A program made the position numbers and the translations under genes. A DNA stretch of 42,155 nucleotides. It comes from Thermoplasmata archaeon. Lineage in GTDB: Archaea; Thermoplasmatota; Thermoplasmata; Lutacidiplasmatales; UBA184. Location of the stretch: contig JAKAVQ010000017.1 in the NCBI GenBank assembly GCA_021817245.1, positions 1 to 42,155 of the forward strand, given 5' to 3'. Under the pieces are notes generated by a model, which saw only the letters and a list, made by a program, of their open reading frames with translations, was not told the origin of the DNA and searched no databases. This document shows, in pieces, positions 1-42,155 of this stretch; position 1 is the first letter of the stretch, and each line of letters starts with the position of its first letter.

Positions 1-222
1 AGAGGAACGGGGAATCGGCGCCTCTAGTCCATCAGTTGTCCGGCAGGGCATCGCTGAGCAGCCACGCGCTACGGGATAAGGGCTGAAAGCATCTAAGCCC
101 GAAACCCCCTCGAAAAAGAGAGACCTCTGAGGACATTCGTAGAAGACGAGCTCGATAGAGCCGGGGTGTACGCGGAAAGCCTTCGGGCGATCCGTTCAGC
201 CCGCGGCCACTAACGTCCGCAG
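1..222 (+). rRNA. 23S ribosomal RNA, 3' end (partial)
   Basis: The window opens inside the sarcin-ricin loop (AGAGGAAC) and runs through the conserved domain VI helices, including GCTGAAAGCATCTAAG at about 90-105 and the archaeal-style end CCCGCGGCCACTAACG near 200-215. The 5' part lies outside the window. The 3' end is set at about 222 by comparison with remembered archaeal 23S ends and may be off by several bases. No 5S rRNA or tRNA follows, so the gene is not in a classical 16S-23S-5S operon on this side. Confidence 0.93.
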
Positions 223-265
223 CTACATCAACTGGTTGCGCTTGGCAGTTAAGCAGAACGCGTGT

Positions 266-277
266 GGTTTCTATTTT
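266..277 (+). terminator. T-rich stretch after 23S rRNA
   Basis: A pyrimidine tract with two T runs (GGTTTCTATTTTCC) lies about 45 bp past the rRNA end. Archaeal termination is commonly at T-rich tracts, so this is a plausible 23S terminator. There is no other evidence for it. Confidence 0.45.
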
Positions 278-361
278 CCCCGGAACCGAACGACGGCGGG
301 CCGAGAGGCCCGACGGAGTTTTCCCGTGCGACGGCTCGGGGACGCCGTGCCGTCGTTCGGG

Positions 362-727
362 GTGAGCCGGACCCGCTGGCCGGTCGTCGCCTGGATCCGC
401 CTGCGGCTCGAGGCGCCACCTCCGCCGATGCTGCTGATGCCGGGACCTCCGCCGCCGCCCGAGCCGCCGCTCGAGATCCTCGAGCCGAACCCGGTCCCGA
501 CCGACCCGCGGCGGCGGGTCTTCGCCTACGAGGAGGACCACGGCGACTGGGTCCTCCGGCTCGTCTGGGACACGGACGACCCTCTCCTCCTCGAGATCGA
601 GTGCCGTGCGCCGCTCTACCGGCAGCGCGTCCCGCCCGAGATGGTCGGGACGTTCTGGACGGAGGCGAAGCGCCTGGTCGCCCCGATCTCTCCGGTCGAG
701 GTCGAGGCCGCGGACCCGTACCCCTGA
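362..727 (+). CDS. Small hypothetical protein with Pro-rich N-terminus
   Basis: I do not recognise a family. The frame stays open from before 236. Likely starts are GTG 362 (taken here) or ATG 428, because the region before 362 reads like rRNA flank. Residues around 22-40 are Pro-rich (PGPPPPPEPPLE). After them comes a compact segment that looks like folded protein (GDWVLRLVWDTDDPLLLEIE, then a Phe/Trp-containing helix). There are no Cys pairs, membrane segments or catalytic motifs that I can identify. It sits between the 23S rRNA and an exonuclease-like gene and ends 46 bp before that gene's start. A shadow frame cannot be fully excluded in such GC-rich DNA, but the acidic and hydrophobic pattern favours a real gene. 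Confidence 0.42.
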   Translation: MSRTRWPVVAWIRLRLEAPPPPMLLMPGPPPPPEPPLEILEPNPVPTDPRRRVFAYEEDHGDWVLRLVWDTDDPLLLEIECRAPLYRQRVPPEMVGTFWTEAKRLVAPISPVEVEAADPYP

Positions 728-741
728 GCCTCCTTCGCGAA

Positions 742-750
742 CGCTAAAGT
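742..750 (+). promoter_or_regulatory. TATA-like box before the exonuclease gene
   Basis: GCTAAAGTG is an A/T-enriched island in GC-rich surroundings, about 28 bp before the GTG at 774. That is the spacing expected for a nearly leaderless archaeal transcript. Confidence 0.4.
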
Positions 751-773
751 GGCGGGGCTCTTCCCGCCTCGTT

Positions 774-1568
774 GTGCTCCGGGCGACGTTCCAGCACCTC
801 GCCGGGATCGGCCCCGTGACGGAGGCCGAGCTCTGGCGCTCGGGCGTGCGCGACTGGTCGGACCTCGTCGAGCGCGCGCCGTCGCTCGGCCTCTCGGGCC
901 CGGCGCGCACCCGGCTCGAGCGGGAGATCGCGGCGAGCGAACGGGCCCTCGGCGCCGGCGACGCGGGGTGGTTCGGCCGCCGGCTGCCGGACGGGGAGCA
1001 CTGGCGCGTCCACCCCGAGTTCGCGCGGGAGACGGCCTACCTCGACATCGAGACCACCGGCCTCTCTCCGTACCAAGGGATCGTTACCGTCGTGAGCGTC
1101 CACGGCCGAGGCGCGACCCGCTCGTTCGTCGCCGGCGAGGACCTCGAGGAGCTTCCGGCGTACCTCGCCCGGTTCGGGGTCCTCGTCACGTTCAACGGCA
1201 GTCGCTTTGACGTTCCGTTCCTCGCGATCGCCTTCCCGGATCTGGCGGTCCCCCCCGTGCACATCGACCTGCGGTTCCTGTTCTACCGCCTCGGGCTCTC
1301 GGGCGGTCTCAAGCGGATCGAGGAGCGGCTCGGTCTCGGGGACCGCTCCGGGGTCGAGGGGATCCATGGGCTCGACGCGGTCCGTCTGTGGCAGGAGTAC
1401 CGTCGGGGGAACTCGGGTGCGCTCGACCGGCTGGTCCGGTACAACCGGGCCGACACCGTGAACCTCGAACCGCTGCTCGAGCGCGCGGTGAGGGATCTCT
1501 CGGTCCGACTCCTTCCGACGCGGGCCTTTCCCTCCCGCCCCCCGTCCGCGCCGCCCAGAGGTTCCTAG
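774..1568 (+). CDS. HhH plus RNase H-fold (DEDD/YprB-like) 3'-5' exonuclease
   Basis: 264 residues from GTG 774; the first residues VLRATFQHLAGIGP look like a true N-terminus. Residues about 6-34 form a helix-hairpin-helix-like motif (HLAGIGPVTEAELWRSGV), a non-specific DNA-binding element. From about residue 88 a ribonuclease H-like exonuclease domain follows. It has the acidic first motif DIETTGL (Asp91, Glu93), a second motif FNGSRFDVPFL (Asn141, Asp146) and a C-terminal YNRADTVNL with the last Asp near residue 240. This resembles the RNase_H_2/YprB family of predicted metal-dependent 3'-5' exonucleases. The C-terminal 20 residues are basic and Pro-rich. It overlaps the 3' end of the convergent methyltransferase gene by 4 bp. 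The precise substrate, DNA or RNA, is not evident. Confidence 0.85.
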   Translation: MLRATFQHLAGIGPVTEAELWRSGVRDWSDLVERAPSLGLSGPARTRLEREIAASERALGAGDAGWFGRRLPDGEHWRVHPEFARETAYLDIETTGLSPYQGIVTVVSVHGRGATRSFVAGEDLEELPAYLARFGVLVTFNGSRFDVPFLAIAFPDLAVPPVHIDLRFLFYRLGLSGGLKRIEERLGLGDRSGVEGIHGLDAVRLWQEYRRGNSGALDRLVRYNRADTVNLEPLLERAVRDLSVRLLPTRAFPSRPPSAPPRGS

Positions 1569-2488
1569 CGGGAGCTCCGCGTCCCCGTCGTCGCAGGAGC
1601 TGCCCGGCCCTTCGTGCGGGCACCCTCGGGGACGGAGAGGACCGCGGCCTCGCCGGTTCGTGGTGACGCCCCGATCGGCGCCGCCCGGTCGAGACGGGGC
1701 GGAGGGATCGGCGCGTCAGCCGGCGGCATCACCGACGCGACCCGCTCGGCGGCCGCCCGACAGTACTCCTCGGAGCTGTCGATGTGAAGATAGTGCCGGC
1801 CGAGCCGACGGGCGACCGCGGCGACCGTGCCGGTGCCTCCGAACATGTCGAGCACGACGTTGCCCCGGTAGCTGTAGAACTTCACGAGCCGTTCGATCAG
1901 CTCCTCGGGGAACGGCGCCGGGTGCCCATGACGCCGGCGCTCCGGGGGGATCGACCAGAACCCGTCGGAGAACCGCTCGAACTCTCTCGCGGTGATGTCG
2001 ACCGCGGCCGGGTCGCCGGGCAGCCTCCACTGGCCCTTCGAGAAGACGAGGACGTACTCCCACGAGGGGACGATGTGCGGGTTCGAGGGGCTCCGCCAGC
2101 TTCCCCACGCCGTGCGCCGGCCCATCGTCTGCTTGTACCAGATGATCTCGGTGCGCATGATGTAGCCGAGGTCGCGCAGATCGCGCGAAAGGTCGTGGTG
2201 GATCGGTCGGAAGTCCTTGATCGACGTCGGCGCGACGTTGAGCACGAACCTCCCGCCGGGCACGAGCACGCGGAAGAGCGCGCGCCAGACCTCCTTGAGC
2301 CAGGCCAGGTAGTCCTCTGGCGGAAGGTCGTCGGAGTATCCACGGTACGGGATCCGGACGTTGTAGGGCGGACTCGTGATCGCGAGATGCACGCTCTCCT
2401 CCGGGAGCGAACCCAGGACCTCGCGCGCGTCCCCCTCGACCACGCGATCGAACGGACGGTCGGGTCGCCGAGAGGCCCGCTCCGCCAT
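1565..2488 (-). CDS. Site-specific DNA methyltransferase, beta class (N4-cytosine or N6-adenine)
   Basis: 307 residues from ATG 2488. The catalytic motif IV TSPPYN is at residues 38-43, near the N-terminus, and the AdoMet-binding motif I (DMFGGTG, 214-220) is near the C-terminus. This order defines the beta class of amino-methyltransferases. The TSPPY form is common in N4-cytosine enzymes but also occurs in N6-adenine enzymes, so the modified base cannot be fixed. A target-recognition region lies between (about 100-190). The last ~50 residues are Pro/Ala/Arg-rich and probably disordered. No restriction endonuclease is visible nearby, so it looks like a solitary methyltransferase. It starts 38 bp downstream of lhgO on the same strand and may be co-transcribed with it. 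Confidence 0.88.
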   Translation of the reverse strand: MAERASRRPDRPFDRVVEGDAREVLGSLPEESVHLAITSPPYNVRIPYRGYSDDLPPEDYLAWLKEVWRALFRVLVPGGRFVLNVAPTSIKDFRPIHHDLSRDLRDLGYIMRTEIIWYKQTMGRRTAWGSWRSPSNPHIVPSWEYVLVFSKGQWRLPGDPAAVDITAREFERFSDGFWSIPPERRRHGHPAPFPEELIERLVKFYSYRGNVVLDMFGGTGTVAAVARRLGRHYLHIDSSEEYCRAAAERVASVMPPADAPIPPPRLDRAAPIGASPRTGEAAVLSVPEGARTKGRAAPATTGTRSSR

Positions 2489-2526
2489 CCTCCGTTCCAG
2501 AGACGACGTCCTGATGAGCCTTCGCT

Positions 2527-3755
2527 CTACGGCGCCGGGCCGGGTGCGGTCCGGTCGACCGGACCGGTGACCGCGTCCGCGATCCGCTCCGCGATCGCCA
2601 ACGAGGCCGTTGCCGCGGGCGAGGGGGCGTTCAGCACGTGGAGGGCCCCGGGTCCCCGCGTGAGGACGAAGTCGTCCTCGAGCGAGCCGTCGGGCCGGAC
2701 GGCCTGCGCCCGGACCCCACTCGAGCGGATACCGAGGTCCGCCCGCTCGGCCCCCGGCCAGATCGACCGCACGGCCTCGAGGTACGCCGCCGGGCTCCAC
2801 GAACGGAGCCATTCGCGCGCCGCGTACCGTCCGTACCGGCGGGCGAGGCCGAACGTCCCGCGGTAGCTCGCGAGCCGGAAGAGCTCCTCCGCCTCCCAGC
2901 GGCCGGGACGGTACCCTTCGCGGGCGAGCGCGAGCGCCGCGTTCGGACCGGCCCGCAGCGCTCCTCCGATCGTGGGGGTCAGGTGGACGCCGAGGAACGG
3001 CACTTCGGGATCCGGTACCGGGTAGACGAGGCACGGCACGGCCGCGCGCAGCCGGTCGGACAGCTGATAATAGTCCCCCCGGAACGCGACGATACGGATC
3101 GGGGGTTCCGCCCCCATCCGGCGGGCGACCAGATCGCACCCGAGCCCGGCACAGTTCACGACGAATCCCGCGCGCACGGTCCCCGCGGCGGTGGCGAGCT
3201 CCCAGTCCCCGTCCGCCCGGTGACCCGCCCGGAGCTCCGCGTCGGTCCGGACGAACGCGCCGCGGGCAGTGAGGTCGTGGGCCAGCGCCCGGGCCACGGC
3301 CGCGTAGTCGATGATCGCGGCCGACGGGACCGCGAGCGCTCCGAGGCCCGCGACGCCCGGGAGCCGCCGTTCGAGCTCCCGACGGTCGAGCCGGGCGACG
3401 GCCGGGACCCCGTTCTCAACGGCGCGCCGGGCAAGCTCGCCGAGGGTCGTCAGCTCGCGGGGCCGCGTCGCAACGATCAGCTTGCCGATCGCGCGGACGG
3501 GATCCCGTGCTCGTCCACGAACCTCGTGAGCCGTGCCCGCCCTTCGAGACAGAGCCGGGCCTTGAGCGAACCCGGCCGGTAGTATACCCCCGAGTGCAGC
3601 ACCCCGCTGTTGTGGCCGGTCTGGTGGCGACCGACCTCGGATTCCTTCTCGAGGACGGCGATGGAGGCGTGCGGCTCGCGGTCGACCAGGGCCCGGGCCG
3701 TCGCGAGGCCCACGATACCGCCCCCGATCACCACCCGATCAAACCGGTCGCCCAT
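2527..3755 (-). pseudogene. lhgO: L-2-hydroxyglutarate oxidase (LhgO-like FAD oxidoreductase), one frameshift
   Basis: The intact protein would be about 410 residues, the normal LhgO length. It would oxidise L-2-hydroxyglutarate to 2-oxoglutarate with FAD, passing electrons to the quinone pool. The first reading frame (ATG 3755, preceded by GGAGGAGGG) carries the FAD dinucleotide motif [12 protein letters not shown] and the hallmark [16 protein letters not shown]. It then hits a stop just after HGIPSAR. The second frame continues at once with IGKLIVATR and holds the rest of the family (VNCAGLGCDL, FRGDYYQLS, VYPVPDPEVPFLGVHL, NAPSPAAT). One base is missing near 3490-3491 (minus-strand GCGCG before ATCGGC). 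Restoring it gives continuous homology, with the same spacing that I recall for the E. coli enzyme. This is either a real recent mutation or a sequencing/assembly indel. Confidence 0.85.
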
Positions 3756-3909
3756 CCCTCCTCCGCCGCGGGTCCGCCCCGGCATCCGGCGGGGGGCCGG
3801 GCTCCGTTCCTCCCCTCTTCGGCCCCCGCCCGGGAGTCCGTCGGTACTCCGGTAAACCTCTCCTCACGCGTCCCCGCGGCTGTGCATTGACGACGGCGAA
3901 AAGGTTACC

Positions 3910-3918
3910 TTATAAATC
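3910..3918 (+). promoter_or_regulatory. TATA box of the pnt operon
   Basis: TTATAAATC preceded by a purine-rich BRE-like GAAAAGG. Its centre is about 31 bp before the pntA ATG, so the transcript should have only a few bases of leader. Confidence 0.75.
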
Positions 3919-3944
3919 CGACCCGAGTCCCGCGTCGAATCTCT

Positions 3945-5084
3945 ATGGCGATTCAGATCTCGGTCCCGAAGGAGACCGCCGTGGGGGAGCGCCGGGTCGC
4001 GCTCGTCCCCGAGGTCGTGAAGGCGCTCTCGAAGTCGGGCGTCTCGATCGTGGTGGCGCCCGGTGCCGGGCTGCGCGCCGGCTACCCCGACTCCGCGTAC
4101 ACGGCCGCCGGAGCGACGCTCGAGGCGGACCGCGCGAAGCTCCTCGGCTCGGCCGCGCTGCTCCTCAAGGTCCAGCCTCCGAGCGTGGAGGAGGTCCGAT
4201 CGATCCCCGAGGGGGCCGTGGTGGTGGCGCTCGTGAACGCGAGCCGCAGCCTCGAGGAGGTCGCGGCGATGCGGGACCGACGGCTGACCGTCTTCGCGCT
4301 CGAGCTGCTCCCCCGCATCACCCGCGCGCAGAGCATGGACGTGCTCAGCTCGCAGGCGACGGTCGCCGGCTATCGCTCCGCCCTCATCGGCGCCGAGCTC
4401 ACGCCGAAGTTCCTTCCGATGCTCACGACGGCCGCCGGCACGATCCGACCGGCGAAGGTCCTCGTGCTCGGCGCCGGGGTCGCCGGACTGATGGCGATCG
4501 CCACCGCCCGGCGCCTCGGAGCGATCGTGGAGGGGTACGACGTGCGCCGGGCCGCCGGCGAGCAGGTCCGCAGTCTCGGCGCGAAGTTCCTCGAGCTCCA
4601 GATCAATGCGGAGGGTGCGGGCGGCTACGCCCGAGAGCTCACGGACGAGGAGAAGAAGCAGGAGGCCGAGATGGTCGCGAAGGCCGTCGCCGACGCGGAC
4701 ATCGTGATCACGACGGCGGCGATCCCCGGACGACGCGCTCCGATCCTGGTGCGGGAGGAGATGGTCGCGCGCATGCGGCCGGGCTCGGTCATCGTCGACC
4801 TTGCGGCAGAGACCGGCGGCAACTGTGCCCTGACGAAGCCGGGCGAGCAGGTCGTCGCGCACGACGTGACGATCGCGGGGCCGCTCAATCTCCCGAGCCA
4901 GCTGCCGTTCCACGCGAGCCAGATGTACTCGAAGAACGTCCAGTCGTTCCTTTCGCTCCTGCTCACGCCCACCGGCACTCTCGTGACCGACTACTCGGAC
5001 GAGATCCTCAAGGGAACCCTCCTCTGCCAGGGCGGCACGGTGGTCCACGCGCCGACAGCCGCGCTCCTCGCGGGAGGGAAGTGA
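3945..5084 (+). CDS. pntA: NAD(P) transhydrogenase subunit alpha, soluble NAD(H)-binding part
   Basis: 379 residues. This is domain I of proton-translocating transhydrogenase, which exchanges hydride between NADH and NADP+ driven by the proton gradient and so supplies NADPH. The N-terminus VPKETAVGERRVALVPE is the typical alanine dehydrogenase/PNT start. The Rossmann motif VLGAGVAGLMAIATARRLGA lies near residues 173-192, followed by GYDVRRAAGEQVRSLGA. The conserved PGRRAPILV and DLAAETGGNCALTKPGE segments are also present. The membrane part is on the next gene, so alpha is split as in the three-subunit (PntAA/PntAB/PntB) form. A strong TATA box sits 31 bp upstream. The next gene starts 4 bp after the stop. 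Confidence 0.96.
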   Translation: MAIQISVPKETAVGERRVALVPEVVKALSKSGVSIVVAPGAGLRAGYPDSAYTAAGATLEADRAKLLGSAALLLKVQPPSVEEVRSIPEGAVVVALVNASRSLEEVAAMRDRRLTVFALELLPRITRAQSMDVLSSQATVAGYRSALIGAELTPKFLPMLTTAAGTIRPAKVLVLGAGVAGLMAIATARRLGAIVEGYDVRRAAGEQVRSLGAKFLELQINAEGAGGYARELTDEEKKQEAEMVAKAVADADIVITTAAIPGRRAPILVREEMVARMRPGSVIVDLAAETGGNCALTKPGEQVVAHDVTIAGPLNLPSQLPFHASQMYSKNVQSFLSLLLTPTGTLVTDYSDEILKGTLLCQGGTVVHAPTAALLAGGK

Positions 5085-5088
5085 GCCG

Positions 5089-5394
5089 ATGGCGGCGGAT
5101 CTCTGGACGGCGCTGTTCATCGCGCTGCTCGCGGTCTTCACCGGTTACGAAGTGATCAGCCGGGTGCCGGTGCTGCTCCACACCCCGCTCATGAGCGGGT
5201 CGAACTTCATCCACGGGATCGTGCTCGTCGGCGCGATCGTCGCCCTCGGCCTCGCGACGAACCCGGTCGAGCAGGCGATCGGTCTCGTGGCCGTCGTCAT
5301 GGGCGCGCTCAACGTGACGGGTGGCTACGTCGTCACCGAGCGGATCCTCGCGATGTTCGACCGCTCGAAGCAGAAGAAGGGGGGCGCCGCATGA
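5089..5394 (+). CDS. pntAB: NAD(P) transhydrogenase subunit alpha 2, membrane part
   Basis: 101 residues with about three membrane helices (around 5-25, 37-57 and 60-80). It corresponds to the N-terminal part of the transhydrogenase membrane domain II. The signature VPVLLHTPLMSGSNFIHGIV and the later GALNVTGGYVVTERIL are typical of PntAB, followed by a basic cytosolic tail (MFDRSKQKK). It starts 4 bp after pntA, and its stop overlaps the pntB start as ATGA, so translation of the membrane subunits is probably coupled. Confidence 0.95.
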   Translation: MAADLWTALFIALLAVFTGYEVISRVPVLLHTPLMSGSNFIHGIVLVGAIVALGLATNPVEQAIGLVAVVMGALNVTGGYVVTERILAMFDRSKQKKGGAA

Positions 5395-6785
5395 GCCCGC
5401 CCGGCGTCCAGGACGCGATCAACGCCGTCTACGTCGTCGCCGTCCTCGTCTTCATCCTGGGTCTCAAGGCATTGAGCGGTCCCTCGACCGCCCGCCGCGG
5501 GATCCTGTATGCCGGGATCGCGATGCTCCTCGCCGTGATCGCCACCTTCTTCAGCCCGGGTCTCTCGAACTTCGGACTGATCGCGCTCGGGGTCATCGTC
5601 GGCGGCCTCGGAGGATGGTACTGGGCCCGGGTCGTCAAGATGACCGCGATGCCCCAGATGGTCGCGATGTTCAACGGGATGGGTGCCGGTGCGGCCGCCG
5701 CGATCGCCGCGGTCGAGCTGCTCTCGAACCTCTCCGACCGCGCGACCGCCGGCCTGAGCATCGCCGGGGCGATCATCGGATCGATCTCGATCGCGGCGAG
5801 CGTCATCGCGTTCCTCAAGCTCCAGGGATGGCTCCCGTCGAAGCCGATCGTCCTCCCCGCGCGCCAAGTGGTCAACACCGCCGTGCTCGGGGTCGGCGTC
5901 GCGTTCGGGATCTACGCGCTCCTCACCGCCGTCACCGTCTGGCTCCTGCCGTTCTTCGTCCTGCTCCTGCTCTACGGGATCCTCCTCGCGCTCCCGATCG
6001 GCGGCGCCGACATGCCGGTCGTGATCAGTCTCACGAACGCGCTCACTGGCGTCGCGGTCGGGCTCGACGGATTCGCCCTCGTGAACGGTCCGCTGGGGGA
6101 TGCCGGCTACGCCATGGTGATCGCGGGCGTTCTGGTCGGTTCGGCCGGATCGCTCCTCACGCTCCTGATGGCCCGGGCGATGAACCGGTCGATCTCGAAC
6201 GTCTTCTTCGGAGCGTTCGGGGCCACCGAGGAGACCGGCGTGACGGTCCAGGGCCAGCTCAAGCCGATCGTGGCGTCCGACGTCGCGGTGATGATGGCCT
6301 ACGCGAACCAGGTGATCATCGTCCCCGGCTACGGCATGGCCGTCGCCCAGGCCCAGCAGAAGGTCAAGGAGCTCGCCGATCTCCTCGAGTCGAAAGGGGT
6401 CTCGGTGAAATTCGGGATCCACCCGGTCGCGGGGCGGATGCCCGGCCACATGAACGTACTCTTGGCGGAGGTCGGAATCTCCTACGACAAGCTCTTCGAC
6501 CGCGACGAGATCAACGCCGAGTTCCCGGCAACGGACGTCGTGCTCGTCATCGGGGCGAACGATGTCGTGAACCCGGCCGCGCACCGTCAGGGCAGCCCGA
6601 TCTACGGGATGCCGATCCTGGACGTCGAGAAGGCGAAAAGCGTCATCGTCAACAAGCGCGGGCAGGGCAAGGGGTTCGCGGGGATCGAGAACGATCTGTT
6701 CTACCGCGAGAACTGCCACATGCTCTACGGTGACGCGCAGAAGGCGATCGGCGACATCGTGAGCGAGCTCAAGAAGGCCGCGTAG
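5391..6785 (+). CDS. pntB: NAD(P) transhydrogenase subunit beta
   Basis: 464 residues, normal for PntB. The N-terminal ~270 residues form eight or nine membrane helices of the proton channel (domain II), including MVAMFNGMGAGAAAAIA and LPIGGADMPVVISLTNALTG. The C-terminal domain III binds NADP(H), with VIIVPGYGMAVAQAQ near residue 310, FGIHPVAGRMPGHMNVLLAE, DVVLVIGANDVVNPAA and KRGQGKGFAGIENDLFY. It works with the two upstream subunits at the cytoplasmic membrane. It overlaps pntAB by 4 bp, and the downstream acetyltransferase starts 6 bp after the stop, so it may lie in the same transcript. Confidence 0.96.
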   Translation: MSPPGVQDAINAVYVVAVLVFILGLKALSGPSTARRGILYAGIAMLLAVIATFFSPGLSNFGLIALGVIVGGLGGWYWARVVKMTAMPQMVAMFNGMGAGAAAAIAAVELLSNLSDRATAGLSIAGAIIGSISIAASVIAFLKLQGWLPSKPIVLPARQVVNTAVLGVGVAFGIYALLTAVTVWLLPFFVLLLLYGILLALPIGGADMPVVISLTNALTGVAVGLDGFALVNGPLGDAGYAMVIAGVLVGSAGSLLTLLMARAMNRSISNVFFGAFGATEETGVTVQGQLKPIVASDVAVMMAYANQVIIVPGYGMAVAQAQQKVKELADLLESKGVSVKFGIHPVAGRMPGHMNVLLAEVGISYDKLFDRDEINAEFPATDVVLVIGANDVVNPAAHRQGSPIYGMPILDVEKAKSVIVNKRGQGKGFAGIENDLFYRENCHMLYGDAQKAIGDIVSELKKAA

Positions 6786-6791
6786 GGGTCG

Positions 6792-7334
6792 ATGGCGCCC
6801 GCGCGCACGCCTCCGCGAACGGGCGACCGTGCCCCCCCGTCCCGGCTCGGTACGGTCGAGCGCGCCGGCCCGGGCGATCTCGCGATCCTGGTCGCGCACC
6901 GGCGCCGGATGTGGCACGACATCGGTGCCGCCCGGGCCCGGGCGGAGCTCGACCGCGCGGACGCGGCCTACCGTCGGTGGGTGGTGCGCGAGACCCGGGC
7001 CGGACGGTTCGTGGGCTTCCTCGTGCGGGGCTCCGACGGTCGCGTTGCTGGGAGCGGCGCGATCTGGCTCCAGCCGGTGCAGCCCCGACCCGGCCGGCTT
7101 GCGCGTCTCGAGATGCCGTACATCCTGTCGATGTACACCGAACCCGACCTCCGCGGTCGGGGGGTCGCCTCCCGTCTCGTGCGGGCGATGGTCCGCTGGG
7201 CCCGGGAGCGGGGCTACCGCCGGGTCTTCCTGCACGCCTCGAAAGCGGGCCGGCCGGTCTATGCCGGCCTCGGCTTCGTGGAGGGGAACGAGATGCGCCG
7301 CGACCTACCCACCCCGCGCCGGCGCGGGCGTTGA
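6792..7334 (+). CDS. GNAT family N-acetyltransferase
   Basis: 180 residues. The acetyl-CoA binding motif A is seen at residues 112-132: beta strand ILSMYTEPDLRGRGVASRLV with the R/Q-x-x-G-x-G/A loop RGRGVA, followed by motif B (VFLHASKAG..VYAGLGFVEGNEM). The first 20 residues are Pro/Arg-rich and may be disordered, or the start may be further downstream. Family members acetylate amines of proteins, amino acids or drugs; the substrate here cannot be told. It follows pntB by 6 bp, and its last 30 bp overlap the convergent membrane-protein gene. Confidence 0.85.
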   Translation: MAPARTPPRTGDRAPPSRLGTVERAGPGDLAILVAHRRRMWHDIGAARARAELDRADAAYRRWVVRETRAGRFVGFLVRGSDGRVAGSGAIWLQPVQPRPGRLARLEMPYILSMYTEPDLRGRGVASRLVRAMVRWARERGYRRVFLHASKAGRPVYAGLGFVEGNEMRRDLPTPRRRGR

Positions 7335-8612
7335 CCCCGTTCCGGCCGCCGCCGGCCCCGGGTCGCTGCGGGCTTGCCGCCAGAGCTCCACGAACAGCGC
7401 GAGCAGGAGGCCCGTGAGCACGAGGTCGAGGGCGGCGCTCGGCCAGGTGATCCCATCGTCCCAGGCCCAGACGTTGAGGGCCACGTCATAGTTGAACGAG
7501 CCGACGGTCGCGATCCCCCAGAGCCACCATCGGGCGCGCGCCGCGGCCAGCGCGACCGGTAGCAGCCAGATGAGAATGTTGTACGACAGGAACGGCGTCA
7601 GCAGGGAGAACCCGGTGACCACGATCGCGATCCCGAGGAGCGGCGAGCGGACCCGCAGGAACACGACGAGCACCAGCGCGAGCGTGAGCCCGGCCTGGAG
7701 CCCCTCGACCGCCAGCGAGGAGGGGAGCGCGTTCGCGAACAGAAGGGGGCCGTACAGGTTGAGCGAGAAGGAGCGCCGGCCGACCTGGCTCAGGAAGACC
7801 GGCCCGAGGAACTCCTCTCGGTAGACGAGATAGGTGAGGAGGGTCACGGCGCCGAACGTCAGCCCCGCGGCGAGGAACGCGACGACCCGGCGCCGACGGT
7901 AGGCGCCGGTGCTGCCGAGGAGGGGAAAGAGGTTCGGGAACCGCGCGGTCGAGAGGAAACCGGCGGCCACGGCGCTCAGGAGCTCGCTACGACGGGCGAG
8001 GTAGACGGAGAGAAGGAGGACCGCCGGCACGAGGGCGTTCGTGGCGCCGTCGATCTGGGAGGAGATCAGGGGGACGAGAAGGACCGACGTCCCGACGTAG
8101 AGCAGCACTTCACGGCGGTCCGCTCCCCCGAGGGCCCAGACGAGCGGGACGACGCTGAACGCGACGAGGCCCCAGACCACGTAGATCCCCGCGAGGCCAC
8201 CGAGGCTCCCGAGCGCGTCGAGGAGCACCGCGACGAGGCCGTAGGGGACCTGGATCCGACCGCCGCAGTCGGGGACCGTGAACGGGTTCTGGCCGCGGAG
8301 AAACGCCCGACCGGAGCTGAGGAGCCCGACCGGGTCGCTCACCCCCGGAGGATGACAGCCGTAGGCGCCGGACAGGAGCCCGTAGGCGCTCACACCGGCA
8401 AAGGCGATGAGGCCCGCGGCGAGAACGGGCTCCCAGTCGAGCCAGTCGAGATCCCTCCTCCGGGAGACCCAGCGGAGCGCGGCGCGAGCCATGGGCACGA
8501 GGTGCCGGGCCCCCCATTCGGTGCGATAGGCCGCGAGCACCGCGAGGTTGACCGCGGAGAGCGCGCCAAAGACGACCCAGCTGATCGTGTTGAAGTAGGA
8601 CGCGGCCGACAT
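7305..8612 (-). CDS. Polytopic membrane protein, possibly GT-C type glycosyltransferase (GT87-like)
   Basis: 435 residues with roughly 10-11 hydrophobic helices, starting MSAASYFNTISWVVFGALSA. The long loop after helix 2-3 (about residues 75-125) holds Cys-containing segments (GAYGCHPPGV, TVPDCGGRI) and the phrase GRAFLRGQNPFTV, which resembles the first loop of dolichol-phosphate-sugar dependent mannosyltransferases of the GT87/DUF2029 kind. A later TARFPNLFPLLGS and helix-rich C-half fit that fold. The assignment is by general pattern only; an unrelated membrane protein is possible. It would use a lipid-linked sugar on the outer face of the membrane. The C-terminal tail is Pro/Ala/Arg-rich and overlaps the acetyltransferase gene by 30 bp. 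Confidence 0.6.
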   Translation of the reverse strand: MSAASYFNTISWVVFGALSAVNLAVLAAYRTEWGARHLVPMARAALRWVSRRRDLDWLDWEPVLAAGLIAFAGVSAYGLLSGAYGCHPPGVSDPVGLLSSGRAFLRGQNPFTVPDCGGRIQVPYGLVAVLLDALGSLGGLAGIYVVWGLVAFSVVPLVWALGGADRREVLLYVGTSVLLVPLISSQIDGATNALVPAVLLLSVYLARRSELLSAVAAGFLSTARFPNLFPLLGSTGAYRRRRVVAFLAAGLTFGAVTLLTYLVYREEFLGPVFLSQVGRRSFSLNLYGPLLFANALPSSLAVEGLQAGLTLALVLVVFLRVRSPLLGIAIVVTGFSLLTPFLSYNILIWLLPVALAAARARWWLWGIATVGSFNYDVALNVWAWDDGITWPSAALDLVLTGLLLALFVELWRQARSDPGPAAAGTGSTPAPARGG

Positions 8613-8781
8613 CCGAGCGAAGCGCGCGCGCGACCGCGATGAGCCTATTTCAGCGCTGGCCCCCCGGGCACAGCCCCTTTCGACCGGGCGGGCCCGCGGC
8701 GTCCCCTCCGAAGGTTCAAGCCCTCGTCGTCCTCCGCGGTACGGCCTCGCGACCGCCGTCGCGGGCGACGGAAGGAGACCT

Positions 8782-9747
8782 ACGACGACCCCGAAACGCG
8801 TCCTCGACTGGCTGCTCGACGAGCAGCAGCCGTCCGTCCGTTACCTCACGCTCACCGAGCTCCTCGGCCGACCGGCGAGCGACGGCGAGGTGCGGGGGGC
8901 GAGGAAGGCGATCCCGGAACGCGGCTGGGTCGCCGACCTGTACGGGGAGCGCCGGCCGGAGGGCTGGTGGGTCTCGGGCGAGAGCCTCTACCGACCGAAG
9001 TACCTTGCCACGAACTGGCGCATGATCGTGCTCGCCGACCTCGGCGCCTCGCGCGACGTTCCCTGGGTGCGGGACTCCGCCGAGCTCTGGATGGACCGGT
9101 TCCCGCTCGAGGGCGGGGGGGTCGGAGGGAACTCGAAGGGCATCGGCCACCACTGTATCGTCGGCAACATGGCCCGCGCGCTCTCGCGGCTCGGCTACGC
9201 CGACGATCCGCGCGTGCGGCGGAGCCTCGAGTGGCTCGTCGATACCGCGGACCCGAAGGGCGGCTGGTCGTGCTTCGGCCGCGGACGCAACCTGGACTCC
9301 TGGGAAGGGCTCGGGGCCCTGGCCGCCTATCCCCGCTCGAAGTGGACGGCCCCGATGCAAGGAACGGCGGAGCGGGCGGCCGAGTTCTTTCTCGAGCACG
9401 AGCTCCACCGACAGGGCGAGCGGTACGCCCCGTGGTATCGGTTTCACTACCCGGTCCACTACTACTACGACGTCCTGGTCGGGCTCGATCTCCTGACCTC
9501 GTTGGGCTACTCGGCCGATCCCCGCCTCCGCTACGCCCTCTCGGTCCTCGAGCGACGCCGGCGACGCGACGGGCGATGGAACCTCGACGCGGTCCACCCG
9601 GATATCGAAGGGGGCGCCGACCGGTGGTTCCGGGAGCACCCGGCGCAGCGTCCGACGCCCTGGGCGCTCGAGGCAGCGGGCGCTCCGAGCAAGATGGTCA
9701 CCCTGACCGCGGAGAAGGTCCGGGCTCGGGTCGAGGGAACGATCTGA
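8782..9747 (+). CDS. Alpha/alpha-toroid (prenyltransferase/squalene-cyclase-like) protein, non-canonical ACG start
   Basis: About 321 residues of repeated helical hairpins as in terpenoid cyclase/prenyltransferase toroids: GWWVSGESLY.PKY, LVDTADPKGGWSCFGRG, RYALSVLERRRRRDGRW. Convincing coding homology begins upstream of the first normal start codon (GTG 8890): the codons from 8800 give RVLDWLLDEQQPSVRYLTLT, the typical N-terminus of such proteins. In this frame no ATG, GTG or TTG occurs between the stop at 8596 and 8890. A GGAAGGAG sequence lies just before ACG-ACG-ACC-CCG at 8782, so an ACG start (or an ATG changed by mutation or sequencing error) is the best guess. It lacks the DxDD motif of squalene cyclases, so a cyclase activity is not claimed; the substrate is unknown. 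Confidence 0.72.
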   Translation, partial: TTTPKRVLDWLLDEQQPSVRYLTLTELLGRPASDGEVRGARKAIPERGWVADLYGERRPEGWWVSGESLYRPKYLATNWRMIVLADLGASRDVPWVRDSAELWMDRFPLEGGGVGGNSKGIGHHCIVGNMARALSRLGYADDPRVRRSLEWLVDTADPKGGWSCFGRGRNLDSWEGLGALAAYPRSKWTAPMQGTAERAAEFFLEHELHRQGERYAPWYRFHYPVHYYYDVLVGLDLLTSLGYSADPRLRYALSVLERRRRRDGRWNLDAVHPDIEGGADRWFREHPAQRPTPWALEAAGAPSKMVTLTAEKVRARVEGTI

Positions 9748-9867
9748 CCGACCGCGGTCCTCGCGGAGTGGTTTCTCGAACCGTTGCCCAGCCCGATCGA
9801 GGCCCGCTCGGAACTTGTCGCGTACGTTCCGCACCGAGATCGGAAGCCTTACTTCGACCGCGGGGGC

Positions 9868-9939
9868 GTGCGGTTCGCCGCCACGCCTTGACCCGCCGTG
9901 CGAAGATCTTTCGGGTCCGGGCCAGAAGGCGAACCGCAC
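9868..9939. repeat. Perfect 12-bp inverted repeat with 48-bp spacer
   Basis: GTGCGGTTCGCC at 9868-9879 is exactly reverse-complemented as GGCGAACCGCAC at 9928-9939. The spacer contains a second, near-palindromic element (CGAAGATCTTTCG). It lies in the 225-bp non-coding stretch between the toroid gene and tRNA-Val, 33 bp beyond the tRNA 3' end when read on the minus strand. It could fold as a stem in a tRNA precursor trailer, a terminator, or an independent RNA. Apart from this element I see nothing in 9748-9972. Confidence 0.6.
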
Positions 9940-9972
9940 CGACGCGGGATGGGTACCGCCCCGATCGACGAG

Positions 9973-10045
9973 TGGGCGCGGCCAGATTCGAACTGGCGAC
10001 CTTCACCGTGTCAGGGTGACGTCATAACCACTAGACTACGCGCCC
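9973..10045 (-). tRNA. tRNA-Val (anticodon GAC)
   Basis: 73 nt on the minus strand. The acceptor stem GGGCGCG pairs with CGCGCCC, followed by discriminator A. The D arm holds TAGTCTAGTGGTTA. The anticodon stem TCACC/GGTGA closes the loop CTGACAC with anticodon GAC. The T arm is GCCAG-TTCGAAT-CTGGC. No intron is present and CCA is not encoded. A TATA-like box lies about 30 bp upstream. Confidence 0.96.
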
Positions 10046-10069
10046 GTGGCGGCGGCCACCGAGGGGCGG

Positions 10070-10078
10070 TTCTTATGC
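10070..10078 (-). promoter_or_regulatory. TATA box of tRNA-Val
   Basis: Minus-strand GCATAAGAA, about 29 bp before the tRNA 5' end, in an otherwise GC-rich gap between the tRNA and the LonB-like gene. Confidence 0.6.
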
Positions 10079-10099
10079 CTGACGGCCCGGCCGACCGTC

Positions 10100-11647
10100 C
10101 TAGCCGTAGCCGCCCGGGTACTGGTTCGCGTCGGGGTGGTCGTTCCAGTGGTAGTAGCCCATCGTTTGTCGCTGCGACTCGGTCGACTCCTGGCGGAGCC
10201 CTCCCTGGAAGGAGCCGTAGACCTCGCGCACCTGCTCCTCGATCGAGCGCGCCCGCTCGAGCGCCTCGACGACGTGCCGCGCGTCGAGGTAGGCGCTGCC
10301 CGAGACCCGGGCGAGGTCCCCGGCCGTGCGGATGAGGCCGCCGAGCTCGCGCAGGCGGAGCGTGAGGGCGTTGCGGCGGCCGTCGAGCGCGTCGGCGCGG
10401 CGGCGGGCCTCCTTGATCAGCTCGACCACGGCGGCCCGCGTCGCCGGTCGGATCCGGCCGTCAACGGCGATCTCCTGAGCGCAGAACTGGGCGAGGCGCA
10501 GGCGGTTCGCGTCGGTATCGGGCATCGCGGTCTCGAGGAGCACCTCGTAGCCGGAGCCCGCGATCCGGGAGCGGAGCGGCGAGAGGATCCGGTGGAGGTC
10601 CTGGATGTTCGCGGCGGCGACGAGGATGAAGTCGCAGGGGACGTTGTCGACCCGCACCGCGGCGCCGCCGGACTGCGGGTTCCGCCCCGAGATCGGGAAC
10701 CGCTTCTCCTGCATCGCGGTCAGGATGTGGCGCTGGAGGAAGCCGAGGTGCGGGAGCTCGTCGATGAAGAGGACCCCCTCGTGGGCCTCGTGGATCGCCC
10801 CCGCGATCACCCGCTCGTACGGCAGCGTGCCGAGCTGCGGATGGCCCCCGTAGGGGTCGTGCCGCACGTCGCCAAGGAGCTCGGTCTCGCTCGCTCCGGT
10901 CGCCATCACGAACGTGTTGCGGTCGAGCTTCACCAGCACCTTGCGGGGGCTTTCGTGCTGGAGCGTGCGGCGGCGCTCGAGCGCGCGCTGGTCGAGGACC
11001 TTGATGCGGTCCCCGGCCCGCTCGTACGCGACGACCTCTTCCACGCCGTTCCGCAGGCGCGTCGTGCGGACCGACTCCTGGGGGTTCCCGCCGGGGCTCA
11101 CCGTGAGCTCGAGGATCCCCCCGACGAGGTCGCGGAACGGGTTACCGCTTCCCGCGACGCCCGGGAGCACCTGCTTCACATTCCCGCAGCTGGGGCAGTA
11201 CCGCTCGCTCGAGAGCGAATAGAAGTTGCACCGCGGGCACCGGTACCCGAGCCGCTCGGCGACCGAGGCGGGGGCCTCCGTCGGGAGGATCAGCTCGCCC
11301 TCCACCGAGCGCGCCGCCTCCCGTTCGTGGTAGACCTCGTCGCGGGTCACGATCTCGATGCTCGGCCGCTCGGGGTTCTCGGGATTGTGGACGACCCGCA
11401 GCTCCGTGGCGGGTCGGTCGAGGTGCAGCGCGAGCGCCTGTGCGGTCATCGATTTCCCGATGCCGGGCGGGCCGACCAGCAGGAGGTGGCGTCGCTGGTA
11501 GGCGGCGATCCGGGCGATCTCGACCGCCTTCTCCTGCCCGATGACCCGCTCGAGCGGGTCGCTCGGGATCGGGATGTCCTCCGTGGTCTCGATCTCGTCC
11601 ACGGCGGCGGGCCGCCGTGGGGTCCCCTCCGCGTTCGCGGGCGTCAC
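10100..11647 (-). CDS. LonB-type AAA+ ATPase with zinc ribbon, no protease domain
   Basis: 515 residues from GTG 11647 (GAGGGACC just upstream). The ATPase is clearly of the archaeal LonB kind: VIGQEKAVEIA, Walker A GPPGIGKS (59-66), LLGDVRHDPYGG (257-268), Walker B VLFIDE (292-297), LTAMQEKRFPISGRN, sensor region CDFILVAAANIQDL, LRSRIAGSGYEV, AMPDTDANR and LTLRLRELGGLIRTAGD. In LonB the segment between Walker A and B carries membrane helices. Here it carries a four-Cys zinc ribbon (Cys137, 140, 151, 154: CPRC..CPSC) and no hydrophobic helix. The Ser-Lys protease domain that should follow is missing: the chain ends about 25 residues after the ATPase lid with an aromatic, Gly-rich tail (YHWNDHPDANQYPGGYG). 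It is therefore a cytosolic remodelling ATPase rather than a protease. It follows dnaG on the same strand after 97 bp, with its own TATA box. Confidence 0.85.
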   Translation of the reverse strand: MTPANAEGTPRRPAAVDEIETTEDIPIPSDPLERVIGQEKAVEIARIAAYQRRHLLLVGPPGIGKSMTAQALALHLDRPATELRVVHNPENPERPSIEIVTRDEVYHEREAARSVEGELILPTEAPASVAERLGYRCPRCNFYSLSSERYCPSCGNVKQVLPGVAGSGNPFRDLVGGILELTVSPGGNPQESVRTTRLRNGVEEVVAYERAGDRIKVLDQRALERRRTLQHESPRKVLVKLDRNTFVMATGASETELLGDVRHDPYGGHPQLGTLPYERVIAGAIHEAHEGVLFIDELPHLGFLQRHILTAMQEKRFPISGRNPQSGGAAVRVDNVPCDFILVAAANIQDLHRILSPLRSRIAGSGYEVLLETAMPDTDANRLRLAQFCAQEIAVDGRIRPATRAAVVELIKEARRRADALDGRRNALTLRLRELGGLIRTAGDLARVSGSAYLDARHVVEALERARSIEEQVREVYGSFQGGLRQESTESQRQTMGYYHWNDHPDANQYPGGYG

Positions 11648-11673
11648 GGTCCCTCGGAAAGAGCGCGGGGATG

Positions 11674-11681
11674 GGTTATAG
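11674..11681 (-). promoter_or_regulatory. TATA box of the LonB-like ATPase gene
   Basis: Minus-strand CTATAACC, centred about 31 bp before GTG 11647. The gene can therefore be transcribed independently of dnaG, which ends upstream at 11745. Confidence 0.6.
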
Positions 11682-11744
11682 GTTCGTCGCGGAGACCTAG
11701 GGCCCCCGCGACGGGAAGATGGTTCGATCCCTCCGGCGGCCGAC

Positions 11745-13082
11745 CTAGTGCCCGCCCGCGGGGGCGACCAGGTCGGCCTTGGTGTAGATCCGGACCTGGT
11801 CGGGGATCTTTCCGACCGGGCCAAGGCGGTTCGCCACGACCGTGGCGATCCCCTTCTCCTGCACGACGTCGAGCAGGCGCTGGCTGACGATGCCGTCAAA
11901 GACAACGGCCTTCGCGGGGCTCGCGAGGCTGGCGAGCGCCTCGATCATCTCCTTCACCGGCGCCTCGCCGACGACCGTGTCGTCCGCCCCGACGAAGAGG
12001 CTCTTCGAGGTGTTCTCGACCCCGTTCAGGAGGTCGAAGTAGTGCTGGAGCTCCGGCGGGAGCGGGACCGGCAGCGGGGGCGGCGACGGGGAGGCCGGAG
12101 GCGGCGTGGGCGCCCGGGGCGGCGGGCTCCGCTCGCGCTCGTCGCGCCGCGGGGCCCCTCCTCCACCGCGCTCCTCGCGCCGGTCGGGCCGTACGGCGCC
12201 GCTGGTGTCGCCCCGTTCCTCCCGCGGCTCGCGGGAGGCGCCGGTCGACTCGAACCCGCTCATCTCGAGGTACTGGTTGATCGGGATCTTGTTCCGCAGG
12301 CACTTCAGGAGTTGCTTCTGGGTCAGTTCCTCGACCTCGCTGCCGCGCGGCGCGCGGGCGACGAAGTCGACGTCCATCGTCTGCAGCATCTCCCGCAGGA
12401 TCAGCTCACCGGCTCGGTCGCCGTCCGTGAACGCGGTGACGGTCTTCCCGCGCGAGAGGTCCTTCACGGTCTGCGGGACGCTCGTCCCCTCGACCGCGAT
12501 CACGTTCTTGATCCCGCAGCGCAGGAGGTTCAGCACATCGGACCGGCCCTCGACGACGATCAGGGCGTCGGCCTGGTCCACGTTGGGTCCGGCGGGGAGG
12601 TGCTCGGAGCCGTAGGTCGTGATCTCCTCGACCTGCACGGCCTTGCGGACGGCCTCGGTGAGATCGACGCCGACGCCCTTCGACTCTTCCTGGAGCCGGG
12701 CGAGGATCTCCTTCGCGCGCTCCACGACCTTCTGGCGCTTGGTCACGCGGATATCGTTCACGCCGACGATCTCGATCTTGGCCCGGCACGGGCCGATCCG
12801 GTCGACGGTCTCAAGGCCGGAGGCGAGGATCGCGGTCTCGACCTGGTCGAGCGAGGAGGGGATGACGATCTCCCCCTCGCTCTTCCCCTTACGGCTGTCG
12901 ATCTCCACCTCGATCCGGCCGATGCGGCCCGACTTCTGCAGGTCCCGGAGGTCGAGCTCGTCGCCGAGCAGTCCCTCCGTTTGGCCGAAGACCGCGCCGA
13001 CGACGTCGGGCTTGTCGATCACTCCCTCGGCGGCGATGCGGGCTCGGATCTCATATTTGGCGGCACTGGGGTCGTTCGTCAT
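11745..13082 (-). CDS. dnaG: DNA primase DnaG, archaeal type
   Basis: 445 residues. The archaeal DnaG N-terminal domain begins KYEIRARIAAEGVIDKPDVV and is followed by a TOPRIM domain with the catalytic Glu in VVEGRSDVLNLL and the Asp-x-Asp in FTDGDRAGEL (about residues 173-250). The C-terminal domain AVVFDGIVSQRLLDVV is also typical. Between about 285 and 340 lies a long Arg/Glu then Pro-rich linker (SPPPRAPTPPPASPSPPPLP). In studied archaea DnaG has primase activity in vitro and is also a subunit of the RNA exosome, binding poly(A)-rich RNA; which role dominates here is not visible. The start is preceded by GGAAGAA and by a leader with a hairpin and a distant TATA box (13293-13304), which suggests a leader of roughly 180-190 nt. 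Confidence 0.95.
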   Translation of the reverse strand: MTNDPSAAKYEIRARIAAEGVIDKPDVVGAVFGQTEGLLGDELDLRDLQKSGRIGRIEVEIDSRKGKSEGEIVIPSSLDQVETAILASGLETVDRIGPCRAKIEIVGVNDIRVTKRQKVVERAKEILARLQEESKGVGVDLTEAVRKAVQVEEITTYGSEHLPAGPNVDQADALIVVEGRSDVLNLLRCGIKNVIAVEGTSVPQTVKDLSRGKTVTAFTDGDRAGELILREMLQTMDVDFVARAPRGSEVEELTQKQLLKCLRNKIPINQYLEMSGFESTGASREPREERGDTSGAVRPDRREERGGGGAPRRDERERSPPPRAPTPPPASPSPPPLPVPLPPELQHYFDLLNGVENTSKSLFVGADDTVVGEAPVKEMIEALASLASPAKAVVFDGIVSQRLLDVVQEKGIATVVANRLGPVGKIPDQVRIYTKADLVAPAGGH

Positions 13083-13292
13083 GGGTATGGTTCTTCCTTT
13101 CGGAAAGTCCCCGCTTCGGGGAGCCCTCCGGCCGGACAGAGTCAGACAGACCCGGCGTCGCCGGACGATGCGCGGAGATTACGACAAGGACGCGAGCGGA
13201 TCATGAGTCGTGATTCCGGATCTCCTGGCGACGTCGGGAGGGTCCTCCTGCCGTCCCCGGAGGGTGCTTTCCGTCCGATTGTACTCGAGGAG

Positions 13293-13304
13293 CGTATTTA
13301 AGCG
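13293..13304 (-). promoter_or_regulatory. TATA-like box, probably dnaG promoter
   Basis: CGTATTTAAGCG on the plus strand, CGCTTAAATACG on the minus strand. It is the only strong A/T box on the minus strand before dnaG, about 210 bp from the ATG. The element is nearly symmetric, so plus-strand use is also possible. Confidence 0.45.
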
Positions 13305-13379
13305 GGACGGCGAGCCCTCCGGAGGAGCGGGGGAGCGGCTCCGGTCGCCGAGAAGAATGCGCTCCTCCGCCAATACAGT

Positions 13380-13388
13380 CTTTATAGC
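13380..13388 (+). promoter_or_regulatory. TATA box of the 13423 gene
   Basis: CTTTATAGC, centred about 39 bp before ATG 13423. This would give a leader of roughly 12-14 nt containing GGCGGAG. Confidence 0.6.
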
Positions 13389-13422
13389 GGTCCCCTCTAC
13401 GCCGCCGGCGGAGCTACGTTCC

Positions 13423-14106
13423 ATGCCTCGTCGAGCGGCGCAGAAGGCCCCCATCGTCCGTGATGTTCCCGAGCCGAACACCCCCTCACCGGAGCCCCCC
13501 CTGGCGGACGACGATTTCGTGAGCGCGCTCAAGCAGGAACTGCAGAAGACCCAGGCCAGCGCCGGCGCAAAGACCGGCGAGGACCTCACGTACCGGGCGG
13601 AGCTCAACCGACGCATCCTCCAGGACCTCTGGGAGGTCCACAACCAGTTCGAGGAGGTCAGCGTCCATCTCACGATCGACCCGTCCCAGACCCTCTTCGC
13701 CACGTTCGCCGAGTACCCGACCAAGTGGACGTTCAAGGAGAACTTCGACTTCGGCGCGGTCAAGACGATCGAACTCGCCGACCGGGCGGCCGGCTGGGTC
13801 GGGTTCACGCTCCGCTTCTGGTACTATCGTACGCCGGAGGGCAAGCCCCACCTGCGCGGGATCTTCGAGTGGTGCGACGGGGAGAGCTACCACCGCTACT
13901 CCGGCTGGATGCGCATGATGAGCCAGGCCGTCCTCTTCGATGCCGCGGAGGACGACGTGAAGGTCGCCGACCTGCACCGGGTCCTCAAGGACGTCGTCGT
14001 GCGGTGGTACGCCGCCCACCTCGAGCGGTCGCCCGACGCCTTCGTCGCGCACCTCAAGGAGAAGTACCCGAAAGGGGCCTCCTACGCGAAGGAATCGTAC
14101 CGCTAG
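13423..14106 (+). CDS. Conserved-looking hypothetical protein, Trp/Tyr-rich
   Basis: 227 residues from ATG 13423 (TATA box 39 bp upstream, GCGGAG just before). The first ~35 residues are basic and Pro-rich and likely disordered. A helical segment follows (DDDFVSALKQELQKTQ, YRAELNRRILQDLWEVHNQFEE). The second half is a compact region rich in aromatic residues (VGFTLRFWYYRTPEGKPHLRG, IFEWCDGESYHRYSGWMRMM). There is no membrane segment and no catalytic motif I can name, and I do not recognise the family. It is divergent to dnaG and upstream of polB, so a role in nucleic-acid metabolism is possible by context only. Confidence 0.8.
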   Translation: MPRRAAQKAPIVRDVPEPNTPSPEPPLADDDFVSALKQELQKTQASAGAKTGEDLTYRAELNRRILQDLWEVHNQFEEVSVHLTIDPSQTLFATFAEYPTKWTFKENFDFGAVKTIELADRAAGWVGFTLRFWYYRTPEGKPHLRGIFEWCDGESYHRYSGWMRMMSQAVLFDAAEDDVKVADLHRVLKDVVVRWYAAHLERSPDAFVAHLKEKYPKGASYAKESYR

Positions 14107-14146
14107 CGCCCCGGTGGCCTCGCCGCCCTCCGGTCCTCGGCGAGAG

Positions 14147-14157
14147 TTGAAATAACC
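14147..14157 (+). promoter_or_regulatory. TATA-like box before polB
   Basis: TTGAAATAACC in an otherwise GC-rich gap, about 42 bp before GTG 14194. The leader would contain GGAGGGAG. Confidence 0.55.
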
Positions 14158-14193
14158 GGGCTCTCCTCGCGCGGAGGGAGATCGCGCGGACCC

Positions 14194-15744
14194 GTGTCAG
14201 GGCTCCGGTCCGCCCGGTCCGGCGGGAGCACGCGCGTGGAAGGGGATCTGAGGTCGCACCTCGTGCACTACTTCGAAGAGCACCACAAGCTCGTCGAGTC
14301 GGGGGCCCTCCAGCTGCTCCTGACCGACCACCAGCCGCTGATCGTCTCGCGCGAGCTTCTCGAGCGCTCCGGTGCGGAGAGCCCGTTCGTGACCCGCGAG
14401 ATGGTCGAGGAGGTGATCGCCCGCCGCCGGCGACTCCCGACCCCGACGGTTCCCGCGGGCCGGGAGGAGATGCTCGCGAGCGCTCCCCGACGCGCCGTGC
14501 CGTTCGAGCTGCTGAGCGAGGGGTTCTCGGGCCCCCCCGTCGCGACGCAGCCTCTCGCCGCGTACGAGGCGCTCTTCCACTCGCGCTACCGCGCGCTCGC
14601 CCGCCTCCTCCGGGGTCGCCCGTCCCTTCCGAACCTCCGTCCGATCCAGGAGCTCCGGGCCTCGGACGGCGTCGCGTCGGTGATCGGGATGGTCCGCGAG
14701 GTCCGGGAGACCCCGCAGCGGCACCACCTGATCCTGACCCTCGACGACGAGTCCGGCTCGGTGGAGCTCCTCGTACCGAAGGACTCGCCCGGGAGCCGGG
14801 TCCCGATCCTCCCGGACGAGGTCCTCGGCGCGACGCTCCAGTTCGCGAAGGAGCCGGGTCGGCTCCCGCGGGTCGCGTCGATCGATCGGCCCGACGTGCC
14901 CGCGTCCCGCACCCTCGGCCGGTCCCCTCGGCCCCGGCGCGTGCTCTTCCTCTCCGACCTCCACATCGGCAGCCGTTCGTTCCTGGCCGAGGCCTGGAAA
15001 GAGCTCGTCGGCTTCCTCCGGGGGCAAGGTCCGCGGCCCGAGCTCGCGGCGTCGATCGATCACGTCGTGATCGCCGGCGACCTCGTCGACGGGATCGGGA
15101 TCTATCCCCGGCAGGAGCGGGATCTCGCGATCTCGGACGTCGTCGAGCAGTACGCCGAGCTCGGCCGCCGCCTCGCGGAGCTACCCGAGCGCCTCGGGAT
15201 CGTCGCGGTGCCGGGGAACCATGACGCCGTCTGCCCGGCCGAGCCGCAGCCCGCGCTCTCCGACTCGCTCACGAGGGGATTGCCGCCGAACGTCCGGATC
15301 CTCGCGAACCCGTCGACGTTCGCGCTCGAGGGCGTCGTGGTCGAAGCGTACCACGGCCGGAGCTTCGACGACCTGATCCCGGCCCTTCCCGGCGCCTCGT
15401 ACGCGCGGCCGACCGAGGTGATGAAGCGGATGCTCCTGATGCGCCACCTTGCGCCGATCTACGGCGACCGTACCCCGCTCGCCCCCCTGCCTCGGGACGG
15501 CCTCGTGATCGACCCCGCGCCGGACATCCTCGTTACGGGGCACGCCCACACCTACGGCGTCGACCGGTACCGCGGCGTGCTCCTCCTGAACGCCTCCACC
15601 TGGCAGGCGGAGACCGAGTACCAGCGGATGCGGAACATCACCCCCGTGCCGGCGCGGGCCGCCGTGGTCGATCTCGCGACCCTCAACCTCCTCTCGCTCG
15701 ACTTCTCCCGAGGTCCGCCGACCTTCGACGGGGCCGGCGCGTGA
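14194..15744 (+). CDS. polB: DNA polymerase D (PolII) small subunit DP1
   Basis: 516 residues. This is the archaeal replicative polymerase small subunit with Mre11-like 3'-5' proofreading exonuclease. An OB-fold-like part (about 160-230: VIGMVREV..LDDESGSVELLVP) precedes the calcineurin-like phosphoesterase domain. All metal-binding motifs are intact: FLSDLHIGS, VIAGDLVDGIG, VPGNHD and TGHAHTYG, plus NASTWQAETEYQ near the C-terminus. So the nuclease is probably active. The start is taken at GTG 14194, preceded by GGAGGGAG; GTG 14236 is an alternative that fits the family start. The large subunit DP2 is not in the window. The stop overlaps a GTG of cutA as GTGA. Confidence 0.95.
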   Translation: MSGLRSARSGGSTRVEGDLRSHLVHYFEEHHKLVESGALQLLLTDHQPLIVSRELLERSGAESPFVTREMVEEVIARRRRLPTPTVPAGREEMLASAPRRAVPFELLSEGFSGPPVATQPLAAYEALFHSRYRALARLLRGRPSLPNLRPIQELRASDGVASVIGMVREVRETPQRHHLILTLDDESGSVELLVPKDSPGSRVPILPDEVLGATLQFAKEPGRLPRVASIDRPDVPASRTLGRSPRPRRVLFLSDLHIGSRSFLAEAWKELVGFLRGQGPRPELAASIDHVVIAGDLVDGIGIYPRQERDLAISDVVEQYAELGRRLAELPERLGIVAVPGNHDAVCPAEPQPALSDSLTRGLPPNVRILANPSTFALEGVVVEAYHGRSFDDLIPALPGASYARPTEVMKRMLLMRHLAPIYGDRTPLAPLPRDGLVIDPAPDILVTGHAHTYGVDRYRGVLLLNASTWQAETEYQRMRNITPVPARAAVVDLATLNLLSLDFSRGPPTFDGAGA

Positions 15745-16202
15745 GCCCCTATCCCCTCGATCCGGTCCGCGCGGTCGGACCGATGCGGATCCTCCTGAGC
15801 GCCTACCCGTCCCGCGACGCCGCGCTCGACGCGATCGCGGGGGCGCTCGAACGTCGTCTGGCGACCTGCGCCAACGTCCTGCCGATCGACTCCCGATACT
15901 GGTGGCGGGGCCGGGTCGAGACCTCGTCGGAGAGCTTGGTGCTGTTCAAGACCGTGCCGAAGCGGGTCGGCGCACTGGTGCAGTTCCTCGCCGAGGGCCA
16001 TCCGTACGAGGTCCCCGAGATCGCCGAGATCGACGTCCCGCGCGTCGGTCCGGCGTACCTGCGGTACCTCGCGGAAACCCTCGACCCGGTCGCTCCGCCC
16101 CCGCCGCTCGGAGGGGGCGCTAGGCGTCGGGCAGCACCGCGAGGCCGGGGAGCTCAACGCCCTGGACGAACTCGAGCGCGGCGCCCCCCCCGGTCGAGAT
16201 GA
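15741..16202 (+). CDS. cutA: CutA1 family protein with basic C-terminal tail
   Basis: The core is a CutA1 trimer-forming protein: MRILLSAYPSRDAALDAIAG, LATCANVLPIDSRYWWRG, ESLVLFKTVPKRV, AEGHPYEVPEIAEIDV. CutA proteins are linked to divalent metal (copper) tolerance, but their function is not settled. GTG 15741 forms a GTGA overlap with the polB stop; ATG 15783 matches the usual family start and is the alternative. After the normal family end (YLRYLAETLDP) the frame runs on for about 40 Pro/Gly/Arg residues and overlaps the 3' end of the convergent pgk gene by 83 bp. A one-base shift near 16110-16120 would put a TAG right at the usual end, so the tail may come from a lost stop or an indel. 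Confidence 0.85.
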   Translation: MSPYPLDPVRAVGPMRILLSAYPSRDAALDAIAGALERRLATCANVLPIDSRYWWRGRVETSSESLVLFKTVPKRVGALVQFLAEGHPYEVPEIAEIDVPRVGPAYLRYLAETLDPVAPPPPLGGGARRRAAPRGRGAQRPGRTRARRPPRSR

Positions 16203-17301
16203 AGCCGAAGCTACCCGTCACGCCGAGGTCGGCGGCGATGCGGGCCGAGTCCCCTCCGGCCGCCACGTGGTAGCCCGATACCGAGCCGAGCCGCGAGAGC
16301 ACTTCCCGCGTCCCCTCCCGGAACCGGGAGTCCTCCGCCCGGCCGAGCGGTCCGTTCCAGAAGACCGTACGGGACGAGGAGAGCTGACGGGAGAACCGGT
16401 CGCGGGTCGCGGCTCCGATGTCCTGCGCGTTCGCGTCCCGGGGGATCGCGCCGACGGGGTGGGTCTCCGCTCCGACGACCCCCGGGCGGTCGACCACCAG
16501 GTCCTCGGGCAGGATGACCTCCGTGCCGGCCGACGCGGCGCGCCGGAAGAACTCGTCGACCGCCCGCTCGAGCCCGCGCTCGACCGGGGTCGCTCCGAGG
16601 TCGAAGCCCCGGCCCTCAAGGAACGGGAACGCCAGCGCGCCCCCGATCAGCAGCGCGCGGGCCCGGCCGAGGAAGCTCGCGAGGAACGGGAGCTTGTCGT
16701 TGACCTTCGCGCCCCCGAGCAGGACGTCGTACGGGGGCTCGGGACCCTCGCGCAGCCGCGAGAGCTCCCGGACCTCCCGTTGGACCAGCAGCCCGGCGCA
16801 CGACGGTAGCCGCTTCGGCACTCCGACGGTCGAGGCATGGGCGCGGTGCACCGTCCCGAACGCGTCCTCGACGAACGCCTCGCCGAGGTGGGCCAACTGG
16901 GCGGCGAACGCCGGGTCGTTCGCCTCCTCGCCGGGATGGAAGCGGAGGTTCTCGAGCAGGAGGAACTGCCCGTTCTCGAGCCGGGCGGATTGTTCGAGGG
17001 CGTGGATCCCCACGAGGTCGTCCGCGAGCGGCACCGATTGTCCGAGGATGGCGCTCAGGCGGTGCACGATCGGACGCAGCGAGTACTTCGGATCGCGCCG
17101 GCCTTCGGGGCGTCCGAGGTGGGTCAGGAGGATCGTGCGGGCTCCCGCCGCCCGGAGGTGGTTCAGAGTCGGCAGCGCTTCGACGATCCGTCGGTCGTCG
17201 GCGACCTGCCCGTTCGGGTCCTGCGGTACGTTGAAGTCGACGCGGACCAGCACCCGGCGTCCCCGCACGGGGAACGCCTCCAGTCCCTTCTTCTCCGCCA
17301 T
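16120..17301 (-). CDS. pgk: Phosphoglycerate kinase
   Basis: 393 residues, the usual length. It transfers phosphate between 1,3-bisphosphoglycerate and ADP in glycolysis/gluconeogenesis. Family motifs in order: RVLVRVDFNVP, ILLTHLGRPEG, LLLENLRFHPGEE, FVEDAFGTVHRAHASTVG, LLGGAKVNDKLPFL, TVFWNGPLGRAE, AAGGDSARIA and STGGGAALEFVQGVELPGL. ATG 17301 gives a normal N-terminus (MAEKKGLEAF). It starts 23 bp after panE, in a minus-strand run of four genes. Its 3' end overlaps the cutA tail. Confidence 0.96.
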   Translation of the reverse strand: MAEKKGLEAFPVRGRRVLVRVDFNVPQDPNGQVADDRRIVEALPTLNHLRAAGARTILLTHLGRPEGRRDPKYSLRPIVHRLSAILGQSVPLADDLVGIHALEQSARLENGQFLLLENLRFHPGEEANDPAFAAQLAHLGEAFVEDAFGTVHRAHASTVGVPKRLPSCAGLLVQREVRELSRLREGPEPPYDVLLGGAKVNDKLPFLASFLGRARALLIGGALAFPFLEGRGFDLGATPVERGLERAVDEFFRRAASAGTEVILPEDLVVDRPGVVGAETHPVGAIPRDANAQDIGAATRDRFSRQLSSSRTVFWNGPLGRAEDSRFREGTREVLSRLGSVSGYHVAAGGDSARIAADLGVTGSFGFISTGGGAALEFVQGVELPGLAVLPDA

Positions 17302-17324
17302 CGTTTCGTCCGAGGTGCCGCGCG

Positions 17325-18269
17325 CTAAGAGCGTTGTGGCGGACGAGCGCGGCCGGCGGTTCGGCGAAGCAGCTCGTCCCGCACGGCCCGCGTCGCCGGC
17401 AGGTCGAGACCGTGCTCGCGGCCGACCTCGAGCAAGGCTCCCGAGATCGCCTCGATCTCGGTCGGTCGCCCCCGCTCGAGGTCCTGGAGCATGCTCGAAC
17501 GGTTGGTCGCGGTCGCCGTCGCCACCCGTTCGAAGTCGCTCCGCGCCTCCTCCTCCGAGAAGCGATGGCCGGCCGCGGCCGCCGCGGCCACCGCTTCCCC
17601 GAGCAGCGCGAGGGCTTCGGATCGCCACGGTTCCTCGAGGAGCCGGCCGTTCGGCACGCCGCGGACCGCGGAGAGCGGGTTGATCGCCGCGTTCACGAGC
17701 GCCTTGCGCCAGACCTCCCGCTCGAACTCCGGGACCCGACGGACGCGGAATCCTGCGGAGCGGAACAGCTCCTCGAATCGGTCGGCGGCGACCCGGGCGG
17801 GTCCGGCCCCGGGAAGGAGCAGCTCGCCCTCCCCTCCGACCCGCACGCGACCGGGAGCGAGCAGCGTCGCGGGGATGGAGTGGACGGCACGGACGAGCCA
17901 CGGCCCGGGGTCCTTCCACCCCGCATCGACCGCGCTCGCCCGGGCGACCGTCTCGATTCCGAGCCCGTTCTGGGGGAGCAGGGTCGGCAGGGGGTCCGGT
18001 CGGGATCGGGCGAGGTCGGCGGAGGCCCGGCCCACGTCGAACGTCTTCACAGTGAGCAGCGCGAGGTCGAACGGACCCTCCCGGGGGATCGTGGTGGCCG
18101 CCACGACGCGGACCGACATGCGGGTGCGGTCCTCGACGACGAGCCCGTCGGCGCGAATCGACCGCACGGCGGCGGGCCGCCCGATCACGGTCACCGCGTG
18201 GCCGGACGAAGCGAACCGGGCGGCAAAGAGGCCGCCGGTCGCCCCGACGCCGACGACGAGGACTTTCAC
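17325..18269 (-). CDS. panE: 2-dehydropantoate 2-reductase (ketopantoate reductase)
   Basis: 314 residues from GTG 18269. It reduces ketopantoate to pantoate with NADPH on the way to coenzyme A. The N-terminal Rossmann motif VLVVGVGATGGLFAARFASSG is followed by LLTVKTFD (the ketopantoate reductase KA/T strand), LLPQNGLGIE, and the C-terminal helical domain with the catalytic Lys in EREVWRKALVNAAINPLSAV and RGRPTEIEAISGAL. Members of this ApbA/PanE family sometimes act on other 2-oxo acids, so the substrate is likely but not proven. It lies 15 bp after the coiled-coil gene and 23 bp before pgk. Confidence 0.9.
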   Translation of the reverse strand: MKVLVVGVGATGGLFAARFASSGHAVTVIGRPAAVRSIRADGLVVEDRTRMSVRVVAATTIPREGPFDLALLTVKTFDVGRASADLARSRPDPLPTLLPQNGLGIETVARASAVDAGWKDPGPWLVRAVHSIPATLLAPGRVRVGGEGELLLPGAGPARVAADRFEELFRSAGFRVRRVPEFEREVWRKALVNAAINPLSAVRGVPNGRLLEEPWRSEALALLGEAVAAAAAAGHRFSEEEARSDFERVATATATNRSSMLQDLERGRPTEIEAISGALLEVGREHGLDLPATRAVRDELLRRTAGRARPPQRS

Positions 18270-18284
18270 GGGCCGGTGTCCGCG

Positions 18285-18506
18285 TCAGCCGAGCTTGCGC
18301 ACGAGGTCGGAGAGGCCGCGCGTCTTTCCCCAGTCCCGGCGCAGGAGCGTGAGCAGCGCCTCGTAGTAGTGGACCTGCTCGCGGGCCTGCCGGACCTTGA
18401 GGAGCAGATACTCCTCCTCCCGCCGCAGGCGATCGAGCTCGGCCACGACCTCTCGCCGGCTCGCGAGGAGCGACTCCTTCCTATCGGAGGGTGACGCGGG
18501 GGACAC
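18285..18506 (-). CDS. Small coiled-coil protein, unknown
   Basis: 73 residues from GTG 18506. Most of the chain (about 8-62) is a charged heptad-like helix (REVVAELDRLRREEEYLLLK, QAREQVHYYEALLTLLRRD), followed by a short end RGLSDLVRKLG. There is no enzyme motif. Its start overlaps the end of the upstream coiled-coil gene by 26 bp, and it ends 15 bp before panE, so the two small proteins are probably made together and may form a heteromeric coiled coil. The family is not recognised. Confidence 0.7.
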   Translation of the reverse strand: MSPASPSDRKESLLASRREVVAELDRLRREEEYLLLKVRQAREQVHYYEALLTLLRRDWGKTRGLSDLVRKLG

Positions 18507-18723
18507 TCGCCGCCTCCGTAGAGCCCGGCACCCGGGAAAGGTCGTAGAACGCTTCGGCCGAGACCCGCATCCGGGTCAGTTCCTTCTTGATACGGCGAAG
18601 CCGGCCCTCGAGCCGTCGGCGCCGATCTCGGATCTCCCGGAGCGAACGCTCGAGGAGCTCCATCCGGTGACGCCACTTGTCCCGCTCCTGTACGCTGAGC
18701 AGGACCGAGTCGACGTCGACCAT
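18481..18723 (-). CDS. Small basic coiled-coil protein, unknown
   Basis: 80 residues from ATG 18723 (an in-frame ATA/ATG ten codons further up is less likely). MVDVDSVLLSVQERDKWRHR leads into a strongly charged helix rich in Arg (RSLREIRDRRRRLEGRLRRI), typical of a coiled coil or a nucleic-acid contacting helix. It ends in an unstructured Thr/Ser/Val tail. It overlaps the following coiled-coil gene by 26 bp and is the first gene of the panE-pgk run. It diverges from mdh, so one intergenic region serves both directions. Confidence 0.7.
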   Translation of the reverse strand: MVDVDSVLLSVQERDKWRHRMELLERSLREIRDRRRRLEGRLRRIKKELTRMRVSAEAFYDLSRVPGSTEAASVPRVTLR

Positions 18724-18799
18724 CGGCCGCGAACGGGCGGTCTCGCGAATCAATCTTTCGGCCGACCGGACGGAGAGGGTTCCCGGGCCCCGGGCCGCG

Positions 18800-18809
18800 G
18801 CTTTTTAAG
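18800..18809 (+). promoter_or_regulatory. TATA box of mdh
   Basis: GCTTTTTAAG, centred about 41 bp before ATG 18846. It is nearly symmetric (TTTTTAA), so it could also serve the divergent coiled-coil gene. Confidence 0.65.
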
Positions 18810-18845
18810 CCCCGGGCGGGGTGCGTCGGCCCGCAGGTGGGAATC

Positions 18846-19790
18846 ATGAGTGCGGTCGGTAAGATCGTGGTGCTGGGGGCCGGGAACGTCGGCGGGTCGC
18901 TCACGCAGCGCCTCGCGGAAGCCGACATCGCGCGCGAGGTGGTTCTCCTCGATATCATCGACGGGTTGCCCCAGGGGAAGGCGCTCGACATCCAGGAGTC
19001 GTCGCCGATCCTCGGCTTCTCGACCCGCGTGACCGGGTCGACGTCGCTCGATGCGATCGCCGGGGCCGACGTCGTCGTCGAGACCGCCGGGCTCGCTCGG
19101 AAGCCGGGGATGAGCCGCTCCGACCTTCTCGAGAAGAACGCGGCGATCATCAAGACGCACGCCGAGGCGGTCCGGGCGAAGGCGCCGAACGCGGTCTGCC
19201 TCGTCGTGACGAACCCGGTCGATGTGATGACCTACTACTTCCGCGAGCAGAGCGGTCTCCCGCCCGCGCACGTCTTTGGTCAGTCCGGCACGCTCGATAC
19301 CGCCCGCTTCCGGACGTTCGTCGCCGACGCCCTCCACGTGGCTCCCCGGGACGTCACGGGGTTCGTCCTCGGCACCCACGGGGACACAATGGTGCCGCTG
19401 CTCTCGCTCACGAACGTGGGCGGGGTGCCCTTGCGGGGGCTCCTCCCGCCCGAGAAGCTCCGGGCGATCGTGGAGCGGACGAAGCAGGGCGGGGGGGAGA
19501 TCGTCAACCTCCTCAAGTCGGGCAGCGCCTTCTACGCCCCGAGCGCGGTCCAGGCCGAGCTGGTCACGACGGTCGCGCGGGACGAGCACCGTCTCATTCC
19601 GGTGAGCGCGCACGTCGAGGGGGCCTTCGGGGAGAAGGACGTCTACATCGGCGTGCCGGTCGTCCTGGGACGTCAGGGCGTCGAGCGGGTCGTCGAGGTC
19701 GAGCTCACCCCCGAGGAGCGCGAGGCGTTCCGCGCGAGCGTCGCGGCGGTGCGCTCCGACCTCGCGATCCTGGCGAAGCAGCCGCGGTGA
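18846..19790 (+). CDS. mdh: Malate dehydrogenase (LDH-like type)
   Basis: 314 residues. It oxidises malate to oxaloacetate with NAD(P). Rossmann motif VVLGAGNVGGSLTQRLAE, then LLDIIDGLPQGKALDI. The substrate loop AGLARKPGMSRSDLLEKN carries Arg at the position that selects malate over lactate. VTNPVDVMTYY and the catalytic GTHGDTMVPL are intact. ATG 18846 is taken because it starts the family; a GTG three codons earlier is possible. A FixX-type ferredoxin gene begins 13 bp after the stop, so the two are probably co-transcribed. Confidence 0.95.
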   Translation: MSAVGKIVVLGAGNVGGSLTQRLAEADIAREVVLLDIIDGLPQGKALDIQESSPILGFSTRVTGSTSLDAIAGADVVVETAGLARKPGMSRSDLLEKNAAIIKTHAEAVRAKAPNAVCLVVTNPVDVMTYYFREQSGLPPAHVFGQSGTLDTARFRTFVADALHVAPRDVTGFVLGTHGDTMVPLLSLTNVGGVPLRGLLPPEKLRAIVERTKQGGGEIVNLLKSGSAFYAPSAVQAELVTTVARDEHRLIPVSAHVEGAFGEKDVYIGVPVVLGRQGVERVVEVELTPEEREAFRASVAAVRSDLAILAKQPR

Positions 19791-19803
19791 ACCGCACCCA
19801 ACG

Positions 19804-20115
19804 ATGTCGGACGAGGGGGCCGGCGGTGGGATCGCGTTCGTCGAGGTGAAGCGACGGCTCGGCACCCTCCACTACCAGACCGACGCGAAGGACCACGCGC
19901 ATATCACCGTCAAGCCCGAGATCTGCGCGAAGTGCCCGCATTCGTTCTGCACGTTTGCCTGCCCGGCGAAGTGCTACGAGCGGATCGAGGGTCGTCTGGT
20001 CTTCCGCTACGAGGACTGCGTCGAGTGCGGGGCGTGCGACATCGCCTGCGATCAGGGCTCGGTCACCTGGCATCTCCCCCGGGGCCCCTACGGGGTCCGC
20101 TACTCCTTCGGCTGA
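19804..20115 (+). CDS. fixX: FixX-type ferredoxin-like protein
   Basis: 103 residues. It has the typical FixX pattern: CAKCPHSFCTFACP, then YEDCVECGACDIACDQGSVT and the very conserved end PRGPYGVRYSFG. FixX proteins carry 4Fe-4S centres and normally work with an ETF-quinone oxidoreductase (FixC) and FixAB to feed electrons to quinone. None of these partners is encoded here. It follows mdh by 13 bp, which suggests co-expression with central carbon oxidation; the actual electron donor is unknown. The first ~20 residues are variable. Confidence 0.93.
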   Translation: MSDEGAGGGIAFVEVKRRLGTLHYQTDAKDHAHITVKPEICAKCPHSFCTFACPAKCYERIEGRLVFRYEDCVECGACDIACDQGSVTWHLPRGPYGVRYSFG

Positions 20116-20145
20116 GCGGGCCGGCCTCGCGCCCGTCGATCCCGC

Positions 20146-20664
20146 CTAGGGGGCGAGCGCGGCCTCGGCGAACGTGACGCGGTGGTTCCCGGCGAAGCCC
20201 ACCAGGCTCCCGAGGGCGATCCCGATCGCCTGTCCGTAGAGGGGAGCGAGCACGAAGCTCGCCGCGAACAGGACGACCTCGTTCACCGCGAGCGAACCGA
20301 GCGAGATCCCGAAGTACAAGCCGAGCCGTCGATTGAACGGGTGCCGGTGACGCACCACCGGTCGGAACGTCCAGAGGTTGTTCCACGTGAAGTTCCATAG
20401 GGTCGCCCCCACGAACGCGACCGCGCTCGCGACAAAGTTCGCGACCGCGCTCGGGCGCGCGGTCGAGGCCGAGCGGAGCAGGCTCCCGTAGAGGTCGAGG
20501 GTCGGGCGACCGGAGAGGAGATCCAGGAGCGCCGCAAAGACGACGAGGTTCACGCCGACGCCCGTGAGACCCACCAGCACGAACCGGCCGTACTTCGCGA
20601 GGAACGGCAGGGGCCGGCCGCCGGGCACCGGCGCGCCGGTCGCGGTGGTCGTCGCGTCGCTCAC
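20146..20664 (-). CDS. GtrA family membrane protein
   Basis: 172 residues from GTG 20664 with four membrane helices. The family start FLAKYGRFVLVGLTGVGVNL and the central NFTWNNLWTFRPV plus GFAGNHRVTF at the end are typical of GtrA, a proposed flippase or partner for lipid-linked sugars in surface polysaccharide synthesis. It is convergent with fixX and divergent from the XPD helicase gene. The nearby heptose operon is consistent with cell-surface glycan work, though a functional link is only inferred. Confidence 0.9.
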   Translation of the reverse strand: MSDATTTATGAPVPGGRPLPFLAKYGRFVLVGLTGVGVNLVVFAALLDLLSGRPTLDLYGSLLRSASTARPSAVANFVASAVAFVGATLWNFTWNNLWTFRPVVRHRHPFNRRLGLYFGISLGSLAVNEVVLFAASFVLAPLYGQAIGIALGSLVGFAGNHRVTFAEAALAP

Positions 20665-20830
20665 TCGGAGGACCCGCGCGGGCAGGGGACCCGTCCCCCT
20701 TGAAGATGGCGCCGAACGCGCGGCCGGGCCGCGCGACCTCCCCCGCCTTCGGCCCGTGCCCGTCCGTGGGCGCGAAGGCCGGCGGCGACATAGGCCCGGC
20801 GCGGTTTCCCACCGTTCCTGTCAAGGCGCA

Positions 20831-20840
20831 GCTTAAAGCG
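20831..20840 (+). promoter_or_regulatory. TATA-like box before the XPD helicase
   Basis: GCTTAAAGCG, the only A/T island between gtrA and the helicase. It would place transcription start near 20862, about 14 nt before ACG 20876. Its TAA is also the last in-frame stop before the helicase frame. Confidence 0.5.
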
Positions 20841-20875
20841 CCGACCGGTCGCTCGCGGCCGGCGGAGCCGAGCGT

Positions 20876-22948
20876 ACGTCCCCCACCTCTTCGCCCCCCG
20901 AATCCCCCCTCCTGTTCCCGTACCGGGTCCGCCCGGGCCAGGAGGCGATCCTGCGGGAGGTCGGAGAGGTCGCGCTGCGGGGCGGACCGCTGCTCGTGCA
21001 CGCGCCCACCGGGAGCGGGAAGACCGTCGCGGTCCTGGCACCGCTCCTCGAGCACGCGGAGCGGGAGGACCACCGGATCCTCTACCTCGTGCGCACCCAC
21101 TCTCAGGAGGTCCAGATCCTCCAGGAGGCCCGGACGATCGCCCACCGGCTCGAGCATCCCCTCCTCGCGATCGGGCTTCAGGGCCGGGCGCGTCGGTGCT
21201 TTCTTCTCGAAAGCGTCTCCGAGGTGAAGGGCGCGACGGCCGAGGAGCACGGGAAGCTCTGCGCCGATCGCAAGCGGGCCACCGAGCGGGCCTTCCGGGG
21301 CGAGGCGCCCGCACAACCGGCCCCCGAGCTCCCCGAGGGGGGCGAGATCGATCTCACCGATCTCGACGGCTGTCCGTACTACGCCCGCACCCTCCAGACG
21401 GACCTTGAGGCGATCGTCGACCGGTTCAGCGCCAAGCTTCCCGCTCCCCACGAGTTCGAGGCGTACTGCCGTGAGGAGAACCTCTGCGCGTACGAGCTCG
21501 CGAAGAAGCTCGTACCCCGCTCCCGGATCGTCACCGCCCCGTACGCCTTCTTCTTCCACCCGCACATCCGGCGGGCGCTCCTCCAGTGGATGGGCGTCGA
21601 GCCCTCGCGGGTCGACCTCGTGATCGACGAGGCGCACAATCTTCCGCAGCAGCTGCGCGAGCTCTCGTCGGTCTCGCTCCCGCAGGAGTCGGTCCGGCGC
21701 GCGCGTGCCGAGGTCGACGAGCGGGGGGATTTCCAGCTGCCGGACGGCCCCAGCGCGAGCCGCTTTCTCGACCTGGTCGGCGCCGCCGTCGAAGAACTGA
21801 TCCATGCCCTCGCTCGGGACGACGACGCGATCCTGCCGCCGTCGGTCTTCGAGGACGCCCTGCTCACCGCGCTCGGCGGGACGAGCCACCGGCTCGACAC
21901 CTGGCTCGGGGCGCTCGCCACGTGGGGCGAGAACCTCCGGGAAGAGCGGCGGCGCGAGCGCCGGCTTCCCCGCTCGTGGGTCCACACGGTCGCGCTCACG
22001 CTGTTGTCCTGGCCGCAGCTCGAGCCGCCCGGGTACGTGAAGGTCGCGACCCGGCTGCCGCGTCCCGCCCTCGAGGCGTACGCGCTGGACGCGACCGCCG
22101 CGGCGCGGCCGGTGCTCGACTGCCATCTCTCCGTCCACCTCTCGGGGACCCTCACGCCCCTCGCGGAGTACCGGGACGCGCTCGGCCTCGGGGCTGACGC
22201 CCGGGGGATCGAGGTCGCCTCGCACTTCCCTCCCGAGAACCGCCGGTTCCTCTACGACCCGACCGTGACGACGCGGTTCGAGGAGCTGCGCACCGACCCC
22301 CGCGCGATCGCCCGGCTCGCCGACCGGCTGGTCGAGGTCCTCCAGACCCTGCCGGTGAAGACCGCGGTCTTCTTCCCGAGCTTCGAACTGATGCACAAGG
22401 TGCTCGAGGCCGGGCTCCAGTCGCAACTTCCCGGGAACGTCTTCATCGAGTACAACAAGATCCCGATGGGCGACCTCTGGAGGTCGGTGGAGGGATGGAA
22501 GAAGGACCCCGAGGGAACGATCCTCATCGGGGTCGCGGGCGGCCGTCTCTCCGAGGGGATCGACTACCCCGACGAGGAGCTCGAGGCCGTCGTGCTCGTG
22601 GGCATCCCGTACCCGCGTCCGACCGCCAAGCGCGAGGCGCTGCGTCGCTACCTGGACGCGACCTCCGGAAAGGGCTGGCAGTACACGATGGAAGCGCCCG
22701 CCCAGCGCGCGATCCTCCAGGCGACCGGACGGATGATCCGGTCGGAGCACGATCGCGGGATCGCGATCATCCTCGACCGACGGGCGACCTCGTTCGCGAG
22801 CGTGCTGCCCGGTCTCGAGCCCCTCAAGAACCTCGCCGAGGTCACCCGCGCCTTCTACGGCCGGCGCGCCCGTTGGTCCGCGACGCCGAGCCGGGAGCCC
22901 GGGACGTCCGGCGCGACGGATGCGCCGGCGCCCGGACACAATCGATAA
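20876..22948 (+). CDS. XPD/DinG-type Fe-S superfamily 2 DNA helicase, start codon unclear
   Basis: About 690 residues. It is an ATP-driven 5'-3' helicase of the XPD (Rad3) type, for DNA repair. The N-terminus LFPYRVRPGQEAILREV leads to Walker A APTGSGKT (from about 21004) and the DEAH box (21626-21637). The Fe-S domain has four cysteines at 21197, 21260, 21371 (CPYY) and 21485 (ENLCAYELAK), in the same order as in XPD. The C-terminal motor has AVFFPSF, GRLSEGIDYP and QATGRMIRSEHDRG. The frame is open from the stop at 20834, but no ATG, GTG or TTG occurs before GTG 20996, which would cut off part of the conserved N-terminus. ACG 20876 (after GGAG) or CTG 20912 are candidate starts. The last 29 bp overlap the leader of hddA. 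Confidence 0.88.
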   Translation, partial: TSPTSSPPESPLLFPYRVRPGQEAILREVGEVALRGGPLLVHAPTGSGKTVAVLAPLLEHAEREDHRILYLVRTHSQEVQILQEARTIAHRLEHPLLAIGLQGRARRCFLLESVSEVKGATAEEHGKLCADRKRATERAFRGEAPAQPAPELPEGGEIDLTDLDGCPYYARTLQTDLEAIVDRFSAKLPAPHEFEAYCREENLCAYELAKKLVPRSRIVTAPYAFFFHPHIRRALLQWMGVEPSRVDLVIDEAHNLPQQLRELSSVSLPQESVRRARAEVDERGDFQLPDGPSASRFLDLVGAAVEELIHALARDDDAILPPSVFEDALLTALGGTSHRLDTWLGALATWGENLREERRRERRLPRSWVHTVALTLLSWPQLEPPGYVKVATRLPRPALEAYALDATAAARPVLDCHLSVHLSGTLTPLAEYRDALGLGADARGIEVASHFPPENRRFLYDPTVTTRFEELRTDPRAIARLADRLVEVLQTLPVKTAVFFPSFELMHKVLEAGLQSQLPGNVFIEYNKIPMGDLWRSVEGWKKDPEGTILIGVAGGRLSEGIDYPDEELEAVVLVGIPYPRPTAKREALRRYLDATSGKGWQYTMEAPAQRAILQATGRMIRSEHDRGIAIILDRRATSFASVLPGLEPLKNLAEVTRAFYGRRARWSATPSREPGTSGATDAPAPGHNR

Positions 22949-22950
22949 GA
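22941..22950 (+). promoter_or_regulatory. TATA-like box of the heptose operon
   Basis: ATCGATAAGA at the very end of the helicase gene, centred about 32 bp before ATG 22977. This suggests an almost leaderless mRNA for hddA-gmhA-CBS/ParB. Confidence 0.55.
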
Positions 22951-22976
22951 GGGGTCGCGAGGGCTTTCGGGTCCGG

Positions 22977-23954
22977 ATGATCATCACCCGGACCCCCCTG
23001 CGCATCAGCTTCGCGGGAGGCGGCACGGACCTGCCGTCGTTCTACCGGCAGTACGGCGGCGGGGCGGTGACGAGCGCCGCGATCGACCGGTACGTCCACG
23101 TGCTCGTGAACACGAAGTTCGACCGGTCGATCCGGGTCGCCTACTCCCGGACCGAGAACGTCGAACGGATGGACGACCTCCAGCATCCCCTCGTCCGCGA
23201 GGCGATGCGGCTCACCGGAGTCCACGAGGCGATCGAGGTCCATTCGATCGCCGACATCCCGTCGGAGGGGACCGGGCTCGGCTCGTCGTCGACCTTCACC
23301 GTCGGCCTGTTGAACGCCCTCTACGCCCACCGGGGGATCCTCAAGGACCCGGCCGAGCTGGCCGAGGAGGCCTGCCGGATCGAGATCGACCGGGTCGGCG
23401 GCACCGTCGGCAAACAGGACCAGTACATCGCCGCGTTCGGAGGCGTCCAGTACTTCGACTTCCGGCCGGACGACACGGTCCGGGTCTCCCCGGTTCCTCT
23501 GACGACCCTCGACCGGGAGGCGCTCGGCGACCGGATCTCGCTGTTCTACACGGGGATCACGCGGAGGGCCGAAGGGATCCTGCGCCAGCAGGACTCGCGC
23601 ACCGAGGCGAACCGAGACTCCCTCTTCCGTCTCCGCGACCTCGCGACCGAGGCCCGACGGGCGCTCCTGAGCCGGGACTGGGAGGGGCTCGGAGGCGTTC
23701 TCGACGAGGGATGGCAGCTCAAGCGCGGGCTCACCAGCGGGATCTCGAGCTCCGAGATCGACCGGTCGTACGCCGCGGCTCGCGCCGCCGGCGCCTGGGG
23801 CGGCAAGATCACGGGAGCGGGCGGCGGCGGGTTCCTGCTCCTCCTGCACCCGCCCGAGCGGAGCCGTCAAATAGCGGACGCTCTGTCGCCGATGGAGCGA
23901 CATCCCGTGCGGATCACGCCCGAGGGTTCGCGGATTCTGTTCGTGGGCCGATGA
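22977..23954 (+). CDS. hddA: GHMP kinase, D-glycero-D-manno-heptose 7-phosphate kinase-like
   Basis: 325 residues from ATG 22977. The start MIITRTPLRISFAGGGTDLP is characteristic of HddA-type sugar kinases of the GHMP superfamily. The ATP-binding loop PSEGTGLGSSSTFTVGLLNA and the C-terminal GGKITGAGGGGFLLLL are both intact. HddA puts a phosphate on C1 of heptose 7-phosphate on the route to GDP-heptose used in surface glycans. Its stop overlaps the start of a phosphoheptose isomerase gene by ATGA, which strongly supports the heptose assignment over other GHMP sugar kinases. Confidence 0.85.
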   Translation: MIITRTPLRISFAGGGTDLPSFYRQYGGGAVTSAAIDRYVHVLVNTKFDRSIRVAYSRTENVERMDDLQHPLVREAMRLTGVHEAIEVHSIADIPSEGTGLGSSSTFTVGLLNALYAHRGILKDPAELAEEACRIEIDRVGGTVGKQDQYIAAFGGVQYFDFRPDDTVRVSPVPLTTLDREALGDRISLFYTGITRRAEGILRQQDSRTEANRDSLFRLRDLATEARRALLSRDWEGLGGVLDEGWQLKRGLTSGISSSEIDRSYAAARAAGAWGGKITGAGGGGFLLLLHPPERSRQIADALSPMERHPVRITPEGSRILFVGR

Positions 23955-24547
23955 CCGACACGCTGAGCGGCTTGGACCCCTACGTACGGCGCTACCTCTC
24001 CGAAGAGAAGGCTGCGCTCCAGGAGCCGTACCTGCTCGAGGCGATGCGGCGGATCGTTCCGTTGCTCCTCGGCGCCCGGACGACCGAGCGTACGATCTTC
24101 TTCTTCGGCAACGGAGGGAGCGCCTCGACGGCCTCCCACTTCGTGGTCGACATCGGCAAAGCGACGATCCGCGGCGACGGCAAGCGCTTCCGATGCGTGG
24201 CGCTGGTCGACAACGTCGAGAGCGTCACGGCCTGGGCGAACGATGCCGACTACTCCAAGGTCTTCTCCGAGCAGTTGAAGGGGCTGGCGGGGCCGGGCGA
24301 CGTGGCCGTCGGGATCTCGGGCAGCGGGAACTCCCCGAACGTGCTCGAGGCGATGCGGACCGCGCGCGCGCTGGGCCTCGCCACGGTCGGCCTCACGGGG
24401 ATGGGCGGAGGGAAGCTCAAGGACCTCGTGGATGTCCCCGTGGTCGTCCCCTCGAACAGCATGCAGCATATCGAGGACGTCCACCTCCTCGTCTGCCATC
24501 TCCTGACCGCCTACCTTCGGGACGAGCAGCCCGGCACGCCCCGATGA
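23951..24547 (+). CDS. gmhA: Phosphoheptose isomerase (SIS domain)
   Basis: 198 residues. It converts sedoheptulose 7-phosphate to heptose 7-phosphate, the first step of the heptose pathway. The SIS fold signature FFFGNGGSASTASHFVVDIG and the later VGISGSGNSPNVLEAM and NSMQHIEDVHLLVCHLL match GmhA. Close SIS relatives such as DiaA exist, but the overlap with hddA favours GmhA. Both borders are 4-nt ATGA overlaps, with hddA upstream and with the CBS-ParB gene downstream. Confidence 0.88.
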   Translation: MTDTLSGLDPYVRRYLSEEKAALQEPYLLEAMRRIVPLLLGARTTERTIFFFGNGGSASTASHFVVDIGKATIRGDGKRFRCVALVDNVESVTAWANDADYSKVFSEQLKGLAGPGDVAVGISGSGNSPNVLEAMRTARALGLATVGLTGMGGGKLKDLVDVPVVVPSNSMQHIEDVHLLVCHLLTAYLRDEQPGTPR

Positions 24548-25359
24548 CCGTCCGCGTCCGGGACTACATGGTGCTCGAGGTCGAGCACCTGCGGGAGACG
24601 GCCACGATCCGCGAGGCGATCGAACGGCTCACGCGGAGCCGGCACCACGGTCTTCCGGTCACCGACCCGCGGGGCCATCTCGTCGGTTTCGTGAGCGCGA
24701 AGGAGCTTCTCCGCCACTCGGCGGAGGGCACGACGGCGCTCGCGAAGATCATCCGGCCGGGGACGTACACCGCGTATCCCGATACGGCGCTCGACGATGC
24801 GGCGCGCATTATGTTCCGCTTCGGATTGCGGGACCTGCCCATCATCGACCCGGACGGTCGGCTCTCGGGAATCCTCTCGAACCTCGACATCGTCCGCTCC
24901 CACTTCGAGCGCGCGTCGCCCGCGAAGGCCGACACGCTGAAGCGACTGCTCGCCGACCGCTACAGTCTCCCGTTCTCGTTCCACCGCGGCCTCGTGCCGA
25001 TCGACCGCCTCACCCCGACCCAGTGGAAGGTCTTCGAGGACGAGCTCGAGGGCCGCCGCTACGAGCTCGAGCGGGGGTTCGCCGAGCCGGTGCTGGTCCT
25101 CCACAAGGGCGACTCCTGGATCCTGGTCGACGGTCACCACCGGGCGCTCGCCGCGCGCGAAATGGGGCTCGCGCAGCTCCAGGCGTTCGTGCTCACCTGC
25201 GATCGGCCCGAGCAGTTCGCGACGGTCGAGACCGGCTTCGAACGGATCGCGAAGCAGCACCATCTCGGCTCGGTCGGGGACATCGAGATCGACCGGTCGA
25301 GCCACCACCCGTTGATCGAGGTCACGACCCAGCTGATCCGCCGGTTCGAGGGCGGTTAG
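24544..25359 (+). CDS. Two CBS domains fused to a ParB/SerK-like domain
   Basis: 271 residues. Residues 1-122 form a CBS pair (GLPVTDPRGHLVGFVSAKEL; LPIIDPDGRLSGILSNLDIV), a module that usually binds adenine nucleotides. Residues about 145-215 form a ParB/sulfiredoxin-fold domain: VPIDRLTPTQWKVFEDEL then WILVDGHHRALAAREMG, with DGHHR at 196-200. The ParB fold includes DNA-binding nucleases and CTPases, but also the free serine kinase SerK of Thermococcus, whose VDGHHR motif this resembles. So either a small-molecule kinase or a regulator is possible. It is the third gene of the heptose operon (ATGA overlap with gmhA), which makes a metabolic role more attractive than chromosome partition. Confidence 0.82.
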   Translation: MTVRVRDYMVLEVEHLRETATIREAIERLTRSRHHGLPVTDPRGHLVGFVSAKELLRHSAEGTTALAKIIRPGTYTAYPDTALDDAARIMFRFGLRDLPIIDPDGRLSGILSNLDIVRSHFERASPAKADTLKRLLADRYSLPFSFHRGLVPIDRLTPTQWKVFEDELEGRRYELERGFAEPVLVLHKGDSWILVDGHHRALAAREMGLAQLQAFVLTCDRPEQFATVETGFERIAKQHHLGSVGDIEIDRSSHHPLIEVTTQLIRRFEGG

Positions 25360-25402
25360 CGGATCCGCCGTCCCAAGACGCCCGACCCGGTCGGAACCGG
25401 GG

Positions 25403-25412
25403 GAATAAGAAA
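25403..25412 (+). promoter_or_regulatory. TATA box of the 25438 membrane protein
   Basis: GAATAAGAAA, about 30 bp before ATG 25438, giving a nearly leaderless transcript. Confidence 0.65.
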
Positions 25413-25437
25413 CTCCTCCCTCTCGCTCTCCGGGCCC

Positions 25438-26388
25438 ATGGACCTGCCCCTGCCCCCCATCGCGTTCAACGGGACGCTGCTCCCGCTCGCGGTCGTCGCG
25501 ATCGCGATGATCGGCGTCACGATCTTCCTCCTCGGCAAGGTCCTGCCCGTGGACGGCCGACCCCCGCTCGTCTCTCAGGTGGTCCTCGCGCTCGCGGTGC
25601 TCGGAGGGGGAAGCCTGCTCCTCCTCTCGCTGCTCCTCGTCTTCGTGAACCCGAACGGCTACGACGCCTGGACGTGGGTCCTGATGTCGTTCAACTTCAT
25701 GATGATGGCTCCGATCGGGATCTGGTTCATCGGGGTCATCGCCTTTCGGGACCGGAGGATCCGGACCCAGGTGTGGACCTGGCCGGTGACGATCGCGATC
25801 GTCACGACCGGTTCGGAGGGTCTGATGGGCTTCCTCTTCGCGCAGGGAACCGCCTCGTCCCCGCTCACCTTGCTGGCCGTGGGGGCTCAGGGTCTCGCGT
25901 CCGTCTGGTTCTTCTGGTCGATGGCTGGCGTCATGACGGCGCTCATCCTCTGGGCGCCGGTCTCGAAGGTCGAACGGCGGGCCCTCCTCGCACTCATGGT
26001 CTCCGCGGTCGTCGGACCGTGGGTCACCGCCTACCCCACGATCGGCGGTGCGGCGATGGGCGGCGTGATGGCACTCTTCTTCGCGCTCCTTCTCCGCCCG
26101 CTCGTTCGCGGCGAGGTCGCCCGGGAGGAGGTGGGACTCCTCTTCGGGCTGGCGGGTGCCTTCCTTGCGACGGCCCTCGCCGGATTCACGGTGGCCGCAG
26201 GGAACGGATCGCCCGTCACCGACCTCGTCTTCGGGATCACGATGGCCGTGGTCATGGCGGTCGAGATCGCCTACCTGTTCCGCCGCTTCTACCACGGTGC
26301 GCCGTTCGCGCCGTGGGTCCCGCGGACGCGATCGAAGGGCCGAAAGGAGTGGTCGGCCGGGACGACCGCGCTTCCGATGGACCGGTAG
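25438..26388 (+). CDS. Polytopic membrane protein of unknown function
   Basis: 316 residues with about eight or nine hydrophobic helices, beginning near residue 12 (LLPLAVVAIAMIGVTIFLLG). Met-rich stretches occur in helix 3 (SFNFMMMAPIGIWFIGVIAF) and in MGGVMALFFALLL. There are no His pairs typical of heme proteins and no known transporter motif that I can name. The C-terminus is a basic cytosolic tail. It lies at the edge of the respiratory island, just before a membrane-anchored cupredoxin and with its own promoter. The Met content may hint at copper, but that is weak. Confidence 0.78.
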   Translation: MDLPLPPIAFNGTLLPLAVVAIAMIGVTIFLLGKVLPVDGRPPLVSQVVLALAVLGGGSLLLLSLLLVFVNPNGYDAWTWVLMSFNFMMMAPIGIWFIGVIAFRDRRIRTQVWTWPVTIAIVTTGSEGLMGFLFAQGTASSPLTLLAVGAQGLASVWFFWSMAGVMTALILWAPVSKVERRALLALMVSAVVGPWVTAYPTIGGAAMGGVMALFFALLLRPLVRGEVAREEVGLLFGLAGAFLATALAGFTVAAGNGSPVTDLVFGITMAVVMAVEIAYLFRRFYHGAPFAPWVPRTRSKGRKEWSAGTTALPMDR

Positions 26389-26453
26389 TCCGCCGCGTCC
26401 GGCCCGGGGCCGGTTCGGACAGCCCCACCGGCGACCGGGCGTGATTCGTACAC

Positions 26454-26466
26454 TACGCATATCAAC
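26454..26466 (+). promoter_or_regulatory. TATA-like box before the two-domain cupredoxin
   Basis: TACGCATATCAAC, about 40 bp before GTG 26500. The intervening leader contains AGGGGCGATC. Confidence 0.5.
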
Positions 26467-26499
26467 GGCCCCCAGGTCTCCGCGCCGTCAGGGGCGATC

Positions 26500-27540
26500 G
26501 TGACCGAAGTGCCCGGGTTCCGTCGGTACCGGCCCCTCCGCCGGGCGCTGCCGTTCCTCGTCGCCGCGCTGCTCGTCGCCACCATCGGCCTCCCTTCGGT
26601 CGCCGCCCTCGGCCCGATACCGGTCGCGCCGTTCGTGGGCCACGCGCGACCTCTCGCGGGTCCGGTCGCGCTCTCGGTCAACCTGACCGACCGGCCGGGG
26701 TACTCCCCGCAGTTCCTGAGCCTCCCGGCCGGCTCGAACGTCTCGATCCACCTCGACAACGTGGGCAACTACACGCACACGTTCACCCTCGTGTCGAAGC
26801 CGGACATCTCGCTCTCCCCGACCCTCGATCCCGCCGGGGTGTACGCCTTCTTCCGGACCAACGGCTCGCTCGCGAACGTCTCGCTCGCCCCCGGGGCCGA
26901 GGGGTGGGCGAACCTCTCGTTCAACGCCTCGCTCGGATTGAGCTCGTTCGAATTCGTTTCCGTGGTCCCGTACCAGTTCCAGGCCGGGATGTACGGCTAC
27001 CTCAACCTCACGTCAGTGGGCCCGGGCCTCCTATTGTCGGACAACACGACGAACTCCCTATCGTTCGTGCCGAACGTACTCGCCGCGGCGCCGACGCATT
27101 ACCCGGTCAATGTCGACGTGCTCGTGACGAACCTCGGGGGCAGCTTCCCGCATACGTTCACCCTCGCGCCGCAAACGAACGTGTCGCTTTCGCCCGCGAA
27201 CTTCACGCAGTACTTCGCGCAGCATCCCCCCCTGGTCCGCGCTTCCGTACCGATCGGGGCCGGCTCATCGGTCTGGGCGAACTTTACGGTCGCCGCGCCC
27301 GGGGTCTACGAGTACATCTGCGAAGTGCCGGGGCACTTTGCGAGCGGGATGTTCGGCTTCCTCTACGTCGGCGTCACGCCCACCCCTCCGCCGCCGCCGC
27401 CGAGCACCGCGGTCGTCGAGTCCTGGGTACTGGCGGGATCGCTCGGCCTCCTCGGTATTGGGGTCGTGCTCGCGGTCGTGGCCTCCTTCTCGGGAAGGTT
27501 CCCCCGCGCCCCGGGGTCTCACGGCGGTCAATCGCACTGA
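26500..27540 (+). CDS. Membrane-anchored two-domain cupredoxin; only domain 2 has full copper ligands
   Basis: 346 residues. N-terminal signal/anchor (about 15-37), two cupredoxin domains, a Pro-rich spacer (PTPPPPPPS) and a C-terminal membrane helix (about 308-330). Domain 2 has the type 1 copper set His218 (HTFTL), Cys274 (YICEVPGHF), His279 and Met284. Domain 1 keeps His93 and Met164 but has Ser154 and Gln159 where the Cys and the second His should be, so it is probably copper-free. Many Asn-x-Ser/Thr sequons are present, as in secreted archaeal glycoproteins. It is the likely carrier between the Rieske/cytochrome b complex and the CuA oxidase, since no cytochrome c is encoded here. Confidence 0.88.
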   Translation: MTEVPGFRRYRPLRRALPFLVAALLVATIGLPSVAALGPIPVAPFVGHARPLAGPVALSVNLTDRPGYSPQFLSLPAGSNVSIHLDNVGNYTHTFTLVSKPDISLSPTLDPAGVYAFFRTNGSLANVSLAPGAEGWANLSFNASLGLSSFEFVSVVPYQFQAGMYGYLNLTSVGPGLLLSDNTTNSLSFVPNVLAAAPTHYPVNVDVLVTNLGGSFPHTFTLAPQTNVSLSPANFTQYFAQHPPLVRASVPIGAGSSVWANFTVAAPGVYEYICEVPGHFASGMFGFLYVGVTPTPPPPPPSTAVVESWVLAGSLGLLGIGVVLAVVASFSGRFPRAPGSHGGQSH

Positions 27541-27790
27541 GCGGCGGACGAAGGACCCCGCCGACCGATGGTCACGGGGTCCCACCGCGCACGGTCGGGC
27601 GCGGAGCGGGTCCCTTCGACACCACCCCGGTCGCCCGGCTTCGGGCGCGGTCGGTCGGATCCGTAGGGACGATCCTCGCTCGGAAAGGGGGCGGGCCGCC
27701 GTGAGCGGTGAGCGACGCTCCGGCCGACGATCCTCCCGAGACTACCGGCTCGAGATCGAACTCCGCGCAGAACCCCCGCGCGCGTCTCGA

Positions 27791-28252
27791 TCAGGTCAGA
27801 ACCAGGAACGAGCGCATCGTGCCGTGGAAGGTGCCGCAGAACTCCGTGCACTGGATGAGGTACTGCGTGCCCGGCGCCGCGCTCGGGACGGTGAAGGCGA
27901 AGTGGTTCGTGCGCCCGGGGATTGCGTCGATGCGGACGCCGAGCTGAGGGATGTTGAAGGAATGGATCACATCGGCCCCGGTGACGTTGATCTGCACGAC
28001 CGCTCCCGGGGTCGCCCATAATGCCCCGCCGCTGACGGAGTTGGTCGTCGGGTCGTAGCTCGAGTTGAAGCACGTGTCGTTGGCCGGGTAGCAGAACTCC
28101 CAGTACCACTGGTGCCCGATCACCTCGACGTACTCGCTCGGGTTGGAGGGCAGGCTGTCGAGATGGTAGAGGAGCACGGTCGAGTAGGCGGCGACGCCCG
28201 CGAGCAGCGCAACGACGATGAGGGTCCAGGCGACCTCGAGTTTGTTAACCAT
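27791..28252 (-). CDS. coxB: Cytochrome c oxidase subunit II, C-terminal part (TM2 plus CuA domain)
   Basis: 153 residues from ATG 28252. One membrane helix (about 7-30, NKLEVAWTLIVVALLAGVAA), the second helix of ordinary subunit II, precedes a complete CuA domain: His97 (VIHSFNIP), Cys135, Glu137, Cys139, His143 and Met146 (CTEFCGTFHGTM). The aromatic patch GHQWYWEFCYP for electron entry is also present. The first helix is on a separate upstream gene whose end overlaps this start by 8 nt (ATGGTTAA). CuA would take electrons from a cupredoxin. There are no genes in the 250 bp between its end and the end of the convergent cupredoxin gene (27541-27790), and I see nothing else there. Confidence 0.94.
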   Translation of the reverse strand: MVNKLEVAWTLIVVALLAGVAAYSTVLLYHLDSLPSNPSEYVEVIGHQWYWEFCYPANDTCFNSSYDPTTNSVSGGALWATPGAVVQINVTGADVIHSFNIPQLGVRIDAIPGRTNHFAFTVPSAAPGTQYLIQCTEFCGTFHGTMRSFLVLT

Positions 28253-28469
28253 ATCGTCGTCCCTTCACTTTCGGGTCGCGGAACTTCCAGACCGCGTAGA
28301 CGAGGAAGGCGAACGTCACGATCGCCCCGGCCGCGGAGATCGCGATCAGGACCCACACGAGACTGTTCGTCTGCTGGAGGTTCGTCTGGCCCGTCGCGGG
28401 GAGCGCGCCGAGGCCGAGCGTTAGGGCGGCCAGCGCGCCGCCGCTTCGGTACCGACCGGGGGGGACCAC
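28245..28469 (-). CDS. Cytochrome c oxidase subunit II, N-terminal part (signal plus TM1), split gene
   Basis: 74 residues from GTG 28469. A signal-like hydrophobic start (ALAALTLGLGALPATG) is followed by one membrane helix (VWVLIAISAAGAIVTFAFLV) and the motif VYAVWKFRDPKVKGRR, which is the normal end of helix 1 and start of the loop in subunit II. The stop lies inside the start of the CuA part. Removing one G in TATGGTT would fuse both frames to a standard subunit II (KGRRYVNKLEVAWT), so either the gene is truly split and translationally coupled, or one base is wrong. Two other junctions in this island have the same 8-nt overlap, which favours a real split. Confidence 0.8.
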   Translation of the reverse strand: MVPPGRYRSGGALAALTLGLGALPATGQTNLQQTNSLVWVLIAISAAGAIVTFAFLVYAVWKFRDPKVKGRRYG

Positions 28470-28492
28470 GTCCCGAAGGGGGAACCCCGCCT

Positions 28493-28502
28493 ACATATTG
28501 CC
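28493..28502 (-). promoter_or_regulatory. TATA box of the split subunit II genes
   Basis: Minus-strand GGCAATATGT, about 28 bp before GTG 28469, in the divergent gap to the second cupredoxin. Spacing fits a leaderless mRNA. Confidence 0.6.
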
Positions 28503-28615
28503 GGCGTACGAACCGCACCGGTAGGGGCCTGGGCTCCGGACCGGCGGCCGTACGTACGCAGGGGCTTTGAACCGCACGTCCCGTCCCGCCCTCAACCGAA
28601 CCGGAGTGAAGCATC

Positions 28616-29329
28616 GTGTCCCGTACCCGCCTCTCGCACAGCCTCTCGATCGCGGTCGTGGCGCTCCTGCTCCTCGGCCTGGTCCTGACCGTCGGCACCG
28701 GGCGCGCGAGCACCGTGTCGGGCGTCGTCACCGACACCTCGAGCTCGTTTTCGGTGACCGCGGCCTCCGGCTTCAAGTTCGTCAGCGCCGAGTACCAGGG
28801 TCTCCCGACCGCCGCGACGGTCAACGTCACGTTCACCGACGCGGACACTCTGGCCCACACGTTCTCGATCCTCGACCGACAGGGAGTGGTCATCCCTACG
28901 TCGACCACCACCGCGCAGCTCGAGGGCCTCTTTGCGCAGTACGGGGCGCTCGTCAGTTTCAACGTCACCGGCGCCGGCGACCAGGCGACGCACAGCTTCG
29001 CGTCGCCGGCCGCGAAGGGCTGGTACGAGTTCGTGTGCCTCGAGCCGGGCCACTTCCAGGAAGGAATGTACGGCTTCATCGCCTTCGGTATGAACCTCCC
29101 GGCGAACCTGACCATCTCGGCCCCCTCGACCGGGCCGGGCGCCGGAGTCTTCATCATCAGCGGCACCATCGTCGCGCTGGTCGTGATCGCTCTCGTCCTC
29201 GGATTCGTCGTCGGCCAGCGTCGGGGCGCACAGCACGAGATGCCCCCCGAACGCCTCGGTTATCCCGAGCCGATCGGTACCCCCGAGCCTCTCCCGCCTC
29301 CCGCGTCCGGGGCGCCGCCCCCGCACTGA
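28616..29329 (+). CDS. Membrane-anchored cupredoxin (blue copper protein)
   Basis: 237 residues from GTG 28616. A signal peptide (about 8-31) is followed by one cupredoxin domain with a complete type 1 copper site: His81 (AHTFSI), Cys141, His146 and Met151 (FVCLEPGHFQEGMYG). A membrane helix (about 176-199, FIISGTIVALVVIALVLGFV) anchors it, and the Pro-rich tail faces the cytosol. It is divergent from the subunit II genes, a position that fits an electron donor to CuA, possibly alternating with the two-domain cupredoxin upstream. Confidence 0.9.
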   Translation: MSRTRLSHSLSIAVVALLLLGLVLTVGTGRASTVSGVVTDTSSSFSVTAASGFKFVSAEYQGLPTAATVNVTFTDADTLAHTFSILDRQGVVIPTSTTTAQLEGLFAQYGALVSFNVTGAGDQATHSFASPAAKGWYEFVCLEPGHFQEGMYGFIAFGMNLPANLTISAPSTGPGAGVFIISGTIVALVVIALVLGFVVGQRRGAQHEMPPERLGYPEPIGTPEPLPPPASGAPPPH

Positions 29330-29382
29330 CGGGCCCGAGCGCCCGGAGTTTCCGGGCCCCATAGGCTCAAATGGGGGAGTCC

Positions 29383-29391
29383 GCATAAGCT
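29383..29391 (+). promoter_or_regulatory. TATA box of the AbrB-PhoU gene
   Basis: GCATAAGCT, about 36 bp before ATG 29423. Confidence 0.6.
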
Positions 29392-29422
29392 ACGGACCTC
29401 GTAGTAGGTTGGGAACAGTGCA

Positions 29423-30466
29423 ATGGCGTGGGGAACCCCGAACCGAGAGCGACGCGTCCTGAAGGCCGGACACTCTTCCATCGCCGTGACGCTGCCGAAG
29501 CCGTGGGCCGAGGCGATGAACCTCCGGCCCGGTGACCTGATCGTGTTCGACCAGAACGATGACGGCACGCTTTATCTGAAGCCCGCGCCGCTCCCCGGGG
29601 CGAGCCCGGCGGCGTCGCCGTATCTCGTACAGGCGCGGGCGTTCGAGTCGCCCGGAGTCCTCGAGCGGCTCATCGTCGGTGCGTACCGGGTCGGCCACGA
29701 TGCGATCGAGGTTCGGACCGACGTCCCGCTCGCGCCCGAGCGCGTCGAGGAGGTCCTGCAGGCGGCTCGGGGACTCCTCGGGGTCAGCGTCGTCGCCCAG
29801 GAATCGAACCGGATGGTCCTGCAGAACTTCATCGATCCGTCGAAGTACGAGCTGCCCCAGCTCGTCCAGCGCATGAAGATGATCCTCGTGGCTTTCCTCG
29901 AAGAGATGGAGGAGGTGCTCCGGCGCCGCGCGCATCGGGGGCGGCCCACGACGCTCGAGGAAGAGGCCAACAAGGTGCTCGCGTTGCTCGTGCGCCAGCT
30001 CTTCCTCGCGAGCCGGGACTGGTCGCTCGCCCGTCGGATCGGGAGCCCCGACCCGCGCCAGCTCCTCGAGTGGCGCGTGGTCGTCCACGCTCTCGACGAG
30101 CTCGCGGAGCTGTTCGGCGAGGCGCTTGCGAGCCTCCACGACGAGCTCCCCCTGCTCGGCGCTCCGGCCCGCGAGGCGCTCTCGGCCCAGCTCCCCGAGC
30201 TCAAGGCCGAGCTGAAGTCAGTCGTCGAGACCCTCATGCACCCCTCGCTCGATCGCGCGTGCGAGGTCTACCACCAGAGCGTCCGCCTCGGGGAGACCTG
30301 GCCCATGCCGGGGCGCGCCGGCCGCCGATCGAAGTCGTCCGGCCCGAGCGCGTCCGTCTCCCGCCTTCTCCAGCGGGGCACCGGCCACATCGCGCACCTG
30401 GCCGAGGTCGCGATCGACCGGGCGGTCGCCGCCGGTACCGAGACGATCCTGGTCGAGGCGGCGTAG
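29423..30466 (+). CDS. AbrB-PhoU phosphate-type regulator
   Basis: 347 residues. An N-terminal SpoVT/AbrB DNA-binding domain (about 8-52: RRVLKAGHSSIAVTLPKPWA, MNLRPGDLIVF) is fused to PhoU-like helical repeats (about 130-340: QRMKMILVAFLEEMEEVLRR, VVHALDELAELFG, RGTGHIAHLAEVAIDRAV). Such archaeal fusions are regarded as regulators of phosphate uptake, but no pst transporter is present here. It sits between the second cupredoxin and the tat genes, so it might instead sense something for the respiratory island. The C-terminal part near 290-305 has a basic insert (GRAGRRSKSSG). Confidence 0.9.
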   Translation: MAWGTPNRERRVLKAGHSSIAVTLPKPWAEAMNLRPGDLIVFDQNDDGTLYLKPAPLPGASPAASPYLVQARAFESPGVLERLIVGAYRVGHDAIEVRTDVPLAPERVEEVLQAARGLLGVSVVAQESNRMVLQNFIDPSKYELPQLVQRMKMILVAFLEEMEEVLRRRAHRGRPTTLEEEANKVLALLVRQLFLASRDWSLARRIGSPDPRQLLEWRVVVHALDELAELFGEALASLHDELPLLGAPAREALSAQLPELKAELKSVVETLMHPSLDRACEVYHQSVRLGETWPMPGRAGRRSKSSGPSASVSRLLQRGTGHIAHLAEVAIDRAVAAGTETILVEAA

Positions 30467-30525
30467 GGCCCTTTATCCGCCCGGGGTTGGGACAGACCGT
30501 ACGCGTCCGGTCCTCTTGTACGAAC

Positions 30526-30534
30526 GCCATATCG
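30526..30534 (+). promoter_or_regulatory. TATA-like box before tatA
   Basis: GCCATATCG, about 37 bp before GTG 30567. It may drive the tat-Rieske-cytochrome b-oxidase run. Confidence 0.45.
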
Positions 30535-30566
30535 TTCAAGGTCGGGTGGACCCGCGGGGGTAGACG

Positions 30567-30773
30567 GTGTTCGACTCCATCGATGACTGGCTGATCATCG
30601 CCGTGGTGGCCGGGATCCTGTTCTACGGGTCCAGCAAGATTCCCCAGCTGGCCCGCAGTCTGGGACGATCGGTGGGGGAGTTCAAGAAGGGACGGCTCGA
30701 GGTCGAGCGGGAGATGAAGGCCGAGGCGGCCAGCCCGCCCGCCGCGCCCGGACCGTCCGGTCCGGCCCACTAG
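30567..30773 (+). CDS. tatA: TatA, Sec-independent translocase pore component
   Basis: 68 residues from GTG 30567. A short N-terminal membrane helix (IDDWLIIAVVAGILFYG) is followed by the hinge and amphipathic helix of the family (SSKIPQLARSLGRSVGEFKK), then a Pro/Ala tail. TatA oligomers form the pore for folded proteins with twin-arginine signals. It is separated by 104 bp from tatC. A second TatA/B-like gene lies after tatC, and a Rieske protein, a classic Tat substrate, is encoded shortly downstream. Confidence 0.92.
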   Translation: MFDSIDDWLIIAVVAGILFYGSSKIPQLARSLGRSVGEFKKGRLEVEREMKAEAASPPAAPGPSGPAH

Positions 30774-30877
30774 CGCCGACCGTTCCCGATCGGCATGTCC
30801 GAGACCCTATTCCTACGCGGCCCTGCGAGGTACCCGAGCCGGGGGGCGGCTCCGGGACGGAGGTGCCCGGGTGACTG

Positions 30878-31711
30878 ATGGGCGACCTCGACCGGATCCT
30901 TTCGGTCCTGGGGGAGGTCCGACACCGGCTGGTCCGCCTCGCCCTCGTCCTCGGGCCGCTCTTCGGCTCGATGCTCTTCTTCGAGCTGAGACCGATCTCG
31001 CTCCCGTTCTTCGGGACGACGCTGCCGTTCGCAATCCCCTGGCCGAGCCCGTTCTACAACGTCACCGCCCAGGTGTTCCGCGCGATGGAGCGCTGGATGC
31101 TCCCCTCCGGGGTGACGCTGCTCAACGTCGGGGTCGGCGATTCGATCGTCGTCCAGATGGAGGTCGCTCTGCTCCTGACGGCGATGGTCGGCATGCCCTG
31201 GGTCGTGCACGAGGTCGGAACCTTCCTCGTCCCGGCGCTCCGCCGGAACGAGCGAGTCCTCTTGCGCCAGGTCGGGATCCCGGCGACCGCGCTCTTCGTA
31301 CTCGGGACCGCGATCGGCCTGTTCTTCCTCACGCCGTTCACGTTCCGGCTGCTCTTCCGGTACGTCGCCGCGATGGGGCTCGCGCCGGTGCTCGGGGTCC
31401 AGGCGTTCGTGACCTTCGCGCTCGTCTATTCGCTCGCCTTCGGGGTCGTCTTCGAGCTTCCGGTCTTCATCTACGCGCTTACCCGGCTGGGGGTCGTCCG
31501 AGCGGAGGCCTGGCGCCGGCACTGGCGCGGAGCGGTGCTCGGCTCGCTCGTCTTCGGGATGATCGTCACGCCGGACAACTCCGGGATCACCATGCTGTTG
31601 ATCGCGCTGCCGATGGTGGCGCTGTACTTCGGGGGCACCTACTTCGCGGGCCGGTGGGAGCGGCGGGCGGATCGGACCTCGAGGCCCCGGGCGGCGCTCG
31701 GCGCCGGGTGA
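30878..31711 (+). CDS. tatC: TatC, Sec-independent translocase receptor
   Basis: 277 residues with six membrane helices. The N-terminus ILSVLGEVRHRLVRLALVL is the conserved cytosolic start that in bacteria reads HLxELRxR. Other family segments are MPWVVHEVGTFLVPALRRNE, FVLGTAIGLFFLTPFTFRLL and the conserved DNSGITMLLIALPMVALYFG near the C-terminus, where other TatC have PD-x-x-S/T. GGAGGTG lies 12 bp before the ATG. It recognises twin-arginine signals and works with the flanking TatA and TatA/B-like proteins. Confidence 0.95.
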   Translation: MGDLDRILSVLGEVRHRLVRLALVLGPLFGSMLFFELRPISLPFFGTTLPFAIPWPSPFYNVTAQVFRAMERWMLPSGVTLLNVGVGDSIVVQMEVALLLTAMVGMPWVVHEVGTFLVPALRRNERVLLRQVGIPATALFVLGTAIGLFFLTPFTFRLLFRYVAAMGLAPVLGVQAFVTFALVYSLAFGVVFELPVFIYALTRLGVVRAEAWRRHWRGAVLGSLVFGMIVTPDNSGITMLLIALPMVALYFGGTYFAGRWERRADRTSRPRAALGAG

Positions 31712-31723
31712 GGTGAAAGGGCC

Positions 31724-32125
31724 ATGGCGCTGTTCTCGGACGTCGACTGGATCATCCTCCTCGCGGCCGCCGCGTTCCTCTTGTTCGGCCGGGACAGTGG
31801 CGAGACGCTGCGCACGTTCGGCCGTTGGTACGGCCGGGCCGGTCGGTTGAAGCAGGAGCTCCTCGCGGAGTTCACCAAGGCGGCGGATCTTCCGAGCCCA
31901 CCCCCGGGCGCTCCGCTCACCGTCCGCGGGGCTCTTCTCGGTCTGGAGCCCGTGCCGACCCGCACGAGCGGTATCCCGGCGGTAGTTCGCACTCCGCCCG
32001 CGATCCGCCCGCCCACGATCTCGCCGCCCCCTGCGCCCGAGGGCGCGTGGGCCGGCGGGGCCCCGGTGCCCACGTGGACGATGACGACTCCGATCGTACC
32101 CGCCGACCTCGAGAGGTCCCGATGA
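31724..32125 (+). CDS. TatA/TatB-like protein with long Pro-rich tail
   Basis: 133 residues. A membrane helix (VDWIILLAAAAFLLF) with the Phe-Gly hinge (LLFGRDSG) and an amphipathic helix (ETLRTFGRWYGRAGRLKQEL) match the TatA/B family. The following 80 residues are low-complexity Pro/Thr/Ala. The longer tail and position after TatC suggest a TatB-like role, but archaea usually lack a distinct TatB, so it could be a second TatA. It starts 12 bp after tatC, and its stop overlaps the next small gene by ATGA. Confidence 0.82.
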   Translation: MALFSDVDWIILLAAAAFLLFGRDSGETLRTFGRWYGRAGRLKQELLAEFTKAADLPSPPPGAPLTVRGALLGLEPVPTRTSGIPAVVRTPPAIRPPTISPPPAPEGAWAGGAPVPTWTMTTPIVPADLERSR

Positions 32126-32307
32126 GCGCGCTGTCGGTCGACCAGATCGTCTCCCTCACGGAGGTCCTCGTGATCCTGATGGGGATCGGGATCATCTGGG
32201 CCGTCTACTACGGAAGCGACCGCGCGGAGCTGCCCGGCGACGCCCAGATCCCCGAGCCGGACGAGGTGGACGACTCGGTGCCGGACACCCGGGGGAGGAC
32301 CCTATGA
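32122..32307 (+). CDS. 61-residue single-pass membrane protein, unknown
   Basis: One membrane helix (about 9-28: IVSLTEVLVILMGIGIIWAV) is followed by YYGSDR and an acidic, Pro-rich tail (EPDEVDDSVPD). I know no family. Both ends are ATGA overlaps, with the TatA/B-like gene before and with the Rieske gene after, so it is translated in step with them. It may be a small subunit of the Rieske/cytochrome b complex or an accessory factor of Rieske export. Confidence 0.78.
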   Translation: MSALSVDQIVSLTEVLVILMGIGIIWAVYYGSDRAELPGDAQIPEPDEVDDSVPDTRGRTL

Positions 32308-33143
32308 GTTTCTCCCACGGACCGGGGTGCGATCTGGCCTGTCAGTTTGCCCAGGGACAATCGCTGCCGCTCGACTTCCCCGTCGGACAGGTCCGTCGGG
32401 TCGCTCCCGCCCGGGGCGACGACGGGGACGTCGACGAGACCAAGCGCAACGTGCTGAAGCTGCTCGCCGTCGCCGGCCTCGTGGGGGCCGGCGCCGGGGG
32501 GCTCGCCGGTGGGGTGATCCAGTACGTCCAACCCCCTACGATCGGGATCTCGAGCTATCCTCGCGTGCAGCTGATCGACATCGACGGGAGCCCGCTGACG
32601 GTCGCCAAGGTCGAATCGGAATACAACGCCGGGACCCCCAACGACCTGATCTTCAACTACCCGCTCCGCAACGAGCCGAACTTCCTGCTCAATCTCTTCC
32701 CGGCCAGCGGGACGCCCGATGGGACGAACGGCGCAGAGAACGTCCCCGGCGGCGTCGGGACCCACAAGTCGATCGTCGCGTACAGCGCGATCTGCCAGCA
32801 CCTCGGCTGCCCGGCGCCCGCGATCTCCTACTACCCACCGGGAACCTGTCCGAAGACGTTCTCGAACAACACCTATCCGACGCTCTCGTTCTACATCCAC
32901 TGCTCCTGCCACGGTTCCACCTACGACGTCACGAACTCGGCCTCGAACCTCACCGGGCCCGCGGTCCTGCCGCTGCCGCAGGTGACGCTCGATGTCGACG
33001 CGAGCGGGAACATCTATGCCATCGGCGAGCAGGGCCCGCCGGTGAACGGCCATCTCAACACCCTGCAGGGCGACTACGGGGTCGGCTCGACGTCCCAGCT
33101 CGTGAAGGAGACCCCCGTCATCCTCTGCTCGTTCCCGACGTGA
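32304..33143 (+). CDS. Rieske 2Fe-2S protein of a quinol-oxidising complex
   Basis: 279 residues. The 2Fe-2S motifs are CQHLGC (164-169) and CSCHGS (200-205), with the extra Cys pair that forms a stabilising disulfide in quinol-oxidising Rieske proteins. The two motifs are 30 residues apart, longer than in mitochondrial bc1, because of an insert with PPGTCPKTFSNNTYP. The membrane anchor (about 51-75) is preceded by TKRNVLKLLAVAG, a Tat-like signal with Lys-Arg in place of Arg-Arg. The first 45 residues are a cytosolic extension. It transfers electrons from quinol to a mobile acceptor outside the cell membrane. ATGA overlap with the preceding gene; cytochrome b follows after 7 bp. Confidence 0.95.
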   Translation: MSFSHGPGCDLACQFAQGQSLPLDFPVGQVRRVAPARGDDGDVDETKRNVLKLLAVAGLVGAGAGGLAGGVIQYVQPPTIGISSYPRVQLIDIDGSPLTVAKVESEYNAGTPNDLIFNYPLRNEPNFLLNLFPASGTPDGTNGAENVPGGVGTHKSIVAYSAICQHLGCPAPAISYYPPGTCPKTFSNNTYPTLSFYIHCSCHGSTYDVTNSASNLTGPAVLPLPQVTLDVDASGNIYAIGEQGPPVNGHLNTLQGDYGVGSTSQLVKETPVILCSFPT

Positions 33144-33150
33144 GGCCACG

Positions 33151-34500
33151 ATGACGTTCGCGCGGTGGTACAATCGGTCCCTCAACAAGATCTGGGGGTT
33201 CGTCGAGGACCGGACCTCGATGAAGAAGTGGGCGCTCCGCCCCCAGCCGGACTTCACGTTCAAGCCGTCGTACTGGACCGGCGCCTTCGTCGTGAACGCC
33301 TTCCTCTATCAGGTCATCTCGGGCGCGCTCCTTCTCCTCTACTACCAGCCGAGCACCGCCCCGACCCTCACCGCGTGCGGACAGACGGCCGGAGCGTTCT
33401 CCGTCGCCCCCGCCGCGTGGTGCTCCACGTACTACATCATCAACTCGGTGCCGATGGGTTCGCTGCTGCTCTCGACCCACCTCTACGGCGCCTACGCGAT
33501 GATCTTCCTGATGTTCCTCCACTTTTTCCGGGGCTACTACGTCGGCGTCTACAAGGCGCCGCGCGAGTTCTCCTGGATGGTCGGCACCCTCCTTCTCCTC
33601 GCGACGCTCGGGATGGGGTTCACCGGATATCTCCTACCGTACACCCAGCTCTCGCTGAACGCGACGAACGTCGGCATCGTCCTCGCGCTCCGACTGCCGA
33701 CGGTCGGTCCGCTCATCGGGCCGTTCATTCTCGCCGACGGAACCTCCCAGGGGCTCCTCTCCCGGATGTTCGACGCGCACGTGCTGCTGATCCCCGTCGC
33801 GCTCGCCGCGCTCCTGTACGCCCACATCGCGCTGTTCGAGTCGCACGGGATCGCCCCGCCCGCGACGTCGGACCCGCTCCAGCGCCGGCGCTTCACCGAG
33901 AAGGAGGACAAGAAGCACGTCCCGTTCATGCCCCACATCTTCTTCTACATCACGAAGTGGGGCTTGCTCTACGTCGGGGTGCTCTTCGGGATCGCGGCCC
34001 TCTGGCCCTGGCAGCTCACGGCCTACGCGGGGAACGTCGCCGCCGCGGGGATCGTGACCGAGCCCGACTGGTACTTCCTCTGGCTGTTCAAGCTCGTCGA
34101 CTTCACCGGCGTGACGCCCGTGATCGCGGTCGCGGTCACCAACGTGCTCCTCGTCTACGTCCTCCTCCTGCCGTTCCTCGACCGGTCGAAGCGGACGCAT
34201 CCGCGCGACCGTCCGTTCTTCATCTGGATCGCGACGTCCCTCCTCGGGTTCTTCGTCCTGATGACCGTCTGGGGCGGAGAGACGCCCGGAGTCCAGATCG
34301 CCCCGATGCAGGTCGCGACGACGATCGGGCCGATCTTCCTCGTGAACGCGGTCGTGATCGGACTCTTCCACTGGAGGTACCGCCAGAGCTACCGGCGGCG
34401 GCTCGCCTCCCGGGCGGAGCCGTTCGCGGGGCCCTTCCCGAGCGGACGGCCCGCGCCGGCGGCCCCGGTCGGGACGACCGAGGTGGGCGCCCGTGAGTAG
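33151..34500 (+). CDS. Cytochrome b of a bc-type quinol oxidising complex
   Basis: 449 residues, full-length fusion of the b6-like and subunit IV-like halves. Four heme-ligating His: His110 and His124 (STHLYGAY..FLHFFRG) and His210 and His225 (DAHVLLIP..YAHIALFESHG). The second pair is 15 apart, as in cytochrome b6 rather than mitochondrial b. The quinol-site motif reads PDWYF (305-309) for the usual PEWYF. A loop after helix 1 (about 66-95) carries two Cys (76, 91) that could form an external disulfide. Its stop overlaps the next small gene by 8 nt (GTGAGTAG). No cytochrome c1 or f gene accompanies it. Confidence 0.95.
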   Translation: MTFARWYNRSLNKIWGFVEDRTSMKKWALRPQPDFTFKPSYWTGAFVVNAFLYQVISGALLLLYYQPSTAPTLTACGQTAGAFSVAPAAWCSTYYIINSVPMGSLLLSTHLYGAYAMIFLMFLHFFRGYYVGVYKAPREFSWMVGTLLLLATLGMGFTGYLLPYTQLSLNATNVGIVLALRLPTVGPLIGPFILADGTSQGLLSRMFDAHVLLIPVALAALLYAHIALFESHGIAPPATSDPLQRRRFTEKEDKKHVPFMPHIFFYITKWGLLYVGVLFGIAALWPWQLTAYAGNVAAAGIVTEPDWYFLWLFKLVDFTGVTPVIAVAVTNVLLVYVLLLPFLDRSKRTHPRDRPFFIWIATSLLGFFVLMTVWGGETPGVQIAPMQVATTIGPIFLVNAVVIGLFHWRYRQSYRRRLASRAEPFAGPFPSGRPAPAAPVGTTEVGARE

Positions 34501-34759
34501 CGGCGCGCCCGAGACCCCCCGCTGGAGCACGGGGACGCTCTGGGCGATCCTTGCGGTCTTCCTGGTCTTCGGGACGGTCGGCAGCGCCACGGTCGTCTAC
34601 GGGGTCCTCGGGCTGCTCTCGGGCAGCTTTCTCTACCTCGTCGCGGTCGGCATCGGTGGGATCGTCGCGTTCCTCTCCTTCCTGTTCATGGCCGGCATCC
34701 TCTACCGCGTGGACCGGTACCGCGGAGCGAACCAGCGGAGGCTCGAGTTCTTTGAGTGA
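34493..34759 (+). CDS. 88-residue membrane protein between cytochrome b and oxidase, unknown
   Basis: GTG start inside the cytochrome b stop (8-nt overlap). Two membrane helices (about 15-42 TLWAILAVFLVFGTVGSATV and 44-72 GSFLYLVAVGIGGIVAFLSF) and a basic end ([18 protein letters not shown]). I know no family. The strict coupling to cytochrome b and, on the other side, to a second small membrane gene suggests a structural subunit of the Rieske/cytochrome b complex, the oxidase, or a link between them. Confidence 0.8.
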   Translation: MSSGAPETPRWSTGTLWAILAVFLVFGTVGSATVVYGVLGLLSGSFLYLVAVGIGGIVAFLSFLFMAGILYRVDRYRGANQRRLEFFE

Positions 34760-35126
34760 GACGGCCCCCGACGAGCGCGACCTGACCCGCCTGCGCAACC
34801 GGGTCGCCGACCTCTACACCGCGGTCCAGGTCCTGATGCTGCTCGGGATCGCGGTGCTCATCGTCTACGCGATCCGTCTCGGACCGCTCACGAGCCCCGG
34901 CGCGGAGGAGTCGTTCGGACTCTCCGTCGCCCTGATCTTCCTGATGGGCGCCCTGGTCGTTCACCTGGTGGATCGGGTCTACCGGGTGTGGCCGTTCGGC
35001 CGCCGGTTCCGTCCGAAGGACCCGGGCCCGGTGACGGTCCGGGCCCAGGCCCGGTTCCTCAAGGTACTCGTGGTCGTCCTCGCGGCGGCCGCGATCGCGT
35101 ACATACTAGGGGGACTTATCGCGTGA
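34752..35126 (+). CDS. 124-residue membrane protein before oxidase subunit I, unknown
   Basis: TTG 34752 lies inside the previous stop (TTGAGTGA, 8-nt overlap); coding potential begins right there ([20 protein letters not shown]). Three hydrophobic helices are seen (about 22-40 [17 protein letters not shown], 53-72 [18 protein letters not shown] and 100-122 [17 protein letters not shown]), with a basic loop [12 protein letters not shown] between the second and third. I do not recognise it. It ends 16 bp before oxidase subunit I. The size and place would suit a small oxidase subunit, for instance in the role of subunit III or IV. Confidence 0.75.
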
Positions 35127-35142
35127 GCGCGAGGACGGGAAG

Positions 35143-36816
35143 ATGACCGACTTCTCGACCCCGGTGGCCGTCATCGGGATCATCGCCGCCGTGGCGGCAT
35201 TCTTCCTCTGGGCCCTGAGCTACCACGGCGAGTGGACGGTCCGGACGGTGAAGAAGTGGCTCTTCACGTCCGACCACCGGCTGATCGGTCTGATGTACAT
35301 CACGACCGGCATCGTGTTCTTCTTCATCGGCGGGATCTACGCGACCCTGATCCGCACCGACCTCGGGTTCATCCAGGGGCTCGGACTCGATCCCCAGACG
35401 ACCCTCGGAATCACGCCGGAGGTCTACTCCGTGCTGTTCACGATGCACGGGGTGCTGATGATCTTCATGTTCATCATGCCGACCCTGGCGGGGTTCGGCA
35501 ACCTCCTCATCCCGTCGATGATCGGGTCGCGGGAGATGGCCCTCCCGAGGATCAACGCGATCGCGTTCTGGCTGATCCCGCCCGCGGGCATCATCCTCAT
35601 CCTGTCGAACGCGAACGCCGGCTGGACCGGCTACGTCCCGCTCTCGGTCCAAGCTCCGGGGTACGGCATCGACCTCTGGATCCTAGGGCTCCACATCCTG
35701 ACCGTCTCCTCGATGCTCGGCGCCGTGAACTTCCTGGTCACGATCCTGAAGCACCGGGCGCCGGGCGTGCACTACTGGAACATGCCCCTCTTCGTCTGGT
35801 CGATCCTCATCAACTCGGTGCTCCTGATCTTCGCGCTCCCGTCGCTATCGATCGGACTCACGATGGTCCTCTCCGACCGGAACTTCGGGACCCATCTCCT
35901 CGCGTCGGCCAACGGGACGCCGCTCGGCGGCGCGCTCCTCTATCAGAACGTCTTCTGGTTCTTCGCGCACCCCGAGGTCTACATCATGGTGCTGCCGGCC
36001 TTCGGCATCATCTCGACGATCCTTCCGAAGCTCGCCCGCAAGGACATCTTCGGGTACGGCGCGATGGCCGTGGCGCTCGGCGCGTTCGCGGTGCTCTCCT
36101 TTGCGGTCTGGGAGCACCACATGTTCGTCACGGGGATCGGGACCAACATCCGCTTCGTCTTCATGCTGGCGACGATGGCGATCGCGGTCCCGTCGGCGGT
36201 CAAGACGTTCAACTGGATCGCCACCCTCTGGGGCGGCCGGATCTGGATGGCCGTCCCGATGTGGTTCTGCGTCGCGTTCATCACCGGCTTCGTCATCGGT
36301 GGTCTGTCGGGGGTCATGCTCGCCTCGATCCCGGTCGACTACCTCTACCACGGCACCTACTTCGTCGTGGCGCACTTCCACTACATCCTGCTCGGGGGCA
36401 CCCTGATGGCGATCTTCGCGGGCATCTACTTCTACTTCCCGATCCTGACCCGCCGCTGGTACAGCCAGCGCCTCGGTCAGGCGCACTTCCTGCTCACCTA
36501 CGTCGGCGTCAACCTCCTGCTCTTCCCGATGTATATCCTGGGAGCGGAAGGGATGCCCCGGCGCGTCTACACCTATCTCTGGACCGGGAATTTCCAGGCG
36601 CTCAACTTCCTCTCGACCCTCGGCGCCTTCATCCTCGGGATCGGCCAGCTCGTCTTCGCCTTCAACATGATCTACAGCTACGTCGCGGGCACCCCGGTGA
36701 CGGCGGACGATCCGTGGGGAGAGGAGCTCGCGGTGAAGATGACCGGGCCCGTCGCGCCGAGCCCGACGCGCCTGCCGACCCCGCTGCCGACCGCGAGCCC
36801 TCCCGAGGCGTCGTAG
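35143..36816 (+). CDS. coxA: Cytochrome c oxidase (heme-copper oxidase) subunit I, A1-like
   Basis: 557 residues. All metal ligands are present: His102 (TMHGV, low-spin heme), His276 with Glu278 and the cross-linked Tyr280 (AHPEVY), His325-His326 (CuB), His411 and His413 ([10 protein letters not shown]). HPEVY and Lys354 (PSAVKTF) point to an A1-type enzyme with K channel. The D-channel entry Asp is Glu131 here ([11 protein letters not shown]), with Asn120 and Asn138 kept. The residue before the His pair is Glu (WEHHMF) where Ala is usual. An extra N-terminal helix (about 8-27) precedes the family start at TSDHRLIG. It reduces O2 to water and pumps protons. Subunit II is encoded 7 kb upstream; no subunit III is seen. 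Confidence 0.97.
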
Positions 36817-36824
36817 GAGGTGCC

Positions 36825-37400
36825 GTGCGGGGTCACGACCTCTTCCGCTTCGCCGCGGTCATCGCCTGTCTCCTCTGCTACCTGACGATCATCCTCGGCG
36901 GGAACGTGATGGCGAGCGACAACGGGCTCGCCTGCCCGGACTGGCCGTCGTGTTTCGGGAACGGGAACTTCTTCCCGGCGCTCCAGGGCGGGGTCGCGCT
37001 CGAGTGGGGCCACCGACTCGGGGCGTTCTTCCTCTCCCTTTCCACGCTCGTCCTCGCCCTCCTCGGGGTGGCGTACGAACGCGGCCGTCGGGCGCTGATG
37101 CGCATGTCCCTCGCGGCCCTCGCGCTCGTCATCACCGAGGCCCTGCTTGGGGCGGTGGTGGTGGAGAGCCGTCTCGATACTCCCTTCATCCTGGTCCATC
37201 TCGGCATCGCGACCGCGCTCTTCGGCCTCTTATTGGTCACGGCGCTCCTCGCCAACCTGCGCGAGATGCCCCGCCGATGGATCGAGTGGGCGCGCCAGGC
37301 CGCCGACGAGTCCCCCCCCGGGGCACCGGCGGATTTGCCGGAGCCGTACACTCCGTTCGGCGGCGAAGCGCCCGTGGCCCGGCGGCCCCGGGAAGGCTAA
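36825..37400 (+). CDS. ctaA: Heme A synthase, short archaeal form
   Basis: 191 residues from GTG 36825 with a strong AGGAGG before it. Four membrane helices only, half the bacterial CtaA, as known from archaeal half-size enzymes such as that of Aeropyrum. The Cys pair Cys37/Cys43 (LACPDWPSCFG) lies in the first external loop. Heme-ligand His63 (EWGHRLGAF) and His125 (ILVHLGIA) are present. It oxidises the methyl group of heme O to the formyl group of heme A for subunit I just upstream (8 bp gap). A Pro-rich cytosolic tail follows the last helix. Confidence 0.92.
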   Translation: MRGHDLFRFAAVIACLLCYLTIILGGNVMASDNGLACPDWPSCFGNGNFFPALQGGVALEWGHRLGAFFLSLSTLVLALLGVAYERGRRALMRMSLAALALVITEALLGAVVVESRLDTPFILVHLGIATALFGLLLVTALLANLREMPRRWIEWARQAADESPPGAPADLPEPYTPFGGEAPVARRPREG

Positions 37401-37428
37401 GCTCCCCCGCGGCTCCCGAGTGGGCAGC

Positions 37429-38376
37429 ATGGCGGCATCGTCCGGGTCGGTCCCCCCCGCGGTTCCCGCTCCGGAGGGCGCGGCCGGAGATCGAAAGCTC
37501 AGGGACGCCTTTGCGCTCGTCAAGCCGGGGATCACGGCCTTGATCTGCCTCGTGGCCGTCGGCGGCTTCCTCCTCGCCGATCCCCGCTCGATCGACTTCG
37601 GACGGCTTGGACTCCTGGTCGGCACCGGGGCCCTCTCCTCCGCCGGCGCGGCGGCGCTCAACCACTACCTCGACCGGGACCTCGATGCCGAGATGCGGCG
37701 GACCCGGGGGCGCCCGCTTCCTTCCGGGCGCATCCGGCCGAGCGGCGCGGTCGCCGCGTTCGGCCTCGTCCTCCTCGGGTTCGGCGTGGGCGCCGCGAGC
37801 GTGCTCCTAAATCCTCTCACTGGGTTCTCGATATTTCTCGGTGGACTCACCTACGTCGTCGTCTACACGGCGTGGCTCAAGCGACGGTCCAGTTGGAACA
37901 TCGTCATCGGCGGTTTCGCCGGGAGCGCCCCGGCGCTCGCCGGCAGCGCCGCCGCGATCGGGAGCTGGACGCCCGGCGTCCTCGCGTTCGCGCTCCTCGT
38001 CTTCCTCTGGACCCCGCCGCACTTCTGGAGCCTCGCGCTCCTGTTGAAGGACGACTACGCCCGTGCGCAGCTCCCGATGCTGCCGCGCATGGACGATCTT
38101 GCGTTCTCGGGGAAGGTGGTGGTCCTTTCCGCGGCACTGCTCGTCCCGGCGACCGTGCTCCTCGGCTGGTCGGGCGCGGTGACCTGGCCCGTCCTGCTCG
38201 TGCTGGTCGTCCTCGGAGTCCTGTTCGTCGCCCTGACGGCCCCGCTCTGGCGTCACGTCACTCCTCGGACCGCCCGCAGGGGGTTCGTCTACTCCGGGCC
38301 GTACCTGCTGCTGGTGGTGCTCGCGATCGCCGCGAACGCGCCGCTCGTGCTTAGGGGCGTTCCGGCCGGGCTCTGA
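37429..38376 (+). CDS. ctaB: Heme O synthase (protoheme IX farnesyltransferase)
   Basis: 315 residues from ATG 37429. UbiA-type prenyltransferase with about nine membrane helices. The Asp-rich motif NHYLDRDLDAEMRRTRGRPL and the second one around FLWTPPHFWSLALLLKDDYA are intact; KPGITALICLVAVGGFLL is the usual start. It adds a farnesyl-type chain to heme B, giving heme O for CtaA. It closes the oxidase gene run, starting 28 bp after ctaA. Confidence 0.96.
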   Translation: MAASSGSVPPAVPAPEGAAGDRKLRDAFALVKPGITALICLVAVGGFLLADPRSIDFGRLGLLVGTGALSSAGAAALNHYLDRDLDAEMRRTRGRPLPSGRIRPSGAVAAFGLVLLGFGVGAASVLLNPLTGFSIFLGGLTYVVVYTAWLKRRSSWNIVIGGFAGSAPALAGSAAAIGSWTPGVLAFALLVFLWTPPHFWSLALLLKDDYARAQLPMLPRMDDLAFSGKVVVLSAALLVPATVLLGWSGAVTWPVLLVLVVLGVLFVALTAPLWRHVTPRTARRGFVYSGPYLLLVVLAIAANAPLVLRGVPAGL

Positions 38377-38404
38377 GCGCACGCCTCCTCCGCTCGTTCG
38401 GTGA

Positions 38405-38413
38405 GCTTATCTC
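38405..38413 (+). promoter_or_regulatory. TATA-like box of the 38438 gene
   Basis: GCTTATCTC, about 29 bp before ATG 38438, right after ctaB. This marks the end of the respiratory transcript. Confidence 0.5.
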
Positions 38414-38437
38414 GCTCCTCCGACTCTCTTCGGAACG

Positions 38438-39148
38438 ATGCCGGGTTCCGAACGGGGGTCGCCCCCCGAATTCCAGCGCACCGCCGAATCGGTCCTGAAG
38501 CGACTGGGGTACTCGAGGGTACCGCCCGTCCGGCGCGAACGGACGGTCGAGCCGGCGTTCTGGGTCCAGGAGGCCGGCGTGCCCCGTCGCACCTTCCCGG
38601 TCTTCCTCTCGAGCGGCACCCCGGCGAACGCGACGGAAGGGGTCGAGCGCTGGGTCGCGGAGCTCGGTCGCGAGCGCGCGAGCCCTTCCCGGGCGATCTT
38701 CGTCGTCCCGACCGACGCGGCCGCCGACGAGGCCTGGGACCGGATCGTGCGCTCCCCGGGAACCCCGATCGACCACGAGGTCTCCGTCCTGGTCGTACCG
38801 CCGGCCGCTCGCGCCGAGTCGGCGGCGCACTTCCATCTCCGTCAGGCCGACCCCCGGGAGATCCTCCGGGTCGCGACCGGCATCGTGGTCGGGCTGTTCC
38901 GGCGGGCCCAGGCCTCCGAGGGGTCGAGCCAGGTCGATTTCGAGGAGATGCTCGCGCTGCTCAAGGGGCGCTTCGGGATCGACGTCCAGCGCTCGCTCCA
39001 CGTGACCTCCGACGAGGACGCGCTGTTTCTGCTCTACCAGCTCGCGATGCGCGACGCGTACGCACCGGGAGAGCCCGGGACGAGCCTCCACATGCTCGTA
39101 CTGAAGCCGACCGGACCGGCGGCCCGTCTGCCCTGGTTCGGCGCCTAG
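38438..39148 (+). CDS. Hypothetical soluble protein
   Basis: 236 residues, no membrane helix. The N-terminal part (about 12-60, EFQRTAESVLKRLGYSRVPP, then RTVEPAFWVQEAG and RTFPVFLSSG) followed by ERASPSRAIFVVPTDAAADE resembles nuclease-like or regulator folds only in general outline. The C-terminal half is helical (FEEMLALLKGRFGIDVQ, SDEDALFLLYQLAMRDAY) and ends in HMLVLKPTGPAARLPWFGA. I do not recognise the family. It has its own TATA box, and the small tail-anchored protein gene follows after 51 bp. Confidence 0.75.
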   Translation: MPGSERGSPPEFQRTAESVLKRLGYSRVPPVRRERTVEPAFWVQEAGVPRRTFPVFLSSGTPANATEGVERWVAELGRERASPSRAIFVVPTDAAADEAWDRIVRSPGTPIDHEVSVLVVPPAARAESAAHFHLRQADPREILRVATGIVVGLFRRAQASEGSSQVDFEEMLALLKGRFGIDVQRSLHVTSDEDALFLLYQLAMRDAYAPGEPGTSLHMLVLKPTGPAARLPWFGA

Positions 39149-39167
39149 GCCGCCCGCACGAACGGAG

Positions 39168-39177
39168 TCTTAAAGAA
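39168..39177 (+). promoter_or_regulatory. TATA box of the 39200 gene
   Basis: TCTTAAAGAA, centred about 28 bp before ATG 39200; leaderless spacing. Confidence 0.65.
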
Positions 39178-39199
39178 TCCCCGCCCGGTCCTCGGGGCG

Positions 39200-39388
39200 A
39201 TGGTTGCGGACGCCGAGTCGTACCGATCCCCGTACACCCCCTACCCCGGCAGTTCGACGCCCTCCCCCGAGGTCCCCCCGACCGAGGGGATCGGCGACTT
39301 GTGGGCGTTCTTCGGCCTCTCGGTCGCCAGCACCGTCATCATCGCGGTCTCCGGCATCGTCGTCTGGTGGTACGTCCACCACGGATAG
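39200..39388 (+). CDS. 62-residue tail-anchored membrane protein, unknown
   Basis: A soluble Pro/Ser/Tyr-rich N-terminus (SYRSPYTPYPGSSTPSPEVP) is followed by one C-terminal membrane helix (about 34-58: LWAFFGLSVASTVIIAVSGI) ending WWYVHHG. It has a clean promoter with leaderless spacing. No family is known to me. The terminal His pair facing out of the helix could bind metal, but this is speculation. Confidence 0.68.
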   Translation: MVADAESYRSPYTPYPGSSTPSPEVPPTEGIGDLWAFFGLSVASTVIIAVSGIVVWWYVHHG

Positions 39389-39415
39389 GACGCCCCTCGA
39401 CGCCGTCGGCGGGAA

Positions 39416-39425
39416 CCATTATCTG
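39416..39425 (+). promoter_or_regulatory. TATA-like box of tRNA-Pro
   Basis: CCATTATCTG, about 33 bp before the tRNA 5' end. Confidence 0.55.
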
Positions 39426-39452
39426 CGCTGCCCGGGTCGGCGGGCGCGGCGT

Positions 39453-39527
39453 GGGGCCGTGGGGTAGCTTGGACCATCCTTCTTGCTTGGGGTGCAAGAG
39501 ACTCCGATTCAAATTCGGACGGCCCCA
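39453..39527 (+). tRNA. tRNA-Pro (anticodon GGG)
   Basis: 75 nt. The acceptor stem GGGGCCG pairs with CGGCCCC, followed by discriminator A. The anticodon stem CTTGC/GCAAG closes the loop TTGGGGT with anticodon GGG. The T arm is TCCGA-TTCAAAT-TCGGA. There is no intron and CCA is not encoded. Confidence 0.95.
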
Positions 39528-39593
39528 TCAGCCCCCGGGCGGCCGCATCGCCCGCGCGCCGTGAAGTAGCCGACCGCGTTCGCGGGAACGACC

Positions 39594-40271
39594 ATGCCGC
39601 GCCGGTTCGTGGACGAACGCCGCCGCGACCCGTACTACCGCGCGGCGCAGCGGGAGGGGTTGCGATCGCGCGCCGCGTTCAAGTTCGCCTACCTCGACGA
39701 CCGGTTCCACCTCCTGCGGCCGGGGCTGCGCGTGCTCGACCTCGGGGCGGCTCCGGGGGGCTGGTCCCTCGTCGCGCGAGAGCGCCTCGGGACGCGCGGC
39801 GAGGTCGTGGCCGTCGATCCGCGACCGATCGAGCTGATCGCCGGAGTGCGCGTCGTCCGTGGACGCGTGGGAGATCCGTCGCTCCTCGGCGCGCTCGGGC
39901 CGACGCCGTTCGACGTCGTCCTCTCCGACATGTCCCCGCGGATCAGCGGGGCGTACGCCACGGATCATGCGCGCTCGGTCGACCTCGTCCGTGCCGGACT
40001 CGCCCTCGCCCGACAGGTCCTGCGTCCGGGCGGTGCCTATGTCGCGAAGGTCTTCGCCGGCGATCTCCTTGACGGGCTCGTGGAGGAGGTCGGACGCTCC
40101 TTCGAGGAGGTCCGTCGTACGAAGCCGCCGGCCTCGCGCGAACCGTCGTCGGAGCTCTATCTCGTCGCGCGCGGATTCCGCGCCGTGGCCCCCGAATCCC
40201 CCCGGGCGGGGGAAAGGGAACGGTCGGCGTCCGATATATACGGACGGAGTTTACCCCGCTCCCCGTTTTGA
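39594..40271 (+). CDS. rlmE: 23S rRNA 2'-O-methyltransferase, RlmE/FtsJ family
   Basis: 225 residues. It methylates the ribose of a U in the 23S A loop using AdoMet. The N-terminus RRDPYYRAAQREGLRSRAAF includes the catalytic Lys (AAFKF). AdoMet motif I is VLDLGAAPGGWS. The rest of the K-D-K-E tetrad is present: Asp in VLSDMSPRISG, Lys in YVAKVF and Glu in PSSELYLVARGF. The last 25 residues are an Arg/Ser-rich tail, which contains the TATA box of the next gene. Confidence 0.94.
   Translation: MPRRFVDERRRDPYYRAAQREGLRSRAAFKFAYLDDRFHLLRPGLRVLDLGAAPGGWSLVARERLGTRGEVVAVDPRPIELIAGVRVVRGRVGDPSLLGALGPTPFDVVLSDMSPRISGAYATDHARSVDLVRAGLALARQVLRPGGAYVAKVFAGDLLDGLVEEVGRSFEEVRRTKPPASREPSSELYLVARGFRAVAPESPRAGERERSASDIYGRSLPRSPF
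40232..40241 (+). promoter_or_regulatory. TATA box of the TIM-barrel gene
   Basis: CGATATATAC inside the 3' end of rlmE, about 47 bp before GTG 40285. It would give a leader of roughly 20 nt. Confidence 0.6.
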
Positions 40272-40284
40272 GGCTTGGTTACTC

Positions 40285-41460
40285 GTGATCCGTTTCGGAC
40301 CCGCGGGGATCCCTCTGTCCTGCAAAGGCCGCACGCTCCGGGACGGGATCGCCGACATCCACCATCTGGGGCTCACCGCGATGGAGGTCCAGTTCATCAA
40401 GGTCAATCCGCTGACCCGCCTCGCGCTCGACGAAGAGGTGGGCAAGCTCCCCCGCGAGCTCGTGCAGCAGCTCCCCGTCAGCGTCGGGCCGGCCGACCAC
40501 CAGGGTGGCGCGCCGAGCCTCGAGGCGCTGACGAGCCCGATCCGCCGCCGGGACTCGCTCACGACGCTCACCTGGAGCCTCGCGAAGGACTACCCCGATC
40601 TCCAGCTGACGAGCGCCCTCGCCCGCGCGCTCGACACGGAGCTCACGCTGCACGCCCCGTACTACGTCGACTTCTTCGGCTCGAGCGACGCGCGCGAGCA
40701 GTCGACGCGCCAGATCCAGTGGGCGGGGGTCCTCGCCCAAGGGCTCGGGGCCCGGCTCACCGTCACCCACCTCGGCTTCTACGGCCCGGGCGACCGCGCC
40801 GACTCGATCCAGCAGCTCGGCGAGATCGTCACCGACCTTTCCGCCTGGCTCAGCAAGTTCTCGAAAGGGGCCGTGCGCCTCGCGATCGAACCGAGCGGCC
40901 ATCCCGACGTCTTCGGCTCCCGGGAGGAGGTCCTCGACCTGGTCCGGCGGGTGAAGGGGACGGTGCCGGTCCTGAACCTGCCCCATCTTGCGGCCCGCGA
41001 GCGGACGACGTTCGATACGACCGAGCAGCTCGAGCCCCTCGTCCGGCAGTTCGTCGACGCGACCCACGGGCCGCTGTATCTCAACTTCTCCGGGGTCGAG
41101 TTCTACGGTCCGGGCGAGTTCCGGCTGACCCCGATCAAGCGCGGCCTCGTCCGGTTCGATGCCGTCGCGGAACTGCTCTCCGAGAGGGACTATGACGTGA
41201 CCGTAATCTCGAGCTCACCGCTCCTCGAGCACGACGGAATGTACATGAAGCTCCTGTACGAGCGGGCGCTCACCCGGCGGTGGACGAAGCAGCACGCCCC
41301 CGCGCCGGCCCGTCCGGTCGCCAAGCCGTCGGCGGCCCGCCCGGCGGCGCCCGTGGCCCGGGCGAAGGCGGCCCCCGCGGTCCGTCGGAGCGTCCGGCCG
41401 ATCGCCGCCGCGGCCGGCCGAAAGGAGGGACGCTCGCATGTCCGGCCCCACGGACGCTAG
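40285..41460 (+). CDS. Endonuclease IV-like TIM-barrel protein with basic tail
   Basis: 391 residues from GTG 40285 (VIRFGPAGIPLSCKG is a typical start for this archaeal family). The xylose isomerase-like/AP endonuclease IV barrel is seen in GIADIHHLGLTAMEVQFI, LTLHAPYYVDFFGS, LTVTHLGFYGPGD, LAIEPSG and LYLNFSGVEFYG. In endonuclease IV such His/Glu/Asp residues bind three zinc ions and cut DNA at abasic sites. Here HAPYY and EPSG match, but several ligands differ (for example NLPHLAAR), so repair activity is probable, not certain. After the barrel a ~70-residue Ala/Pro/Lys/Arg tail follows. Its last 23 bp overlap the start of the hexuloisomerase gene. Confidence 0.8.
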   Translation: MIRFGPAGIPLSCKGRTLRDGIADIHHLGLTAMEVQFIKVNPLTRLALDEEVGKLPRELVQQLPVSVGPADHQGGAPSLEALTSPIRRRDSLTTLTWSLAKDYPDLQLTSALARALDTELTLHAPYYVDFFGSSDAREQSTRQIQWAGVLAQGLGARLTVTHLGFYGPGDRADSIQQLGEIVTDLSAWLSKFSKGAVRLAIEPSGHPDVFGSREEVLDLVRRVKGTVPVLNLPHLAARERTTFDTTEQLEPLVRQFVDATHGPLYLNFSGVEFYGPGEFRLTPIKRGLVRFDAVAELLSERDYDVTVISSSPLLEHDGMYMKLLYERALTRRWTKQHAPAPARPVAKPSAARPAAPVARAKAAPAVRRSVRPIAAAAGRKEGRSHVRPHGR

Positions 41461-42010
41461 CGGGACGACGTTCCTCGGCGCCGAGCGCTACATCGGCGAG
41501 CGCGTCACGGAGGCGCTCGGGAAGCTCGACCCTCGCCGGGTCGGCCGCGCCGTCGAGATCCTCCTCGCGGCCTCGCAGGTCTTCGTCTACGGTGCCGGCC
41601 GCAGCGGCATCATCGGACGGGCGTTCGCGATGCGACTCGTCCAGGCCGGGCTGCGGGCGTACGTGATCGGGGAGAGCGTCACCCCGATCGTGACGCGGCA
41701 GGACGCGGTCTTCATCCTCTCCGGCCAGGGGGAGAGCTTCTCGTCGATCCAGACGGCGAACATCGTCCGGCGCGAGGGGGCCGCGCTGATCGTCGTGACC
41801 TCGCGACCGGGTTCGAAGCTCGCGCATACGGCCTCCCTGCTCCTGCCGGTCGAGTTCGGCGAGGACCCCGATCGCCTCCGGTTCGCCCCGCTCGGGACGC
41901 TCTTCGAGTCGGCGAGCCTGCGACTGACCGACGGACTGATCGCCGAGCTCATCCGCGCGCGGGGGGAGACCGAGGAATCGATGCGCCGTCGCCACGCGAT
42001 CATGGTGTGA
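41438..42010 (+). CDS. hxlB: 6-phospho-3-hexuloisomerase (SIS domain)
   Basis: 190 residues. It interconverts 3-hexulose 6-phosphate and fructose 6-phosphate. With its partner synthase (not in the window) it makes ribulose 5-phosphate in many archaea that lack the oxidative pentose pathway. The signature VYGAGRSGIIGRAFAMRLVQ, then YVIGESVTPIV and PLGTLFESASLRLTDGLIAE near the end are characteristic. The usual SGSGET reads SGQGES here. It overlaps the TIM-barrel gene by 23 bp, with AAAGGAGG a few bases before the ATG. Confidence 0.93.
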   Translation: MSGPTDASGTTFLGAERYIGERVTEALGKLDPRRVGRAVEILLAASQVFVYGAGRSGIIGRAFAMRLVQAGLRAYVIGESVTPIVTRQDAVFILSGQGESFSSIQTANIVRREGAALIVVTSRPGSKLAHTASLLLPVEFGEDPDRLRFAPLGTLFESASLRLTDGLIAELIRARGETEESMRRRHAIMV

Positions 42011-42036
42011 ACGGCTCCCGGTCGCCCGGGCTGTGG

Positions 42037-42048
42037 GACATATTTCAG
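42037..42048 (+). promoter_or_regulatory. TATA-like box at the right edge; following gene cut off
   Basis: GACATATTTCAG, about 27 bp after hxlB. The last ~90 bases could be a leader and the first codons of a new gene: TTG 42091 and GTG 42102 each open a frame to the window end. Too little remains to choose between them, and no RNA family is recognised. Confidence 0.4.
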
Positions 42049-42155
42049 ACCGGGGGCCCCGTAGGTGAGGGTCGGTCCGTTCCGTAGAGATTGAGCAGGT
42101 TGTGCCAGGTGGACTGGCATCGGTCCGCCGTCTCGATCCGATCGCCCCGTCGCTG

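Follow-up and report, generated by a model that had tools for sequence, protein, structure and literature searches.

The genes of a respiratory chain lie together in one island, at positions 25438 to 38376 of the window, the 42,155-nucleotide stretch of archaeal DNA (Lutacidiplasmatales, Thermoplasmata) analysed here. Pfam searches within this span recovered COX1, COX2, COX15-CtaA, UbiA (ctaB), Rieske, the N- and C-domains of cytochrome b, TatA, TatC and two copper proteins, which confirms the observation made in an earlier note on this DNA. Complex III and IV genes are co-located with Tat, ctaA/ctaB and cupredoxin genes, as in the chain of the Lutacidiplasmatales type. Two points are corrected: coxB lies on the minus strand, and a second TatA/B-like gene is found at 31724-32125. 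The features are listed below; placement counts refer to related loci.

25438..26388, plus strand: mem7, membrane protein with about nine predicted long helices and conserved Met, Glu and Trp
26500..27540, plus strand: cup1, two-domain cupredoxin with a C-terminal anchor (alignment A2, 35 rows; model pLDDT 86)
27791..28252, minus strand: coxB, CuA subunit II (PF00116, 4e-19)
28616..29329, plus strand: cup2, single-domain anchored sulfocyanin-like cupredoxin (PF06525/SoxE, 23.6 bits, cut-off 21)
29423..30466, plus strand: AbrB-domain protein (PF04014), a conserved neighbour in place in 48/52 loci
30567..30773, plus strand: tatA (PF02416, 2.4e-12), in place in 54/55 loci
30878..31711, plus strand: tatC (PF00902, 9.2e-39), in place in 59/60 loci
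31724..32125, plus strand: second TatA/TatB-like protein, no Pfam match, in place in 61/62 loci
32304..33143, plus strand: Rieske Fe-S protein (PF00355, 25.4 bits) with the Tat-type motif KRNVLK
33151..34500, plus strand: cytochrome b, N- and C-domains in one protein (PF13631, PF00033, PF00032)
34493..34759, plus strand: sm1, small membrane protein overlapping the end of cytochrome b, in place in 63/67 loci
34752..35126, plus strand: sm2, small membrane protein with a TTG start at 34752, in place in 60/64 loci
35143..36816, plus strand: coxA, haem-copper oxidase subunit I (PF00115, 3.4e-144)
36825..37400, plus strand: ctaA, short (half-size) haem A synthase (PF02628, 66.6 bits; GTG start at 36825)
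37429..38376, plus strand: ctaB, haem O synthase (PF01040, 7.1e-48; ATG start at 37429)

The order-wide searches covered 106 genomes; these include incomplete MAGs, and only 39 reach a completeness of 90% or more while staying within 5% contamination. The genome to which the window belongs comprises 2.31 Mb, is 92.86% complete and has a single COX1 copy, located inside the island. Gene order was counted only in loci extending far enough to show the gene concerned. The Rieske gene is in place in 63/63 loci, ctaB in 44/45 and coxA in 51/54; in 3 of these 54, Rieske and cytochrome b occur without coxA. The opposite orientation of coxB is found in 45 of 47 loci. The order is thus kept across related loci, and conservation of the neighbourhood was a point on which the earlier note had made its proposal depend. 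The remainder of the AbrB-domain protein is, on our own reading, presumably PhoU-like.

The cofactor ligands of the island proteins are likewise kept in relatives. In CoxA, H102, H276, E278, Y280, H325, H326, K354, H411 and H413 are each present in at least 64 of the 65 rows and make up an A1-type set, with the haem and CuB histidines, the helix VI Glu, the Tyr and the K-channel Lys at positions assigned from motifs; the residue at the D-channel entrance, likewise placed by a motif, is Asp in 5 rows and Glu in the other 60. Cytochrome b retains H110, H124, H210, H225 and PDWY in 76/76 rows, and its best NCBIfam match is SoxC (243.7 bits, below the cut-off of 740). CoxB, which has one transmembrane helix as judged by eye, keeps the CuA ligands H97, C135, C139, H143 and M146 in 51/51 rows. 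The Rieske ligands C164, H166, C169, C200, C202 and H203 occur in 76/76 rows, and the best NCBIfam match of this protein is SoxL2, at 136.9 bits below the cut-off of 582.1.

The linkage of Tat and Rieske genes described in the earlier note fits, because the Rieske protein carries [KR]RNx[LI]K before a hydrophobic stretch in all 75 rows reaching the motif. The motif begins with K-R in 61 rows and R-R in 14, while R48, N49 and K52 are found in 75/75. The TatA of the window matches the second TatA/TatB-like protein at 36-38% in loci L059, L101 and L102.

Two anchored type 1 copper proteins had been claimed, and both were found, but cup1 consists of two domains of which only domain 2 has a full ligand set. 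In cup2, the ligands H81, C141, H146 and M151 are intact in 49/49 cleaned rows (three fall-back rows having been removed from 52). Its gene lies to the right of coxB in 46 of the 50 loci with coxB; among the other four, L115 has another single-domain cupredoxin there. The curated sulfocyanin model TIGR03094 is not reached by cup2 (27.8 bits vs a cut-off of 168.4), and the broader PF06525 is passed. In these placement counts, as in those of cup1, fall-back matches of one cupredoxin on the other were removed.

Cup1 passes PF00127 with 23.1 bits against a cut-off of 21.2, and the type 1 ligands H218, C274, H279 and M284 are kept in its domain 2. In domain 1, H93 is present, and S154 and Q159 replace Cys and His; this domain, though of the cupredoxin kind, lacks a type 1 site. 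H93, S154 and Q159 are invariant in 46/46 distinct sequences, and position 164 is Met in 40 and Leu or Phe in 6. A cup1 match that begins no later than position 15 and extends at least to 335 was obtained by profile search in at least 73 of the 106 genomes, and the gene stands beside coxB in 30 of the 40 loci whose upstream sequence exceeds 3 kb. Loss of cup1 in part of the order was considered and rejected: 6 of 20 stretches around cup1 (L221-L224, L226 and L228) have it next to the CBS/SIS/GHMP kinase block and gave no match for coxB, and in the remaining 14 coxB lies beside it.

No protein with a haem-c motif accompanies these genes. CxxCH is absent from all six frames of the window, and neither PF00034 nor PF00510 had a match in the genome to which it belongs. 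The genome-wide look for CxxCH proteins proposed earlier gave 47 DNA matches to the pattern, fewer than the 90 for a reversed-pattern control. Among the 46 inspected by eye (the one at a contig end stood outside this reading) no small exported haem-c-like protein was seen; they appeared to be Zn-ribbon or other cytosolic proteins, or out-of-frame ORFs. Across the order, the haem-c families PF00034 and PF13442, the haem-c assembly family PF01578 and the subunit III family PF00510 were each matched in 0/106 genomes, the same searches matching 8, 7, 9 and 9 of 14 control genomes, respectively. The haem-c families covered by the search are these two. For a cytochrome c1/f subunit of the bc1/b6f type, the evidence consists of the window CxxCH search and the order-wide searches with PF00034 and PF13442, all empty. 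The claimed absence of cytochrome c, c1/f and subunit III agrees with these searches, and a cytochrome c hidden elsewhere in the genome was rejected, as the CxxCH, PF00034, PF13442 and PF01578 searches gave no candidate.

The earlier note had also placed the small membrane proteins within a complex, for which the evidence points both ways. Of the 68 loci in which coxA was matched, 5 show sm2 and CoxA as a fusion (L115, L116, L119, L121 and L122, three of the five sister loci being near-identical); there the N-terminal part of sm2, residues 6, 8 or 18 to 80 when counted from 34746, aligns with the stretch of the CoxA frame that lies upstream. Sm2 may thus be an oxidase subunit, but in L117 and L120 it is present beside cytochrome b with no coxA in the locus. 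As this group has no subunit III match, the fusion is of interest as a hint of another possible subunit of the oxidase. Sm1 adjoins cytochrome b in L118 and L120, neither of which has coxA in the locus, and its neighbourhood makes a subunit of the cytochrome b complex possible, although no sm1 match was obtained in L082, L115, L116 and L117.

Mem7 (alignment A1, 23 rows) has no Pfam or NCBIfam match. Its profile matched a NapH-like polyferredoxin protein at 92.3%, and profile comparison shows a resemblance to modules of a larger polyferredoxin protein. Against PDB sequences, the mem7 profile gave one chance-like match (E 0.04) and a 714 aa protein gave none; a fold search of the PDB with the mem7 model yielded nothing at E<=0.001, a weak test at its pLDDT of 77. 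The idea of a core subunit is weakened, since mem7 is in place in only 16/42 loci and other copies are mostly away from island genes, 19 of 20 stretches around them being without any further island gene by tblastn. A hidden subunit III is unsupported, given no Pfam match, no COX3 in the order and no fold match at this pLDDT. The protein may act in assembly or copper handling, a weak suggestion.

Very probably, the island provides the part of a respiratory chain that runs from quinol to oxygen, with blue-copper carriers and no cytochrome c. Quinol would be oxidised by the Rieske/cytochrome b complex, and Rieske would pass the electrons on to the type 1 copper of a membrane-anchored protein. This copper is most likely that of cup2, with domain 2 of cup1 as a possible further acceptor; from there the electrons would reach the CuA of CoxB, and CoxA would reduce oxygen. 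The folded Rieske protein, in which the motif is observed, would be exported by Tat. We infer both the direction of electron flow and the cupredoxin that serves. Alternatively, Rieske and CuA might exchange electrons directly in a tight assembly, the cupredoxins serving other donors. The close packing of the genes and the sm2-CoxA fusion are compatible with such an assembly, and a search of the genome of the window with the cup1 profile gave four matches, so cupredoxins occur outside the island too; even so, the steady position of cup2 beside coxB and its intact ligands make this very unlikely.

Two other readings concern cup1. That it is a laccase- or nitrite-reductase-like enzyme or a copper store, and no carrier, seems quite improbable. 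The 50 Foldseek matches listed were all two-domain (small) laccases, the best with E 2.1e-14, and cup1 shares with these two cupredoxin domains; yet the TM-scores are only 0.21-0.29, and cup1 differs in its membrane anchor and in having no conserved HxH motifs. Only H93, H218 and H279 are invariant histidines in its alignment, and HxH occurs in 6/35 rows, in five of these only at the extreme C-terminus, so that a multicopper oxidase with a trinuclear cluster was rejected. It is also unlikely, if a little less so, that domain 1 binds metal through H93, S154, Q159 and M164 as a chaperone site: the invariance of the first three and the Met in 40 sequences favour it, whereas Leu or Phe takes the place of M164 in the other six, and we know of no metal site made of His, Ser, Gln and Met. 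In the favoured reading, domain 1 would have been retained for docking or spacing. If it proves to be a docking part, a redox domain would have turned structural inside a respiratory chain. A bolder, rather doubtful possibility is that cup1 is a new respiratory copper carrier in which the dead domain has become a docking clamp on the oxidase or on the Rieske complex and keeps the live domain 2 in place between Rieske and CuA; sm1 and sm2 would belong to this assembly as lineage-specific subunits, with mem7 as copper-handling factor.

In the SoxM complex, subunit III is fused to subunit I. CoxA matches COX1 only in Pfam, so a fusion of this type is not found here; COX3 has no match in the order, while the Sulfolobus control matches. 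The SoxM supercomplex of Sulfolobus acidocaldarius (PMC3750248) is alike in joining Rieske, cytochrome b, a blue copper protein and a CuA oxidase with no cytochrome c.

The earlier note had considered the system undescribed, which does not hold. Passages of Sheridan et al. 2022 (PMC9287336) already describe this complex III/IV locus in Lutacidiplasmatales, conserved within the order, with blue copper carriers and no cytochrome c; beside the genes of complexes III and IV stand those for Tat, for haem A/O synthesis, for a cupredoxin and for uncharacterised membrane proteins. The archaeon described there, Ca. Lutacidiplasma silvani, belongs to the same taxonomic order and corresponds to our locus L072. 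In these passages of text neither a two-domain cupredoxin nor the sm2-CoxA fusion nor the mem7 family is mentioned, and the dead domain of cup1 and the Rieske motif were not seen in them either.

For Ca. Angelarchaeales, passages of PMC9038741 report a small blue copper gene upstream of Rieske in 23/30 loci, a blue copper gene of the two-domain type following coxB in 19/29 genomes, and complex III loci that are free of cytochrome c. The island agrees with both published accounts, to the extent of these passages, and offers a one-locus example of aerobic respiration in uncultured Thermoplasmata with copper carriers replacing haem c. In the Ca. Angelarchaeales passages, complex III and coxAB loci are described apart, whereas here they form one island; four clades of two-domain proteins are reported there to have two type 1 sites, whereas in cup1 one of the two is dead.

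The window (42155 bases, G+C 70%) is part of a genome of 2.31 Mb in 31 contigs with a completeness of 92.86%. With Pfam and NCBIfam models, its respiratory island (25438..38376) is found to contain Rieske, cytochrome b, COX2, COX1, a short CtaA, CtaB, TatA, TatC, and two cupredoxins; the NCBIfam scores of the island proteins lie under the curated cut-offs, with the AbrB domain as the sole exception. The genes discussed below are the following.

25438..26388, forward strand: mem7, a membrane protein
26500..27540, forward strand: cup1, an anchored cupredoxin with two domains
27791..28252, reverse strand: coxB, the CuA subunit II of the oxidase
28616..29329, forward strand: cup2, a single-domain, sulfocyanin-like cupredoxin
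32304-33143: the Rieske protein
34493..34759, forward strand: sm1, a membrane protein
34752..35126, forward strand: sm2, a membrane protein
35143-36816: coxA, subunit I of the oxidase

The gene of the CuA subunit is thus placed between both cupredoxin genes and on the opposite strand. An earlier note on this DNA proposed an undescribed, copper-linked respiratory chain free of cytochrome c and coupled to Tat genes. The novelty does not hold. According to the portion of PMC9287336 drawn on here, the genes of complex IV adjoin those of complex III, haem A/O synthesis, Tat, a cupredoxin, and six unknown proteins, five of which have transmembrane domains; members of an order share this arrangement, apart from a single exception within Thermoplasmatales. 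The same portion reports that all Thermoplasmatota genomes considered are without cytochrome c, and blue copper proteins are proposed as the carriers. Since this arrangement is described there, the system is already known. A cupredoxin domain that has lost its copper site, a fusion of sm2 with CoxA, and the mem7 family were not found described in this portion of PMC9287336.

The chain itself was not contradicted by any linked haem c or subunit III gene elsewhere: PF00034, PF13442, the assembly family PF01578, and COX3 are matched in 0/106 genomes of the window's probable order, Lutacidiplasmatales, and CxxCH is absent from the window. Of these genomes, 39 have a completeness of 90% or more and a contamination of 5% or less. 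Control genomes (n=14) are matched by PF00034 in 8, PF13442 in 7, PF01578 in 9, and COX3 in 9 cases. The single COX1 match of the window's own genome is the island copy.

The neighbourhood is likewise conserved, as gene order is kept across loci. Eighty loci were retained by means of the window's cytochrome b, from 100 relatives among 123 pattern stretches; counts refer to loci reaching the expected place plus 1.5 kb, and a gene is in place when it has the correct strand and lies within 3.5 kb of that place. On this basis, Rieske is in place in 63/63 loci, TatC in 59/60, TatA in 54/55, the TatA/B-like gene in 61/62, coxA in 51/54, ctaA in 49/52, ctaB in 44/45, coxB in 45/47, sm1 in 63/67, sm2 in 60/64, and the AbrB gene in 48/52, mem7 being in place in just 16/42. 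Cup2 lies to the right of coxB in 46 of the 50 loci bearing the latter; a different single-domain cupredoxin occupies this position in L115, one of the remaining 4. Forty loci have more than 3 kb to the left of coxB, and 30 of them bear cup1 on that side. Genes for a GHMP kinase, SIS_2, and CBS domains follow in series at 22920-25359 and adjoin cup1 in many relatives; one may guess at a sugar pathway of the heptose type. Six further stretches have cup1 beside this CBS block and no coxB within the stretch, and in Candidatus Lutacidiplasma silvani cup1 and coxB share one contig with about 11 kb between them, as judged from coordinates. On the 3′ side of ctaB, a conserved protein (38438-39148), with no match in Pfam or NCBIfam, is in place in 42/45 loci.

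The cofactor ligands are also retained in relatives. To be counted, a row had to exceed 60% of the length of the window protein (cytochrome b, >380 aa; CoxA, >400 aa), and the counts include the window's own sequence. H97, C135, C139, H143, and M146 of the CuA subunit are kept in 51/51 rows; C164, H166, C169, C200, C202, and H203 of Rieske in 76/76; H81, C141, H146, and M151 of cup2 in 49/49 cleaned rows; the four His of cytochrome b in 76/76; and the His ligands, helix VI Glu, Tyr, and K-channel Lys of CoxA in 64 or 65/65. The assignment of these residues to haems, clusters, and proton channels is our assumption from family motifs. Residue 131 of CoxA, which we take to be the D-channel entrance position, is Glu in the window's own protein; over all rows it is Glu in 60/65 and Asp in 5/65. 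Rieske has additional conserved Cys residues (C182 in 73/76 rows, C275 in 76/76) and, in its N-terminal region, C9 in 59/76 and C13 in 62/76.

The cup1 protein is predicted, with a mean pLDDT of 86, to fold into two domains rich in beta structure and a helix at the C-terminus. Among 46 distinct sequences, some closely related (35 rows of alignment A2 and 11 further), domain 2 keeps H218, C274, H279, and M284 in 46/46. At the equivalent positions of domain 1, H93 is found in 46/46, Ser154 in 46/46, Gln159 in 46/46, and Met164 in 40/46; the Cys and the second His are thus lost in this domain, and Ser154 and Gln159 are fixed in their stead. As the columns of A2 average 45% identity, such fixed replacements speak for selection acting on a domain that lacks a type 1 site, and its role may be docking or spacing. 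The Foldseek matches listed for the cup1 model are two-domain laccases with TM-scores of 0.21-0.29, and conserved HxH motifs are absent from cup1 among its aligned relatives. A literature text search found no description of such a dead cupredoxin domain, which may still be in print.

The CoxA frame extends upstream through an sm2-like stretch in L115, L116, L119, L121, and L122. With a query of 126 aa starting at 34746, residues 6-80, 8-80, or 18-80 of that query are matched at 35-40% identity (E-values 1e-13, 4e-13, and three of 2e-5). L119, L121, and L122 are near-identical to one another, and the fusion may therefore count as three independent observations. Sm2 is thus a possible oxidase subunit. 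However, in L117 and L120 the sm2 match adjoins cytochrome b with no coxA in the locus, which speaks against a role in the oxidase only. Sm1 still adjoins cytochrome b in L118 and L120, both without coxA in the locus, but is not matched in L082, L115, L116, and L117; it could be a subunit of the cytochrome b complex. Ahead of the sm2-like part, these CoxA frames have an extra stretch of about 150-185 residues with a hydrophobic start (L115:11613-13871; L119:11575-14001; L116, L121, and L122), possibly an extracytoplasmic domain.

As regards the coupling to Tat genes, Rieske carries a Tat-type motif, [KR]-R-N-x-[LI]-K, with K in the first place in 61/75 rows and R in 14/75, R48, N49, and K52 in 75/75, and Leu (72) or Ile (3) at position 51. 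Tat export of folded Rieske would be the ordinary explanation of this neighbourhood; export and complex assembly may in addition be coordinated. In the part of PMC10354927 consulted, Tat and Rieske are both mentioned, separately from each other.

Mem7 has no Pfam or NCBIfam family and no PDB match, and a profile search gave one chance-like match. It matches 81/106 genomes of the order and, in a phylum-wide draw, 11/292 genomes, every one from the window's own family. Three sister loci, almost identical to one another, have mem7 between ctaA and ctaB. Among 20 stretches around other mem7 copies, a neighbour of about 700-750 aa is present in 9 and a shorter form in 1. The N-terminal part of this neighbour aligns with mem7 in a profile comparison (92.3%, E 5.5e-7, 140 columns, shallow alignments); the neighbour has an ExxMG motif twice in eight aligned rows and a 4Fe-4S part at the C-terminus (Fer4_7, 24 bits, under the cut-off of 27), and scores 21.8 bits with the NapH/MauN model, under the cut-off of 213. 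It matches 51/292 phylum genomes at E<=0.001, some weakly. CcoG proteins are cupric reductases, and from this and the Met/Glu residues a copper or electron-transfer role of mem7 may be guessed.

L164:2554-4695 encodes a membrane protein, about 711 aa long, whose two ExxMG modules are related to mem7 and whose C-terminus is of the 4Fe-4S type; relatives occur within the window's order and another family of the class; the own genome has it at G000:C9:20734-22860. Another neighbour, c1 (L164:1195-2496), mostly about 430 aa long and without a family match above cut-off, recurs in 11/20 stretches around mem7 copies and bears a Cys-Cys pair inside a hydrophobic stretch.
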